Part shown: positions 1 to 64,000 of the stretch, one piece after another | Layout: each line of letters begins with the position of its first letter | Numbering within the stretch: position 1 is the stretch's first letter | Source: Nymphaea colorata | Lineage: Eukaryota; Streptophyta; Magnoliopsida; Nymphaeales; Nymphaeaceae | Direction of reading: 5' to 3' | DNA length: 64,000 nucleotides | Assembly: GCF_008831285.2 (NCBI RefSeq) | Contig: NC_045145.1 | Coordinates: 15,870,802 to 15,934,801, forward strand | Made by a program: the position numbers and the translations under genes | The notes under the pieces: generated by a model | Database searches by the model: none | What the model was told of the DNA's origin: nothing | The model's input: only the letters and a program-made list of their open reading frames with translations

Positions 1-2620
1 ATCCGGGCCCACTTCTAGTTTCAAATCCAACAATTTTAGAATCAGACAAGTCCACTGATTCAAGCCCACTACAGGCAGCGAAAGCAACAATTTGCGGATC
101 ATATAAGACTGTTGATCCTGGCACACTACTAGTTTTACATCCTACAATTTTAGGATTAGACAAGACCACTGATCGAAGACCACTACAGGCGGCAAGTGCA
201 ACAATTTCCAGATCATATAAGACCGTTGATCCGGGCACAGTACTGGTTTCAAATCCAACAATTTTAGCATCACACAAGACCAGTAATCGAAGCCCATTAC
301 ATGCGGCAAATGCAATAATTTCTGGATCATATAAGACCGTTGATCCGGTCCCAATCCTAGTTTCAAATCCAACAATTTTAGAATCAGACAAGACCACTGA
401 TTTAAGCCCACTACAGGCGGCGAATGCAACAATTTTCGGATCATATAAGACTGTTGATCCGGGCACACTACTAGTTTTACATCCAACAATTTTAGGATCA
501 GACAAGACCACTGATCCAAGCCCACTACAGGCGGCAAGTGCAACAATTTCCAGATCATATAAGACCGTTGATCCGGGCACACTACTGGTTTCAAATCCAA
601 CAATTTTAGAATCACACAAGACCAGTAATCGAAGCCCATTACAGACCGCGAATGCAATAATTTCTGGATCATATAAGACCGTTGATCCGGGCCCACTTCA
701 AGTTTCAAATCCAACAATTTTAGAATCAGACAAGACCACTGATTTAAGCCCACTACAGGCGGCGAATGCAACAATTTTCGGATCATATAAGACTGTTGAT
801 CCGGGCACACTACTAGTTTTACATCCAACAATTTTAGGATCAGACAAGACCACTGATCCAAGCCCACTACAGGCGGCAAGTGCAACAATTTCCAGATCAT
901 ATAAGACCGTTGATCCGGACACACTACTGGTTTCAAATCCAACAATTTTAGAATCACACAGGACCAGTAATCGAAGCCCATTACGGGCCGCGAATGCAAT
1001 AATTTCTGGATCATATAAGACCGTTGATCTGGGCCCAATTCTAGTTTCAAATCCAACAATTTTAGAATCAGACAAGACCACTGATTTAAGCCCACTACAG
1101 GCGGCGAATGCAACAATTTTCGGATCATATAAGACTGTTGATCCGGGCACACTACTAGTTTTACATCCAACAATTTTAGGATGAGACAAGACCACTGATC
1201 GAAGCCCACTATAGGCGGCAAGTGCAACAATTTTCAGATCATATAAGACCGTTGATCCGGGCACACTACTGGTTTCAAATCCAACAATTTTAGAATCACA
1301 CAGGACCAGTAATCGAAGCCCATTACAGGCCGCGAATGCAATAATTTCTGGATCATATAACACCGTTGATCCGGGCCCACTTCTAGTTTCAAATCCAACA
1401 ATTTTAGAATCAGACAAGACCACTGATTTAAGCCCACTACAGGCGGCGAATGCAACAATTTTCGGATCATATAAGACTGTTGATCCGGGCACACTTCTAG
1501 TTTTGCATCCAACAATTTTAGGATCAGACAAGACCACTGATCGAAGCCCACTACAGGCGGCAAGTGCAACAATTTCCAGATCATATAAGACCGTTGATCC
1601 GGGCACACTACTGGTTTCAAATTCAACAATTTTAGAATCACACAAGACCAGTAATCGAAGCCCATTACAGGCGGCGAATGCAATAATTTTCGGATCATAT
1701 AAGACCGTTGATCCGGGCCCACTTCTAGTTTCAAATCCAACAATTTTAGAATCAGACAAGTCCACTGATTCAAGCCCACTACAGGCAGCGAATGCAACAA
1801 TTTGCGGATCATATAAGACTGTTGATCCGGGCACACTGCTAGTTTTACATCCTACAATTTTAGGATTAGACAAGACCACTGATCGAAGACCACTACAGGC
1901 GGCAAGTGCAACAATTTCCAGATCATATAAGACGGTTGATCCGGGCACAGTACTGGTTTCAAATCCAACAATTTTAGCATCACACAAGACCAGTAATCGA
2001 AGCCCATTACATGCGGCAAATGCAATAATTTCTGGATCATATAAGACCTTTGATCTGGTCCCAATCCTAGTTTCAAATCCAACAATTTTAGAATCAGACA
2101 AGACCACTGATTTAAGCCCACTACAGGCGGCGAATGCAACAATTTTCGGATCATATAAGACTGTTGATCCGGGCACACTATTAGTTTTACATCCAACAAT
2201 TTTAGGATCAGACAAGACCACTGATCCAAGCCCACTACAGGCGGCAAGTGCAACAATTTCCAGATTATATAAGACCGTTGTTCCGGACACACTACTGGTT
2301 TCAAATCCAACAATTTTAGAATCACACAGGACCAGTAATCGAAGCCCATTACAGGCCGCGAATGCAATAATTTCTGGATCATATAAGACCGTTGATCCGG
2401 GCCCACTTCTTGTTTCAAATCGAACAATTTTAGAATCAGACGAGACCACTGATTCAAGCCCACTACAGGCGGCGAATGCAACAATTTTCGGATCATATAA
2501 GATTGTTGATCCGGGCACACTACTAGTTTTACATCCAACAATTTTAGGATCAGACAAGACCACTGATCGAAGCCCACTACTGGCGGCAAGTGCAACAATT
2601 TACAGATCATATAAGACCGT
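1..2620. repeat. Hierarchical tandem array (57/114/342 bp), left end outside window
   Basis: The whole stretch is a tandem array. The 11-mer GATCATATAAG recurs at 97, 211, 325, 439 and 553, exactly 114 bp apart. Three monomer classes alternate (for example GGGCACACTACTAG then TTTTACATCC, GGGCACACTACTGG, GGGCCCACTTCTAG), giving a 342-bp higher-order unit; GAAGCCCATTAC is at 289 and 631. Each 114-mer is itself two diverged 57-bp halves, both starting CAACAATTT and followed by GATCAnAnAAGACC and TGATCC. About 46 units of 57 bp are present. All three periods are multiples of three, so long frames stay open on both strands, including about 620 codons of a 19-residue repeat on the minus strand (698-2563). 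I do not call these genes. The array stops abruptly at about 2620, where copia integrase sequence begins. Confidence 0.97.
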
Positions 2621-3365
2621 TCAAGTTGTGGACTTTGTAAGAGTCATGTTTTACATTTCCATAATATAAATCAAAGGGCTTTCAAACCTTTTGAAACTAT
2701 TTTTTCTGATGTATGTGGATCAGCCCCTATTGATTCCATGTCTAGGTCAAGATATTATGTCTTATTCATTGACTCTTACTCATGTTCACCTGGATTTACT
2801 TCATGAAACGCAAATCAGAAGTACCCCACATATTACGAAACTTTTATGCCAGGATTCAAATCAAATTTTCATCCAATGTGGTGCATTTTCAATGTGATAG
2901 AGGGGAAGAATATTCCTCACTTGATTTTATTGAATTTCTACGTGAAAAATGGATAACTAGACAAATCTTCTGCCCTTACACACCACAACAAAATGGTGTA
3001 GTTGAGCGGAAACATCGACATATAGTTAAAAGTGCCATGAGCATGATGCATGGTACTAATGTGTCCATTTCCTTGTGGACTGAAGCCTTCCATACTGCTA
3101 TATACATAATAAATTGTTTACCTATGACACTCTTGATGTCTAAATCACCATATTTTACACTCTTAGGTAAACAACATGATTACAAAACTTGAAGGTTTTT
3201 TGTTGTGTATGCTATGTTTACGTTGATGCTGCCTTGAGGAACAAGTTTCAAGACAAAGCTATTCAATGTAGATTCGTTGGATATGTTGATGAATATAAAG
3301 GTTTTCGATGTTATGATCCAACAACTGAATGTATCAAAACTTCAAGAAATGTCATTTTTGATTAA
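2621..3365 (+). pseudogene. Copia integrase remnant
   Basis: Reading starts in the tail of the HHCC zinc finger (CGLCKSHVLHFH, about 2630-2665), followed by the core: FSDVCGSAPIDS, the first catalytic Asp in FIDSYS, the second in CDRGEEYSS (about 2898-2925) and the Glu in NGVVERKHRH (about 2992-3021). A frameshift near 2782 separates the start of the core from the rest, a one-base loss near 3190 shifts frame again, and a stop at 3363-3365 follows the motif RNVIF. The enzyme would join element cDNA to chromosomal DNA. This copy cannot make an intact protein. Confidence 0.93.
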
Positions 3366-3733
3366 CATAGTTTTGATGATACAAATGAAATGCTTATGAC
3401 CATTGAATCTTATGATCCCTGGACCAGTACACAGTTATTCAATGCAGATCCTATTATATAAAATAATGTGCCTCTAGGTGAAGATCCAGAGAGAGCAATA
3501 CAACCGTCGAATATGGCTCAAAGTGAAAATCAAGAAGATTCAACACAGTCATCAAGTCATCACGAAAGCAATAATGAAGAACAGAGCAACGATTCACATC
3601 GGTATTCGGGTCTTATCTATAGCCGACGACTAAGGGACAGAGATGCTCATAGTGAAGAAGATCATAACGCATTTGTCATCCCATTCACAGGTGAGTTAGC
3701 TATGATTTTTTATCACTTGATTTTCAGTAATTC
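3366..3733 (+). pseudogene. Copia integrase C-terminal tail and linker to RT, low conservation
   Basis: This part lies between the integrase core and reverse transcriptase. It encodes a hydrophilic stretch rich in Ser, Asn, Gln and Glu (3468-3700, for example ESNNEEQSNDS and YSGLIYSRRLRDRD), the usual poorly conserved linker of copia polyproteins. The frame is interrupted before and after it. No independent gene is supported. Confidence 0.75.
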
Positions 3734-4801
3734 ATGACAAAAGTAGGCAAGGAGGAAGAACCTACTTCATTTGATCAAGCATCAAAATCACATTATTGGA
3801 GAAAGGCTATGAAAGAAGAAATGGATGCCTTGCATGAATGTGGAACATGGGAGATCGTTTCAAGGCCACACGGAAAGAATGTAGTGGGTTCCAAATGGGT
3901 ATACAAAATCAAATACAAACCTGACGACAACATAGAAAGACACAAAGCAAGGTTAGTAGCAAAAGGGTTTACACAACAATATGGAGAAGATTATGATGAG
4001 ACATTCAGCCCTGTGATCAAAATGGGAACAATTCGCGTGATTATATCATTGGCAGTTGAATATGGATGGAGACTACACCAAATGGATGTGAAGAATGTTT
4101 TTCTTCATGGTGATTTGAGGGATGAAGTATATATGGAACAACCTCCATGATATATAAAAGGAGACTCTCATGCATGGGCTTGTAAACTAAGAAAATCTAT
4201 TTATGGACTTAAACAGGCCTCACGCTCGTGGTTTGGCAGTTTCTCTTGCAAGATTCAAGAATGTGGTTTTTGGAGATGTCCTCTAGATCACTCTCTTTTC
4301 ATTTATCGAAAGGAAAACATATTTACTTTATTTCTTATATATGTTGATGATATTATTATCACAGGAAATTCAGAAAAACACATAGAAGAAACTAAAGGTT
4401 TGATGATGTAAAACTTCAAAATGAAAGACCTTGGTGATTTACGATTCTTTCTTGGAGTGGGGATTGATAGGTACAATAATCGCCTCACATTGACACAACA
4501 AAAATATATGTTGGATCTGCTGAAAAAGTCAGGTATGTCTAATTGTAAACCTGTTGGAACTCCTAGTGTTCTAATTCAAAGACTAAGTGTTCAGGATGGA
4601 GAGTTATATGAAGATCCTACGCAATATCGAAGTATTGTTGGGGCACTTCAATATCTTACATTTACTAGACCAGATATTATATATGATGTGAATCAAGTAT
4701 CTCAATTTATGCATGCACCTAGAGATACTCACATGGATGCTGTCAAAAGAATATTAAAATATCTTAAAGGGACAACAAGAGATGGCTTAGTTTATGGTTA
4801 G
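3734..4801 (+). pseudogene. Copia reverse transcriptase remnant
   Basis: The plus frame reads [15 protein letters not shown], then [26 protein letters not shown], the first catalytic Asp context [25 protein letters not shown] and the active-site box LIYVDDIIITG (about 4336-4368), continuing through MKDLGDLRFFLG and GALQYLTFTRPDI. Stops interrupt it at about 4148-4150, 4409-4411 and 4799-4801, all in one frame, so point mutation rather than indels did most of the damage here. RT would copy element RNA into cDNA in a cytoplasmic particle; this copy is dead. Confidence 0.95.
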
Positions 4802-5432
4802 AGTGAAAATATAACTGTTGGGTATCAACTTATGACATTCACAGATGCAGATGCAGATTGCACGTAATCTTGTGTCTTGGAGTTGTCGAAAGGAAAAGGC
4901 AGTAGCAAGATCCAGCACTGAAGCTGAATACAGATGCATGGTTGCAGGTACTGCTGAAGTTACATGGGTTAGACATTTGCTAGAAGACATTGGAGAAAAG
5001 ATTAAAACGTCAATGTTAATGCAGATTTAGATGCAGATTGGACGTAATCTTCTGTCTTGGAGTTGTCGAAAGCAAAAGGCAGTAGCAAGATCCAGCACTG
5101 AAGCTGAATACGGATGCATGATTGCAGGTACTGCTGAAGTTACATGGGTTAGACATTTGCTAGAAGACATTGGAGAAAAGATTAAAACGTCAATGTTAAT
5201 GTGCGATAATCAAAGCGCTATTAACATTGCCTTTAATCCCATACAACATGGTCGAACGAAGCACATTAAGATTGATCAACACTGTTAGACAAAAGGTGAA
5301 AGACAAGGAGATTCAGCCTATTTATGTTCGTATAGATGAACAAGTTGTAGACTTATTTACAAAAGGATTAACGAAGCAACGATTCTGGTTTCTCAAAGGC
5401 AAGTTGTACATGGTGAAAAACCATGCACAACT
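4802..5432 (+). pseudogene. Copia RNase H remnant with internal 180-bp duplication
   Basis: RNase H motifs are seen as TDADAD (about 4841-4858), LVSWSCRK, ARSSTEAEY (the catalytic Glu context) and CDNQSAI (about 5203-5222), ending in VDLFTKGLTKQRF. The block 4851-5030 is repeated at 5031-5210 with an exact 180-bp offset and few differences. The first copy ends in a TAG stop at 5028-5030. The usual segment between DADWAG and the LVSWS motif (normally containing STSGYC) is missing. One more frame change lies near 5285. Confidence 0.92.
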
Positions 5433-5442
5433 TGAGGGAGGG

Positions 5443-5828
5443 TGTTAAACTATAATTCCTTCACCAGCACGTTGAAGGGGAGCCTCTTAGGATTCCACAT
5501 CCTTGTAAAATGTATTAAGATATTTAATGTTCTTGTAACATGTGAAAAGTCTCCTAGGATTCTATGTTGTAGTTATTATCCTTGTAATATGTGAAGTCTC
5601 CTAGGATTCTATGATGTAATTAATGCCCTTGTAGCTTGTGAAATCTCTTAGGATTCTACGATTGGAGACTCTTAGAATTCTGGAAATGAGATTATAAATA
5701 GAGGCCATGCCAACCACTTTGGTCATGACTTCTTCTCCTCATCTTCTTCTTGTTCACTCTTTCTCTCTCTATATTCCTGCGTGAATGCCGTTTTCAGAAC
5801 TCAGATATTGGTGCTTGAATTTCTTACA
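5443..5828 (+). repeat. 3' LTR of the copia element
   Basis: It begins TGTTAAAC directly after the polypurine tract and ends near TTCTTACA, giving about 386 bp with short inverted ends (TGTTA and TTACA). A TATA-like box TATAAATAGA (about 5693-5702) is followed by a pyrimidine-rich leader, as for the Pol II promoter of copia LTRs. Inside U3 a motif close to CTCCTAGGATTCTA recurs at about 5483, 5551, 5597, 5644 and 5669, partly with 46-bp spacing, and may be an enhancer-like reiteration. The right border is inferred from the CA end and not proven, because no 5' LTR is in the window. Confidence 0.8.
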
Positions 5829-5898
5829 GAGATGACTACAATGAGAGACTAAAGAACTGTTGGAGGATCTTAAAGCCTTTTTTGTAGCATTCTGTAAC

Positions 5899-6061
5899 AA
5901 AATCAATGGTTAACGAAGGAAATCATCATGTGGGAGGCAATGACAGTGCTCACGTTGGACTTCTTAGTGGGTGTTTTGTGCTTATACGACTTTTGCATTA
6001 GGCAACCCATGTAGGAGCTGCTCAACATCAAATCAAGTCATCTGTTATACGACTATAATCA
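5899..6061. repeat. Direct repeat copy A, about 163 bp
   Basis: It starts AAAATCAATGG and ends around TATACGACTATAATC. It matches 6362-6524 along its length, sharing GACTTCTTAG, TTTTGTGCTTA, GTAGGAGCTGCTCAACAT and AAATCAAGTC. The two copies flank a hAT zinc-finger remnant and have clearly diverged. They could be the ends of a non-autonomous element or a segmental duplication. Confidence 0.85.
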
Positions 6062-6088
6062 TCTAGAGCCAAAAACGTATTTTAGTAT

Positions 6089-6330
6089 CGTGGAGATCTA
6101 ATTGAAGATGGGAAAGTGGCTTGCAAGTGTTGCAATGTACCATACTCAGGAGGAGTTACTCAGCTGAAGTATCATTTGGCAGGAACTCAATGTCATGAGG
6201 TTGCTTCATGTAGACATGTGCCTTAAAATATTAAGTACATGGCAATTAAAGCTTGCATAGATTTTAATGAAATGCCTATGAAGAAAGGGAATACACAAGG
6301 TGATGCAATCCAATTATGTGGAAGTGGAGT
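6089..6330 (+). pseudogene. hAT transposase N-terminal BED zinc finger remnant
   Basis: One plus frame reads RGDLIEDGKVACKCCN, then SGGVTQLKYHLAG, CHEVASCRHVP, a TAA stop (6224-6226) and, still in frame, YMAIKACIDFNEMPMKKG. The CxxC followed by YSGGV..LKYHLAG is the BED-type DNA-binding finger found at the N terminus of plant hAT transposases and domesticated relatives. The rest of a transposase (catalytic core, dimerisation domain) is absent. It is bracketed by direct repeats A and B. Confidence 0.8.
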
Positions 6331-6361
6331 TTATCCAGTTCATTTAATATGTGTTGTGGGA

Positions 6362-6524
6362 CAAAATCAATCTTTAACTTAGGCAATGATCATGTGACAA
6401 GCAGTGACGATGTCCATGTTAGACTTCTTAGGTGGTATTTTGTGCTTACCTGACTCCTGCATTGGGAAACCCGTGTAGGAGCTGCTCAACATGAAATCAA
6501 GTCTCAGTTATACAACTACGACCA
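6362..6524. repeat. Direct repeat copy B, about 163 bp
   Basis: This is the partner of copy A at 5899-6061, offset about 463 bp and in the same orientation. Shared blocks include GTAGGAGCTGCTCAACAT and AAATCAAGTC. Substitutions are scattered, so the duplication is not recent. Confidence 0.85.
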
Positions 6525-6609
6525 TTTTTTTGTTATTGACATTGTCAAGAAAGCCCTTACTATCATTTTGGTTAATTTCTTGAAATAACCAAATGCAAAT
6601 CCAAGAGTT

Positions 6610-6810
6610 TCAGTATGAGATAAGACCACTGATCCAAGCTCACTACCGGTTTCCAATGCAACAATTTCCGGATCATTTATGACCGTTGATTTGGGCACAT
6701 TGCTAGTTTCAAATCCAACAATTTTTTGGATCAGATAAGACCACTAATCTAGACGCTCTACCTAATCCCGTTCCAACAATTTCTCGATCTGATAAGACCA
6801 CTAATATTTG
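6610..6810. repeat. Diverged short copy of the 57-bp repeat
   Basis: Four units resemble the array at 1-2620: each carries CAACAATTT (or CCAACAATTTC) followed by GATCAGATAAGACCACT or GATCATTTATGACC. It lies in the same orientation on the other side of the copia element, about 4 kb from the array's end. The units are more diverged and lack the 342-bp order, suggesting an older, unexpanded form. A 27-bp tandem pair (GGTGTATTTCTACCTACAAT, about 6810-6862) adjoins it. Confidence 0.88.
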
Positions 6811-6862
6811 TGGTGTATTTCTACCTACAATATTGGTGGTGTATTTCTACCTACAATATCTC

Positions 6863-8492
6863 CCAGATTCAGACTAGAGTTCCAACTAAAAAATTCATAT
6901 TTGATATAGTATGCCCTTTCTCACCCATGGTTTTCATGAATGGTTCCACACACATTTTAGTCTTTTAAGAAGTTAGTAGATGTGTACCTGAACCATAAAA
7001 TGAGTCAAAATCCATTTCTATGAAAGGTACCATGTCTTATTGTATGTATCATGGGAGCAGTACCCTTGCAGTACCAATAAGCCATTGGGTATGGTCTAGG
7101 TACGTCCAAAATCGTATCAGGTATGGTCAATATACCTATAACCATATCCCTCCATTTTAAGTTGTCACTTGAATGTGGGGTGCGGCTGCTGGTGCAGGTG
7201 CGGATGCAGCAATTTTTCAAAAAAGTTTAGGTTATTGATGCGGTGAGGCTGTATATATATGTGTGTGTATACATGGATGTAAATTGTTTGTGTATATATG
7301 GATGTAAATCATTTGTTACATAGTTATTTAACTGTCCTTATTTATTTATATTTGTATATATTTTTTTTGTATTAAAGATAATTTAGTTATGTGCACATTT
7401 AAAATGGTCAGTTTTGACCCGGTTTGACTGACCGAACCAAATGTGTGGTGTCGGAGAAGCACCAGCACCAGCTTCGACAAGTATGCGGCAGCCATTTAGA
7501 AGCACCCAGGTGACATAGATTTTAAGACTCGGTCAAAGTTGACCAAGTCTTTTTTTCGATCAGAATTTTAGGGTTTTTTTTATTGTTACCATGTAGATAC
7601 CAATGCATACTATTTAATACAATAATAATAACTGCATATTAAGTGTTGTAATAATGTAGATGCTATAGTAATGAATGTTAACTGTATATTTAAATGCTAT
7701 AATAGTGAAGATTAACCAAAAAGAGGCCTCATAAAGAGTGGAAGATGGGGGGGGAGTGAGAGAGAGCCCAATTACCAAACCTTATTCTGCACTATATAAA
7801 AATTGTATTAATGTGGAGATTTAGTTTCTTTATCTTGATTTTTAAATAATTTCTATATTACTTCTAAATAAAACTTCCATCATCAAGACTAAATTTTTCT
7901 CAATTCATAAACAATAAACAAGTAAAAATCAGGATGCAAAAAAAAAAAAAAACACTAACAGTATGCAAGAATTTTAGATGTATATATATATATATGTACG
8001 GCTACAACCCCGTACCCAAATTTTTTCAAAATGCTTTGTACCTGTACCTATGTGACATGGGACATGAGTGCAAGGTGTGGATGCTAGTGCAGAGCTGACA
8101 ATTTTCAAAAAAAAAAAAAGGGTATGGGTGCAACAACACACGCACACACACACACACATATTGAGGAATCATGAAAGTATCTTTTTTGCAGTCTAACTTC
8201 ATAGATGTCAACTCACAGTGATTTGATTAGAAACATGTATTAAATTAGTTATTTATTTTTACTTTGATAATGTTTTTTGAATAATAAAAAAATGCTCGAC
8301 TCTTATTACATTGACATTTTGGTAGTAGAAAAATCACTTTTTTTACAACAATAACTAGAATTAAATCAGGATTTATCTTAAATTTGTGTTTATAAGCAGA
8401 TTATGATGTTCACATTTTATTTGAAATGTTTCTTAACACAAATTTAAGAGGTTTTATTTTTGTCCCTTATTTAAGTGGTCTTGTATTTACCA

Positions 8493-8524
<32 letters not shown>

Positions 8525-8720
8525 ATATGTATAATGTGTCATATCTTTAATTAGTAACTGTTTAATTGCTTTATTTATCTATTTTTACACTTTAGCATGT
8601 ATAAACATTTGTATTAGGTCTACCTTAGTCGGGTGTACATTTAAAATGATTTGTTTCGTTGGGTGTACAATATTCAATTCGATCAAGTATCAATGTACGT
8701 TTTATATTAATCATTCTATT
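6863..8720. other. Gene-free AT-rich intergenic DNA
   Basis: No coding region is supported. Two related snippets (about 7150-7260 and 8055-8160) share GTGCGGCTGCTGGTGCAGG or a variant, a following CAATTTTTCAAAAAA, and nearby TA or CA microsatellites, so they are probably two fragments of one dispersed element. A polyadenine run (about 7937-7951), a TA run (about 7981-7995) and an ATT triplet run (8492-8522) are also present. Confidence 0.6.
8492..8522. repeat. (ATT)n microsatellite
   Basis: About ten uninterrupted ATT triplets in AT-rich intergenic DNA. Confidence 0.95.
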
Positions 8721-8725
8721 TTCCT

Positions 8726-9480
8726 AGAGTTATAAAGAAGCAATATGCCCTCATGAAGGCCTGGCTAAGCAACTGAACGAGGAAAATATTTAGAAACCAC
8801 AATTTTATAGCATTTGAACTAATGTATGGATTTGGCTACCATAACAGTCATTATAAAATATGGACTGTTTAAAAATGCACTCATTAAAAGAGTCATTATA
8901 TGAATTGTGTTTTAATTTTCTTTTGCAGGAACTTATTATGAAACAACTACATAAAGTCTTGAGGCATTTGATAACCTTGTTACTCTTGTTCAATTCCTTC
9001 AGCTTGGAGAACTATGGAGGTACAGAAAAATGTAGTCAATTGTTTATGTAAGTGGACATTGGTTGTTTGGGGTACATATTAGGCTTTTTTCATGAGCTAA
9101 GGTATTATAACGATGGCCTTAATCCCTTTCCTTATTTTCCAGAAATATTGAGTATCTGCAACATGAAAAAAAAAAAAGGTTGAGAAGGTAATCTCAGAAT
9201 GACATTTATGCCTCCTTCATGACATTGTTTCCTTCCATATCTTGTAAAGTCTGACTCATTATGATATTGCTTAAAATAAACTAAGATGGTTGATACTTGG
9301 ATTGATAAAATGGACGAGGTCAGCATACCAGCTATGGCTCCAAACGATACAGCTAAGTCCACATATAGAGTGGGCATTTATCCTTATTTACCCAAAACAA
9401 CCTGTCAAAGGCATGCTTTGTCACATGTGAAGTTGCATCTGCGTTGCCTCATACATGCCATGCGAACATACCAAAGTAGA
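8726..9480 (+). pseudogene. Possible decayed gene exons, unidentified
   Basis: Two stretches look like exon debris. After a TTTTCCTAG acceptor-like site, a frame reads YKEAICPHEGLAKQLNEEN (about 8731-8790). After TCTTTTGCAG (about 8921-8930) a frame containing one stop reads SLEAFDNLVTLVQFLQLGEL before a GT (about 8960-9022). A further open stretch of about 60 codons starts at 9286. I do not recognise a family. The reading is by composition only and the frames are broken, so a pseudogene is more likely than a live gene. Confidence 0.25.
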
Positions 9481-9599
9481 AAATTTGAATCTTGTTTACT
9501 AGTGTATTTTTTTTTTCTTACTTGTATATGTGTGTGTACTTGTGTGTATGGCTCTATGTGCGTGGTTGTGTGCGCGTGCACACTTTGCATACATGTTTA

Positions 9600-11019
9600 G
9601 AAGACTTTGTTTCCAGTATGATGGCTTCTTCTTCTGGTTGTCATTTTCAGCCTTTCAAGCTATCATTTAGTTTTGCAACTACCAATCACTGTGTGAAAAC
9701 ATATGTGAAGTTTGTTGGCAACTGATGCTGAGACTTCAAAGTTTATCATTCTATCTGCATTTTTACTCTAGCTCTGTTTGGAGACAATCAACATGCTATG
9801 TAAGAGATCTTTTATTCTTATTTTGACATTCCCATCATAGTGAATTGACAGTTTTGTTACAAGCAAATGATTTGGTTTTTTCTTAACTGGCCAATTATTC
9901 AAATGATTACTTTTCAAGATGATAGAACTGGAACGATTCATTGAGGAGGGAGGATTGGAGAGGAAAAAAAGCAATGTAGAAAACTGCAAGTCATGACTTG
10001 TATCATAACTGTCGAGAAGTGTATTATAGAAAGTATGAAACTAATTGAGAGAGAAATAGTAAAAATGAATTACAATACTTTTCAACCAAGAGAATAAGGC
10101 CAATTTATGATGTAGCCATACTATCACATATGAATCATTAATCACATCAAAATTTCAAGAATCAATCTAATAAATTATTTACAGTAATCATGAAGAAGAA
10201 AAAAATGAAAAATCCTTCACCATGTCAGAAACTAGGTAGTCAAAATCAGAAATCAGAACCAAGTCATTTATGACCCTAAAACAAATAACAAGGATTCATG
10301 TCTAGCCATCCACCTCGGTCCAAGTCGATTAACTATGCACAAATGAATACATATTTATGTGGAAATAAATACAGGCATAGCAAGAGAATACATTTTTAGT
10401 GACAAGTCAGCCCGTTGTAAAAAACAGAAAAAGCCCATACTGCATTGTTTCCTAATGTTCATGTTTAAATGTCCATCATGTGACATGATGTTTTTTTTAC
10501 GCATGAAATACTCAGGCTTGTTTGAAATAGATATGTTCACTCAAAGAAATGTCATTGAGTGGTTGACAAACTTATGAAATAAAATCCTGTTCTTTACTCT
10601 TCATTTTTTGAGATTAAAACACCTTTTTTTTCTTGGCTGAAGGTACCTCTTTATAAAGATCCTTCATGCACGATCCCAGGAAACCCAGGCATTGTGCAGC
10701 ATGAGGTTTTGAAATAAAAGAGAAGCCCTGACCAAGGTGAGATAAGTTTCTTTCTTTCTTTCAACTGTTGTCCTCTCCATTTTTTTTTTTTGGTTTTGCA
10801 GGAGTAAGTTTTTTAATTTTGTTTAGGGAGCTTATGGCTTGAGCCTTTCTTGATAGGATGCTGCTGGGCTTATGAATTGTTTTTCATTTCTCCTGCTATG
10901 TCTTCTGACTCTTTCCCTCTTTTCATTTTTTTATTTCTCCCTCCAGCCATCCCTCTGTCTCATTCTACCTCTTTCCCTCGAGATGGTAGCTACCACTTTG
11001 TTAGTATCTCTCGGCAATT

Positions 11020-11073
<54 letters not shown>

Positions 11074-11574
11074 ATATCAGACTCTTGCGCTATGATACAG
11101 CGCTGGTGTGGGTTTATAAAATTTGTTGTTTTCTATTCTCAAATTGACTAAAAAAGAGCTTCCAATTTATGCTTAAGATTTTATGAGAAATGTAAAACTA
11201 ATTGTCTAGACTTTTCGGCTTATAGAATCCTAATTAATTGCATATGTAAATATTAATATAAATATCAATCTTTAGGTTTTTGGGTATGAAAATAACATTA
11301 AACAGTGGTTGCAAGGTCCCAAAGTTTGTATTTATGTATTATACATTTATAAAGGTAAAAGAGTCTTTTATCCCCACTAAACACCAACTATTCAAAAACT
11401 CAAGGATGCTGAATTTAACTGTGGACATTTATGGAAAAACCTTTACGTCACACACATACATACATACATGGTTTATGATCATAAAAAGAAATGATGAGAA
11501 CAACTACAAAAAAGGTCATTCATATTGGCCTTTGCTTAAAGGTGAGCAAAATGGCTATAGGAATAGCTAGATGT
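9600..11574. other. Gene-free intergenic DNA with microsatellite
   Basis: No gene is supported here. The stretch is AT-rich with homopolymer runs (for example about 10788-10799) and ends with a composite CA/TA microsatellite. Confidence 0.55.
11021..11073. repeat. (CA)n(TA)n compound microsatellite
   Basis: An uninterrupted run of CA dinucleotides changes into TA dinucleotides, about 53 bp in all. It is a likely length-variable marker. Confidence 0.95.
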
Positions 11575-11579
11575 CTTTA

Positions 11580-12015
11580 GGGGTTGTTTGGTAAGAAAAC
11601 TTTGTTAGTATTTCATGTATGAACTAAACCTAGGTGCTGGGCTTGGGTACCCGGCCCGATTGTGCTCGGCCCCGAAAAAAATGGTTCGGGTCGGCTAGAT
11701 TATTTTTTAAAAATTTTTTTTATTCTTATTTAATAATAATATATACATTATTATTAAAATTATGTTTTATATTCAAATTTTTTATATTTGTATTTTAAAA
11801 AGTAGTTTTTATTTTAATTGGGCCAAGCTTGGGTACCAGGTATTGGGCCCGGCTCGGGTTTCGGTCCGAGCTGGCCCGACGCCAAGGTTTAGTATGAACC
11901 CAAAAAATTAGAGCAGATTCATAAAACACTTGTAAAACCATTTAAGAACTTTACCCGAATTATTAGGGTAGATATATGAAATACTAACAAAATGTTTCTC
12001 TCACCAAGTTGGCCC
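11580..12015. mobile_element. Tourist-like MITE interrupted by a second element
   Basis: Left end GGGGTTGTTTGGTAAG and right end (read in reverse complement) GGGCCAACTTGGTGAG are inverted. The inversion continues inward: left TTTGTTAGTATTTCATGTAT against right TTTGTTAGTATTTCATATAT. TTA stands on both sides (11577-11579 and 12016-12018), the target duplication of PIF/Harbinger-type Tourist MITEs. Without the nested insertion it would be about 161 bp. No transposase is encoded. Superfamily is inferred from termini and TSD only. Confidence 0.78.
11625..11891. mobile_element. Nested hAT-type non-autonomous element with 8-bp TSD
   Basis: The 267-bp insert is bounded by an exact 8-bp direct duplication GTATGAAC (11617-11624 and 11892-11899). 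Ends are inverted: left TAAACCTAGGTGCTGGGC, right in reverse complement TAAACCTTGGCGTCGGGC. The edges are GC-rich (GGCCCGGC motifs), the centre very AT-rich. Eight-base target duplications and short TIRs are hAT hallmarks. It sits inside the Tourist-like element, so it inserted later. Confidence 0.82.
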
Positions 12016-15000
12016 TTAGTGCTACATTTGCGTTCACCAAATTTCTTTTCTCCAAACAAACTTTGGCCTCTTTTCTCGAGACAAACTTTGGCCTGTTATC
12101 TATACATACACTGGTTTGATAAAAGTTAACCAGAGAATATAAAACTTAAAAGTATCACTTGACTCTTTTTCTTATGAAATTTGATATATGAATCTAAATA
12201 GCATGCCCTATGGGCTGGGTCAGTTCTTATGCTTTTATATATAGGGATTCAATAAGAAAACAAACATTTAGATGCAAAGAAAGCATGGCATATCAGAGAA
12301 TGAAGTAGTGGATGGGAAGGAACCCAATGGCCAATGTATGTTAACTTTATTGAGACTCACAGCCTACACAAAACGAGACGGAGAAACGGTTAGAGAATCG
12401 TCCATATCAAGGTAAACCATCAAGAAAACTTCTTGGCTTGCTCTTCTTTCTACCTATATTGATTAAGACCTAATTAATCGTGACCATTATGCTAGCATCC
12501 CTTTTAAGTAAAGGCTTTCACTTTATGTATAAGTATTTCAACGGCTAGCTTGAAATTGCTCTAAGTTTAAATGAAACTGTGTTTTATATTTTTTATTCAC
12601 GTGCAACCAAATGAAAAATGGCTTCGTAATTTGGCTCAGGAAAGCCTCCCAATAGATCATATCAAAAGACTCGAGCTCGGCATCCAAGTCTACACTTACT
12701 TCAACTTAAAGGTCTTCAATAGGCATATGCTTCGTGTTTGTGTGGTGGGTGATAAAAATTTTTTTACTTATTATAATAATTAATCATAATAACTATGCAT
12801 TGAGGATTGTAGGGTAGCGCAACAATGAAAGTCCATTCTTTTGGACTTTAGTTTATGGGTATCTCATTTCCCATTTCCCACCCATGTCTGAAAGTAGCTC
12901 CAAACCCCGAGAGCCAATGGAAGAGGGGTGGTTTCGACCTCCCATCCGATCGCCACTTATCATAATAACTATGACATTTTACCAAGTCTCCCCTGCCCAA
13001 AGTAGTTCCTTATTAAACATTAAATGTGTAACTACATTTCACCCTTAAATGTCATTTAACTTCTAAAATGGCGTTATTGGCAATCAACGTTAAGTTTGTA
13101 AAAAAAAATAATAATAATAACAAAACGATCAAGCCAAATATATGTTTATCAGCATATACGACCCTTGGGTTTGTATTGGTTTAGGTTTGAAAAAGAAAAA
13201 AATCCTTTGGTATCTTACGTTACACTGTCCGATGTGTTTAATGAAGCTCGAGACGACCTGAAGATTTAAAGTCCCCTAATGAAGCTCGAGAGCGTAGAAG
13301 AACCATGTAGAAATCATCGATTTTCGTTTAATACAGAAGCCTGAGCTATATGTTACATTTTCCAATGCGCATCTGCCTGTATCAAAATACACAGGCTGAT
13401 GCGAGCAAGAAGGCCGTGTGTTCGGGCTCCCCTGATGCTGAGGAGGGCCGAACACCTGTTCGGTCTGTACACGTGGCCCCACACACCGATTTTCAGGGAT
13501 TCAGGGACCCACATATGACAATTTGGTCTCCCCTTGGTGAAACTAGATGCCTGACACACTGACTGAGCTCCTCACATGAGTGTCTTGACGCCCACTTAGA
13601 TGGCATGGAGATGTGAGGAGGTGGAGGAAGCCACTGTTTGGTGGAAGATTGTCCAAGCGTCCCTATATATATATATATACTACAAACGGGCAGGAGAGAC
13701 CCCATCCAATTATCAGAATGAAGAAAGAATACATGAACTAAAAAAAGAATGAAACGAATGCCCAACTGGAAAGAGAACAGCTCAATCAAGAGCAAAGAAC
13801 AGCAAGATCCTGTTTACATATATAGCCATTAGCTAGAACAGAAATAGACTCTAAAGACAAAATATCCTTCGAGGTGTGAATATCACCAATATGTTTGGCT
13901 AGACAGGAATAACCATGTAGAGCCATGGTAGAACTAACTATGTCATCGAACAGCCATCTCTTCCATTTGCAATTATTAGATCTAACTTGGATGGAAGAAG
14001 TCCATAGACATTGCTTGTTCTAACAAAAGGGCAAGACTCAAATCTACTATGAAAAAACTGTATATATATATATATATATATATATACTATGCAAAAAATT
14101 GCAAAGAAGTTTCCACTCATGGCCGGCAGCTTCCTGGCGCACTTACTTGAATCAACAATTGATGAAAGATCAGTTCTTAGTTTGATTCTCATCGGCATCA
14201 ATTAAATCTTCTGTCCAAGTCCAAACGGATATAGTTCTAGACCCTGAGAGCAAGCGAAAAAGCAAACCCTTGGCTCCTTATTCTTAACATCTAGTTTTTT
14301 TTTTTTTTGACTTTCCGTCTTAAATTGGTTAGTCTGATCTAAAGAACATTGAGTCTCCTTTTCCTTGTTTATCTTCATCCCTCTTTTTCCTTTTGTTCAT
14401 AAATATTCCTTAAAGAAAGAGGAAAATTGTTCTTTCTATGGTCTGGATGGTCTACTTTCCTTCAAACATAGGATAACCTGGTTGCCATGTCCAAAGAAAA
14501 TGGAATATTGGATTTGGGGAATCCCGAAACCCTAGCGTTATCATAAAAATGTACCGACAAATGAAAGAAGGAATATTGTGAAAATAAATTCACAATTAAA
14601 TGCAGCCAAATAGCATCCGAAGCGTTCGTACCCCAACCTGACCAGACCGGACCAGAAAGGGTCACACCGAACACATGTCAATGATTGCTAGAATTCTGAA
14701 AGATGACGACGTGAATATGTTTAAAGAAGTACTGTGATCTCTCAGAATCATTAGATTTCACGATCTTCAATCAACAGCAATCGTAGTTTGAGAAAAAAGC
14801 TGCAATAAATTTCAGACTCGTATATGGTTATTTTGTCATTTAAAATAAAAAAAATTATATATATATATATATAATCAATAAATGCCATATATTTATATAC
14901 TACATGGATAATGAACAATTTCAATTATTGATTCTTTTTAAAATGATGAATAAAGAAAAACCGTTCACAATCTTAATCATTGATTTTTTAGATTTGGAGT

Positions 15001-15021
15001 CAAAAGAAAAACAGTTGACAT

Positions 15022-15077
<56 letters not shown>

Positions 15078-15083
15078 ATATAT
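15022..15083. repeat. (TC)n(TA)n compound microsatellite
   Basis: About 22 bp of TC repeats is followed by about 40 bp of TA repeats with one interruption. Confidence 0.95.
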
Positions 15084-16302
15084 GGCTTGAAGACAAATAC
15101 TATGAACAGGACATAGCTTGAAGACAAATTTTCCGTACCATCATATTCAGAGAAGCATTTAAATTTTAAGCATTATTGGTTATATATGTACCGATAGTTT
15201 AAAAAAACAAGTTCAAACATTAAGGAAATAATGGCAATATGCTTATGTTTGAGTGTTTTGAATTAGCCACTTGATTTAATAACCAAAACAATGCACAACT
15301 AAAAACCGCGGCATCAGCAAGTGGCCAATTGGTGCTGTCAACTTCGCCAGAATAAGATTTTGCATGCCCTTGGAATCTACCCAGCCACTTCCCCGATCTC
15401 AAGTTGGGCTAGACCCTATCCATTTGGAATCCCATACTAAATAGTGTGTGTGTGTTTGTGAATCCCATCCCAAGTTGTGTGTGTTGTGTGCGTGCATGAA
15501 GGGGAGAGGAGCGGGGAAGAGAGAGAAAGAGAAAAGAAGAATAAGAAAAACAAATAAATAGCCAATTACATGGTTGCTCCTAAGGACCTCGGGTCGACTC
15601 ACAAAAAAAAAAGTTCCACATTTTGAATTCTCGTAGTTATTGTCACGCTCTGGTCTGTTACTTTCTTGAATTAAAAAAAAATGTTTATATTTTCTAGCCC
15701 ATCTCTTGGAACACGTTTCTTAAAGGCAAAATCACGAATTTTTTATTCATCAAACTTTGATATGCCGTGAGCTATTGATCCGGTTTATATGCTTTAAGGA
15801 TTCTTATTGATTAATAAACCATATACCAAACTTTTTTTTGGACATTTGATCTTGTTAATAGTACTAGGGTATCAAGACAAGTAGTGAAAATGCCACAAAT
15901 CAAACAAATCGGATTTGATTCTTAAAATTTTAAGTCGGTCCAACTGTGGCTTAGGATCCATTTCCACATGTAAATTAACGTTGGTACCGAACAGTGTATC
16001 GGACTCATATCTTGCTTTCATTCGAATCGGGTATCGCCCAAACCATTGACATCACCAATATGAGACAAACAGTTCCTGTCCGGACCGATCCAGTCCCAGT
16101 TGTCGCTAAAAATGACAAACGCCCCGTTCCTGGCGACCGTCGTTCGCACGCCTGTCCCTCGGTGAGGATCTCTAACCCCACGTTAACCTGACACGATGAC
16201 AACATCAGTCAGTCAACGGCTGCACCAGACCTGTTCCCTGGCATGGGCACTCCCCCTTTTGTCCGTCTCGTCTCGGACAGCACAGACAATCACAACTCAA
16301 AA

Positions 16303-16390
16303 GTTAGATTCATAACTAACTAACTCTGTGAAAGTTTGATCGTCAGGTTAGATTCATAACTAACTAACTCTGTGAAAGTTTGATCGTCAG
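16303..16390. repeat. Exact tandem duplication, 2 x 44 bp
   Basis: Copies 16303-16346 and 16347-16390 are identical, starting GTTAGATTCATAACTAACTA and ending GATCGTCAG. The lack of any difference points to a recent event or an assembly artefact. Confidence 0.95.
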
Positions 16391-17234
16391 TTTGATTATT
16401 ATTTGTGTAACCCCTTGAACTTGAAGGCTTCTCAAGCCAAACTGGTGTTAATGGACCAAATATTTTGACAGCAAAAACACCGCCACCTTGGATTACCAAT
16501 CTCATTTGTTCATTTTCCGGTGAATATTTGGTGCTAACACGAAGCTCCTTGTTTGAGTGCACAGAAAGCAAGAATGAAGATGGTTTGGGGTTGTAAGCTC
16601 ATTATATGAAAGCTTAATGTAGTGATTGAATTTGAGTAGATTTGAGTCCAGTTATTTAGGAACACCTTTTATAATCAATTGAAAATTTGTTAAAAACAAA
16701 AAAATTCACGTCACCCCTGATCTTGATCCGATGAAAAGAGAGTCGCTTTCAATGAAGATTAAAAAAAAGTCGTGCCTGAATTTCAATCTTTCAACTTATG
16801 TTATGAACGATACATAGACACCAGTTGGAGAACTTTGAACGATTTAAGACATGGTGTCTGACATCATAACTTGGCAGAACAAAGCCAAACTATATTAAAT
16901 GTGACACGACATCCTATCGTGCTTCACATTGGAACCGTATATTTTGCAATATCCTGGCAACATTTCAATCACAGCCATCCGTTTTGTTCTTTGAAACTTG
17001 TATCGTGGCACGAGATTTTGGAAGGGCCAAGGAAGACGATGTCAATAAAAAAGAGACAACAATAGAATTTATTACCGATGGTATCGTTTCTATCTTATGC
17101 GAAAAATGATGTTCATGGAAAGCAAACTGCACTACGACTACCATTGATATGTTTTCCTTCATACTATTATTATTCCTATTCTTATTAGTGACCAAAACAA
17201 TTTGAACCACTCAATTAGCGGCAATGCTGTCCAT

Positions 17235-17760
17235 GAGCCGCGTTCGAGCCGAGCTAGGCCAGCTCAAATTTAGCATGCTTTAAGTGACAACTCGAGCTCA
17301 AGTTTAAGTATCTCAGCTCGAGCCCAAACTTGGTTTGGCTCGACCAGAGCTTAGCTGAACCGCTAATGTTCAACAAAAATGGCAGCCAAAAGAATTGAGC
17401 TGAGTTCAAGATTGAGCTACACCAGCTCGAACTCGGCTCCAATGCTTTCGGTGACAACTCCATCTCGACCTCAGCTTGGTGAAGCTCAAACTTGGTTCGG
17501 CTATGCCAAAGCTTAGCCGAGCCGCTTATTAAAAGAAATTAATGCTTGAATGGCCTTTCATTTATGATAAGGTCTTGTAATATCTCACGCATACTCTCAT
17601 TTGAACGAGTTTAATGAGTTCAAAAGAGTCAAGATTACCTAACTCAAGCCTGACTCGTTTATTCGATCAAACCCATTTTTTTAGTTCAAAATAGACTCGT
17701 TCATTACAGGTGAGTTCAAATTGAACTGGAGTTAGCTCAATTCGTTAAACGCCCTCAATA
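17235..17760. repeat. Degenerate GAGCTCGAGC-rich dispersed repeat
   Basis: Overlapping variants of GAGCTCGAGC, AGCTCGAACT and GAGCCAAGCT recur irregularly, with two arms reading AACTTGGTTTGGCT and AACTTGGTTCGGCT. The same degenerate vocabulary returns near 18415-18600, 18965-19030 and 62107-62520, so this is one dispersed family rather than local slippage. I see no coding potential or clear termini. Confidence 0.7.
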
Positions 17761-17779
17761 ATGCATGAACCTTAAATAT

Positions 17780-19440
17780 ATCTCATTTTAACATGGAACT
17801 GTAACTATCAATCGAACCAACGGCGAGCCCCTAATCGGCCACGGGCCCGGCGTGGTTCGAACCTAGCACCGGCGTGACCCCAGCTCGCACGCCAAGTTCG
17901 ATCAAACGGCACGATGAATTTCAAATCAACGGTGGCGGGGACACTGTCGTCATATCCGTAGATGGTCTGCACATTCGGGGTATTCGCCCACGTAGGATAT
18001 TCGCATCCAACGAGAGCCCGAGGCTTCCCCCGAGTTTCAAACGCGAAGAGGAGTACGAGAATGCCCAAAAGAATCCCCAAACAAAACTAAATACCCAAAA
18101 ATGCCACAGAGCCGATGCTCTCGGGCCCGCACGACAACCCGTCCTTGTTCCTCTCCCGCTCAGCCAAGCGAAAAGGAACTTTTCGCTCTGGGTCCAACAT
18201 GTTGCTGTAAATTTTAAAAAGCGACGTACTTCTACGTTTATTGGAATGGGTGGGAGATTGTGTGTACTGGCCAGCTTACATCGCCGTTAGTTTAAGAAGA
18301 GCCACACACTTATAGGTTTATTACCATGGGTGGTAGGGTGTTGTGCTAACCAGCATTAACTACTACTTTTCTCTATTTCGCATATAACTTGCAATTATCA
18401 AAATTTGTTAGTAGGATTGTTCAATGAGTCGAGCCAATTTAAATTGAACTAAACTTGTTGAGTTAAAGCTTGAATTGACCTCAACTCGTTTGTTAAATGA
18501 GAAATCCTCAAGCTTAAACGAAAACTTGAGTGTGTACATGAGTCAAATTTCAGTCGTGTGTGCTTGATTCGATTAAACTCAAGTGGGATTTTACAACTTT
18601 AATATTTTAAATAAGGTTCCGTGGATTTTACTGTGCACCAAGGGAAACTTTGTATGTCTTTTCACTTTCAATCAAATATAAGAAAAATTAACCAGCTAAA
18701 ATAGATACATGAAGATAATTTTACCGTGCAAAAAACGTCATACCCTCTGAAATCTAACTTTTTACCATGAATTTTTTTCCGTGGTGAATTTATTTACCAT
18801 GGATTTTTTTTCTGTGGTGAATTTACCATTTCAATTTTTTATCTGCCACCGAATCGAGCCTAAGTGATCTTAGATTTGTATACCATGCATTAATTAAAAT
18901 CATTTACGCAACTTGGGGCTTTGTATGTTCATTTCTGCATGTTATTTGTTTGAACTTTGCTTAATTGAGATGAACTTCGATACAATTTATTTGAGGAGAG
19001 CTTAAGCTGACCTGGGTCCCGGCTTGGCTCATGTAAATTACTGCCTGTTAGTAAGGGTGACTAAAGGGGATTGAATTTGTATAGCACTAGATTTCACGGT
19101 TCAACAAACTAAGAATCTTAAATTAAATTCATGGGACGTGCAATAAATATATTGCACTCGTGTTTCACTATTTTCTTTGTAATATACGCTCATTTATGTT
19201 TGTTTAACACATTTTTCTATTCCAATAACCATATTTGAGGATTGGAAGAATTAAAAAAAAAAAAAGAAATCATCTTCCCCTGGACAACAAACTATAGCTG
19301 GAAGATCGTATTTATGCCAGAGAGAAGCTCCATTTCGGAAAATTGGGAAACATGGAGCCAAGTTCGTCCGGATTAGGAGCAATATGTTGGACTAAAGTAG
19401 AAAATTTTCGAATAAGAAAAATGCGGTGAAAGGGACCCGC
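17780..19440. other. Intergenic DNA upstream of the kinase gene
   Basis: A GC-richer island (about 17820-18310) contains short frames without recognisable domains. Two diverged copies of about 85 bp lie near 18215-18300 and 18300-18365 (both with GTTTATT then ATGGGTGG). A short tandem pair with GTGGTGAATTTA lies near 18765-18830. No gene is supported. Confidence 0.5.
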
Positions 19441-19499
19441 CATCTCTCCCCGTGACGAACCACGATGGGGTGGGGCGGATCTGTGGAGGTCAGCGAGGG

Positions 19500-20574
19500 T
19501 AACGTCCAGATTTCCGACAAGTCACGAGGTTAAAAGAGTAAAAAGGATGGGGAGGGAGAAACCAAGGACGCCATGGTTGTGCATCTGCCATTATTTCTGC
19601 TCGAGGCAAGAGGGAGACAGACAGAAGAAGGAGAAGGGAGAAACTGGAAGAAGAAAAGCGTCGAGCATTGACGCACGTCGTGTCGTCTCCTCGGCTAGCC
19701 GTTGCGATGGGATTGCCGCTCGCCCCCCGCCCTTCCCCACCTTGTTCGTCTTCGTCGTGCTTCTGATGGGCGTTGTCCATTTTCATCGATCTGTAAGCCC
19801 ATCGCTTTCATTTCTTCTGCTTCAACTTCTTGTTTTTGTTTGTCTTCTTATTTCGTGTCATTTTTCATTGGTTTTAGCGTCTTCTGCGTTTTTTGAGTCT
19901 GTATCGTTGAGGAGTCCTTCAGCTTCGGTCTCGGGGTTTATTGAACGCAGTCGTTTGGTGTTCTTTGCCTTTTCTATTATCGGTTTTGATTTGGTTGAAT
20001 TTTCAGTTTTCGGGCTGTCGATCTCGATGGTTTCTGGGAAGATTTGGGCTTAGTCTTGGCGTGGGCGTGGCACGTTGTGGGTTTTTCTTTGCGCTTTCTT
20101 GATATTTCTGATGGAGGTTGGGTTCGGTTTGTTTTTTTCCGTTTTCGGGAAGGTTGCCGGGAAGTCGCTTTCTAGGGAGTTTCGTGTGTTGTTTCTCTTT
20201 AATCGCATGTTTTTCTTTATTTGGATTTGTTTCGCAAAAATTGAAGTAGACAAGGTAAAAACTGTTTTGCGTGAAAGAAGGTGGGTGGTAATATAAATCC
20301 GATTGCATTTCGTTTTATTGGTACTGAAAAGTGTTCCAGAAAATGAGAATGACCCCTGATTCTATGTAGTTTTTTAAAGTTTCTTTACCTAGCATTACTT
20401 ATAGATCTCAAGAATGCTACATTTTGGTTTTTATTGTATCTTAGGAATGCTTAATGTAGAGGTCGACGACCTTGGATGTTACATCGAGAGAAAGTTATGC
20501 ACCCGTCGACTCTTTCGGCAATCTGAAGCTCGTAATTGTGAGCTCGGCCTTGGAGTACTTCGGCGCTGATAACA
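19500..20574 (+). promoter_or_regulatory. Probable 5' UTR with intron of the kinase gene
   Basis: The region just upstream of the kinase start is GC-richer and pyrimidine-rich, with no defensible coding frame. A donor-like CATCGATCT then GTAAGC (about 19783-19797) and an acceptor-like TTAATGTAG (about 20451-20459) could bound a leader intron of about 0.67 kb, leaving a leader exon from 20460 to the ATG at 20575. This is inference from splice-site appearance; the transcription start was not identified. Confidence 0.4.
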
Positions 20575-23500
20575 ATGGCAGACACTATCGACGTCATCTT
20601 GGATTACTTGAAGAGGCACCGGTTTACAAAAGCTGAGGCTGCTCTAAGAGGGGAACTCGTTGGTCGTCAGGAATCAAATGGTGATCTGACACATCCTTTT
20701 ACTGAAGGTTTGAATAACACAAATCGAGACGATGGTGCTTCAGATAGAGGTGCATATGCTTTTGAGCCTAGCCGGTCAGAAAAGCTTGCAAATCAGGCAT
20801 CTGGAACTGGAAGCCTACCAGGCAGTGATTCATCTGCAGAGCTTATAGTTAAGGAGGTCGAATGTGGGAATGTTAGAAATAGTTCTGGGAGGACGTGGGA
20901 AAACAGCTCTGCTGTTGCAGAGACGAGCTTGAGCTTGTCTGAGAGGCGTATGGTGAATGAGTCCGCTGGAACTAGTGAGAAGAGCTTCGATTTCCAGCAA
21001 GGATCAACAAACCTGCAAAGCTTCAGCATGCCAAGCCTGTCTGCAGATCTTTATCCGTGGACTCTTGGCATGAAAACTGATGCAAACTTGAAAAATTCTG
21101 CCACTATTATGGAAAAAATTTCCGATCTTCGATTATCTGGAGATTCTGGACACCCTGAGCATCATAGTGTTTATAGCTTGAGTAAAAGTAATTCTGTGAA
21201 AAGTGTGAAGACTGTTGGAGATAGCTCTGGGTGGTGTCAGAAGAACAGCAGCGTCATAAGTGAGTCTAGAACTCTTGGCTCGAAAAACGGTTCTAGGGAC
21301 ACTGATGTCTCAGAAGCAATGCCATCATGGTCTGGGTTTGGAGGTAATGCAGCTGAAGAAAAGCACCAGAGGGTCCAAGGGAGGGAGCATAATGATGACA
21401 ACAAAACTAGCAAGCCATTGGATACTATTCCCTTGGAAATATCTTCAGATGGGAGCAAACATGGTGGTCTGTATCTAAAAGATCAAATGCGAGAGTATGC
21501 ATGGACAAAAGATTGTGGAACATCATGCCCTCCTGCAGATGCATGGAAGGAATGCTCCATTAAGACAGTGTTTCCATTCCCCATGGCTGAAGCAACATCT
21601 GCATACAGAAATGTTACCGGTACAACCTCTGGGCGCTCTGATGGTGGTGGCAAAGAAGGGAAAAGGGGTGGTGAAGGAGCAGAATTATTATCTTCAAACA
21701 GTACCCATGCGACTCAAACTTCTTTCGTAGGTATATCTAAAGCCACTTTCGAACATACAAACACTGGAAACAGGGGTGTCACTATCAATAATGAAAATCA
21801 CAAGGAAGAACTGCCGAGATTGCCACCTGTCAAACTAAAGTCAGAAGAGAAGTCCGGAAACATTCATTGGGAGGACAAGGGTGGCCACTATGGACTAGCA
21901 CCAAAACCGTCGAACTTGGATAATGCATTTTTAATAGGATCCTTTCTGGATGTTCCTGTTGGACAAGACATTAATTCTTCAGGTGCTTTGCCCGAACTTA
22001 TAATATTTATCTTTTGTCTTTGGTGTATCCTGATCTCATATGTTAATTCAGAGAAAAAATAACATCATTTGGAACGACAAAGCGTGCAATATGCATGTAG
22101 ATGTTTATTTGATATCGCCAAAATAAGGGCATGGGAATCTATCTCTTTCATTATTCTTTTTTTCCTTTCTTCGTGCTTAGAGCAAAACACATAATTGGTG
22201 CACATTGGTTCATGATTTTGCCCTTCCATACCTTTATTGTAAACATATGACTCTCCTGTAACTGGTGCATGTTGATGGTTCAAGAATGTGACTGCAAGAG
22301 GGCACATGCATCAGCAACCAAGCATCATATCTGCAGGCCATCTAAAATTGTTCGACTTTTGGAAAACATGGTTCCTGCTTTGAGTTGCTTCCAATCTTTC
22401 ATGTCTTTATTGGTTAGGATTTTCTACTAAGTGATCGTCAAGCAATGTGAATGCTGTAAGCTTGCATATCCTTGATATATTCATTCCATAGTTCTACATA
22501 TGCTTATCTCTCTTTTATTCAAAACATCAGTTATTCTGCCCTAGCTATCCTTTTCTTGATCACTCTCTCAAATGCTGTTTTTGAATGAAACAGGTGGAAG
22601 GAAGACAGCTGGAAGTAGTTGGCTGTCAGTAAGTCAAGGAATTGCAGAGGATACATCAGATTTTGTTTCTGGGTTTGCTACAGCTGGTGATGGACTGAGT
22701 GAATCTATTGACTACCCAAACGAGTATTGGGATTCTGATGAATATGAAGATGATGATGACGTTGGGTACATGAGGCAGCCTATTGAAGACGAGTCTTGGT
22801 TTCTGGCACATGAAATTGACTATCCTAGTGATAATGAGAAGGGAACTGTGCGTGGCAGTGCTCCTGATCATCAGGAAAGGTCCCAACCAAAAGATGATGA
22901 TGATCAATCTTTTGCAGAAGAGGATTCTTATTTTTCAGGGGAGCAGTATATTCAGGCCAAGAACATTGAGCAGGTTGCCGTGCCTGAGGATCCAGTAGTA
23001 TCCATGACTGAAATGTACGGAAGAACTGATGAAAATGATCTCATTGCTCAATATGATGGGCAGTTGATGGATGAAGAAGAGCTAAATCTGATGCGAGCAG
23101 AGCCTGTTTGGCAGGGGTTTGTCACCCAAACAAGCGAACTTATTATGCTGGGTAATGACAGGGGCCTGAAAGAGCATGGTCACCATCGACATGAAGACCC
23201 ATGCATTGATGAGGACCAACATGGTTCGGTCAGGTCTATAGGTGTAGGGATTAACAGTGATGTGGCTGATTTCGGCAGTGAAGTACGGGAAAGTTTGATT
23301 GGAGAGAGCAGCGAAGGAGACTTGGAATATTTCCCTGACCAGGACACAAGTGTTTCTGAATCGAAAAAGGCACACCATCAAAAGGTGAAAATATCTTGTA
23401 AGAGAGTAGGAATAGATAAAGCAAGGGCATATAAGTCCATGTCAGGTAAAAGCATCATTGGGCCTGACAGTGATGGTTGTGCTCTTGGAATGGACTATGA

Positions 23501-26500
23501 TGGTGGATTTTCATTTCCATCTCCTTTGAGGGCTGAGGAAGTGATGAAGTCAGAGACTGATAAGGCTTTCTGGTCAGTGAAAGGTGATGGGCTTACTGCT
23601 GAGGACGACACCGATGATGGTGCTGGCCTGATTGAGGCAGAAGACATGCTGGCTTCATGGAGGAGAAAAAGTACTGAGTCCTCACCTGCTAAGAGCTCAA
23701 GGGATGAAGGCATCACTAACACAAGAAGATCACAGTCCTCATCATCTGCAGTTTCAAATTCATATTATGGTTATGGAGATAGAGAGCAGATCAACAATGC
23801 GCAGGATGAGAAAGTAAGTGATACCAGGGAAGAAGATGCAGTGACAACCCTGGAAGATGAAGAGGCGGCTGCTGTGCAAGAGCAAGTACGGCAGATAAAA
23901 GCTCAGGAGGAGGAATTTGAAACCTTCAATCTCAAGATTGTCCACAGAAAAAATAGGTTGCTCCAACATCTTAATCCTTTACAATTTCAATGATCTGCTG
24001 TTCTTCTGTTTGTGAACTTAATGGTTATGCCATTGCCAAGTATGTCCATCCGATGTAATGCCAGTTTCTTGCTGCATTCAATGTGTAGCTTGGAGGGCAT
24101 CTTGGAAAAGCAATTACCTCTGACATTCTCCAACTAACCACTTTTTTCTTTTTTACACTTCAAGTCTATGCTCACTGTCTTCTTGTCTTATTGGTTAGGA
24201 CGGGTTTTGAGGAAGACAAGAATTTCCATGTTGTCCTGAACTCCGTGATTGCTGGGCGTTATCATGTTACTGAGTATTTAGGCTCTGCTGCATTTAGCAA
24301 AGCTATTCAAGCACATGATTTGCACACTGGCATGGATGTATGTGTCAAGATAATCAAGAACAATAAAGATTTTTTTGACCAGAGTCTTGATGAAATAAAG
24401 CTCCTTAAATTTGTCAACAAGCATGATCCTGGTGACAAATATCATATTCTTCGGCTCTATGATTACTTTTACTACCGAGTGAGTATAATCTGTTCTTTCT
24501 GACTGCTTATTCGTTATGAAATTCTCGCAGAGATTCATAGGATGGTGCCCTTGGCAAGTTAAATGTCAATTGGTTTCCATTTGTTTTGAAGCATTGTCAA
24601 TTCGCTTATCTGATAGTTCATTGATAGTTGATGCATTTACTTGTGGAACCTTATATAATCATGACTTCAAGAAGCAAGAAGGAGAGGTTCTAGAACAAAT
24701 AGTCGTTTCACTTTCACTCCAAGCCCTGGACTTTTCAAGTGTGTGATGCTAGTACAAGATGTTATATTCTTCCGAGACATCTATTGGGCTCTTTATGAGT
24801 GTATTTATAACTAAAAACAAATTGCAGAAGTGTCACTTCATTGTGTCCCCTCTCACACGCAGATGTATCTATGCTATGAATAATTTGACATTATTGGATC
24901 AAATTGAAATAATATTGCAGAATATTCTAGGATAAGAAACATAGAGGAGGTAATGATCAGGATGATTAGGTCAACTGTTATAATTTTATAGCTCCTTTTT
25001 TTCTATTCTTGCATCAGCGGCATGTGGTGTTCATCATCAATTTTTTCATTTCGTGTATTTTGGCATTTATATTATGTCTCCTAAGCCCTACATTAAATAA
25101 TTTAAATTATGTGTTGGCCAACTCTTCATGTATGCATTAATAATAAAATTTATGTCCTTGTCTTTGATGCAAATCATTCTACCTTCTTCTAGTTTCTAAC
25201 TTTCTTCCCCGCTACACCAGCATATTCTTGCAAGAACCAGCCACAACGTTGTTCATTAATGTAAGCAAGCCCTTGACTTTTAATGAAACATGGAAGGGAA
25301 TTACCTTTGTGAAGTTTGGTGATATGTTTTCAGTTAAAGACTTAAATAGAAGTCCAACAGTTCATGGGCCTGATTTTTTTGACAATTCAACATTTTGATC
25401 CTTTTTAAAATCATTATAAATAAATATGCGCCAAAAAACATGTGTGTCTTTTTGCATGTGTCCCTTATACAAAACTTTAACGTCCTGGTACTTTATAACG
25501 TCTAGTCATTTGATGACTCATGACTGTTAAACATCGTGGGCTATGGATTAAGTGAGTTTTCCAGTCCTCTTTCAGCCAGGCTCTCAAACGCTTTCTCCTT
25601 CTTGGACAGGAACATTTGCTGATTGTGTGTGAGCTTCTGAAGGCAAACCTGTATGAATTTCACAAATTCAACAGAGAATCTGGAGGAGAGGTGTACTTTA
25701 CAATGCCAAGATTGCAGGTATTACTAAAAGCTGGTTGTGCATCCTCCAATTCCAAGAATATTTTTCTCTTAAAGTTCCTTTTCCATCTAATCATAGGGTT
25801 GCTCCTGCAGTCTATTACTATCCAGTGTCTGGAGGCTCTTCAATTCTTGCACAGTCTTGGTCTTATCCATTGTGATCTGAAGCCGGAGAACATTTTAGTT
25901 AAAAGTTACAGTAGATGTGAAGTTAAGGTTATTGACCTTGGGAGTAGCTGCTTCGAAACAGATCATCTTTGCTCCTATGTTCAGTCTCGATCTTATCGGG
26001 CACCAGAGGTTATCTTGGGCCTTTCTTATGATAAGAAAATTGATATTTGGTCTCTTGGTTGTATCTTAGCAGAACTTTGCACTGGAAATGTAAGTTGGTG
26101 ATGCTTTACCATTTTATTACTTGCCAGAACATGCATCTGAATTTGTAATGAATGGTTTCTGTCACTGCAGGTTCTCTTCCAAAATGATTCACCAGCAACT
26201 CTACTTGCCCGAGTCATTGGTATCATCGGGCCAATTGACCAAGACATGCTTGCACAGGGACGTGATACATACAAGTACTTTACAAAAAACCACATGCTGT
26301 ATGAGCGTAATCAGGTATTCCTTTTATGATCTTCAGTTCAGTTGAATTCAGTTGTCTTGCTCATGAAAAACTCGCAATGGGAGTAACCCAATGGTGGTTA
26401 AGGTTCAGGATTCCCTTGAATACTTGTGTGACCTTAGGATGAAAAGGCTTGCAAAACTGCGGTATCTAGAATTTTTTATACGAACAATATTTACAATCCT

Positions 26501-27443
26501 GAAATTTTAGTATGTAGAAAAACCTGCTTCCTTTAACCGAATTATTTGATATTTCCCTCCTTTATCATTCATGCATTGGTTGGCAGGCTAAGAAATGCTT
26601 TTTGGGTGTTTTAAGTAATGCAAAGTATCAGATACTGTAGCAAATCGGCATTTTTTGCTAGTGTAAAATATAGGTTTCTCAAGCAAATTAGGCTACCATC
26701 CTGAAAGTTTGTACTGCAACTCATAAATGCTTTATTTCTATCAGGGCTTATCGATATTAGCAAAGACATGATGTTTTGAAAATACTATGCCCGTGTGTAG
26801 TCAACATGCTAGTGGTGGACCTTCAAAGAGGACTAGGTGGTGGGTGGTGGAAGCTCGAAAAAGACTAGGCAGGCCAAAAAATTAAAGGAAGAAGGAAAGA
26901 GAAGAAAGAAGAAGCACAAAGAAAAAAAGGAAAAAAGTAATAATGCAAAGGAAAAAGCAGATGAATAAGAAGGAAAAAAGGAAAAAAAACCTTTTAAGAA
27001 CTTTTCTTGCATTAACCACCTAGGTACTACAGCCTAGATGCAAGGTGGCCATCCAGGCCCTAGGAGGGTGCCCAGGCACATTCACTTTTAACTACAAAAT
27101 GGGAATTGATTGTTCAATTTTTTAAACTTTGATTGCAAAACCTTCAAAATGTCATCTGTTTGTGAAATGTTTTGAATACTCTGTTTTATCTTATTAGAAC
27201 TTGCAAACATATAAGAGGATATGTAAATGTGCATAAAGAAGTAAATAAACAAATTATAAAATCGGAAGTATCATTTTATGACGGATGTTTATTTTTTGTG
27301 GTTTTTTTTCAAATTTTGGTATATTTTATTTTATATGAAGAAGTTCCAATATGCTAATATTCTCTTGAATAAAACTACATGATCAGTTTTGTTGCAAGGC
27401 TGTGGGTGTAAAGTAACTCCAAAAAGCTTGGATATAAACATAC

Positions 27444-27522
<79 letters not shown>

Positions 27523-28092
27523 ATTTGATAATTTAAAAAAAATGACTAATTGAGAAAGCAATATTAAGTTATTAACAGCTTTTAAGAAGTTCTAGAAAAT
27601 AAATAAGAAAATGGACAATGTCGAACATGGTTAAACTTGCTTGAATAAAAGAAGTCATGGGTATGTTGATTGCATTTAACATGGTTTGCCTGTATCCAAG
27701 GCTGAACCCTTTTCCGTATCAATGTCATAGAAGAGTGCTAAAAATGTTTACGAACTTCCAAATGACAGATCATGAAATTATCTACTTTTGAAGATAGTGA
27801 GCGTGGCTTTAAGTGTCCATCTTTACCAACATGTTGGTTTTCCAAGCCTAGAAATGAACTGAACATTTTATCTTCTACAAAAATCATTGTCATATTTTTT
27901 CAGGATACAAACAAATTAGAGTACTTGATTCCGAAGAAGTCATCATTACGACATCGGTTACCTATGGGGGATCAGGGATTTATAGATTTCGTTGCTCATC
28001 TACTTGAAGTAAACCCGAAGAAGCGGCCCACAGCAAGCAAAGCTCTTAAGCATCCATGGCTATCATTTCCTTATGAGCCAATTTCATCTTGA
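20575..28092 (+). CDS. Plant DYRK-family dual-specificity kinase (DYRKP type) with LisH motif
   Basis: Seven exons join in phase: 20575-21982, 22594-23956, 24199-24478, 25610-25717, 25811-26089, 26171-26314 and 27904-28092, giving 1256 residues. The N terminus (about 4-30) is a LisH-like dimerisation helix, TIDVILDYLKRHRFTKAEAA. A long Ser-rich, acidic region follows (DEYEDDDDVGY). The kinase domain runs from about residue 945: ATP lysine K974 in VCVKIIK, catalytic HCDLKPEN (D1075), DLG in place of DFG (D1095), and activation loop CSYVQSRSYRAPE. The second tyrosine of the DYRK YxY motif is kept; the first position is Cys. The family is plant-specific DYRK (Ser/Thr kinases that autophosphorylate on Tyr during folding); its substrates are not predictable here. 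Retaining intron 1 would stop translation at 22062. Splice sites are GT-AG throughout; the intron 2 donor GTTGCT is weak. Confidence 0.93.
25718..25810 (+). other. In-frame stop-free 93-nt intron inside the kinase domain
   Basis: The intron (GTATTA...CTGCAG, phase 0) has length divisible by three and no stop in the coding frame. Retention would insert 31 mostly hydrophobic residues (ending FLFHLIIGLLLQ) between the PRLQ and SITIQCLEAL parts of the kinase, before the catalytic loop. Splicing is inferred from the family alignment, where these parts are contiguous. Confidence 0.8.
26815..27075 (+). repeat. Polypurine tract and CCTAGG-type repeat in kinase intron 6
   Basis: Intron 6 (26315-27903) carries an almost pure A/G tract (about 26878-26990) flanked by GACTAGGTGG and CCACCTAGG-like sequence with further CCTAGG and GCCCAGGC motifs. 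It looks like a degenerate dispersed repeat. No coding potential is seen. Confidence 0.6.
27447..27520. repeat. (TA)n microsatellite, about 74 bp
   Basis: A perfect TA run lies within intron 6 of the kinase gene, the longest simple repeat in the window. It can form a cruciform and is prone to length change and assembly error. Confidence 0.95.
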
Positions 28093-29590
28093 TACATCTA
28101 TCAGTTTTGATGATCATGGGATGTTGAATCAGATGGTGTTCTTCAGACCTACTGCTAAATTCTGTTCCTAGGCTCGGTTCTTTTGGGAGCATGACCATCC
28201 CAAACCCGCAAAAGTTCGAACTCCACTCTTGACAGTTGATTTGTACATTAGATGCTGACCTCGCCAGCCGTTGTTCCAACAAGGCATGAAGCGTTTGCCT
28301 GTGCGGCTACTGGAACGGATCTCAGTAACGGGAAGATTGTTGTATCCTTACTTGTAACTTGGGTTGTAATTTTTCACGCCCCTGTTGTTCCTGAATTCTT
28401 TCTTTGTTGGCAGACCACTTTGTGCATATGCTGTGATCTTTCTGTTTCCTTTTCTTCTGTCCCAGCGTCGTATAACAGATGATGCTTTGGCTGGCTGCTT
28501 GCTATGTCACTTGTCCTTTCCATATTGATGATGCTGATTGTGCTAGTAGTTCGTCATGCATCTCTGTGATTTTTGATATTATTCTGAATGACAGAATTCT
28601 GATTCCAAGCATCTCTCTCTCTCTCTCTCTCTCTCTCCCCAACACACTCCACATCACCCTGTCCGTCTATGTTGACACGTCGTTTACACACGACTTTTTT
28701 TCTTCTCATATTACTTTCGGCGCGGCGCAACCCATCTGGAGGCTAAGCCTCCATTCTTTATTACCAAAAAATATTGTCCGGAGATGGTGGGCATCCCATC
28801 AACCAAACCAAGATAACTTTGAAGCAAACCAAGATAACAGCGAAAGGTTGAACACCTAGAAGGCAAGAAAAGGGAACAAACTGCGAATGTGGCTCAGTCC
28901 TTCCGACGGCTCAGAATCGTCGGAGAACTTACTGAACTGGTCATTTTTCTTGGGGCATTTCTAGAATCTGGTCCCTGAAAGTATTCAGATTTCTGGTTTA
29001 GCCTTGGACATGGCTTTTTACCCAAGTAGCTTAAAGTCCGATATCTACATGTAGATGAGTAAAGACCTTTTTGAATTTCAGACACCAAACCAAAACTACA
29101 TCGAATTTGAAATGGAATCCTGTTTGGTTTACCAGATCCGACGAAATGGGCTGGATTCTGTGATGGTTGTGGTGTACCATCACCCTTAACAGCCCTCCTT
29201 AGGCAATAACACCAATTTCTTGACTGGACTTGAAACGAATGAAATAAACTTGTAGCTTGGTATCAAACAAGTGGATATTTCAAATCCAAGTCTGAGTAAA
29301 CTCTAACCTGATCCTTTTAAATTTTCTGTACTGGAAAGTTGCCCGATCTTGTGCGTTTCCGATGGATCCAATTCCACGAGGACCTCATCCTATAAGTGGA
29401 GAAAACATTTTCTTTTTTCAATGTTGGTTCAAGCATGGCCGCGCTCATATGTGAAGCATCCTACGCAGGTGGATACATATTAATTAGCCTTCTTAAGGTA
29501 GAATCCATTTATCTAAGCATCCCAAACGATCAAGAGACAAAGACGGACCCACCGAAAAATTGGCGAGTTGCCGACGGTCTACGTACGTTT
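28093..29590. other. Kinase 3' UTR and downstream intergenic DNA
   Basis: The 3' UTR probably runs some hundreds of bases past 28092, but no canonical AATAAA is evident. A (TC)n run lies at about 28612-28637. No gene is supported between it and the U6 gene. Confidence 0.5.
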
Positions 29591-29613
29591 ACAAGGCCGG
29601 TCTCTAACAAATA

Positions 29614-29655
29614 GTCCTGTATTTTCTTTTTTTCGAAATACGTTATAGTATAAAA
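29614..29655 (+). promoter_or_regulatory. U6 promoter: degenerate USE plus TATA box
   Basis: TATAAAA (29649-29655) starts 30 bp before the U6 start. GTCCTGTATTT (29614-29624) lies 24 bp upstream of it, the spacing that specifies Pol III in plant snRNA genes. It matches the plant upstream sequence element RTCCCACATCG at 6 or 7 of 11 positions; four of the differences are transitions. Geometry is right but the element is weak. Confidence 0.55.
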
Positions 29656-29678
29656 CGAAGCGTCTTTGTGCATCCATT

Positions 29679-29698
29679 GTCTCTTCGGAGACATCCGA

Positions 29699-29730
<32 letters not shown>

Positions 29731-29780
29731 GGCCCCTGCGCAAGGATGACACGCACAAATCGAGAAATGGTCCAAATTTT
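29679..29780 (+). ncRNA. U6: U6 spliceosomal snRNA
   Basis: The 102 bases match the canonical plant U6 sequence from memory, including the ATACAGAGA box (29713-29721), AGCATGGCCCCTGCGCAAGG and the 3' end GGTCCAAATTTT. The only changes I see are two at positions 4 and 11 of the 5' stem (GTCTC TTCG GAGAC instead of GTCCC TTCG GGGAC), which keep the pairing. U6 forms the catalytic centre of the spliceosome with U2. The Pol III terminator is the T7 run 29777-29783. The intact body suggests a functional or recently functional gene; the weak upstream element is the main reason for doubt. Confidence 0.93.
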
Positions 29781-29783
29781 TTT
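29777..29783 (+). terminator. Pol III oligo-T terminator of U6
   Basis: Seven consecutive T residues end the U6 gene, the standard Pol III stop signal. Confidence 0.9.
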
Positions 29784-29854
29784 GCCTTGTTCGCCAACAA
29801 AATCCCCAAGTGGTAGCCTGCGGCTCCAGAGATGATCCCTCTTTTTTCTTCTTC

Positions 29855-30237
29855 TTAATGGAGAAGGAGGCGGTAGAGAAATGGTCCTTTCTTTCCTTTT
29901 TTTTTTTCCCCGCTTCTTCACCAAAGAAATCTCCAGATCTTGTTTCAGTTTCTGTTCTGAGAAGGAAAGCGAACAACAAACGGAGAAGAGATCTTTTCTA
30001 TATCTTTCCTTGCTTGTTTCCTCCGCCGGGATCCATGGCGAATGTCTTCGGCAACTCCTTTCCCCGACTGGATTCTGTCCACCTGTCGTCACCCCTATCT
30101 ACATGCCCCATGATCTATTTTTTTTGCATTTCGTCCTTTTCTCAAACGCAGACTCCCACAGGTCCTCGGCGTTCGAATCGTCGGAAGCGATCGAGGGGAT
30201 GGATGCTACGTTCTTCATAGGCAAGAGTGGTTAGCGT
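29855..30237 (+). other. Leader-like, GC-richer segment with short frames, possible gene fragment
   Basis: A pyrimidine-rich stretch is followed by an ATG in ATCCATGGCGAATGTC (about 30034) and by a frame ending SSAFESSEAIEGMDATFF (about 30160-30220) before a stop near 30233. It resembles the first exon of a plant gene in composition, but no further exon or family is recognisable downstream. It could be a truncated gene copy or simply a local composition effect. Confidence 0.2.
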
Positions 30238-30239
30238 TT

Positions 30240-33200
30240 CTGTTCAAAAGAGCTTTTTGATTTTTTGACAAACAAGTTTTTTGGCATAGTATGAAGAACA
30301 GTTCATTTTCTGCTTGCTTTCAGAGGACATTATAGATGTTAACTTCAGCATAATATTTCTGTCGAATATGTTAATCGATTAAGGTAAAATATACACAAAC
30401 ATGATTTACATCGTTCGTTATAAGCAAAAAGGAAACAACAGGTTTTTAATTGTAACATTTTGATGTATCAGAGGGAATAATTGGCATAAAAGTTCAAGGC
30501 ACGCTTAAAGAAAAAAACGTTTGGAAATGAAAAAGAACAACGGTTTTAGGTTAATCTTTAGCCATGAAAACCACATTCATGCAGTTAGTTTTGTAGAAAC
30601 TAAAAAAAGGGAAAAGAAATTTAACATATGTTGTGTTTCGACTTTTTAGTTACTGTACTGTAACAAGAGTTGAACTCATGTCTTCAACAAGAACCCCAAA
30701 GATGAAACGTCTCCGCTGACAGTAGATGTGAAAAGTTCCAACTTTTTCTACACTTCCTCAAGGAGCATATTCAGGTTCAACTTTTGGCTCACGTGACAGA
30801 CTCTGAATATTTGTTCAAGCTTGACTCGCTCTTAAGAGTCCAGCCCAAGCATCCTTCGTCATTGAGAGGTTTGTTCATGGGATCTTTCTGTCCTGTGAAG
30901 AACTTCCTCGGGATTCAAAGGGGTGTCTTCTTGTGCGTTGAGAAAGCTCATTTTAATGCTCTCCCCAATATTTCAACTACTCAGAAAGTGTCTGGGCGAA
31001 CCACAAGTTGCCCAAGAAGTTTAGGAAGTTAGAGGAAGAGCATTGAGTATCTAATGAGTGATCAGTTTATCCAAATTGAAGGCTTGAACACCATCGGAAC
31101 CAGAATCCCATAAGTGGCTACAAATATTTTTATGTTTTCATGAACAGAGGGTGCAGGTACTTCTTTTAGGTTAGCCAACTCTTGGGTTTACACAGTTTCT
31201 TTTCTTCAGTTGATCATGCTAAAATCAGCTTCTGCACATTTTTTCCTTTCTTCAATGGATCCTCGTAATAAGTTGTTCATGCATCTGTTGAGAGCCGACG
31301 GCGATCAAGAGCCAGTTCATTCAGTTCGATTGATCATGGAAGAACAAAGAAATAACTGAAATTCTTGAGGAGAGTTTCAATGTACACGTTTGTACCAACA
31401 ATCACCCACCTGGTGTGATTCACTGCTGAATGTGAGCAAGTTGACAGAAAACAGAGATCCATATTCTAATTTTCTTTTGATATGACGACAATGCAGCCGT
31501 TTGGCTGTGTAATTAGTCATAGTTGCTCTCTTACTTCAACCGTGGTTTGTCTCTCTTTAGGCAACAAAAATGTCCGTTAATTCCTCCCATAGGCAAACAA
31601 ATTGGAGTTCAACTTCCACCTGCGGAAATCAACTCAATGCCTCTGGCTTCTCCAGTTTTTGCAATATCTTCAAAGTTAAAAGTGCAGAATGTTCTTTGCC
31701 TTTTCGAAAAAATAATTTGACACGTTACACCTTATAAACTATTAGATGAAGTTGCAGATGACTCGCAGTTAGATCACATAATTTTTATATTTGCTTACTT
31801 CACATACGCTGCAAACTATATGTGGTTATACATATTCAGCAATAAATATACAACATTAAAGTAATGTGTGCATGTCCTTCTTTACGTAAAGCTGAAGCCG
31901 AATATACATCACGAGATAAGGAAGACGTCGGATTATATTGCTGCTGTCAGCCTAAGTTGACCCTTAACTTTTGAAAAAACGATATGATATCTCCATTGGC
32001 GTCGCAAAATCTTACATGTCTTCAACGGTAAACGTAGAATGGCGCCCGGTGCTGACGAGTAGCCGAATTCCATTGAGTTTGTTTGTCAAACCGTGCTGAA
32101 TTAATGTGAATTTGGTAAGAAAACGAGTGGTTCAAAATTGTTACTTGAGCTAACTGGGTGAGGGTTGGTCAAATGACAGTTGAACTTGCCTTTCATCAGC
32201 TCAGGTGACGATGAGTCATGGGGGCTGGGAGATGGTCAGTTTCTATTTCTAATGTTAGAAATGTCAACCTCCTTTACTACAAAAAAAAAAAAAAGGGATT
32301 TGGTGGTGAAGTGGCCGGAACTTTCATGGCCTACCTTCCCATTTCTAGCCACTAAAAGAGCAAAAGCAACGCCCACCAAAAGAAATTTATAAAGAAACAA
32401 CAAACGAAAGGAATTCATGACAGAAGCATTGCCAAGCTCGTCTTTTTGCTTATGCAATCAACCCAGCTTTTCTAGTTCGTTGCATTTTTGTACTCGGCAA
32501 TGATATATTAGTGTCTTTCCTTTTTCTTAATTATAACAAGTCTTAGATGAGAAACCAGAAGATCAAGTAAGCCCATAGACCATAATCTACATCATAAAAC
32601 CTCGAAGCACTAAAGCAGTGATGACATCCACGCCGGTAGGATTTGTTGTAACCAATTACCCTCAACATTCTTTTACCCTCCTTTCACCCGCCATGAGAGA
32701 TCTTCGTGCCTAAACATGTTTATTCAACAATTACATGTCCTAGGCATTCACCTCATAAGAGCAGAGCGGAGCCAAAAATTTTTCACCAGGAAGGGCCGAA
32801 TTAAAGTTTCTGAATTTTTTATTAAGACCGAAATATCATTTTTCAAAATTTTTATACAGAACAAGTGAAATTTTCTAAAATTTACATGTAAATTTTAAAA
32901 AAAATTGAGGTGGAGTCAAGGCCCAAGCGGACCCTATCTTGGCTCCTCCCCTGCTAGAGAGGCGACCATAAGGAGAGGGTAGTGGGTGTTATTAACCCTA
33001 ATTTCAACCGCATTGTTAAACCTCTATGCGGTAACAATGAGTGTAGCATAATTGGTCGGCATCACTGTCACACTAATGGTGTGACATCAATTTGATTTTC
33101 ATAGGTGTTACTCTTGCACTCAAGTTTAAAGGGTATATACCATATGACCACGCAGGTTTCAAAGTGACCTTAAACTGTAGGGTGAGGGACCACCATATAG

Positions 33201-36200
33201 CTGTGGAAGAGGTACTAAAGGTACTTTAAACTCAAACGACAAAGGTAAAACCGGCACAATGAGAGTTAGTTCCTTAACTGTTTGCAAAAGCAACTATTCA
33301 TCATGGATGGTTATGCTGCAGCCTTCACACTCAAAGGGTACTTTTTGTCGAAATTATCAAGCTTGATCTCTATCCATCAATGGCAGGTCGCCCACTCTTA
33401 TCTCTGTCACCATGTATATATTTTAAGTACTTTAAGCGTTCGACAACCTAAAAAGTGTTCCTTTTTGTTTTTTTAGTTTAACTGAGTGGGCCGTTGAAAG
33501 ATGGATAAAGATCTGAATCTGCTTTTAACTTTTTTGTTTGTTCCACTACCACGCTTTAAAAAAAAAAAAATTGTATATAGTTGATAAGCCCAAAACTTAG
33601 CCAATTTTGCTGTCCATTTTCCCTTTGGTCATCATTTTCATGAAAACGAAGTAGGCGTCACACCACAAATTTGATCGGTCATGTCAGCAGAGAAGTGATG
33701 CGATGCTTTATAGTTAGTCGTAGGGGCGAGTTGATTGTAGAGAAAACTGGTTCAAGACAAATTTCACTTGGATAACTTGTCTCTATCTTGAAGCACCTCC
33801 CCATACTTGCAAAATAATATTTATGAGGAAGCAGGAGAAGATATGGACAAAGGCACTTACAAAGCTGGCTTGGAAATCCACTACCTTTGATCCACTAGCT
33901 ACCACACAAGAGGCGTTTAGATAAGACGGTCAATGAACAATGGTAGTGGGCCGTAGTGCTGTTGTCAGGTGCTAGTGCGGCCTGCCCAGTTAGAACATGA
34001 ATCCACTTAGCGTGTTAAACAACGAGGGACGCGAATTCGGCGATAAAACCTTTAGATCCAAGGTGGGTCTAGATTTCAACATTCTCTACTTTATAGTTTC
34101 GAGGTTTGCAAGTTCTTAACCTAATTTCAAATCCGATTCAAACGATAATTTGGTAGATTTATGTGGTCAGCTGGCTGATCTAAATACAACACATTTTATT
34201 GTACTTAATGTGATTTGAGCTCAATTTTCTGTACGATTAGCTGATCCAAATCCAACTCATTCCATAAATTCTCCACTGGATTCTCATAATACAAGTTGGT
34301 CAAGTTGACATGTGACTCATCATCAGGCTCATGAATTCCAGCCATTGGTCCAGTTTTCATATTAAAAAATGCCTTCGAAACACACCTTGAAGTTCATTGA
34401 TATATATATATGAGGCAATTCATTCTAGTAACTGCTACGATTTATTAGGTGATATAAGCAATAAGGGAAGCTCTGCAGTTTTTCCACCGTACGTACCGGA
34501 AGCCTATGGGGGACCGACTTGTACCGATACGAGCACCTTTTACCCGTACCACTACCTTGTCCTCTTAATTCTACCCGCCGACCAAAAGACGGCCAGATTC
34601 CTGCCATATTGAAGCTGAGGCTCGTACCGTTGTCCCGCACTCAGAAAAACAAAAGAGGATGCTTTGTACTGACAGGCCGCACTCATGATCCCACTTGGAA
34701 ACTTTACAATCCACTGAAAATATTTTCTCATCCACCACCAAAGCCTTTTCCCCAACAAGTTTTCCAGGGAAAGGCTTTTTGATTTCCATGCGCGCTAGTT
34801 GGGTATCGCGTAACTCCGTCTATTGCTTAGCACTAAAGGTCGTTTGGCATCAGGAACAACATGAAATTGAGATATATTCGTAGAACACTTACTTAAAACC
34901 TTAAATGTTAGGCAAATTAAACACTCGCATGTTATTATCAAACTACCCATTTGATTTTTAGTTGTTGAGATCGAATGCTAATCTCTCTCTCTCCCTCTCA
35001 TTCTTTTGTTTATGTTTAAAAGAAACTGTAGCGAGGCCGAGAAAGTTTATTGCTTACTTGGTGGTTGTTCATACTATGAAGCTAATGTCCCTACTTTTGA
35101 GTCCTGTGTTTGCAGATTAGGAACTTGATATGGCCATCGAACCAGTGAGTTGCCCAACCAACCAAACCAGGGACCTTGGACGACCCGACCACAAAATCTT
35201 ACAAAAGAAACACATAATAAAACTACAAATGAATAACATCCAAAGTCTTTAAATTCGCCTCCATTGATGTCCTTCGTATCAGATGTTCTCAGATACTTTT
35301 TAGGTCCACCGGCCCAATCGTCGATCAAGTTCTTTTTTAATCTCGAACGGAACAGATCTGACAGGACACCTGTAGCAGAAGTCTCCAACCTTAGAGGCCA
35401 GCTAAATTTTTATTTAAGAAAAAAGAAAAAAATTCTTCTCCAGTCACCTGGCTTGCTCTGCAGACACCTGTGCATGAGAAGTTATATTTGAATATGCGAT
35501 ATATAAAATAACATTTATTAATCAACCAGGTTCCTTGTTCCATTTGGATTCCTCCTCATTACTATGGAAACAACCGATTTGAACCGGATACCATCCCGAA
35601 CTCTGTACCGGATCGGTTCTGATCGTTTGTGTGGTTCCTGTTTGCACTAAGCGGATCACGCCAACGGTGCCATGTACTTCCAAAGAGCTTGCATATATTA
35701 TGTTGCATTCGCTTGTTGTTTTAAAGCTCTAATCTTCGTCAGTTAATATTTATTCATGCCTTAAGGAGATGGTTCTTATGCTTATGATTTTCAGCTGGAT
35801 GAGAAATGGATAAAATTCATTGAACGGTGATGAGAAATTTATAGAAGTTATAAATTTATTATTTTCATAAGCGACCATAGATAGGAAATGTGTATTGTAA
35901 GAGTTAGTTAATACGCATCTTACAGATAAAGTATTTCACTTAATAAGTTTTTTTTTTACTTTTATATTTCAATTTCCGACGTGTAAGTTCGCCTCGATTT
36001 TTTTTTCTTTTACATTATTCGCCTTTTATTATCGGGTGAAAAGTTTCGGGGTCATGGAAACCACGCTTCGCCGCGTCAGAGATAACCGCGGTCAAAAGGA
36101 GCGCGTGACAGTCGTTGACGTCCCCCGTAAAGTTCGATTCGAGGCGGTGATGGCAAGAACGGAACGACGGAGCGCTTCCCTGTTCCTCCGAGTCGCCGTC
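30240..36200. other. Intergenic DNA between U6 and SOS1
   Basis: I see no gene with recognisable domains. The frame at 30784-31032 (82 codons) is open but shows no family motif. The stretch includes a MITE-like element (32760-32956) and scattered short repeats rich in CCGTACC or ACCGGA (about 34480-34560 and 35570-35620). Confidence 0.5.
32760..32956. mobile_element. MITE-like element with short inverted ends
   Basis: Left end AGCAGAGCGGAGCCA and right end, in reverse complement, AGCAGGGGAGGAGCCA are inverted with few mismatches. The body is AT-rich (AAAATTTTT runs) with GGGCCGAA and GGCCCAAGC near the ends. The GGAGCCAAAAATTT / TTGGCTCC arrangement is common in plant dispersed repeats. No clear target duplication is seen. 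Confidence 0.5.
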
Positions 36201-36457
36201 GTTCCCCGTCATCTTCTGGCGAGAAATAAAAAGAAGAGAGAGAGGACAGTCTCAGCTCTCCACTGCTTATCTTTGCCCCGTCACTCTTCCCTGTCTTTCT
36301 GTTCCTTCTTTCCTCAGTTCGTAGCTGTGCACTCGGATCGCGTGGTGATCGCGCGCTTTCCTTTCCCTGTCGTCGTTGGACGTCTTTTTCTCTCCGCTGG
36401 TTGTTATCTTGGCTCGTCGTGGTGAAACGACGATCGCGGTTGTAGGTTGTGGGAGGG

Positions 36458-39400
36458 ATGGCCGCTGTGACGGAGGGGCCGTCCATCGACGAATTCGTCC
36501 GCGAGGAGAACTCGTCCGCAGGGCCCGAGGTGGCGGTGATCTTCGCGGGCGTGTCCTTGGTTCTTGGGATCGCCTCCAGGCATCTCCTTCGCGGGACGAG
36601 AGTTCCTTACACTGTCGCGCTTCTCATCCTTGGCATAGCGCTAGGAGCCGTAGGTCCGCTGCGATTTTGAATTGGACGGATCTCTCTCTCTTTCATGCAT
36701 TCTGCATTAGATCATTTCTGGGGCTGCTTCTTGCTTCTTGCTATTTTTCCTCTTTCGTTCTTCAGCCTGTAAAAATTTTCTAAATATCTGAATACTTTAG
36801 GATCAATAGCTGCTAGGACAATCATTTGTGGTTTTACCTTTTTTTTGTCTTCACACTTGGACAATTTAATTCTTTGATCTGTGGAGAGCACATGGTTGCT
36901 TCCATCAGGCGTTCTTCTCTGACTTTTTTTGCTTCCTGATGTTTATGAATCAGATCGATGGAAAGATAATCGATGGAGATGCTGCTCCTTATTATTGATA
37001 TTGTGGTTTTTCTGTTACATTTTATAAGATATACGGGAAGAAGCATTATCAATTGGATATATGCTATCCATTTAACATTTTAGCTATATATCACTAAAGA
37101 CTTCCCTCGAGTTTATACTTCGATATTTTTGTTCTTCAATTCAAAGAATTACAGTAGAACTTTGGTTGGCATGGCCCAAGTCACAAGCTAATTCTTGTTT
37201 TGCATATGTCCTTTTTCAGCACATGGTACGAATCAAAAGTTGGGCCTTCTGGGAGAAGGCATTCGACTCTGTGAGTAGGATTTGATGCTTTCCTCTGTCT
37301 TTTGTGGTTGTATTTGCTGCGAAAGGGAAGCACCACTAATCGGCTCTCAGTCTTCAATGATTGCTCGAATTGTGGTGATATGTGACTGAATTCTCAATGC
37401 GATTGTGAACGTTTCCTTCTCATTGGCATGTAGGGTCAGAAATCAATCCCGGTCTTCTTCTCGCTGTTTTCCTTCCTGCCTTGCTATTTGAGAGTTCGTT
37501 CTCCATGGAAATTCACCAGATAAAGGTATGAACCTGAACTTATGTTCGTCATAAGGAAATGTGCGTACAGCTATGATGTCTCTCTGTGTGTAGGCAAATG
37601 AATGCCTCTCTCGAGTTTTTCACAAGTCAGTGTGGTATCCAGTTTCCTGTAGTCATTTACTTCCCGACAATTGAAATAACCTTTGGTTGACCTTTTTGCT
37701 GCCTTGGTCTTCATAACCTTTTTGAGGTGGACATGCATTTGAATTTAGAACCTAGATGAAATACCTATGTGGTGATAAATGGTCATCATAGAAGAATGAT
37801 CTTTCTAGTACATTTATAAGCCTGTTACATCTCTATTTACAGCCGTTGAAACCGAATATTTCTTGTTGTCTCAGGACACAAAAAATCATGATGCAGTTTG
37901 TAATGAGTGGAAAAAGTGATAGGATGTGCATATAATTTATGTGACATAATACTAATTCTGTGATGCCCCAATTTCACTAAGCATGATTTACTTACTAATG
38001 ATATCTTCTAAAATTTTGAGGGGACTATTTTTTTTTTCCTGGAACAAGACGAAAAGCTTTCCTCTAAATCGCTCTTATGAAAAGAGCTTTTTTGTTGGAA
38101 ATCTTGAAACATATTCTCTTATCACAAGAATCTGGTCATAACAATTCTAAAAGGAACTAAAATATCCCGGGAGTCCTGGACATTTTGATCTTGTGAAAAT
38201 CATAAAATTTAGAAACAAGTGAAGAAATTTTCTGGAAGATACCTTGTTATCTCAAGTAAATCCCAGCCAAATGTATATGATAAAATTTTTTTAAAAAAGA
38301 GAACAGTTGAATTGTTACAAGGTTCAATATTATTTACCAAAATAATGATCCATAACCATTCCTTTCAATATACCAAATTAGGCGTATCACACAATGAAAA
38401 ATCTCAAAACACCAATAACAGAAACTAAACCCCAGTGGTCATGGTCAGACTATTACACAATAATATTAAATCATTTTTTAAATTATGTACATATGTTATT
38501 TTTATATTCTTGACGCAAAATGAAGGAATTATAAAGCCAAAATATTCAATATTAGATGAACTAATGACTATGATGTGGTGTTGACATCAAGTCCTTTTCT
38601 TCATCTTCGGAGCAACCAGTCCTTTTGATGATGTCTCAAGGTGAATTTCATGAGCATCATCCAGAGCTTGGATAATGGACGGTTGTAATCACACTATTCT
38701 GTTCAGTCAACAGTCTGTTGGAGATAAGCTTTGATGTTATGGTTTCTGATCTGGAAGAAGCACATTCCATGCATATGCAGTTTGTCTGAGTCATGGGGTG
38801 GTAGTAATCGAGTTTATGGTACTGAATATCTGCAGAGGTGCCTGGTTCAAATGTTGCTCCTTGCTGGCCCTGGTGTGCTAATATCAACATTTTGTCTTGG
38901 AACTGCCATGAAGGTACACCATTCATGATGTCTAATGTTCCCCATTAAGTCTCTGGTATATTTTTGCATTCTTTCCATTCAATCCCCTAGTTGATGAAAA
39001 ATTTGTTGTAGCTCACCTTTCCTTACAACTGGAGCTGGAAAACTTCATTGTTGTTGGGAGGTCTTCTTAGTGCCACGGACCCTGTAGCTGTTGTTGCTCT
39101 GTTAAAGGAGCTAGGAGCAAGCAAAAAGTTGAGTACAATAATTGAAGGGGAGTCACTAATGAATGACGGGTATGATGTAGCTTTCAGTAAGGTTTATTAA
39201 TGTTGAACTTGACGGTGAAGAATAAATTTCTTAATTACACGATGAATACTTAAGTAACTGAATAGTGAATATGCTTGATCATCATATATTATTGTTTTGC
39301 ACTCGCAGTTATAAGACCTCGATGAGTCTTAAAGCGTTGATAATATATAGCAAACTGCATACAGATTTGATTTAAGCTTTTCTTTCAGTAACATATTAGC

Positions 39401-42400
39401 CCATGTTACCCTTTTATAAGAAAAATAGAAAATGATTTCTTTACCCTTTAGCTAGTCCATTCTTTTTTATCAGATGCATTGCTTTCTTTTTCACTGTGTT
39501 TGCTGTTTTTATGTGAAAATTTATGTTGAGCAAGTGAAGGAAGAAGATGCTATCCAAAACTGCTGTTCACATACTTGCTTAGGGAGTCTACTTTTTCTTT
39601 TGAGGAACTGAATGAATATATGAGTGATTTGAATAGATGTACAGATGTTTTTGAGTATTTCCTTCTGAATCTTCTCAACCATGGCAGTAATGCTGGTGCG
39701 CTCGGCTAATTTATAGTCAGTGACATCTGTATCTGCTAAAATGTATGATTAGTTTGTCTTCGACATAATTGTTGCAGGGAAGGACATATTGTGTTAGTTG
39801 TGCTTGGACAATTCAGATCTCAGGAAGTACACCTCTAAGATACGTCACGTTTGCAGGATGCTCTTTCATTTACAGATAACCCAAAGTTCTTGGGTGTTCC
39901 CCAATAGCAGTGTCACTATGTCAGATTGCTTCTACTGCTTGGCCAACCTTCCTATTTGATCATGGGAATGGCTTAGTAATCTTCCAAGTGACCTTTTCGT
40001 TGGAACGTGATCCTTCTTAAATGCCAGCATCGCATTGGCCTTGTATTAGCCAAAGTGGAGAGAGTTTAACATGCGCCATAAAAAATGTGTGCGAATTACT
40101 GCAAATTAGTGTTCACTTCTTAGTGGAATGCATGAGGAAGGCTTCATATTACAGGTTATAAGAAGAGCGTAAAGAAAACAAAAACAAAAACAAATAATTG
40201 CCTAAAAAAAAAATTTACTAGTATCAGATGATAGTTTTGGAAAACAAAATCATCTTCTATATCTCTCCTAACTCAATAGTTGGCATGGTCCGTGCATAAA
40301 TGTCTCTCTCAATTTGGCTTACTTCACCAATGTTGCTGCATCCTGCCCTCTTTATGTACTTTTTTGTTACTCTCTCTTTTCTCTCTCTTCACAGAGACAC
40401 ACACACATTGCATGCATAGGGCTATCTGAAATTGCTAACTAATGTTCCTTTTTTTTTTTTTTGCTTCAGTAGAAATGAATTTCTTATAATCTTTGTTCAT
40501 AAGAGTTTGCAACTTGAGCACTGTACTTGTCTTCAATCTTGCCCTATTCCGTTTGAGTTATGAGAAGATCTTTGTATGGTTTATATGTTAAGAATCTGTT
40601 AATATAACTGGAAGGAAGAACTTCTAGCGGGTATCTTCCTTGTTGGTGGTGAATTCGGTCTAACGAGTGTTAATATGTCTCTAGGCTGGTGATTGTCTTG
40701 CTGACAGGGACAGATATAGGCAAATCATGATATTTAGTATTAGGAGCTGACATTCCTTACTACCTAAATATGTGTTGTTGTCCTATGATTGTAATTGTTC
40801 TATCCATGTTAAGTTGCAAATTTTGTTGGAATTGTATGATGGAGCTTCTTGAATTGCTGGGTAACTAATCAAAATGGAAGATGACATAAGGATTAAGCAT
40901 TGAATCCATTGTACTGAATGGGTTAGCTAATTATTTTTTAATTTAGCTAGATGATCATTTTTCAAGGTGCTTATCTGCTGACACTATAGTTACTAAAATC
41001 ATGTAGTTTCTATTCACAGGACAGCAATTGTGGTGTATCAACTTTTTTATGAAATGGTGCTTGGCGAGACTTTTGATGCGGCTGATGTGGTTAAGTTTCT
41101 ATCAAAAGTTTCTCTTGGCGCGTAAGTACCATTAGCTTTAGCTTGGATAGTTAATGTTATATATGATGCTAGTGGTGATACTTTTCTTTGGTGATTCAGT
41201 GTAGCTGTTGGTCTTGCTTTCGGGATAGCATCTGTTTTGTGGCTGGGGTTTATTTTCAATGACACCGTCATAGAAATCACTTTGACACTGGCAGTTAGCT
41301 ACATTGCTTACTTCACTGTAAGATTCTATCTATTTTTATTCATACATGGATTCCTATGTCATTATCTGCTTGAGGCTTACCTTAAAGAATCCACTCATTT
41401 TTCTTGTTCTGTTATGCATAGCAATTAGCAAAATCTGTCTGATGCTTTTGTGGGGCTGTATCAGCCTCTAAGAGGACAGTACACTGTGATAATGACAACA
41501 TCATTTATATCTTAAAAATATGTGTTACATTTTGTCACTATTGATTGACTGATATGCTGATGGACCGAGTTGAATATCAAGATTTCTGTTTTAGTCTCTG
41601 TCCGTTGTTTCACTGCATCCTTTTCTGGCTCATGTGGTCTGACAGGAATTCTTGCAGAGGAATGCTCTCCAAGTAATGATCTTGTAATGTGTTGACATCA
41701 CATGCTAATTAGAATATGTGTATTTGAACAGATGTTAACTTACTTCAAATTATGATTACTTGGTCTTACTTTCATAAATTGGAGTACCTTTATATAAATA
41801 TCACAGAGTGTCCAGCTTGCTGCGTTTGACTGAATAACCTTTGCCCTAAGTCTCCTCCTTTGTCTACTTGTCTTCCTCTGTGCTCTTGTATATGTAAATG
41901 TGTTCTGGGATTTTTACTCCTGACTAGCTTATGGAGCTTTGTGGTAGAATCCTTATCGCATTCTTTTCTACAATTGTTCCTGTGTGGTTGAAGCCTTGAA
42001 GGGAATGATTTTTGGTTTGATGAAATAGTTTGACTCTCAAAATCTGTATATTATCTAGTAGAAGTGTGATCAATTCTTATGTTACAGGCTGACAAGGCAG
42101 CTGATGTTTCTGGTGTCTTAACGGTAATGACATTAGGAATGTAAGTCAAATTGAAAATTTCATCTCTTGGTGTTAACTAAATTTTAAAGCTTTCAATCAG
42201 TCATGTTATGCCTTTCCCAGGTTTTATTCTGCAGTTGCTAGAACAGCTTTTAAGGGTGACAGTCAGCAGAGCTTGCATCATTTCTGGTACTGTATATAAA
42301 ACTATGTATACTTTTCCTCTTACTCATTTGGCTGAAAACTGTATGTTTATCAGTACTAAAAGACATGGTTAAGATACTAGTTTTGGAAAGGAAGCAAGAA

Positions 42401-45400
42401 GGAAAATATTAACCGACTTATCTTAGTGGAAGGAAAACTGATGTGTGGATCGGGTTTTATGACTCAAAAAACTAGAGTTGTTGAATTTTGAACCCTTCTA
42501 AATTCCAAGCTGTACAGCAAAACTCTGTTTGTGTCTGCGCTTTTTTCCTATAGGTTTAAATAATCTGAGCACATCTGTTTGGTCACTGGTCAGATATATT
42601 TGATCATTTGATGTGTATGGTGGATGGTCAGATTTGTAAAATAAAGAATGACATGATATATATAGTGTGTGGCTGTTCCAGCAAAGAGTAAAGAATGACA
42701 TGATAAATTTTATTCATGAGTTTTGAGGTGCAGAAATAGGTTTATGGATGCCAGTATTCGTATTATGACCAGTATGTTCTCAACCAATTTTTAAAAGAAA
42801 ACAACAATTAGATACATAAAATAATGAGCATAGTCTTGCTGAAAAGCAGTGAAGTTCGGTAGAAAAGTGACTGTTGTGCGGCATCAAATGGCTAAGACTC
42901 ATCTTATTGGACACGGTTTTTGTGTAAAATTTTTCTCTTGGAAGCTTTGCATAGGCAAAAAAATAAAAAAGCGTTGCAGGAAAATTTGGAAAAAATATGA
43001 CATAGCTATGCGATAGTAAGCTCAGTCCCACCGAACCGAAAGCCAAGCGTGCTTAATCACAGTGTTTGTCTTTCTCAGTTTCTATGTAACTTTTACGAAA
43101 ATTGTTCCTTTTTTGTTCGGTTGTATGCCTGATGATCATTCTGAACATTGAAATATCAATAACTGGACTTGGTTCTTTGTTTTCCAGGGAAATGGTTGCT
43201 TATATTGCAAATACACTAATCTTTATATTAAGGTACTTGCTTTGTTATAAACCTCTTCTGCATCACTTGAACATAGACTTTTTTTTCTGTATCTTGAAAC
43301 TGCTGCCTGATTTGATCTATCGGGTACTCATTCTAGAGATTGTGCAAGTTTGCCTTAAAAAATATGGTAGTCATCTGAATTTGGTTCTTCCTTCTTTCGT
43401 GGCAGTGGGGTTGTTATAGCTGAAAGCGTTCTTGGGAGCAGCATCAGTGAGAAGTACCAAGGTATTTATCATTTGGTTCTGATGGTAGTGAGATTGTTCA
43501 GGCGAATGTTCTAGTTCCCCCTATCACCATTTCTGGTTAAAAAAGATTGCTTTGCATATATCTACTGTTGGATGGTATTATATTTGTACAATCCAAATAA
43601 AGGGGTTATTGATTGGATGTAATACTTACATTTCCTTGACTGTTTCCTTTATTTAAATTTGTTTCAGGAGTTAAATGGGGCTATCTCTTTGTTCTTTATG
43701 TATTCATTCAAGTGTCCCGATTCATTGTTGTGGGAACACTCTTTCCCTTGCTACGATATTTTGGCTATGGTTTGGACTGGAAGGAAGCAGCAATTCTTAT
43801 TTGGTCTGGCTTGCGTGGAGCTGTTGCATTATCATTATCATTGTCAGTTAAAGTAAGTAATTTGCTTTCTCGTGTCTACTCATAATTTGCTACTCTATTT
43901 TATAGTTTTAGAGATTGGTCTGGCAAATGTCCCTTCTATTAATTTCAAATGCTTACTATGTTGATTTTGTTACTGTTGTCACCATTTGCTTCAGCCCCAG
44001 TCAGTTATGAAATCATTATGGTTTCCATCACTGTCATAAATATCGCGTCTTAATTGAAAAAGATGCATTAAATACGCGAAAAAAAAGTCAGATGTGTAAA
44101 ACAGCATAAGACATGTCCTTTTGAAAAAACGCTAGAATATAAAAAAAACATGTATTATACGTGTTTTTTCGTGTTTTTGTATTTTTTATTAATTTCTTAT
44201 TTATTTTATTTTTTTTATAATTTTCAGTATTTTTAAATGTTTTGAATTTTTTAAAAATTTGCTGAGATTTTCCTGATATCTCGAGATATACAACTTTGTC
44301 GTATTATACCCTAGAAATTCCTTGTCATATAATACCCGTACATGACATATGTGGCAATGGTTTCCATCAATGTTTTCCTTGTCCCATGAAGTGTAACTTG
44401 ATGAAGAATTATAATGCTGAACTGATCATTTGTACATATCCTCTAGCATGTTTGGGAAAATAAAATTCCATAATATTGTGTAACATCTTAGAGCAAAGCC
44501 ATGAATATGTAATTCCTTATGTTCATTGCTTGTTGGTCGTACAACACATTTTAAGTATTTTGAGCTACCACAACTTTTAGCAGCTGCAATTATCAGAGAC
44601 ATGCCAAAGAAATAACAGAGAGCTTTTGTAGAGGATGAAGAGGATGTGTGTGTGTGTGTGTGTCTAAAAGAGCATGTACAGTAAGGGAGATGTACAATTC
44701 TCCTGCAAGTGTCTCTGGCATTTTGAAATGAAAGAGGTGAGCATGAATTGGATTTGAACTCTCCAAATTTTCCTCTTTTCTCCATAATAGGTCTTGTGTT
44801 GAAAGTAGGTCACCATAAGCATCCAGCGACACAACCTACTCACTCTTTCTGAGTTGAGGATTCTCCTGAAAGTATTTCTTGATAACCAGAAGTGTTTATT
44901 TTACCTCTAGATTGACACATGCATCAACTATTCTAGCAATAGCATGAACTTCACTGATAACCTCTAGGTGATGCCAGCATTTTTTGAAACATTCTTGTAA
45001 TTTGTAACGTTTTGCGCACACCTGGAAGGCAGTTATTTTTTTCTGTTTTGGCTGTTCATTTCACAAAGGAGTTTGGGGAAAAGTTACAAATTAGACTGCT
45101 TTAAGGGATACTCTTAGATGTCCTTCCATTTATATTTTTGCATAATGGCACGCTGTACAGTCCAGTCTTTTACGTCTGCCAAATGTTTCAATTTCTGCTA
45201 CTTTTTCTTTGCGCCAGATGGAAAGTGTATAGCTAACCCACTTTTCTCCCTTTTAACTTCAAATAATCCCATTTTCCACGTCTACACTAGAATTTTGCTT
45301 GGCTACTGCTACAGATCAAAATTCTTCGAATGGAATACGTTGTCTGTCACTCCTATCTGTTTGTTTAGTCATCTGCTTTGCAAATTGTGGCATTTTCTGT

Positions 45401-48400
45401 CTGTTCTTTGTTTATGAGGAACATGACAGGTCTTGAGTGGCCAGAAATTTAAACTTTTTAATGTCCAAAACAGAAGCATAAATGTCATGGCTTATAGGTG
45501 ACCTGCTGATGCTGGTTTTGCTCTCTTTACATGTACATTATATTGCTTTTTCCATTATGTGGTGTTTTTGAGATTCACCTGTCATCCTGCAATTTCTAAA
45601 GTTTAGCTTGTAACTGTCATTTAACCATGAACAGCGTGCTAGCACCAAAATAACTACAGCGTATCTAAATGCAGAGACAGGATCCCTGGTATGTCATTGG
45701 AGAATTTTTTGTCATTTCATTGCATATTTCCTTTAATTTTAAATATAACATTTCTTTTTCACCTTTTACAGTTTGTTTTCTTCACTGGTGGGATTGTATT
45801 TTTGACTCTTATTGTGAATGGTTCTACCACACAATTTGTACTTCACCTCCTTGGAATGGATAAAGCGTCACCTGAGAAGGTATGAGAATGGGTGCCTGAG
45901 TACCTAAAATGTATAGGCCTTATTCCATTGAATTGGTGGTGTGGTTTGAGGTTATGTATGTGCTTGGCTGGAAGCCGTTTCATGTAATTTATGGTACTAT
46001 GTTAATAATCTTTCTCTGAAACCATTTCTGTTGATATATTCTATATTTTGAAAACTCCCCGATAAAGTCAGCTTGTTGGATGTAGTCAATAATATTAAAA
46101 AAATGATACCAAAATATGGTATCTTCAAGACTTCAAGAAATAGATTTGCTGGTACTATCACAATAATTTCTGCAAGATTTTTTATTCAATTTCTTTGTAT
46201 ATTTTATATTTGTTATTTCAGTTTATTTTCTTTCTTATATATCTCAAGGAACTCTTACGATTGTTCATTTTGCTTTTTTGGAGGAAAAATGCTGTAGAAA
46301 CTATTGGTTCATAGCTGCCTTTATCTGCTTCTTTGTTTTAGAACTTTCAAAGTTTCACTGAAGAAAAACACATTTGGAAAAAGGCTCCTACTAAATGATG
46401 TAAAGAAGCCTTATGAAGAAGAGCATTGGTGACTTTGCTCTGGACAACTCCATTTAGGCTGTTGGCTGAACATGGTCATATTTCTCCTGATGGCTGAACA
46501 AGTTTGTGTGTTTGAACACTCAAAGCATGGTCTTGTAGTCATTGTTGCACTGTTGCTATTCATTTATAATCTGTCGTTAAATGGTTATAGTATTAATTTT
46601 GCTAGGTCCATGACCACAGGTCGACAATATGTTAAATTGTTTCCCAGGTCCTGATTTATTCTTCTGTACACTAGATTCTCATCCTTTTTGTAGTTTTTGT
46701 TGCTTTTAGATGTCTAGAGCCTTGGCTTCTTGCATGTTTTTTTTTCCTGGTTTTATATACAAAGAAATCCTTACAGAAACAGTAATTCATTATTTGTGAT
46801 GACAGATACGCATACTAGACTATACAAGATTTGAGCTGATGAACAAGGCCTTGGAAGCCTTTGGGGAACTTGGAGACGATGAAGAGTTAGGGCCTGCAGA
46901 GTGGTCTACAGTGAAGAGATATATAACGTGCTTGGATGAGAATGATGCAGAGAAAATACATCCTCATATCATATCTGAGAGCCAGCGCCATTTACATAAC
47001 TTGAATTTGAAAGATATTCGAGTACGCCTTTTAAATGGCAAGTTTTTTAGAATTGTTTTAAGTCACTTTCAGAATCAAGTTCTCAAAAAACAAATAAATT
47101 CTATTTTTGACCCTGCAAAATACTGGTGTTTCTTACACCAGTGTCTCCCTATGTTGAGAATGATCCTCACATTCACTCTTTTAGAGTGTATCTTGATCTA
47201 AGTTTGTCATGGAACTTCTCGTAACAGATGCTAATATGCCAATTTGTCCTTTTCAGGTGTTCAAGCTGCTTATTGGGGAATGCTGGAAGAGGGACGGATA
47301 AACCAAACTTCTGCTATTCTATTAATGCAATCAGTTGATGAGGCGCTGGATGTTGTATCTCATGAACCTTTATGTGATTGGAAGGGTTTAAAGGCCAATG
47401 TACATTTCCCAAGCTACTATAAATATCTCCAGTTTAGCCGTTTGCCTCAAAAGCTGGTGACATATTTTACAGTGGAGCGGCTGGAGTCTGCCTGTTATAT
47501 ATGTGCAGCATTTCTCCGTGCTCACAGAATTGCAAGGAGGCAATTGCATGATTTTATTGGTAATATTCACATCCAATTTATACATATATCAGATGAGTTA
47601 TTTATTTTTTCATTTATGTGCATGAATGACATGTGGTAAATTACATTGTCTTACTCTTCTTTACTGCAATGCATGCTGAGAGATAACCTAAGGGCTAAGG
47701 CAAGTTGGACCCGATATTTTCAAACTTGCGCTCACTATCTTTTTGCTATGCTTTCTACATGCTTCATCTGCTTCCCACGGCTAAAGCATTGGATTACCTA
47801 AATCCATGAATTTCTTTGTTCATGCAATGTATATTATATTTCTGTGCAATACATAAAGAAGTAATGAAGGGTGGTGCTCCACTTAATTTTAAATGTTTAA
47901 GTCTTTTTTCATGACAAGGGGCATTATTTGGTTCAAAGATCCATTTGAAAGTTTTTGAAATGTCTGTCATGATTTTGTTCAGTGGCCTCGTCAAACTTCC
48001 ACATCCCTATCTCTCTCTTCTGGAGAATAAGTTTCATTTTGAAATCAAGAGAGTAAGAAGGCTATTAAAGTCCGTAAGTAAGAGCATAAATTTCGGAAAC
48101 TCAAATGAGGAATCATGAATCAAAATGCCTATCATGTAAGGTCTATAAAATATGGGCGCTTCTAGTTACATCCTTTTTCCCGTCCATAGACAGATTAAAT
48201 CCATGAGTAGGATAACCAGAAATAGTGGAAGTGGAATATGACATAGATTGTGGGAGGATGGTCATCAGAATTTCAAGTTTCAACATAGTCTGGAAAGCAA
48301 AAGGCACAAATAATTGATGAAGATAACTCAATGCTAATCCCTTCCCAGCCATTTATGTAAGATGTAAAACAGCATACATGAGGCACAGAAAAAGTTTGAG

Positions 48401-51400
48401 CTTGCACAAAGACCAGAGTAAGAAAGTAAATTTAGAAAGTTCAGAAGGGCGCAGTCAATAAAGGGCAAAAAATGTAATATGTAGGAAAGAATACCATATG
48501 CTACTGCGAATAAGTGCTCTGGAATCACTCAGTGTACGAGAGGAATAATCCTCTTCTGAGTTCAATTGAAACTGAATGAATGACCCAGCCATGTCCGAAA
48601 CAAAACGAAATATGTAAAAATTTTATGTATATGCATATGTGTTCGCTTTTACATAATTTAATGTCGTAGGTACACCTAAATGTCATGTAAGCTTCTAGAG
48701 TATTCGCCTAAAGTTTTGAAAGAACCTGAATACACGCTCTTGTGTTAGAGAGAGAAAGAGTCTGTTACTAGGCTTTGAAGTGTTATCTTGTTTGCAGGGG
48801 AAAGTGAGATTGCTGCTATAGTCATTCAGGAAAGTGAAGCTGAAGGTGAAGAAGCACAAAAGTTCTTGGAAGATGTCCGGCTTTCATTCCCGCAGGTTCT
48901 CTTATTTTTTTACCATGTTCTTCTCAAATATGATATCATGGGCTTTTTCCTTTAATCCCTTTAAGATGATCAGAAAATTTTCTCCTACAAAATTAACTTA
49001 CTGTTCCATACCCTGTGAATTTTATATGCAAAAATGTCAGGTGTTGCGTGTTGTGAAGACACGTCAAGTGACATATGCTGTACTAGTTCATCTCAGTGAG
49101 TATATACAGAACCTTGAGAAGGTTGGATTGCTTGAAGCAAAAGAGATGAACCAACTTCATGATGCAGTACAGGTAGCTGAGCTCCTTTTCATTCTATAAT
49201 TTGATTATGCATCAGAGATGTTTCTACTAATATCCTTCTATGTTGCAGACTGACCTGAAAAAGCTTTTAAGAAATCCTCCCCTGGTAAAGATGCCTAAAT
49301 TGGGTGATATATTAAGCATGCAGCCCCTTCTTGGAGCACTCCCAACCATCATCCGTGAACCTATTGAAGGCTCTGCAAAGGAAATGATGAAATTACGTGG
49401 AGTTTACTTATATCGAGAAGGTTCAAAACCAAATGGAGTATGGCTTATTTCAAATGGAGTGGTGAAAGTAAGTTTAGGAAGTATCCTTTAAGTGTCTAAA
49501 CTGAGCCCTATGAGTACCCTCTGCTGTTTAGTACACATGATGGTCCTGTTCGTATCTTTTGCAGTGGACCAGTAAGAGTCTGAGAAATAGACATTCTATG
49601 CATCCAACATTTTCACATGGAAGCACTTTGGGACTTTATGAAGCTCTAGTTGGGAAACCATACCTGTGTGACATAGTTACTGATTCTGTGGTACACTGTT
49701 TCTTCATTGAAACAGAGAAGATATTGTCAGTACTTAGATCGAATCCATCATTAGAAGAATTTTTCTGGCAGGTACTTTTAGCATATTCTACTTTTGTGCT
49801 TCTTTAATTTGTTAAGCTTTTGCATCCACTTCTCATCTTTCTTTCTCGTTCATCCCTGGCATTTCCATCTTTTAATGTTATCTATAGTAACAAGAATTTA
49901 CTTATGCAGGAAAGTGCAATTGTGTTGGCTAAACTCTTGCTACCTCAAACATTTGAGGAAATTTCTCTGCAAGAATTAAGATCTCTTGTGGCTGAAAGGT
50001 CAACTGTGAACATTTTCCTGAGGGGCGAAGTTATAGACTTGTCTCCAAATGTAGTAGGATTTGTATTGGAAGGTTTTATCAACCAGGATGACAAGGCGGA
50101 TTTGATTAGAGCTCCAGCAGTACTTCTTCCTTTTCATGAAGAAAAGCTACTTTTCAGTTTTGGTAATCGGATTTTTCTTTGTTTTCTTATTAACCTAAAG
50201 TGGTTGCATATAATTCCATATTCTCATTCATAGAAAGTTCTTACATGTACACTGTCCTCTTTTTTCTCTGCTTGTTATCTTGAACAGGTGTTGGATTGAT
50301 TATTGCTTTCAAGGATGTTTTTATGTGCCTAACTGGTTTGAACTATTTGTTGTTGTGTGATGTGTTATAAGTCTATGACAGGCACAAAGCCTGTAATTCA
50401 ATTTTATCCAATACTATAAAAAATAAACTAAGTGATTCATGCATGTAGATGACCACAGTACCATCTTCTTAACTATTTAACATATCAAATGGTCAGAGGA
50501 GGTGGGAAGTTGAGTTATAGGTAACTTGAGTGTGGTGCTCAAGCTGCTGCAGCTGCGTTCAGCATAGTCCAAAACTTGGGAAGTGGCTGTTAGTTCATCC
50601 GAAGCCAACCTCCCCCACCCTGAAAAAAGAAAAGGAAAACCTCTGCACCTTGAAATTTATAAAAATTTCGGGACTGTTGATTTTTCTCATTACTAGAAGA
50701 CATGCCCACGTATTGCAATCTGAAGAGTTATTTCCTATGAAAATCAAGCTTCTAAGTCTTTTTTAAATTTAAAGTTTATAAAACTTAAAAGAAAGGGAAA
50801 AAACAACTGAACCTCTGCACAGATAGAAAGAGAGTGAGTTCATGTGCATCTATGTATGTTTCTGTGCAGACATTCATTAAACAAGCATGAGATCTCCCCA
50901 TTTTATCTGCCTTCTATTGAAGCAAATTTTCTGGTTGAGTATTCAGTTTATAATTTAATTATTTTTATTGATTGAAAAAATGAAGCAATCAATTCACTTT
51001 TTTGCCATTGAAAAACATGTAAGCACATGACACTTTTATCTAGATTATGTTTTCTCTTTTAGGCGTTCATTTAGTTTGCTTCATGTGAATACATGGTTTT
51101 GTGGTCTGTTGATTTGTTTGATTTACTATCATGGGTCTTTTCACTTTTATCTGCTTATTCAGTGGAACCTATGAAAAATGCATATGCTAAAAAATTTTGA
51201 GAAAATTAACTGTCATCTCATGATTTAATTTCTGAACCAGCTGTTCTCCTACTAACGATGTCTATCTTGTTGTACTTTACAGGTGGTCAAGCAACAAGCT
51301 TTTGTTATCATGCGTCATCCTATCAGGCTGAAACAAGATCAAGAATTATCTTCTTTGATATTGGTTCTACTCATACAGACGGTATACTGCAAAGGTCATC

Positions 51401-52025
51401 AGCTTCGTGGATTTCACATTCCTTTGAACTGCCAGGACACCAGACTCGAGAACATGGAGGCCTTGTAAGTTGGCCCGAGCATGCCTTCTTGTCCCGAAAG
51501 CACTTAGAGCTCCCACCTGAAGCTGCTTTTCAATCAAAGAAGTACTCTGAAAGAGCAATGCAAGTTGGCATCTTTGGTAGCATGGTATTTGCTTCCTACT
51601 TGGCTTTCTCAACTTCCCATCTCTCATTCTTGAGATTTTGCTTAATCTTACTTGAGCTTATATGCATCATTAAGGTGAATTTGCGAGCTAGACGAAACAG
51701 AAGTTTTCCATGGAGTTATCGTTCTAAATCATTTCACAGTATGTCATTTCCAAGAATGCCTTCAAAGTTTAAGAGACAGGCATCTGCTCGTCCACTTAAA
51801 TCTGTTCGTTCAGAAGGTGAAACAGTGATGGGGAGTCAGAGACTTGACCGCTCCACCAAGGTTGATCCTGCTCCTGCATTGGTAAGTGATAGCAGGAAAG
51901 GGAAACGCACGGCAGATGAGTCAAGCGAGGAATCTGGAGATGATGAGGTTATAGTGAGAATTGACTCTCCAAGCCGGCTTATCTTCCATCAACGTCCTGG
52001 TAAAACATCACATCCAAATCCTTAG
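36458..52025 (+). CDS. SOS1: SOS1 plasma-membrane Na+/H+ antiporter (NHX7/8 class)
   Basis: It exports Na+ from the cytosol in exchange for H+ at the plasma membrane and is the effector of the SOS2/SOS3 pathway. Twenty-three exons join in phase: 36458-36653, 37220-37270, 37434-37525, 38836-38913, 39012-39169, 41020-41121, 41200-41317, 42088-42140, 42221-42286, 43188-43232, 43406-43461, 43668-43852, 45635-45688, 45772-45879, 46806-47037, 47257-47559, 48798-48895, 49041-49172, 49249-49467, 49565-49771, 49910-50162, 51283-51584, 51675-52025. They give 1152 residues, near the usual 1140-1150. Residues 1-454 form the exchanger membrane domain (SATDPVAVV with D162; IIEGESLMNDGTA). The long tail holds a cyclic-nucleotide-binding-like domain (about 740-860: SNGVVKW, HGSTLGLYEAL). 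Near the C terminus DSPSRLIF (1133-1140) matches the SOS2 phosphorylation and 14-3-3 site. The first ATG of the frame, 36458, opens exon 1. Confidence 0.97.
47038..47256 (+). other. GC-AG intron in SOS1 (intron 15)
   Basis: Exon 15 ends ...AAATG and the intron begins GCAAGT; exon 16 starts after TTTTCAG. The junction AAT-G|GT-GTT restores the conserved LLNGVQA reading. Neighbouring GT sites would break the frame or drop conserved residues. GC donors are a small, established class spliced by the U2 machinery. Confidence 0.88.
51585..51674 (+). other. 90-nt stop-free intron (exitron-like) in the SOS1 C-terminal tail
   Basis: Exon 22 ends at ATG of IFGSM and exon 23 begins GTGAATTTG, reading SMVNL, which matches the family. 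The intervening GTATTT...ATTAAG is 30 codons long and has no stop, so both forms keep frame. Its retained peptide is strongly hydrophobic (FLRFCLILLELICIIK), unlike the hydrophilic tail around it. Confidence 0.85.
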
Positions 52026-52179
52026 AAGAGTTATATTGTTCATTCATATACATCATCGGTCTATGTTACAATGTAGTATCTTGTATCATATGCTATCTGT
52101 AAGCAACTTTTGTGGTAGAATTCATATTTTATGTGGCTTCTGGCATTTGCCTTTGTGGAAGTCATTTTGGGCCTTCTCT

Positions 52180-52187
52180 AATAAAAT
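52180..52187 (+). promoter_or_regulatory. Likely poly(A) signal of SOS1
   Basis: AATAAAAT lies about 155 bp after the SOS1 stop, at a usual distance for a plant 3' UTR. Confidence 0.5.
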
Positions 52188-52209
52188 CAAGTGCAGCTTT
52201 TGTGATTGA

Positions 52210-55200
52210 AGCCTATGACTAGGCTCCTTAGCCATAAGTTGCCAAAGACCACAACTGCCTAGATGATGGCTGATGATGGGTTAGAAATCAAAGGCTTTTT
52301 TTTAGTCTTTCTTTTTTAATGTTTTAAACTGTTGAAATTGATAGAGTTTTCTATTACGAGGTCTTTTCATTGTTTTCAAGTTAAGATTCCAATATTTTGG
52401 TTACTTTTTTCGACATTGTTTGGCCCAGACTAGCCTATAGGCATTTCAAAGGTCCTGTTGTTGAGATCGCTAGTGCTTGTGTTGTGACTACTATGACTAT
52501 GAGTGAAGCTATTTAATGATTTCCTTTAGTTGCCTTCCTGTATCCGGAACAGACATCAACGTTTGATGAGCTTGCCTGGTTACCTTCCTCTGTCTGTTCT
52601 ACTTGCTCAGGGGAGTATCTGTTTCTCTTGATATTCCTTTTATTTGTGGTGGCTAGTTTAATTTAACTTTTTGCCACTAACATTGGGCAGTTTTCCTGTT
52701 AAGTGCACTATTGGGCATTGAAGTTCCCTGCAAGGCTTCGTAATATGATTGAACATTCCTGTAAGCTTTAAAGTGAATAGCCACTGCATTTCTCCTTCCT
52801 AGTCGCAACATTGTAATATCTGGAAGTTTGCATTTGTGGGGACCCGATGCCATATTTTCCCTGTAATAGTTTCTGATTTATGTTTTACCTGAAATTAAAG
52901 AGGAACTTTTCAACTTAAAATTCTTTGTTCATTTAGGTTTTTAAGGATCTCGTCCCTCATATCCTTCTCATGACCCAATGCTAGAAATGTTTGTCTGGAG
53001 AAGCCCAAAGGATCACGCTTCCAAGGGGGAAGACTAGCATACACTGTTTCGAGTTGTTTACGGAAACGACGGTCCAATAATCCAATCGGACTAGCATACA
53101 CTGTTTCGTGTTGTTTACGGAAACGACGGTCCAATGATCCGATCGTCAAGATCAGATGAATGGGAGGAGAGGAAGGTAGGGCTCATTTACCGTTTTATGT
53201 GTTCAGGTAGCTTTAGTTTATTGGCATTGTTGAGCTTCGACTGGGTGTCGTGCCTTCGCGTTATAGCTTGTGCTGTTTCAGACTTTGGTGGGCTACGGTC
53301 ATCGAGAGGAGGAAATATGAAGTCCGTTCCCGTGTGTACACAGCACGTTGGATGTGTATTGTCGTTTAAAAGCAAAATACTTGAAGTTTGTGCGAACTAC
53401 CAAGATTTGATGCTTGATCTGGATAGCGTTCAGATTGGGGTACTTTTACATCGGAATTGGAGATTTTAGATTCAGATCATGTTGGGTAGCCGATAGGTCC
53501 ACCGTCTCACCCACCGGGAACGAACACAGATTTGGTGTCCCGCTTGTCCTTCACGAGGTGGAGCTTCTTTATTGGGCTCTCTACTTACAAAGTTTTCTTT
53601 TATCCCACCGAATCCTCAAACTTTTCCACTCCCCAAGAAATGTTTTCGCAGACGATCTTCGCCCCTCCTCCCTGTCTATTGGTCTAAAGTTTTTTCTCCC
53701 CATACCTCTCTCTGCCTTCCTGTCCACGAAACAGAAGACTCCTACTATTCACACCGTCATGATTCATGGGTAACTGCACGTGTAGAATTTACTTCCTTGG
53801 TCGACAGCCCACTCAACTCAACTTCTGAAAGAAATTGTTTTACATTTTTAGTTTGAGAAAAACATGGAGTATCGATTCATCATATGCATAACTATAAAAT
53901 TACAGTTTTTTGTTAGGGAGCAGGTAGGATTGTTTGATTTTGAGTAGCAGTTTTGTCGTGACCATAACCCTAGTTATGTCTTATCTTGGGGGCAACCTAG
54001 CAGCAGATTAGGAAGGGCTAGAACACAACGACATTTTCTCTTTTTTTAACAATGCATGGGCTTTCCATTCTCTGGCTAAGAAAGTGACAGTGCGCTTGGA
54101 TTTTCTCCTTTTCCTTTTCTGCGTGAAGGCAAGGGACGTCTAAAGTTGGAGGATCTTAGATGATCGTTTAGCCTTCATGTAGTCTTTCGATGGGCCTGGG
54201 CGGGGCGATTATGGCCCTCAGGGATGTGAAGAGCTTGGATCTGCATTGGATCTAGCCTTTAAAGGATTAGACTTCAAGCGGATTTGTGTAACTGGATTTG
54301 AATTTGAACTCAAACTATCAAAAAATGAACTTGAGTTTACAAGCATAAAGTCAGACATTTGTATGTAATCATATTGGATCTTTATCCAATCCCAGTTGGA
54401 TAGTGGACTCAAATTGAGAGTCAATTCTGAACTGCATGTCCAATCTAAATTTGCCAGATCTAACTAAATGAATACTGGCACCTTATGAAATTTTGGCAAA
54501 ATAACAATAAAACGAACCCTTGCATAAATTTCCTGGTTGTGCCTCTGGTTGCATACTCCCTCTGCGATTTTTCGCTGCTATGATTTCTGGGATGGGATCT
54601 AACTTAAGAAACTCAAATGCAGCTTGAGTGATCAATTAAACTGATAACACTCCTCCCCAACTTTGATCTCTTTCTCCTTTGAAGGAGCATAAACTTGAAT
54701 CAATCCGAGAGAATCAGCTTATAACTAGGGGGCAGCCTACAGCCTAACGGTTCATAGCCCTACCTCTCATAAGTCACACGTATTGAAACAGAGATATTTA
54801 CTTCATCGGTATCGCAGTCTGTTTTTCCACGTCTTTATCCCGCACCGATCTTGGACCTCTGGTCTGATGGATCCCAACTCGCTCCTCCAACACTTTTGGT
54901 TGCAGATACAAAAAGGTTAAGAACCAAGACAATCAGCCACTTAACAACTCCTTTATAAGTCCCTCAATATTTCTCATAATTTTAGATACAATATTAAACT
55001 TTTTCGAACTAGAGCATTATAATATGTTAGGAGGCAATTCATGTTTCTTTAGTCAAACTGGATGGCTAAACTTAGATCATGAGGATGCAAATGGTTTCAA
55101 CATAGGTGGAGGTTTTGTGGTTTTTTTCAGTACTCGGCTCAGTTCAGTGACTAAGGTTATGCAAATCAGTTCATTTTAGTCCCATTTATACACGGTTGCA

Positions 55201-56170
55201 GTTTCCACTAATCTTAAACCCTATCAGGTCAAACTTGGCAATGAAATTATGAACCTGAACCCGACCCTTTCTGCTTCCCCATAGATTGACCATGTTTTTT
55301 GCCTTCTTCCTCGAAAATTTTCGATAAGCTCAAACCATTTCACATATTACGTGGGAACTTCTCATTCTGTTGACAGTAACGTGGGCTCGGCGGCAAGGAA
55401 GAAGACGATGACCAAGATATAAAACTGTCCGGACAAACTTGCCCTACACGATTTGCTTCTTCTTAGAAACAGATTCAAAACTTTAAGATCGTTCAGTGCC
55501 CAAAATATGTATATTCCTCACATAACTTTGTTGGACATTTCACATTTGTTTAATCAATCCTAATCAACTTGCTCATGAAGAAAAGAGTCATCACGTACAA
55601 AATGAATAGGACCAGAGATCCATCCAAAACTAAAAACTTGTTTAATCCAAAGTATTGTCACGGTATAAACACGAGAAGCTACATTTATTTTACTCGAAAA
55701 GAACAATATTGGCTTGATGTATAAGAAGACGGGCATGTGATGTCAGGGGGTATGGTCAATGGCATGACCATACGCTTAAGACCAACGACCATGATGTAAT
55801 GAAGATAGGCGAGCTGAGTCAGAGTCCGATCAATCGTGTTCTACGAGACCAGATCTAGAACAAACTAAGCAAATCAATCCGATCTTATCCCATAATCTGG
55901 GCATTGAATCGGGTGCCATGGGATCTGGTTTTTTCTTATTTTTAAGTTAGAAAATAAAAATTAATGCAAATTTATTAATTAAAAAATAAATAAAAACTGT
56001 TAAAACCCAACAAATATTGACAAAAAATTTAAGTACTTACTTTATTAGTATTGCTTTTTATTCGGTTAGTTTCGTTAAATTGAATCGTCAAGGGGTTATG
56101 ATTTAATTTTCTCCGCTAATAATGGCTCCGGCAAGAAATATGAAATAGATTCAAATTTTTTATACCCAGA
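52210..56170. other. Intergenic DNA between SOS1 and the GH3 gene
   Basis: No gene with recognisable domains is seen. A 57-bp near-exact tandem pair lies at 53033-53146. A region rich in GGATTTG, GAATTTGAACTC and similar phrases (about 54230-54460) resembles the degenerate repeat in GH3 intron 4 (59107-59420). Confidence 0.5.
53033..53146. repeat. Near-exact tandem duplication, 2 x 57 bp
   Basis: Copies 53033-53089 and 53090-53146 share ACTAGCATACACTGTTTCG and TTTACGGAAACGACGGTCC with only a few substitutions. The length equals the unit of the left-edge array but the sequence is unrelated. Confidence 0.9.
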
Positions 56171-56446
56171 ACTTGGCACTTGGCAGGGCGGCCGGCTGCC
56201 GATTCTTGAACTGGTTTTCGGGCCATCCTGACCCGAAATCCGATCTTGCTGTTGCGTACGGGCAACCGGTTCGTGGCATGAAGGTGATTAGGAGATTTCG
56301 AAAGGGTAATCTGGGGAAAACGAAGCGCTTGCGCTCTTATTTATGCGCCACCTTGGTGCTAGACCAAATCATTTTCTCTTTCTGTCTTTCACTTTCGTTA
56401 TTCGCTTCCTCTCGTTCCTAAGCTTTCTTCCCCTCAGAAGACGAGC

Positions 56447-59400
56447 ATGGCCGCCAAGAAAAACCATCCCGTCTTCCTTCTTCTGCGCCTGCTGCTGCTC
56501 TCAATCATATCGATGAAGGTGGCAATGGCGGAAGTGGTGACCCCGCCGCTGCTGCCGTACAAGAACCCAACCCTCCCCGTCGAAGCACGCGTCAACGACC
56601 TCCTCTCCCGGATGACTCTCGCTGAGAAGATCGGCCAGATGACGCAGATTGACCGCTCCGTCGCCTCACCCGCTGTTCTCCGCTCCCAGTTCATCGGTTC
56701 TCTCTCTCTCTCTCTCTCTCTTTGCCTCTCGCTGAGGGATGAAGATCGTGTCAGAAAAATGGATGATGATCTTTCTTGTGCTTTCTTTTTGTTCAGGGAG
56801 CGTTCTGAACGGAGGAGGGAGCAACCCGGCAGAGGATGCCACGCCGGAGATGTGGGCGGATATGATCGACGGCTTCCAGGAGTCTGCGATGGACACGCGA
56901 CTGGGGATCCCTGTCATCTACGGCACCGACGCCGTCCACGGCCATAACAACGTCGTCGGAGCTACCGTCTTCCCTCACAACGTTGGCCTCGGCGCGGCAA
57001 GGTGAGGCGCGGGAAAAAGAATCCGAAACGGACTATTTCCGTTATTGTCCCTGGCCATATAAAATATTATCGACGAAGCTGTTCATGTCGTCGAACTAAC
57101 TAAGGGCATCCTCGTAATTGTGATGCTTTTTCTTCTCTTCACAGGGATAAAGACCTCATGAGGAGGATAGGGATCGCAACGGCGCTTGAGCTCCGGGCAA
57201 CCGGAATCCCGTACACATTTGCTCCTTGTCTTGCGGTAAGAAACTAAGAAATTCTCTCTTCTTTCTTCTGATATCTGTCCCTTTAGATTTCAAGAAAGAA
57301 ACTAAATTAGTTCACAAGCTTTCGGTTCTTTGCTTGAAAATGTGCCCATGATTAACAACGCCTTGTAAAAACGAGTGGCCCCTTTTATTTGTTACCGCCT
57401 GTGACGTTTTTACTCCAGAAATCTGCTCCACTTCTCGCAATTCTGAAATTTTTCTGCAGCATGCTTGTTCTGTTCTTTTCATTTTGATCTTTATATCTTT
57501 TTCCTTGCCTCTTACTTTCTTAAGTCAGCTTAAGGCTTAGGAAATCCTGACCTCTGACTTCCACGTTTGGTTGTAGCACTTATTAACTGAAAGGAATTGG
57601 AAAGGTCATAGGAAATCCTGACCTCTGACTTCCACGTTTGGTTGTAGCACTTATTAACTCAAAGGGAAGTATGCCCCTTTTAGAAGATCCTTGCTTTGGT
57701 TTCCCTCAATATGCCAGACATTTTTAGTTGATCATTCCAATCCGGTCTCCGAAAGGGTTTTTTTGTTCTCTCTTGAGTCTTGAGAGCTTATAGTTGCGGC
57801 CCCCATCCATGAGAAGGCTGCTTCTTGTGAGAGGAGATTTGTTCCCTTACTAGACAAACGAGGCGCTTACGCATTGGACGATTGGAACCATAGCGCCTCC
57901 TCCTATGTTTACGAACCTACAAGTTATTCTTAAAATAAAAGCCATAAAAAGTGACTCGTCATTTCAATAGCGCCTAGATTGTTGCAAGTCTCAAGCCAGG
58001 AATGATCATGAGGCTGGACAGAGAGGAGGGGTCAACCTAAAGAGTTTTACATGCTAAAAGCCTGTCAATATACATAAATAAAAACAATTATCCTCCATTT
58101 CTTTCAATCTTCAGTTAAATGCTGGCAATCCAGAATATTGTTCCATACACATATTTGCATGGTTCACGCGCTAGCAGAGCTACTTGTGGGCTGTGCCCAC
58201 ACCAGTTCGGTGTAATTTGGACTGAGGTCCGGCCATATGTGGTGCCTGTGTCTATCTCGATAATAAACATGGAGTCTGTCTATTTCATGTGAAGACTCTC
58301 GAATTTCATCTAAAACGGTGTTGATTTCCGCTAAAACAGAAGCTTCACGGATAAATGATTGGCCCAAATGGCATTAAAATTAGAGTGTGTGTGGCGTCCG
58401 CCGGCAACGAGTTCAGCTAATGTTTGTTTTCTCGTGCTGGCTGAAATAATGTAGACACTGCCACTAGGTAAGAATATGGAAACTTTGGTTTTTTCTGCAA
58501 CATGTTTTTAAATGGACCCTACATTTGGCCCCAGGTTTTCTTGGCTCCCTGCAGAGAGCGAACCTGTTTATATGCGCGTGCACAAAATAATTCTCCATAG
58601 CTCCTTCCTCCCACAGGAGAGCCAATCCGAGGGGCCCTTGGGGACACTTAGCCCATCCTTTTCTGCTGACTAGAAGGACCCCTTAATTCCTTTGATACAT
58701 CCAGATGTGTGTAAATTTCTCAAAAGGCCCCTGGTTGACCGGATTGTTTTTTATTGTTGGTTTGTGCCTTGTAGGTGTGCAGGGACCCGAGATGGGGACG
58801 GTGCTACGAAAGCTACAGTGAAGATACGGAGGTAGTGAGGAGTATGGCGGAGATCATAATTGGTCTTCAAGGCTCTCCACCATCTGGCCACCCCAGAGGA
58901 TACCCTTTCATAGCTCAAGGAGGGTAATGTTGATCTATCCCTAGCCTTCTCGACGTTGTTGTCGGTGGTTCTCATGGCTTGGCTTGGACAAAGTTAACCA
59001 GGAGGGGCTTTTAGGACCATGCCTACGGCAACCGGGTCGAATAGGATGAGATCGTCTTTTTTTCTCCATTAGGCAAGTGGCATTAGAGGGCCCAATGAAA
59101 AAAAGTTAATATCCGATTAATAGATCACATCAGATTTGGATTTAAGAAATGACATTTGATCGGATTTAGATTTGATCGTTTGATCAAATTCGAATTTCGA
59201 TTCGAATCAGATTTATTTTTAAATAAGTTTCTATATTCAATGCTTTTACATTTTGAACGGCTAGATTCGGTTCAAAATTTGGGTCCCATTTCAAATGTAA
59301 ATGTAAAAATTGGATTCAGATTTGGATATAACTTTTCAATCTTCTTATTTGAATCCGAATTCGAATTTGAACATCTGAATAACCAAACCGAGAGTCTATC

Positions 59401-61491
59401 TGATTTGAATCTTACCCATTGGCATTCTTATAAGAAAATTCATGAAATTCAGCTGATTCCATAAATTCATTGTCATCTTGAAAACAAAGTGCAGCCCCTG
59501 GGTCCCTCCCCATATTGTTGAACCCGGTCAGGAAATTTTCTGATTTTTCCCGTGAATCATACGTAGAAAGTTTTAGGGCCTGACTTTTGCAGCTCAAGAT
59601 AATGAAAAATGTTGAGGTGGAAAAGAAATTCAATACTTTTCCAGCACTAAAGGAAACCAATATCAAAGTTTGCTGTCAAGCTTATGTTTGTATGGACAAT
59701 TGTTGACACAGAACCACACAAATTGCTTGTTTATATGTTAGTGTCTCATAGCCATTTGCGTACTTATTTTCTTATTTACATATTGGTGTCCCTTAATTTG
59801 AAAGGACGGCCTTTCACACAGATATTTATATCTTCACAAGTGCTACTAAAGGAAGTGTGGGTATGCAGCCTCACACGCTTTTCACCCTTTTTCTAACGCA
59901 ACCATGAAAATCACTTGAGATGGTAGGGTTCAATTTTCTCTTCTGTCCTGACAAAGGAGCCGGTCCTTGAACTCAATTCAAGGAGAACCGGTTTCCTTCC
60001 CACATGATGAAAGAAAAGGCCAAGGGACTTTGGATCTAAAAAAACAGGTCCCGCCCCATAAAGAAGAGAATAAAATGTGCATTCATAAGCGAGTGAGACG
60101 ATGGCAGTTGCATACCGATAAGACTAGTCCTTAGTCTCTCTGTTGCAACCTAGCTCCCTACCTACAACGCTCCATGGTTCTTTTATGCATAATTGGGAAG
60201 TTTTCATTTCTTTATGGGGACGAAAGATCTGCTATTCCACCATCTCTCTCCGCCGTCCAATTAGTTACGTTACTGTCGGCAGGATCTGCTGACGAATAGA
60301 AAGAGGTCAAAACTTTTTGCCGGTAGACAAGACCTTTCGAGCAGCGTTGTAGTGTGTTCGGGGCCCAATACCTACTGAACAGTTCCACCCTTTACAAGCC
60401 AACCCGTGAACATCACACGATCGTGTGTGTGACGTGCATTTTCATCTTTTCAGAAAAGACAATTTTCTAATTTGTCTTTACAGATATTCTTGTTTTTCCC
60501 ATGATAGTTCAATTATTTCAGCCTCCAAACCCAAGGCTCTGGGGCCTTTTGTGTCATTTTTTCTTTTCCTTGAGAGTCTATGGTCATTATTATTTAATAT
60601 TCTATTATAGTTGGTAAGCTTGATGAATTAGTAAATGTATGGTTGTCAGAATGTAACATTCTAATTACGTACTTTTTCATGCAATCCTGGCTTGCGGACA
60701 GGAGTTTCTAGTATTTAAAGGTCACCTTGTAATCATGAAGTTCCACTGTTTCGAGGTTTTCGCTTTTCAGGAACAAAAATGAAATGATACATATAGTATA
60801 TGTTTATAAATGCTAATGTTATTTAATCATATTTTTAATTATTTTTAGTTTTTGTTGAATGCAATTTTGATGTTAAAAGAATAATTTCTTTATTAAAAAT
60901 GAAAAGCACCTGTATCGCCTCTGGCGTTCGTTTGAATGCCAGCCACATGATGAACCTGGACTACTCAAAATGGAAATGAGTTCCTAAGAGTTAAAAACAG
61001 AACCTCGGCTTAGTTCAGAGATTAATCTTCAGATAAAATTTGATTCTTTCTTACCATAAGACAACAGTCTAGTTTGAGGGTGAAACTTTCCAAAAGAAAG
61101 ACAAACATGCAGTGCAGCCTGCAGGATGGACCTTAGCATGCAGGCTTTCTTCAAAATCATATACTGTCTAGATATTAAACACAGGCTATTCTTCACGAAA
61201 TGAAGCGCTCACGGTGGAAGGATTTTATTGTTTCTGTTGGGGAGCAGCAACAGCGTGGCGGCGTGTGCTAAGCATTTCACCGGCGACGGTGGGACGGTGA
61301 GGGGCATCAACGAGAACAATACGATAGCAAGCTACCCGGAGCTCTTTCACGTTCACATCAAGCCGTACCTCGATGCCGTCGCCATGGGTGTCTCCACGGT
61401 CATGGTCTCCTATTCGAGCTGGAACGGCGTCAAGATGCACGCCAATCCCTACCTCCTCACCAGGGTCCTCAAACAAGAAATAGGCTTCCAG

Positions 61492-61530
<39 letters not shown>

Positions 61531-64000
61531 GTACATGTTGCTTTGACATCTTTGATTGTAAAATTTCGAGTACGGTTTTTATTTTTGTGGATTAGAACTG
61601 TATATTTTAATTGCTGATGACTTAATTTTTTAAATCTTATACGATCAGAGTTAAAAGCAAACAATCTGTTTAGGCTAAACTATTATTTTTTCAAAACTTG
61701 GTAAGGGGCCATACGGGTGTTTTTTTTAGGTAGCATTTGGATGACACTTTTTGCGAACACTGTTTTGTGAAAACCATGTTTTGCCAAAAAGGATTTTTAA
61801 GCAATTTCCGAAAACTGGTTTTGGCATTTATGTGGCATGTCAAAAACTTAATTTTTTCGAAAGGCCGCTCTTCGTTAAAAATGAGTTTTTGACAAAAATG
61901 AGTTTTTCAGAAGCCCATTTTTTAGATTACCCAAACAACCCTAAAGCTGCACCCAGTCTTGGGTTGTCATCCAAACAGCCCTAAAATGGTTTTTTCAATG
62001 GCATGTTTAAATTAGATTCTTTCTGCATTCAAACACCGTTTGTCACCTACTGAACACGTGATGCACGCCGCATCGAACCACATAAAGCTTATAATTCTTG
62101 TGATGAGTTTAGTTTGTTCCAGCTTGAGTTGGCTTGAGCTTGGCTCCGATGAAAACCGCTGAGCTCAATCTCGAGCCAAGCTTGAACTCGTATGTAGCTT
62201 CTCAATGAAAGTTCGAACTTGGCTTGAGCTAGGCTAGGCTCAGCTGAAGTCAGCCTGAAACAAAAATATTTTTTGTATTTTTATGTAGACGAGTAAACTC
62301 ATACATATCCTCCAGTGTGTTACAGTGATTTTTAATTAGTACCGGTATGTTGCTTATGGAGAGCCTAACCGACTTAAATGAGATTGAGTCTGGGTTGCTC
62401 AAAGCCCTGAGTTCGTTAGCTAATAGTGTCTCGCCTGTATGCTTGAACTCTTTCTACAAGTCAGGCTCCGGCCTACCCCTTTGTTACGCCCTTGCTGATG
62501 ACTATAAGCTCCACCTTTTTTTTTTAAAGGTGAACTTAGCATGTTTTCTTTTCTTTACAACTCATCTTTTTTTTTTTGTGATGTATTTGATATCTAAAAG
62601 CTTTTTGAAACCATTTTGGGATGTTTTTGCCATCTAAAAGCTATCATTTTAAACAACATTGTTCTTGCATACGTTTAGTCCATATAAGATTCACTTTATT
62701 TTTGGCAAATGTTTAAAAAAAAAAAAGTGCACCTGGCCACCAAACGGCTCCTTTAGTGTAAAATTATAAAAGTAAGGTTTTATGAGGATTATTACTGAAT
62801 CCAAATGCTGTTGGTGCTGCGTTGACATCTACTTTTCATCTGCAATCACCTTGTAATAAATGTTTCCATCGGGAGCAGGGGTTTCTGATCTCCGACTGGG
62901 AGGGCGTTGATCGGATAACCAGCCCACCAGGTCGGGACTACAAGACCAGTGTCCTAGCAGCCATCATCGCCGGGATCGACATGATTATGGTTCCTTACGA
63001 CTATGTGCGCTTCATAGGAGATGTCACCGATCTGGTGGCTGAGGGCCGAATCCCAATGAGCCGCATCGACGACGCAGTCAGCCGGATACTCAGGGTCAAG
63101 TTCGTTGCCGGTTTGTTTGAACAGCCCCGGGCGAATCGAACCCTCTTGAACCAAGTCGGGCACAAGGTAAGCACCAGAGGATCCCGCTTCCCTATTGGAA
63201 ATTCAGCAAGGAAATGCAGTGACGTCCTTAATTGATCTTGGAAATGTATCATGCAGGACCACCGGGAGCTGGCTAGGGAGGCAGTAAGGAAGAGCCTGGT
63301 TCTGCTGAAGAACGGGAAGAACAAGCCCATGCTGCCCCTTAGCAGGAAAGCACCAAGGATTCTGGTTGCGGGGACGCACGCCCACGACGTCGGTTATCAG
63401 TGTGGTGGATGGACGGTCTCCTGGCAGGGCGGCAGCGGCAACACCACCAGCGGTAATTAAGCCCCTTCCTCTGACCTGTTATGAGTTTGGTCCTGGTTCC
63501 TTTTAAGCTCTCATCTCGCTGCCATTTTCCCTGTCTCAGGGACGACCATCTTGGAAGGTATAAAGGAAGCGGTAAGCAAGCGGACGGAAGTGGTCTACGA
63601 GCAACGGCCGAATGAAGCCTTCTTCAGGAACGCCAAGAACTTCTCCTACGCCATCGTGGTGGTAGGGGAGCTCCCCTATGCCGAGACGGACGGCGACGAT
63701 CCCAACCTGGTGCTGCCGCTCGGTGGCGACAAGATCATCGAAGACGTTTGCTCGAGAATTCGGTGCCTCGTGATCTTGATCTCCGGGCGGCCCCTCGTCG
63801 TGGAGCCGTACTTGGACTCCATCGACGCGCTGGTGGCCGCTTGGCTACCCGGCAGCGAGGCAGGACCAGGTATAGCGGACGTCATCTTCGGTAAGTACGA
63901 CTTCCAGGGGAAACTGCCCAGAACGTGGTTCCGTCGGGTCGATCAGCTGCCCATGAACGTGGACGACGCGCACTACGACCCGCTCTTCCCCTTCGGCTTC
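56447..64000 (+). CDS. GH3 beta-D-glucan exohydrolase, 3' end beyond window
   Basis: It is a secreted glycoside hydrolase family 3 enzyme that removes glucose from non-reducing ends of wall beta-glucans and related glucosides. Exons: 56447-56696, 56797-57001, 57145-57235, 58775-58923, 61245-61491, 62879-63166, 63257-63452, 63540 to the end; all joins keep phase. 629 codons are present, so only the last few residues are missing compared with the roughly 630-residue plant enzymes. A signal peptide (about 1-28: Lys-rich start, then [14 protein letters not shown]) leads the chain. Motifs: [45 protein letters not shown], nucleophile D320 in GFLISDWEG, acid/base E519 in [10 protein letters not shown], and the substrate-clamp tryptophans W321 and the one in [10 protein letters not shown]. 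Catalytic roles are assigned by analogy with barley ExoI. The chain ends in [10 protein letters not shown] at the window edge. Confidence 0.96.
57540..57660. repeat. Tandem duplication in GH3 intron 3, period 71 bp
   Basis: GGAAATCCTGACCTCTGACT and the following TTGTAGCACTTATTAACT occur at 57540 and again at 57611. About 48 bp are identical between copies. Confidence 0.92.
59107..59420. repeat. Degenerate GATTTGGATTT-type repeat in GH3 intron 4
   Basis: Phrases such as GATTTGGATTT, GATCGGATTTAGATTTGAT and GAATCCGAATTCGAATTTGA recur irregularly and partly as inverted copies. It is a probable degenerate dispersed repeat in the 2.3-kb intron 58924-61244. A similar patch lies at 54230-54460. Confidence 0.6.
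61492..61527 (+). repeat. (TC)n run starting at the GH3 intron 5 donor
   Basis: The intron starts GTTCTCTC and continues as an uninterrupted TC run of about 34 bp. GH3 intron 1 (56697 on) begins the same way. Confidence 0.93.
61724..61986. mobile_element. MITE-like element in GH3 intron 5
   Basis: Left end TTTTTAGGTAGCATTTGGAT and right end, in reverse complement, TTTTAGGGCTGTTTGGATGA are inverted; both continue into GGATGACA. Length is about 263 bp with no coding capacity. The flanking target duplication is not clear (TTA on the left, TAA on the right). Confidence 0.65.
62107..62520. repeat. Degenerate GAGCTTGGC/AAGCTTGAACTCG dispersed repeat in GH3 intron 5
   Basis: It shares the vocabulary of the repeat at 17235-17760 (GAGCTCAATCTCGAGCC, TTGGCTTGAGCT, CTTGAACTCG). 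This shows the family is dispersed and also sits inside genes. Confidence 0.6.

Follow-up and report, generated by a model that had tools for sequence, protein, structure and literature searches.

A higher-order satellite array in Nymphaea colorata, probably grown at one locus from a minisatellite block of a dispersed unit

We suggest that the tandem repeat at the left end of the DNA analysed here is a non-coding satellite, and that it quite probably grew at one locus from a minisatellite block of a dispersed, probably transposon-derived unit. The analysed stretch, hereafter the window, comprises 64,000 nucleotides of Nymphaea colorata (C8:15870802-15934801), and the assembly searched had 407.8 Mb in 783 contigs. 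In the proposed course of events, a unit made of a leader, a BED fragment between direct repeats of about 160 bp and about 4-6 distinct 57-bp monomers would have spread to several chromosomes. Two adjacent monomers, m1 and m2, would then have been amplified at C8 as a 114-bp pair (A and B) into a dimer array. Three diverged dimers would have become a new unit, producing a core of 342-bp A1B1A2B2A3B3 trimers, with the left edge remaining a dimer array. Kilobase pieces would subsequently have been duplicated, at least once after the insertion of a young LTR element. A separate copia element would have entered an adjoining second copy of the unit, and after this insertion the right edge of the array and the 5' half of the copia would have been lost at 2621/2622. 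The amplifying agent may have been unequal exchange, slippage or circle reinsertion.

The initial annotation described a repeat with periods of 57, 114 and 342 bp, and these periods are real. Tandem Repeats Finder reported positions 1-2621 of the window as one array with 23.0 copies of 114 bp and 7.7 copies of 342 bp at 0% indels, and its parts are as follows.

1..2621, plus strand: right end of the 57/114/342-bp satellite array, 46 monomers, continuing left to C8:15826508
1..684, plus strand: trimers 1-2, near-identical to 1711-2394 at a lag of 1710
1711..2394, plus strand: trimers 6-7, partner of 1-684

Self-identity was 0.638 at a lag of 57 bp, 0.850 at 114 bp, 0.953 at 342 bp and 0.977 at 1710 bp, and the mean over lags 1-1799 was 0.262. 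Within the 114-bp consensus, the 57-bp halves agreed at 39 of 57 positions, compared with a mean of 15.0 (sd 3.2) and a maximum of 28 matches in 10,000 shuffles. When the 22 complete dimers were permuted 10,000 times, lag-3 identity never exceeded lag-1/2 identity by as much as in the real order. The homology between the halves of the 114-mer and the rotation of three classes over 342 bp, without either of which the annotation would have failed, are thus both present. The motif GATCATATAAG had been said to recur every 114 bp exactly. This holds for the period but not for every copy of the motif, which occurs 21 times from 97 to 2605 and is absent at two places, where the spacing becomes 228 bp. 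The 342-bp units are more alike than their monomers are among themselves, as in a higher-order repeat. A further level of duplication exists, because trimers 1-2 are 98.5% and 98.0% like trimers 6-7 (trimer 3 against trimer 8, 96.0%); the window array holds a later duplication of about 684 bp. Folding of window positions 1-114 as DNA gave no hairpin signal (z -0.60).

The satellite-like structure is larger than first noted. The window holds the right end of an array with 44 kb more to the left, which as assembled spans C8:15826508-15873423 (46.9 kb) and contains 717 monomers in three segments of 370, 66 and 281. It is a long head-to-tail array of homogenised repeats, as satellite DNA is. The A/B alternation is intact in 690 of 705 steps and the six-class order in 653 of them, and a second scan, with 718 monomers, gave a distance of exactly 57 bp between neighbours for 686 of 717 intervals. 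The k-mer search of the whole assembly that the annotation had proposed, for the 57-mer consensus, was run with an array-type 26-mer: 164 exact matches were found on the forward and 0 on the reverse strand, 162 of them in the C8 array and 2 on C1. The array is interrupted by an LTR element at C8:15852175-15857395, which has the target duplication GGATC and LTRs of 281 and 282 bp that differ by 3 mismatches and 1 gap, and again by a truncated duplicate of the 5' end of this element. The young element (from 15852175) and the truncated duplicate (C8:15847915) share the same array flank, and the pair could serve to clock rearrangement of the array.

Some other features of the window deserve mention. 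Exon-like open frames that by eye resemble a DYRK-type kinase gene (20542-26101) and a family 3 beta-glucosidase (56363-64000) lie about 18 kb and about 54 kb from the array, which is therefore near genes. Positions 53032-53145 hold two copies, 94% alike, of a different 57-bp unit; because BLAST of one array trimer gave no match there, the equal length looks like chance.

Relatives of the array occur elsewhere in the genome. A search with one 342-bp unit gave at least 98 matches, which is a lower bound on the inventory with 38 of 177 candidates scored. The matches on C8 were at least 86% identical, and the others, on C1, C2, C6, C11, C12 and C657, were 69-82% identical. Away from C8, the repeat forms blocks mostly of 200-550 bp with spacers in between. 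A leader is common to C8-left, C6, C1, C2 and C11, and a BED-finger fragment between two direct repeats of about 160 bp is kept at C8-right and on C6. The C8-right copy lies in the window.

5829..6595, plus strand: end of the leader, BED-finger fragment and spacer of the second unit copy
5897..6055, plus strand: direct repeat a beside the BED fragment, 80% identical to 6361-6518
6086..6226, plus strand: 46-aa open stretch, BED zinc finger at E 3.6e-4, narrowly past the Pfam cut-off
6361..6518, plus strand: direct repeat b; macro-tandem copies match a and b, with most of the BED part between them absent
6596..6805, plus strand: old-type 57-bp repeat block, about 3.7 monomers, with one 1-bp insertion

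This second copy (5829-6805) is 84% identical to the C6 relative (L024 1725-2699), and its block at 6596-6805 is about 75-81% identical to the array in the best matches. We also considered 5829-6595 as an unrelated transposon relic, which was ruled out; it belongs to the repeat-bearing unit. C5 has BED sequence as well, and four places on C12 and C657 retain the stretch downstream of the BED fragment. In the other macro-units, the matches to the window stop at about 6063 and restart at about 6353, so that most of the BED part is missing there, which would fit a deletion between the direct repeats. On C5, the leader segment is present five times with a 191-bp period and 98% matches (L029 1960-2916). 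The clusters on C12 and contig C657 (L015, L018, L019, L020) have near-identical right ends, and the C12 macro-units are spaced at about 1545 bp; the locus itself thus seems to be duplicated, and the two clusters are not independent. Loci L014, L019 and L021 contain 100 N each.

The BED fragment in the window scores 20.9 bits against a Pfam cut-off of 20.6. It has at least 33 matches in the genome, itself counted (150 of 238 candidates scored). One of these, on C14, lies in a 477-aa frame with zf-BED and DUF659, and proteins of this kind we take to be hAT-type transposases. The hAT-type DNA transposons have terminal inverted repeats and an 8-bp target duplication. When the carrier unit was compared with them for a BED finger and a dimerisation domain, the sole part found was the 46-aa BED stretch, and in the flanks of several loci neither terminal inverted repeats nor target duplications of the dispersed unit were clear by eye. 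The unit is probably transposon-derived.

The monomers of the dispersed blocks point to a founding pair. The 88 blocks, from which joined matches no longer than about 200 bp had been excluded, were reduced to 83 by removal of 5 exact duplicates, and one yielded no monomers, leaving 82 with at least two monomers each. The first monomer was nearer half A in 75 of the 82 (one tie) and the second nearer half B also in 75 (one tie), counts that could be biased toward A/B-like starts by block ends set in a search with the C8 array. A spacer-end motif (at most 4 mismatches of 14) preceded the first monomer in 79 of the 82 blocks and was 0-1 bp off in 73, which indicates that the monomer called first is really the first after the spacer. 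The consensus of m1 matched A, and that of m2 matched B, at 52 of 57 positions, while m3 and m4 matched either at no more than 45. A tree was built from 275 distinct monomers, namely the regularly spaced m1-m4, the first 40 C8 monomers and 60 random ones beyond number 120. In it, the nearest dispersed monomer was an m1 for 35 of 36 A and an m2 for 47 of 47 B, and one split gathered all 47 B and 47 of 50 m2 but none of the 36 A. However, the same split took in 5 of 51 m1, and its support was just 0.75, which speaks against the founding pair. Together, the spacer motif and the tree support the founding-pair step. The commonest block patterns are ABABAA on C1 (6 blocks) and ABAA on C12 (10 blocks), and the C1 blocks would be intermediates toward the array.

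The left edge of the C8 array differs from its core. Own-class identity is 0.892 in the leftmost 40 monomers versus 0.938-0.979 in the other bins, while the m1/m2 consensus, into which no C8 sequence went, matches these monomers at 0.861 and those of the other bins at 0.850-0.875. If the edge had merely decayed, both identities would be lower; since the ancestral match is not lowered at the edge, the edge looks like the dimer stage. The own-class match minus the ancestral match is -0.6 bases in the first and 0.6 in the second ten monomers, compared to 5.55 beyond monomer 120, where it is never below 4.3, and the first ten monomers on average match m1/m2 better than their best class. In the first bin, 17 of 30 steps follow the class order, a much lower share than over the whole array. 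At the right end, all 37 steps of the last bin are in order and there is no disordered edge. To judge from these gradients, the left edge looks like a dimer array without three-class order that preceded the trimer.

Later growth of the array has involved larger pieces. At a lag of 4380 bp, a 4.1-kb stretch consists of 342-bp windows with an identity of 98.5% or more, when gaps no longer than 342 bp are bridged. A 1,873-bp duplicate, 97% identical, includes array flank and the 5' end of the LTR element together, which dates the copying of this part of the array to a time after the element had inserted. The 81 intact core trimers diverge by 5.2% on average and include 18 identical pairs. A trimer's nearest relative most often lies 12 trimers away (21 of 81), and divergence is nearly flat with distance, for which reasons simple local unequal exchange alone fits poorly. 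Exchange of kilobase pieces would fit better than slippage of single units. A guess at low methylation, from a transition/transversion ratio of 21/24, was dropped; CpG transitions occur at 16 of 26 possible sites, versus 43 of 121 for other C/G sites.

On its right side, the array meets a retrotransposon.

2622..5828, plus strand: copia-type retrotransposon without its 5' half, inside the leader of the second unit copy
5443..5828, plus strand: inferred 3' LTR of the copia, TGTTAA...CTTACA after a purine-rich tract (by eye)

The copia sequence starts by eye near the pre-integrase/integrase part, and its integrase, SH3 and RVT_2 pieces are broken by stops. In its apparent RNase H part, positions 4842-5201 of the window are a 180-bp direct duplication (96%). 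The change at 2621/2622 is abrupt, from mid-array to mid-pol, and we infer a deletion or a misjoin there. The uninterrupted relative on C6 is a unit without copia and shows the insertion site.

The array had been described as next to a retroelement, and it does abut the copia. The link that this implied is unsupported, because the copia sits in the leader of the second unit copy. Satellites are documented to arise from internal tandem repeats of LTR elements (PMC7004042), and with the two sequences in direct contact the copia might be taken as the source of the array. However, the array joins it in mid-pol rather than in a 3' UTR, and the unit is present on C6 without any copia. When one array trimer was compared with the window by BLAST, no match in the copia was better than E 0.74. 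Among the 16 repeat loci that were fetched, the 100-bp bins of the copia were matched by at most about 4 loci and most of them by none, and the relic bins at 6601-6800 by all 16. A copia origin is accordingly hardly credible to us; the copia would be a later insertion into the second unit copy and an incidental neighbour of the array. The same junction, in an assembly of so many contigs, raises the question of whether repeated contigs were stitched into a false array. This we regard as highly improbable, in view of the divergence among the core trimers with their 18 identical pairs, the ordered gradient at the edge and the leader, which flanks the array as it does at other loci. The direction of descent might also be the reverse, with a long array existing first and a mobile unit capturing short fragments of it and spreading them, which would account for the same blocks lying within the unit on several chromosomes. 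Class-diagnostic sites, at which one class is odd, bear on both directions. At 14 of 20 such sites the dispersed dimers (68, irregularly spaced ones excluded) mostly have the shared state, so that the classes look derived, and at 6 they have the state of the odd class, so that two classes would have to share a change. The latter result favours an array that came first and cuts a little against the founding-pair step; the dispersed blocks, at 4-6 monomers, are mostly too short to show three-class order. However, at the 14 sites the dispersed dimers mostly lack the class-specific state, the blocks contain m3 and m4, which are unlike A or B, and the left edge on C8 is nearest to m1/m2. We consider capture from an older array unlikely and prefer growth from the dispersed unit.

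It is also conceivable that the 57-bp unit encodes a protein repeat of 19 codons, such as a leucine-rich-like one on the minus strand, and that the array is a repeat gene or pseudogene. The three periods are all multiples of three and the window part of the array has no indels. Of the six frames, three run open through the consensus trimer, an openness attained by 49 of 4000 simulated non-coding trimers, and when changes within the array are counted alone, one minus-strand frame leans synonymous (P 0.065-0.10). That minus-strand frame scored above the Pfam whole-protein cut-offs for LBR_tudor, DUF7839, LRR_8 (E 4.2e-8) and Flavi_DEAD, and a plus-strand frame for TAFII55_N. However, these scores are sums of many weak copies and the families are mutually unrelated. 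Each open frame has 2-3 stops within the window array. The 129 changes at all levels gave a clear synonymous excess in no open frame (P 0.16-0.28), in a test so noisy that a frame interrupted by 9 stops per trimer had a lower P value (0.018). In the dispersed blocks, 184 of 243 indels are of 1 bp and 17 are multiples of three, and 23 of the 83 blocks have an open frame. A search of solved structures (PDB) with two of the three open frames gave a best E of 1.7 and no match, respectively. A coding role thus seems very unlikely to us. With frame-breaking indels in its relatives and no clear codon signal, the array, like other satellites, is probably non-coding.

The suggestion that this is a satellite in formation is supported, because a single genome contains the likely founding pair, the edge made of dimers only and the higher-order core, and because the kilobase duplications are recent. 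To our knowledge, the start of higher-order satellites has mostly been modelled or deduced from mature arrays. Here, one genome seems to preserve the series from the likely founding pair through a dimer-stage edge and a three-class core to a kilobase duplication that includes part of a young LTR element, which makes it testable in what order the steps came and how large a unit was exchanged in each of them. More tentatively, the leader/BED unit could be a satellite-seeding element, every copy of which would expose several internal repeats, with different segments amplified independently at different loci, a reading that we consider somewhat less than probable. The segments would be the 57-bp pair on C8, a spacer-plus-block of about 0.7-1.5 kb on C1, C2, C11, C12 and C657, and the 191-bp leader segment on C5. 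If this is true, one family yields satellites unrelated in period and sequence.

Literature searches with short stretches of the repeat and for 114-bp/342-bp plant satellites found no paper, and the titles and abstract starts of the matches listed contained no description of the repeat; this does not establish the repeat as unpublished. Primate alpha satellite has monomer classes in fixed order, a homogenised multi-monomer unit and a less ordered edge. The C8 array shares the ordered classes, the multi-monomer unit and the less ordered edge, but it is confined to tens of kilobases at one locus and has a 57-bp monomer.

Satellites derived from tandem repeats inside dispersed elements are known, including Ogre-derived satellites of Lathyrus (PMC7004042) and cases based on MITEs and Helitrons (reviewed in PMC9659126). 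They resemble the present case in having short arrays in a dispersed unit, a long homogenised array at a restricted place and intermediates in one genome. Unlike the Ogre-derived satellites, the carrier here is a leader/BED-finger unit and not the 3' UTR of an LTR element, and unlike all of these cases the founding monomer pair can be named for C8 and a three-class higher-order unit has formed. In tomato, one subrepeat type of the rDNA spacer was amplified into a satellite by segmental duplication and its neighbours were lost (PMC2679016). The selective amplification of one subrepeat type is shared with C8, but the source in tomato is an rDNA spacer, and the abstract of that paper mentions no alternating dimer or three-class order. 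The kind of satellite is therefore already known, and what is interesting in the C8 array is the preserved order of the steps, together with the amplification of different segments at different loci.
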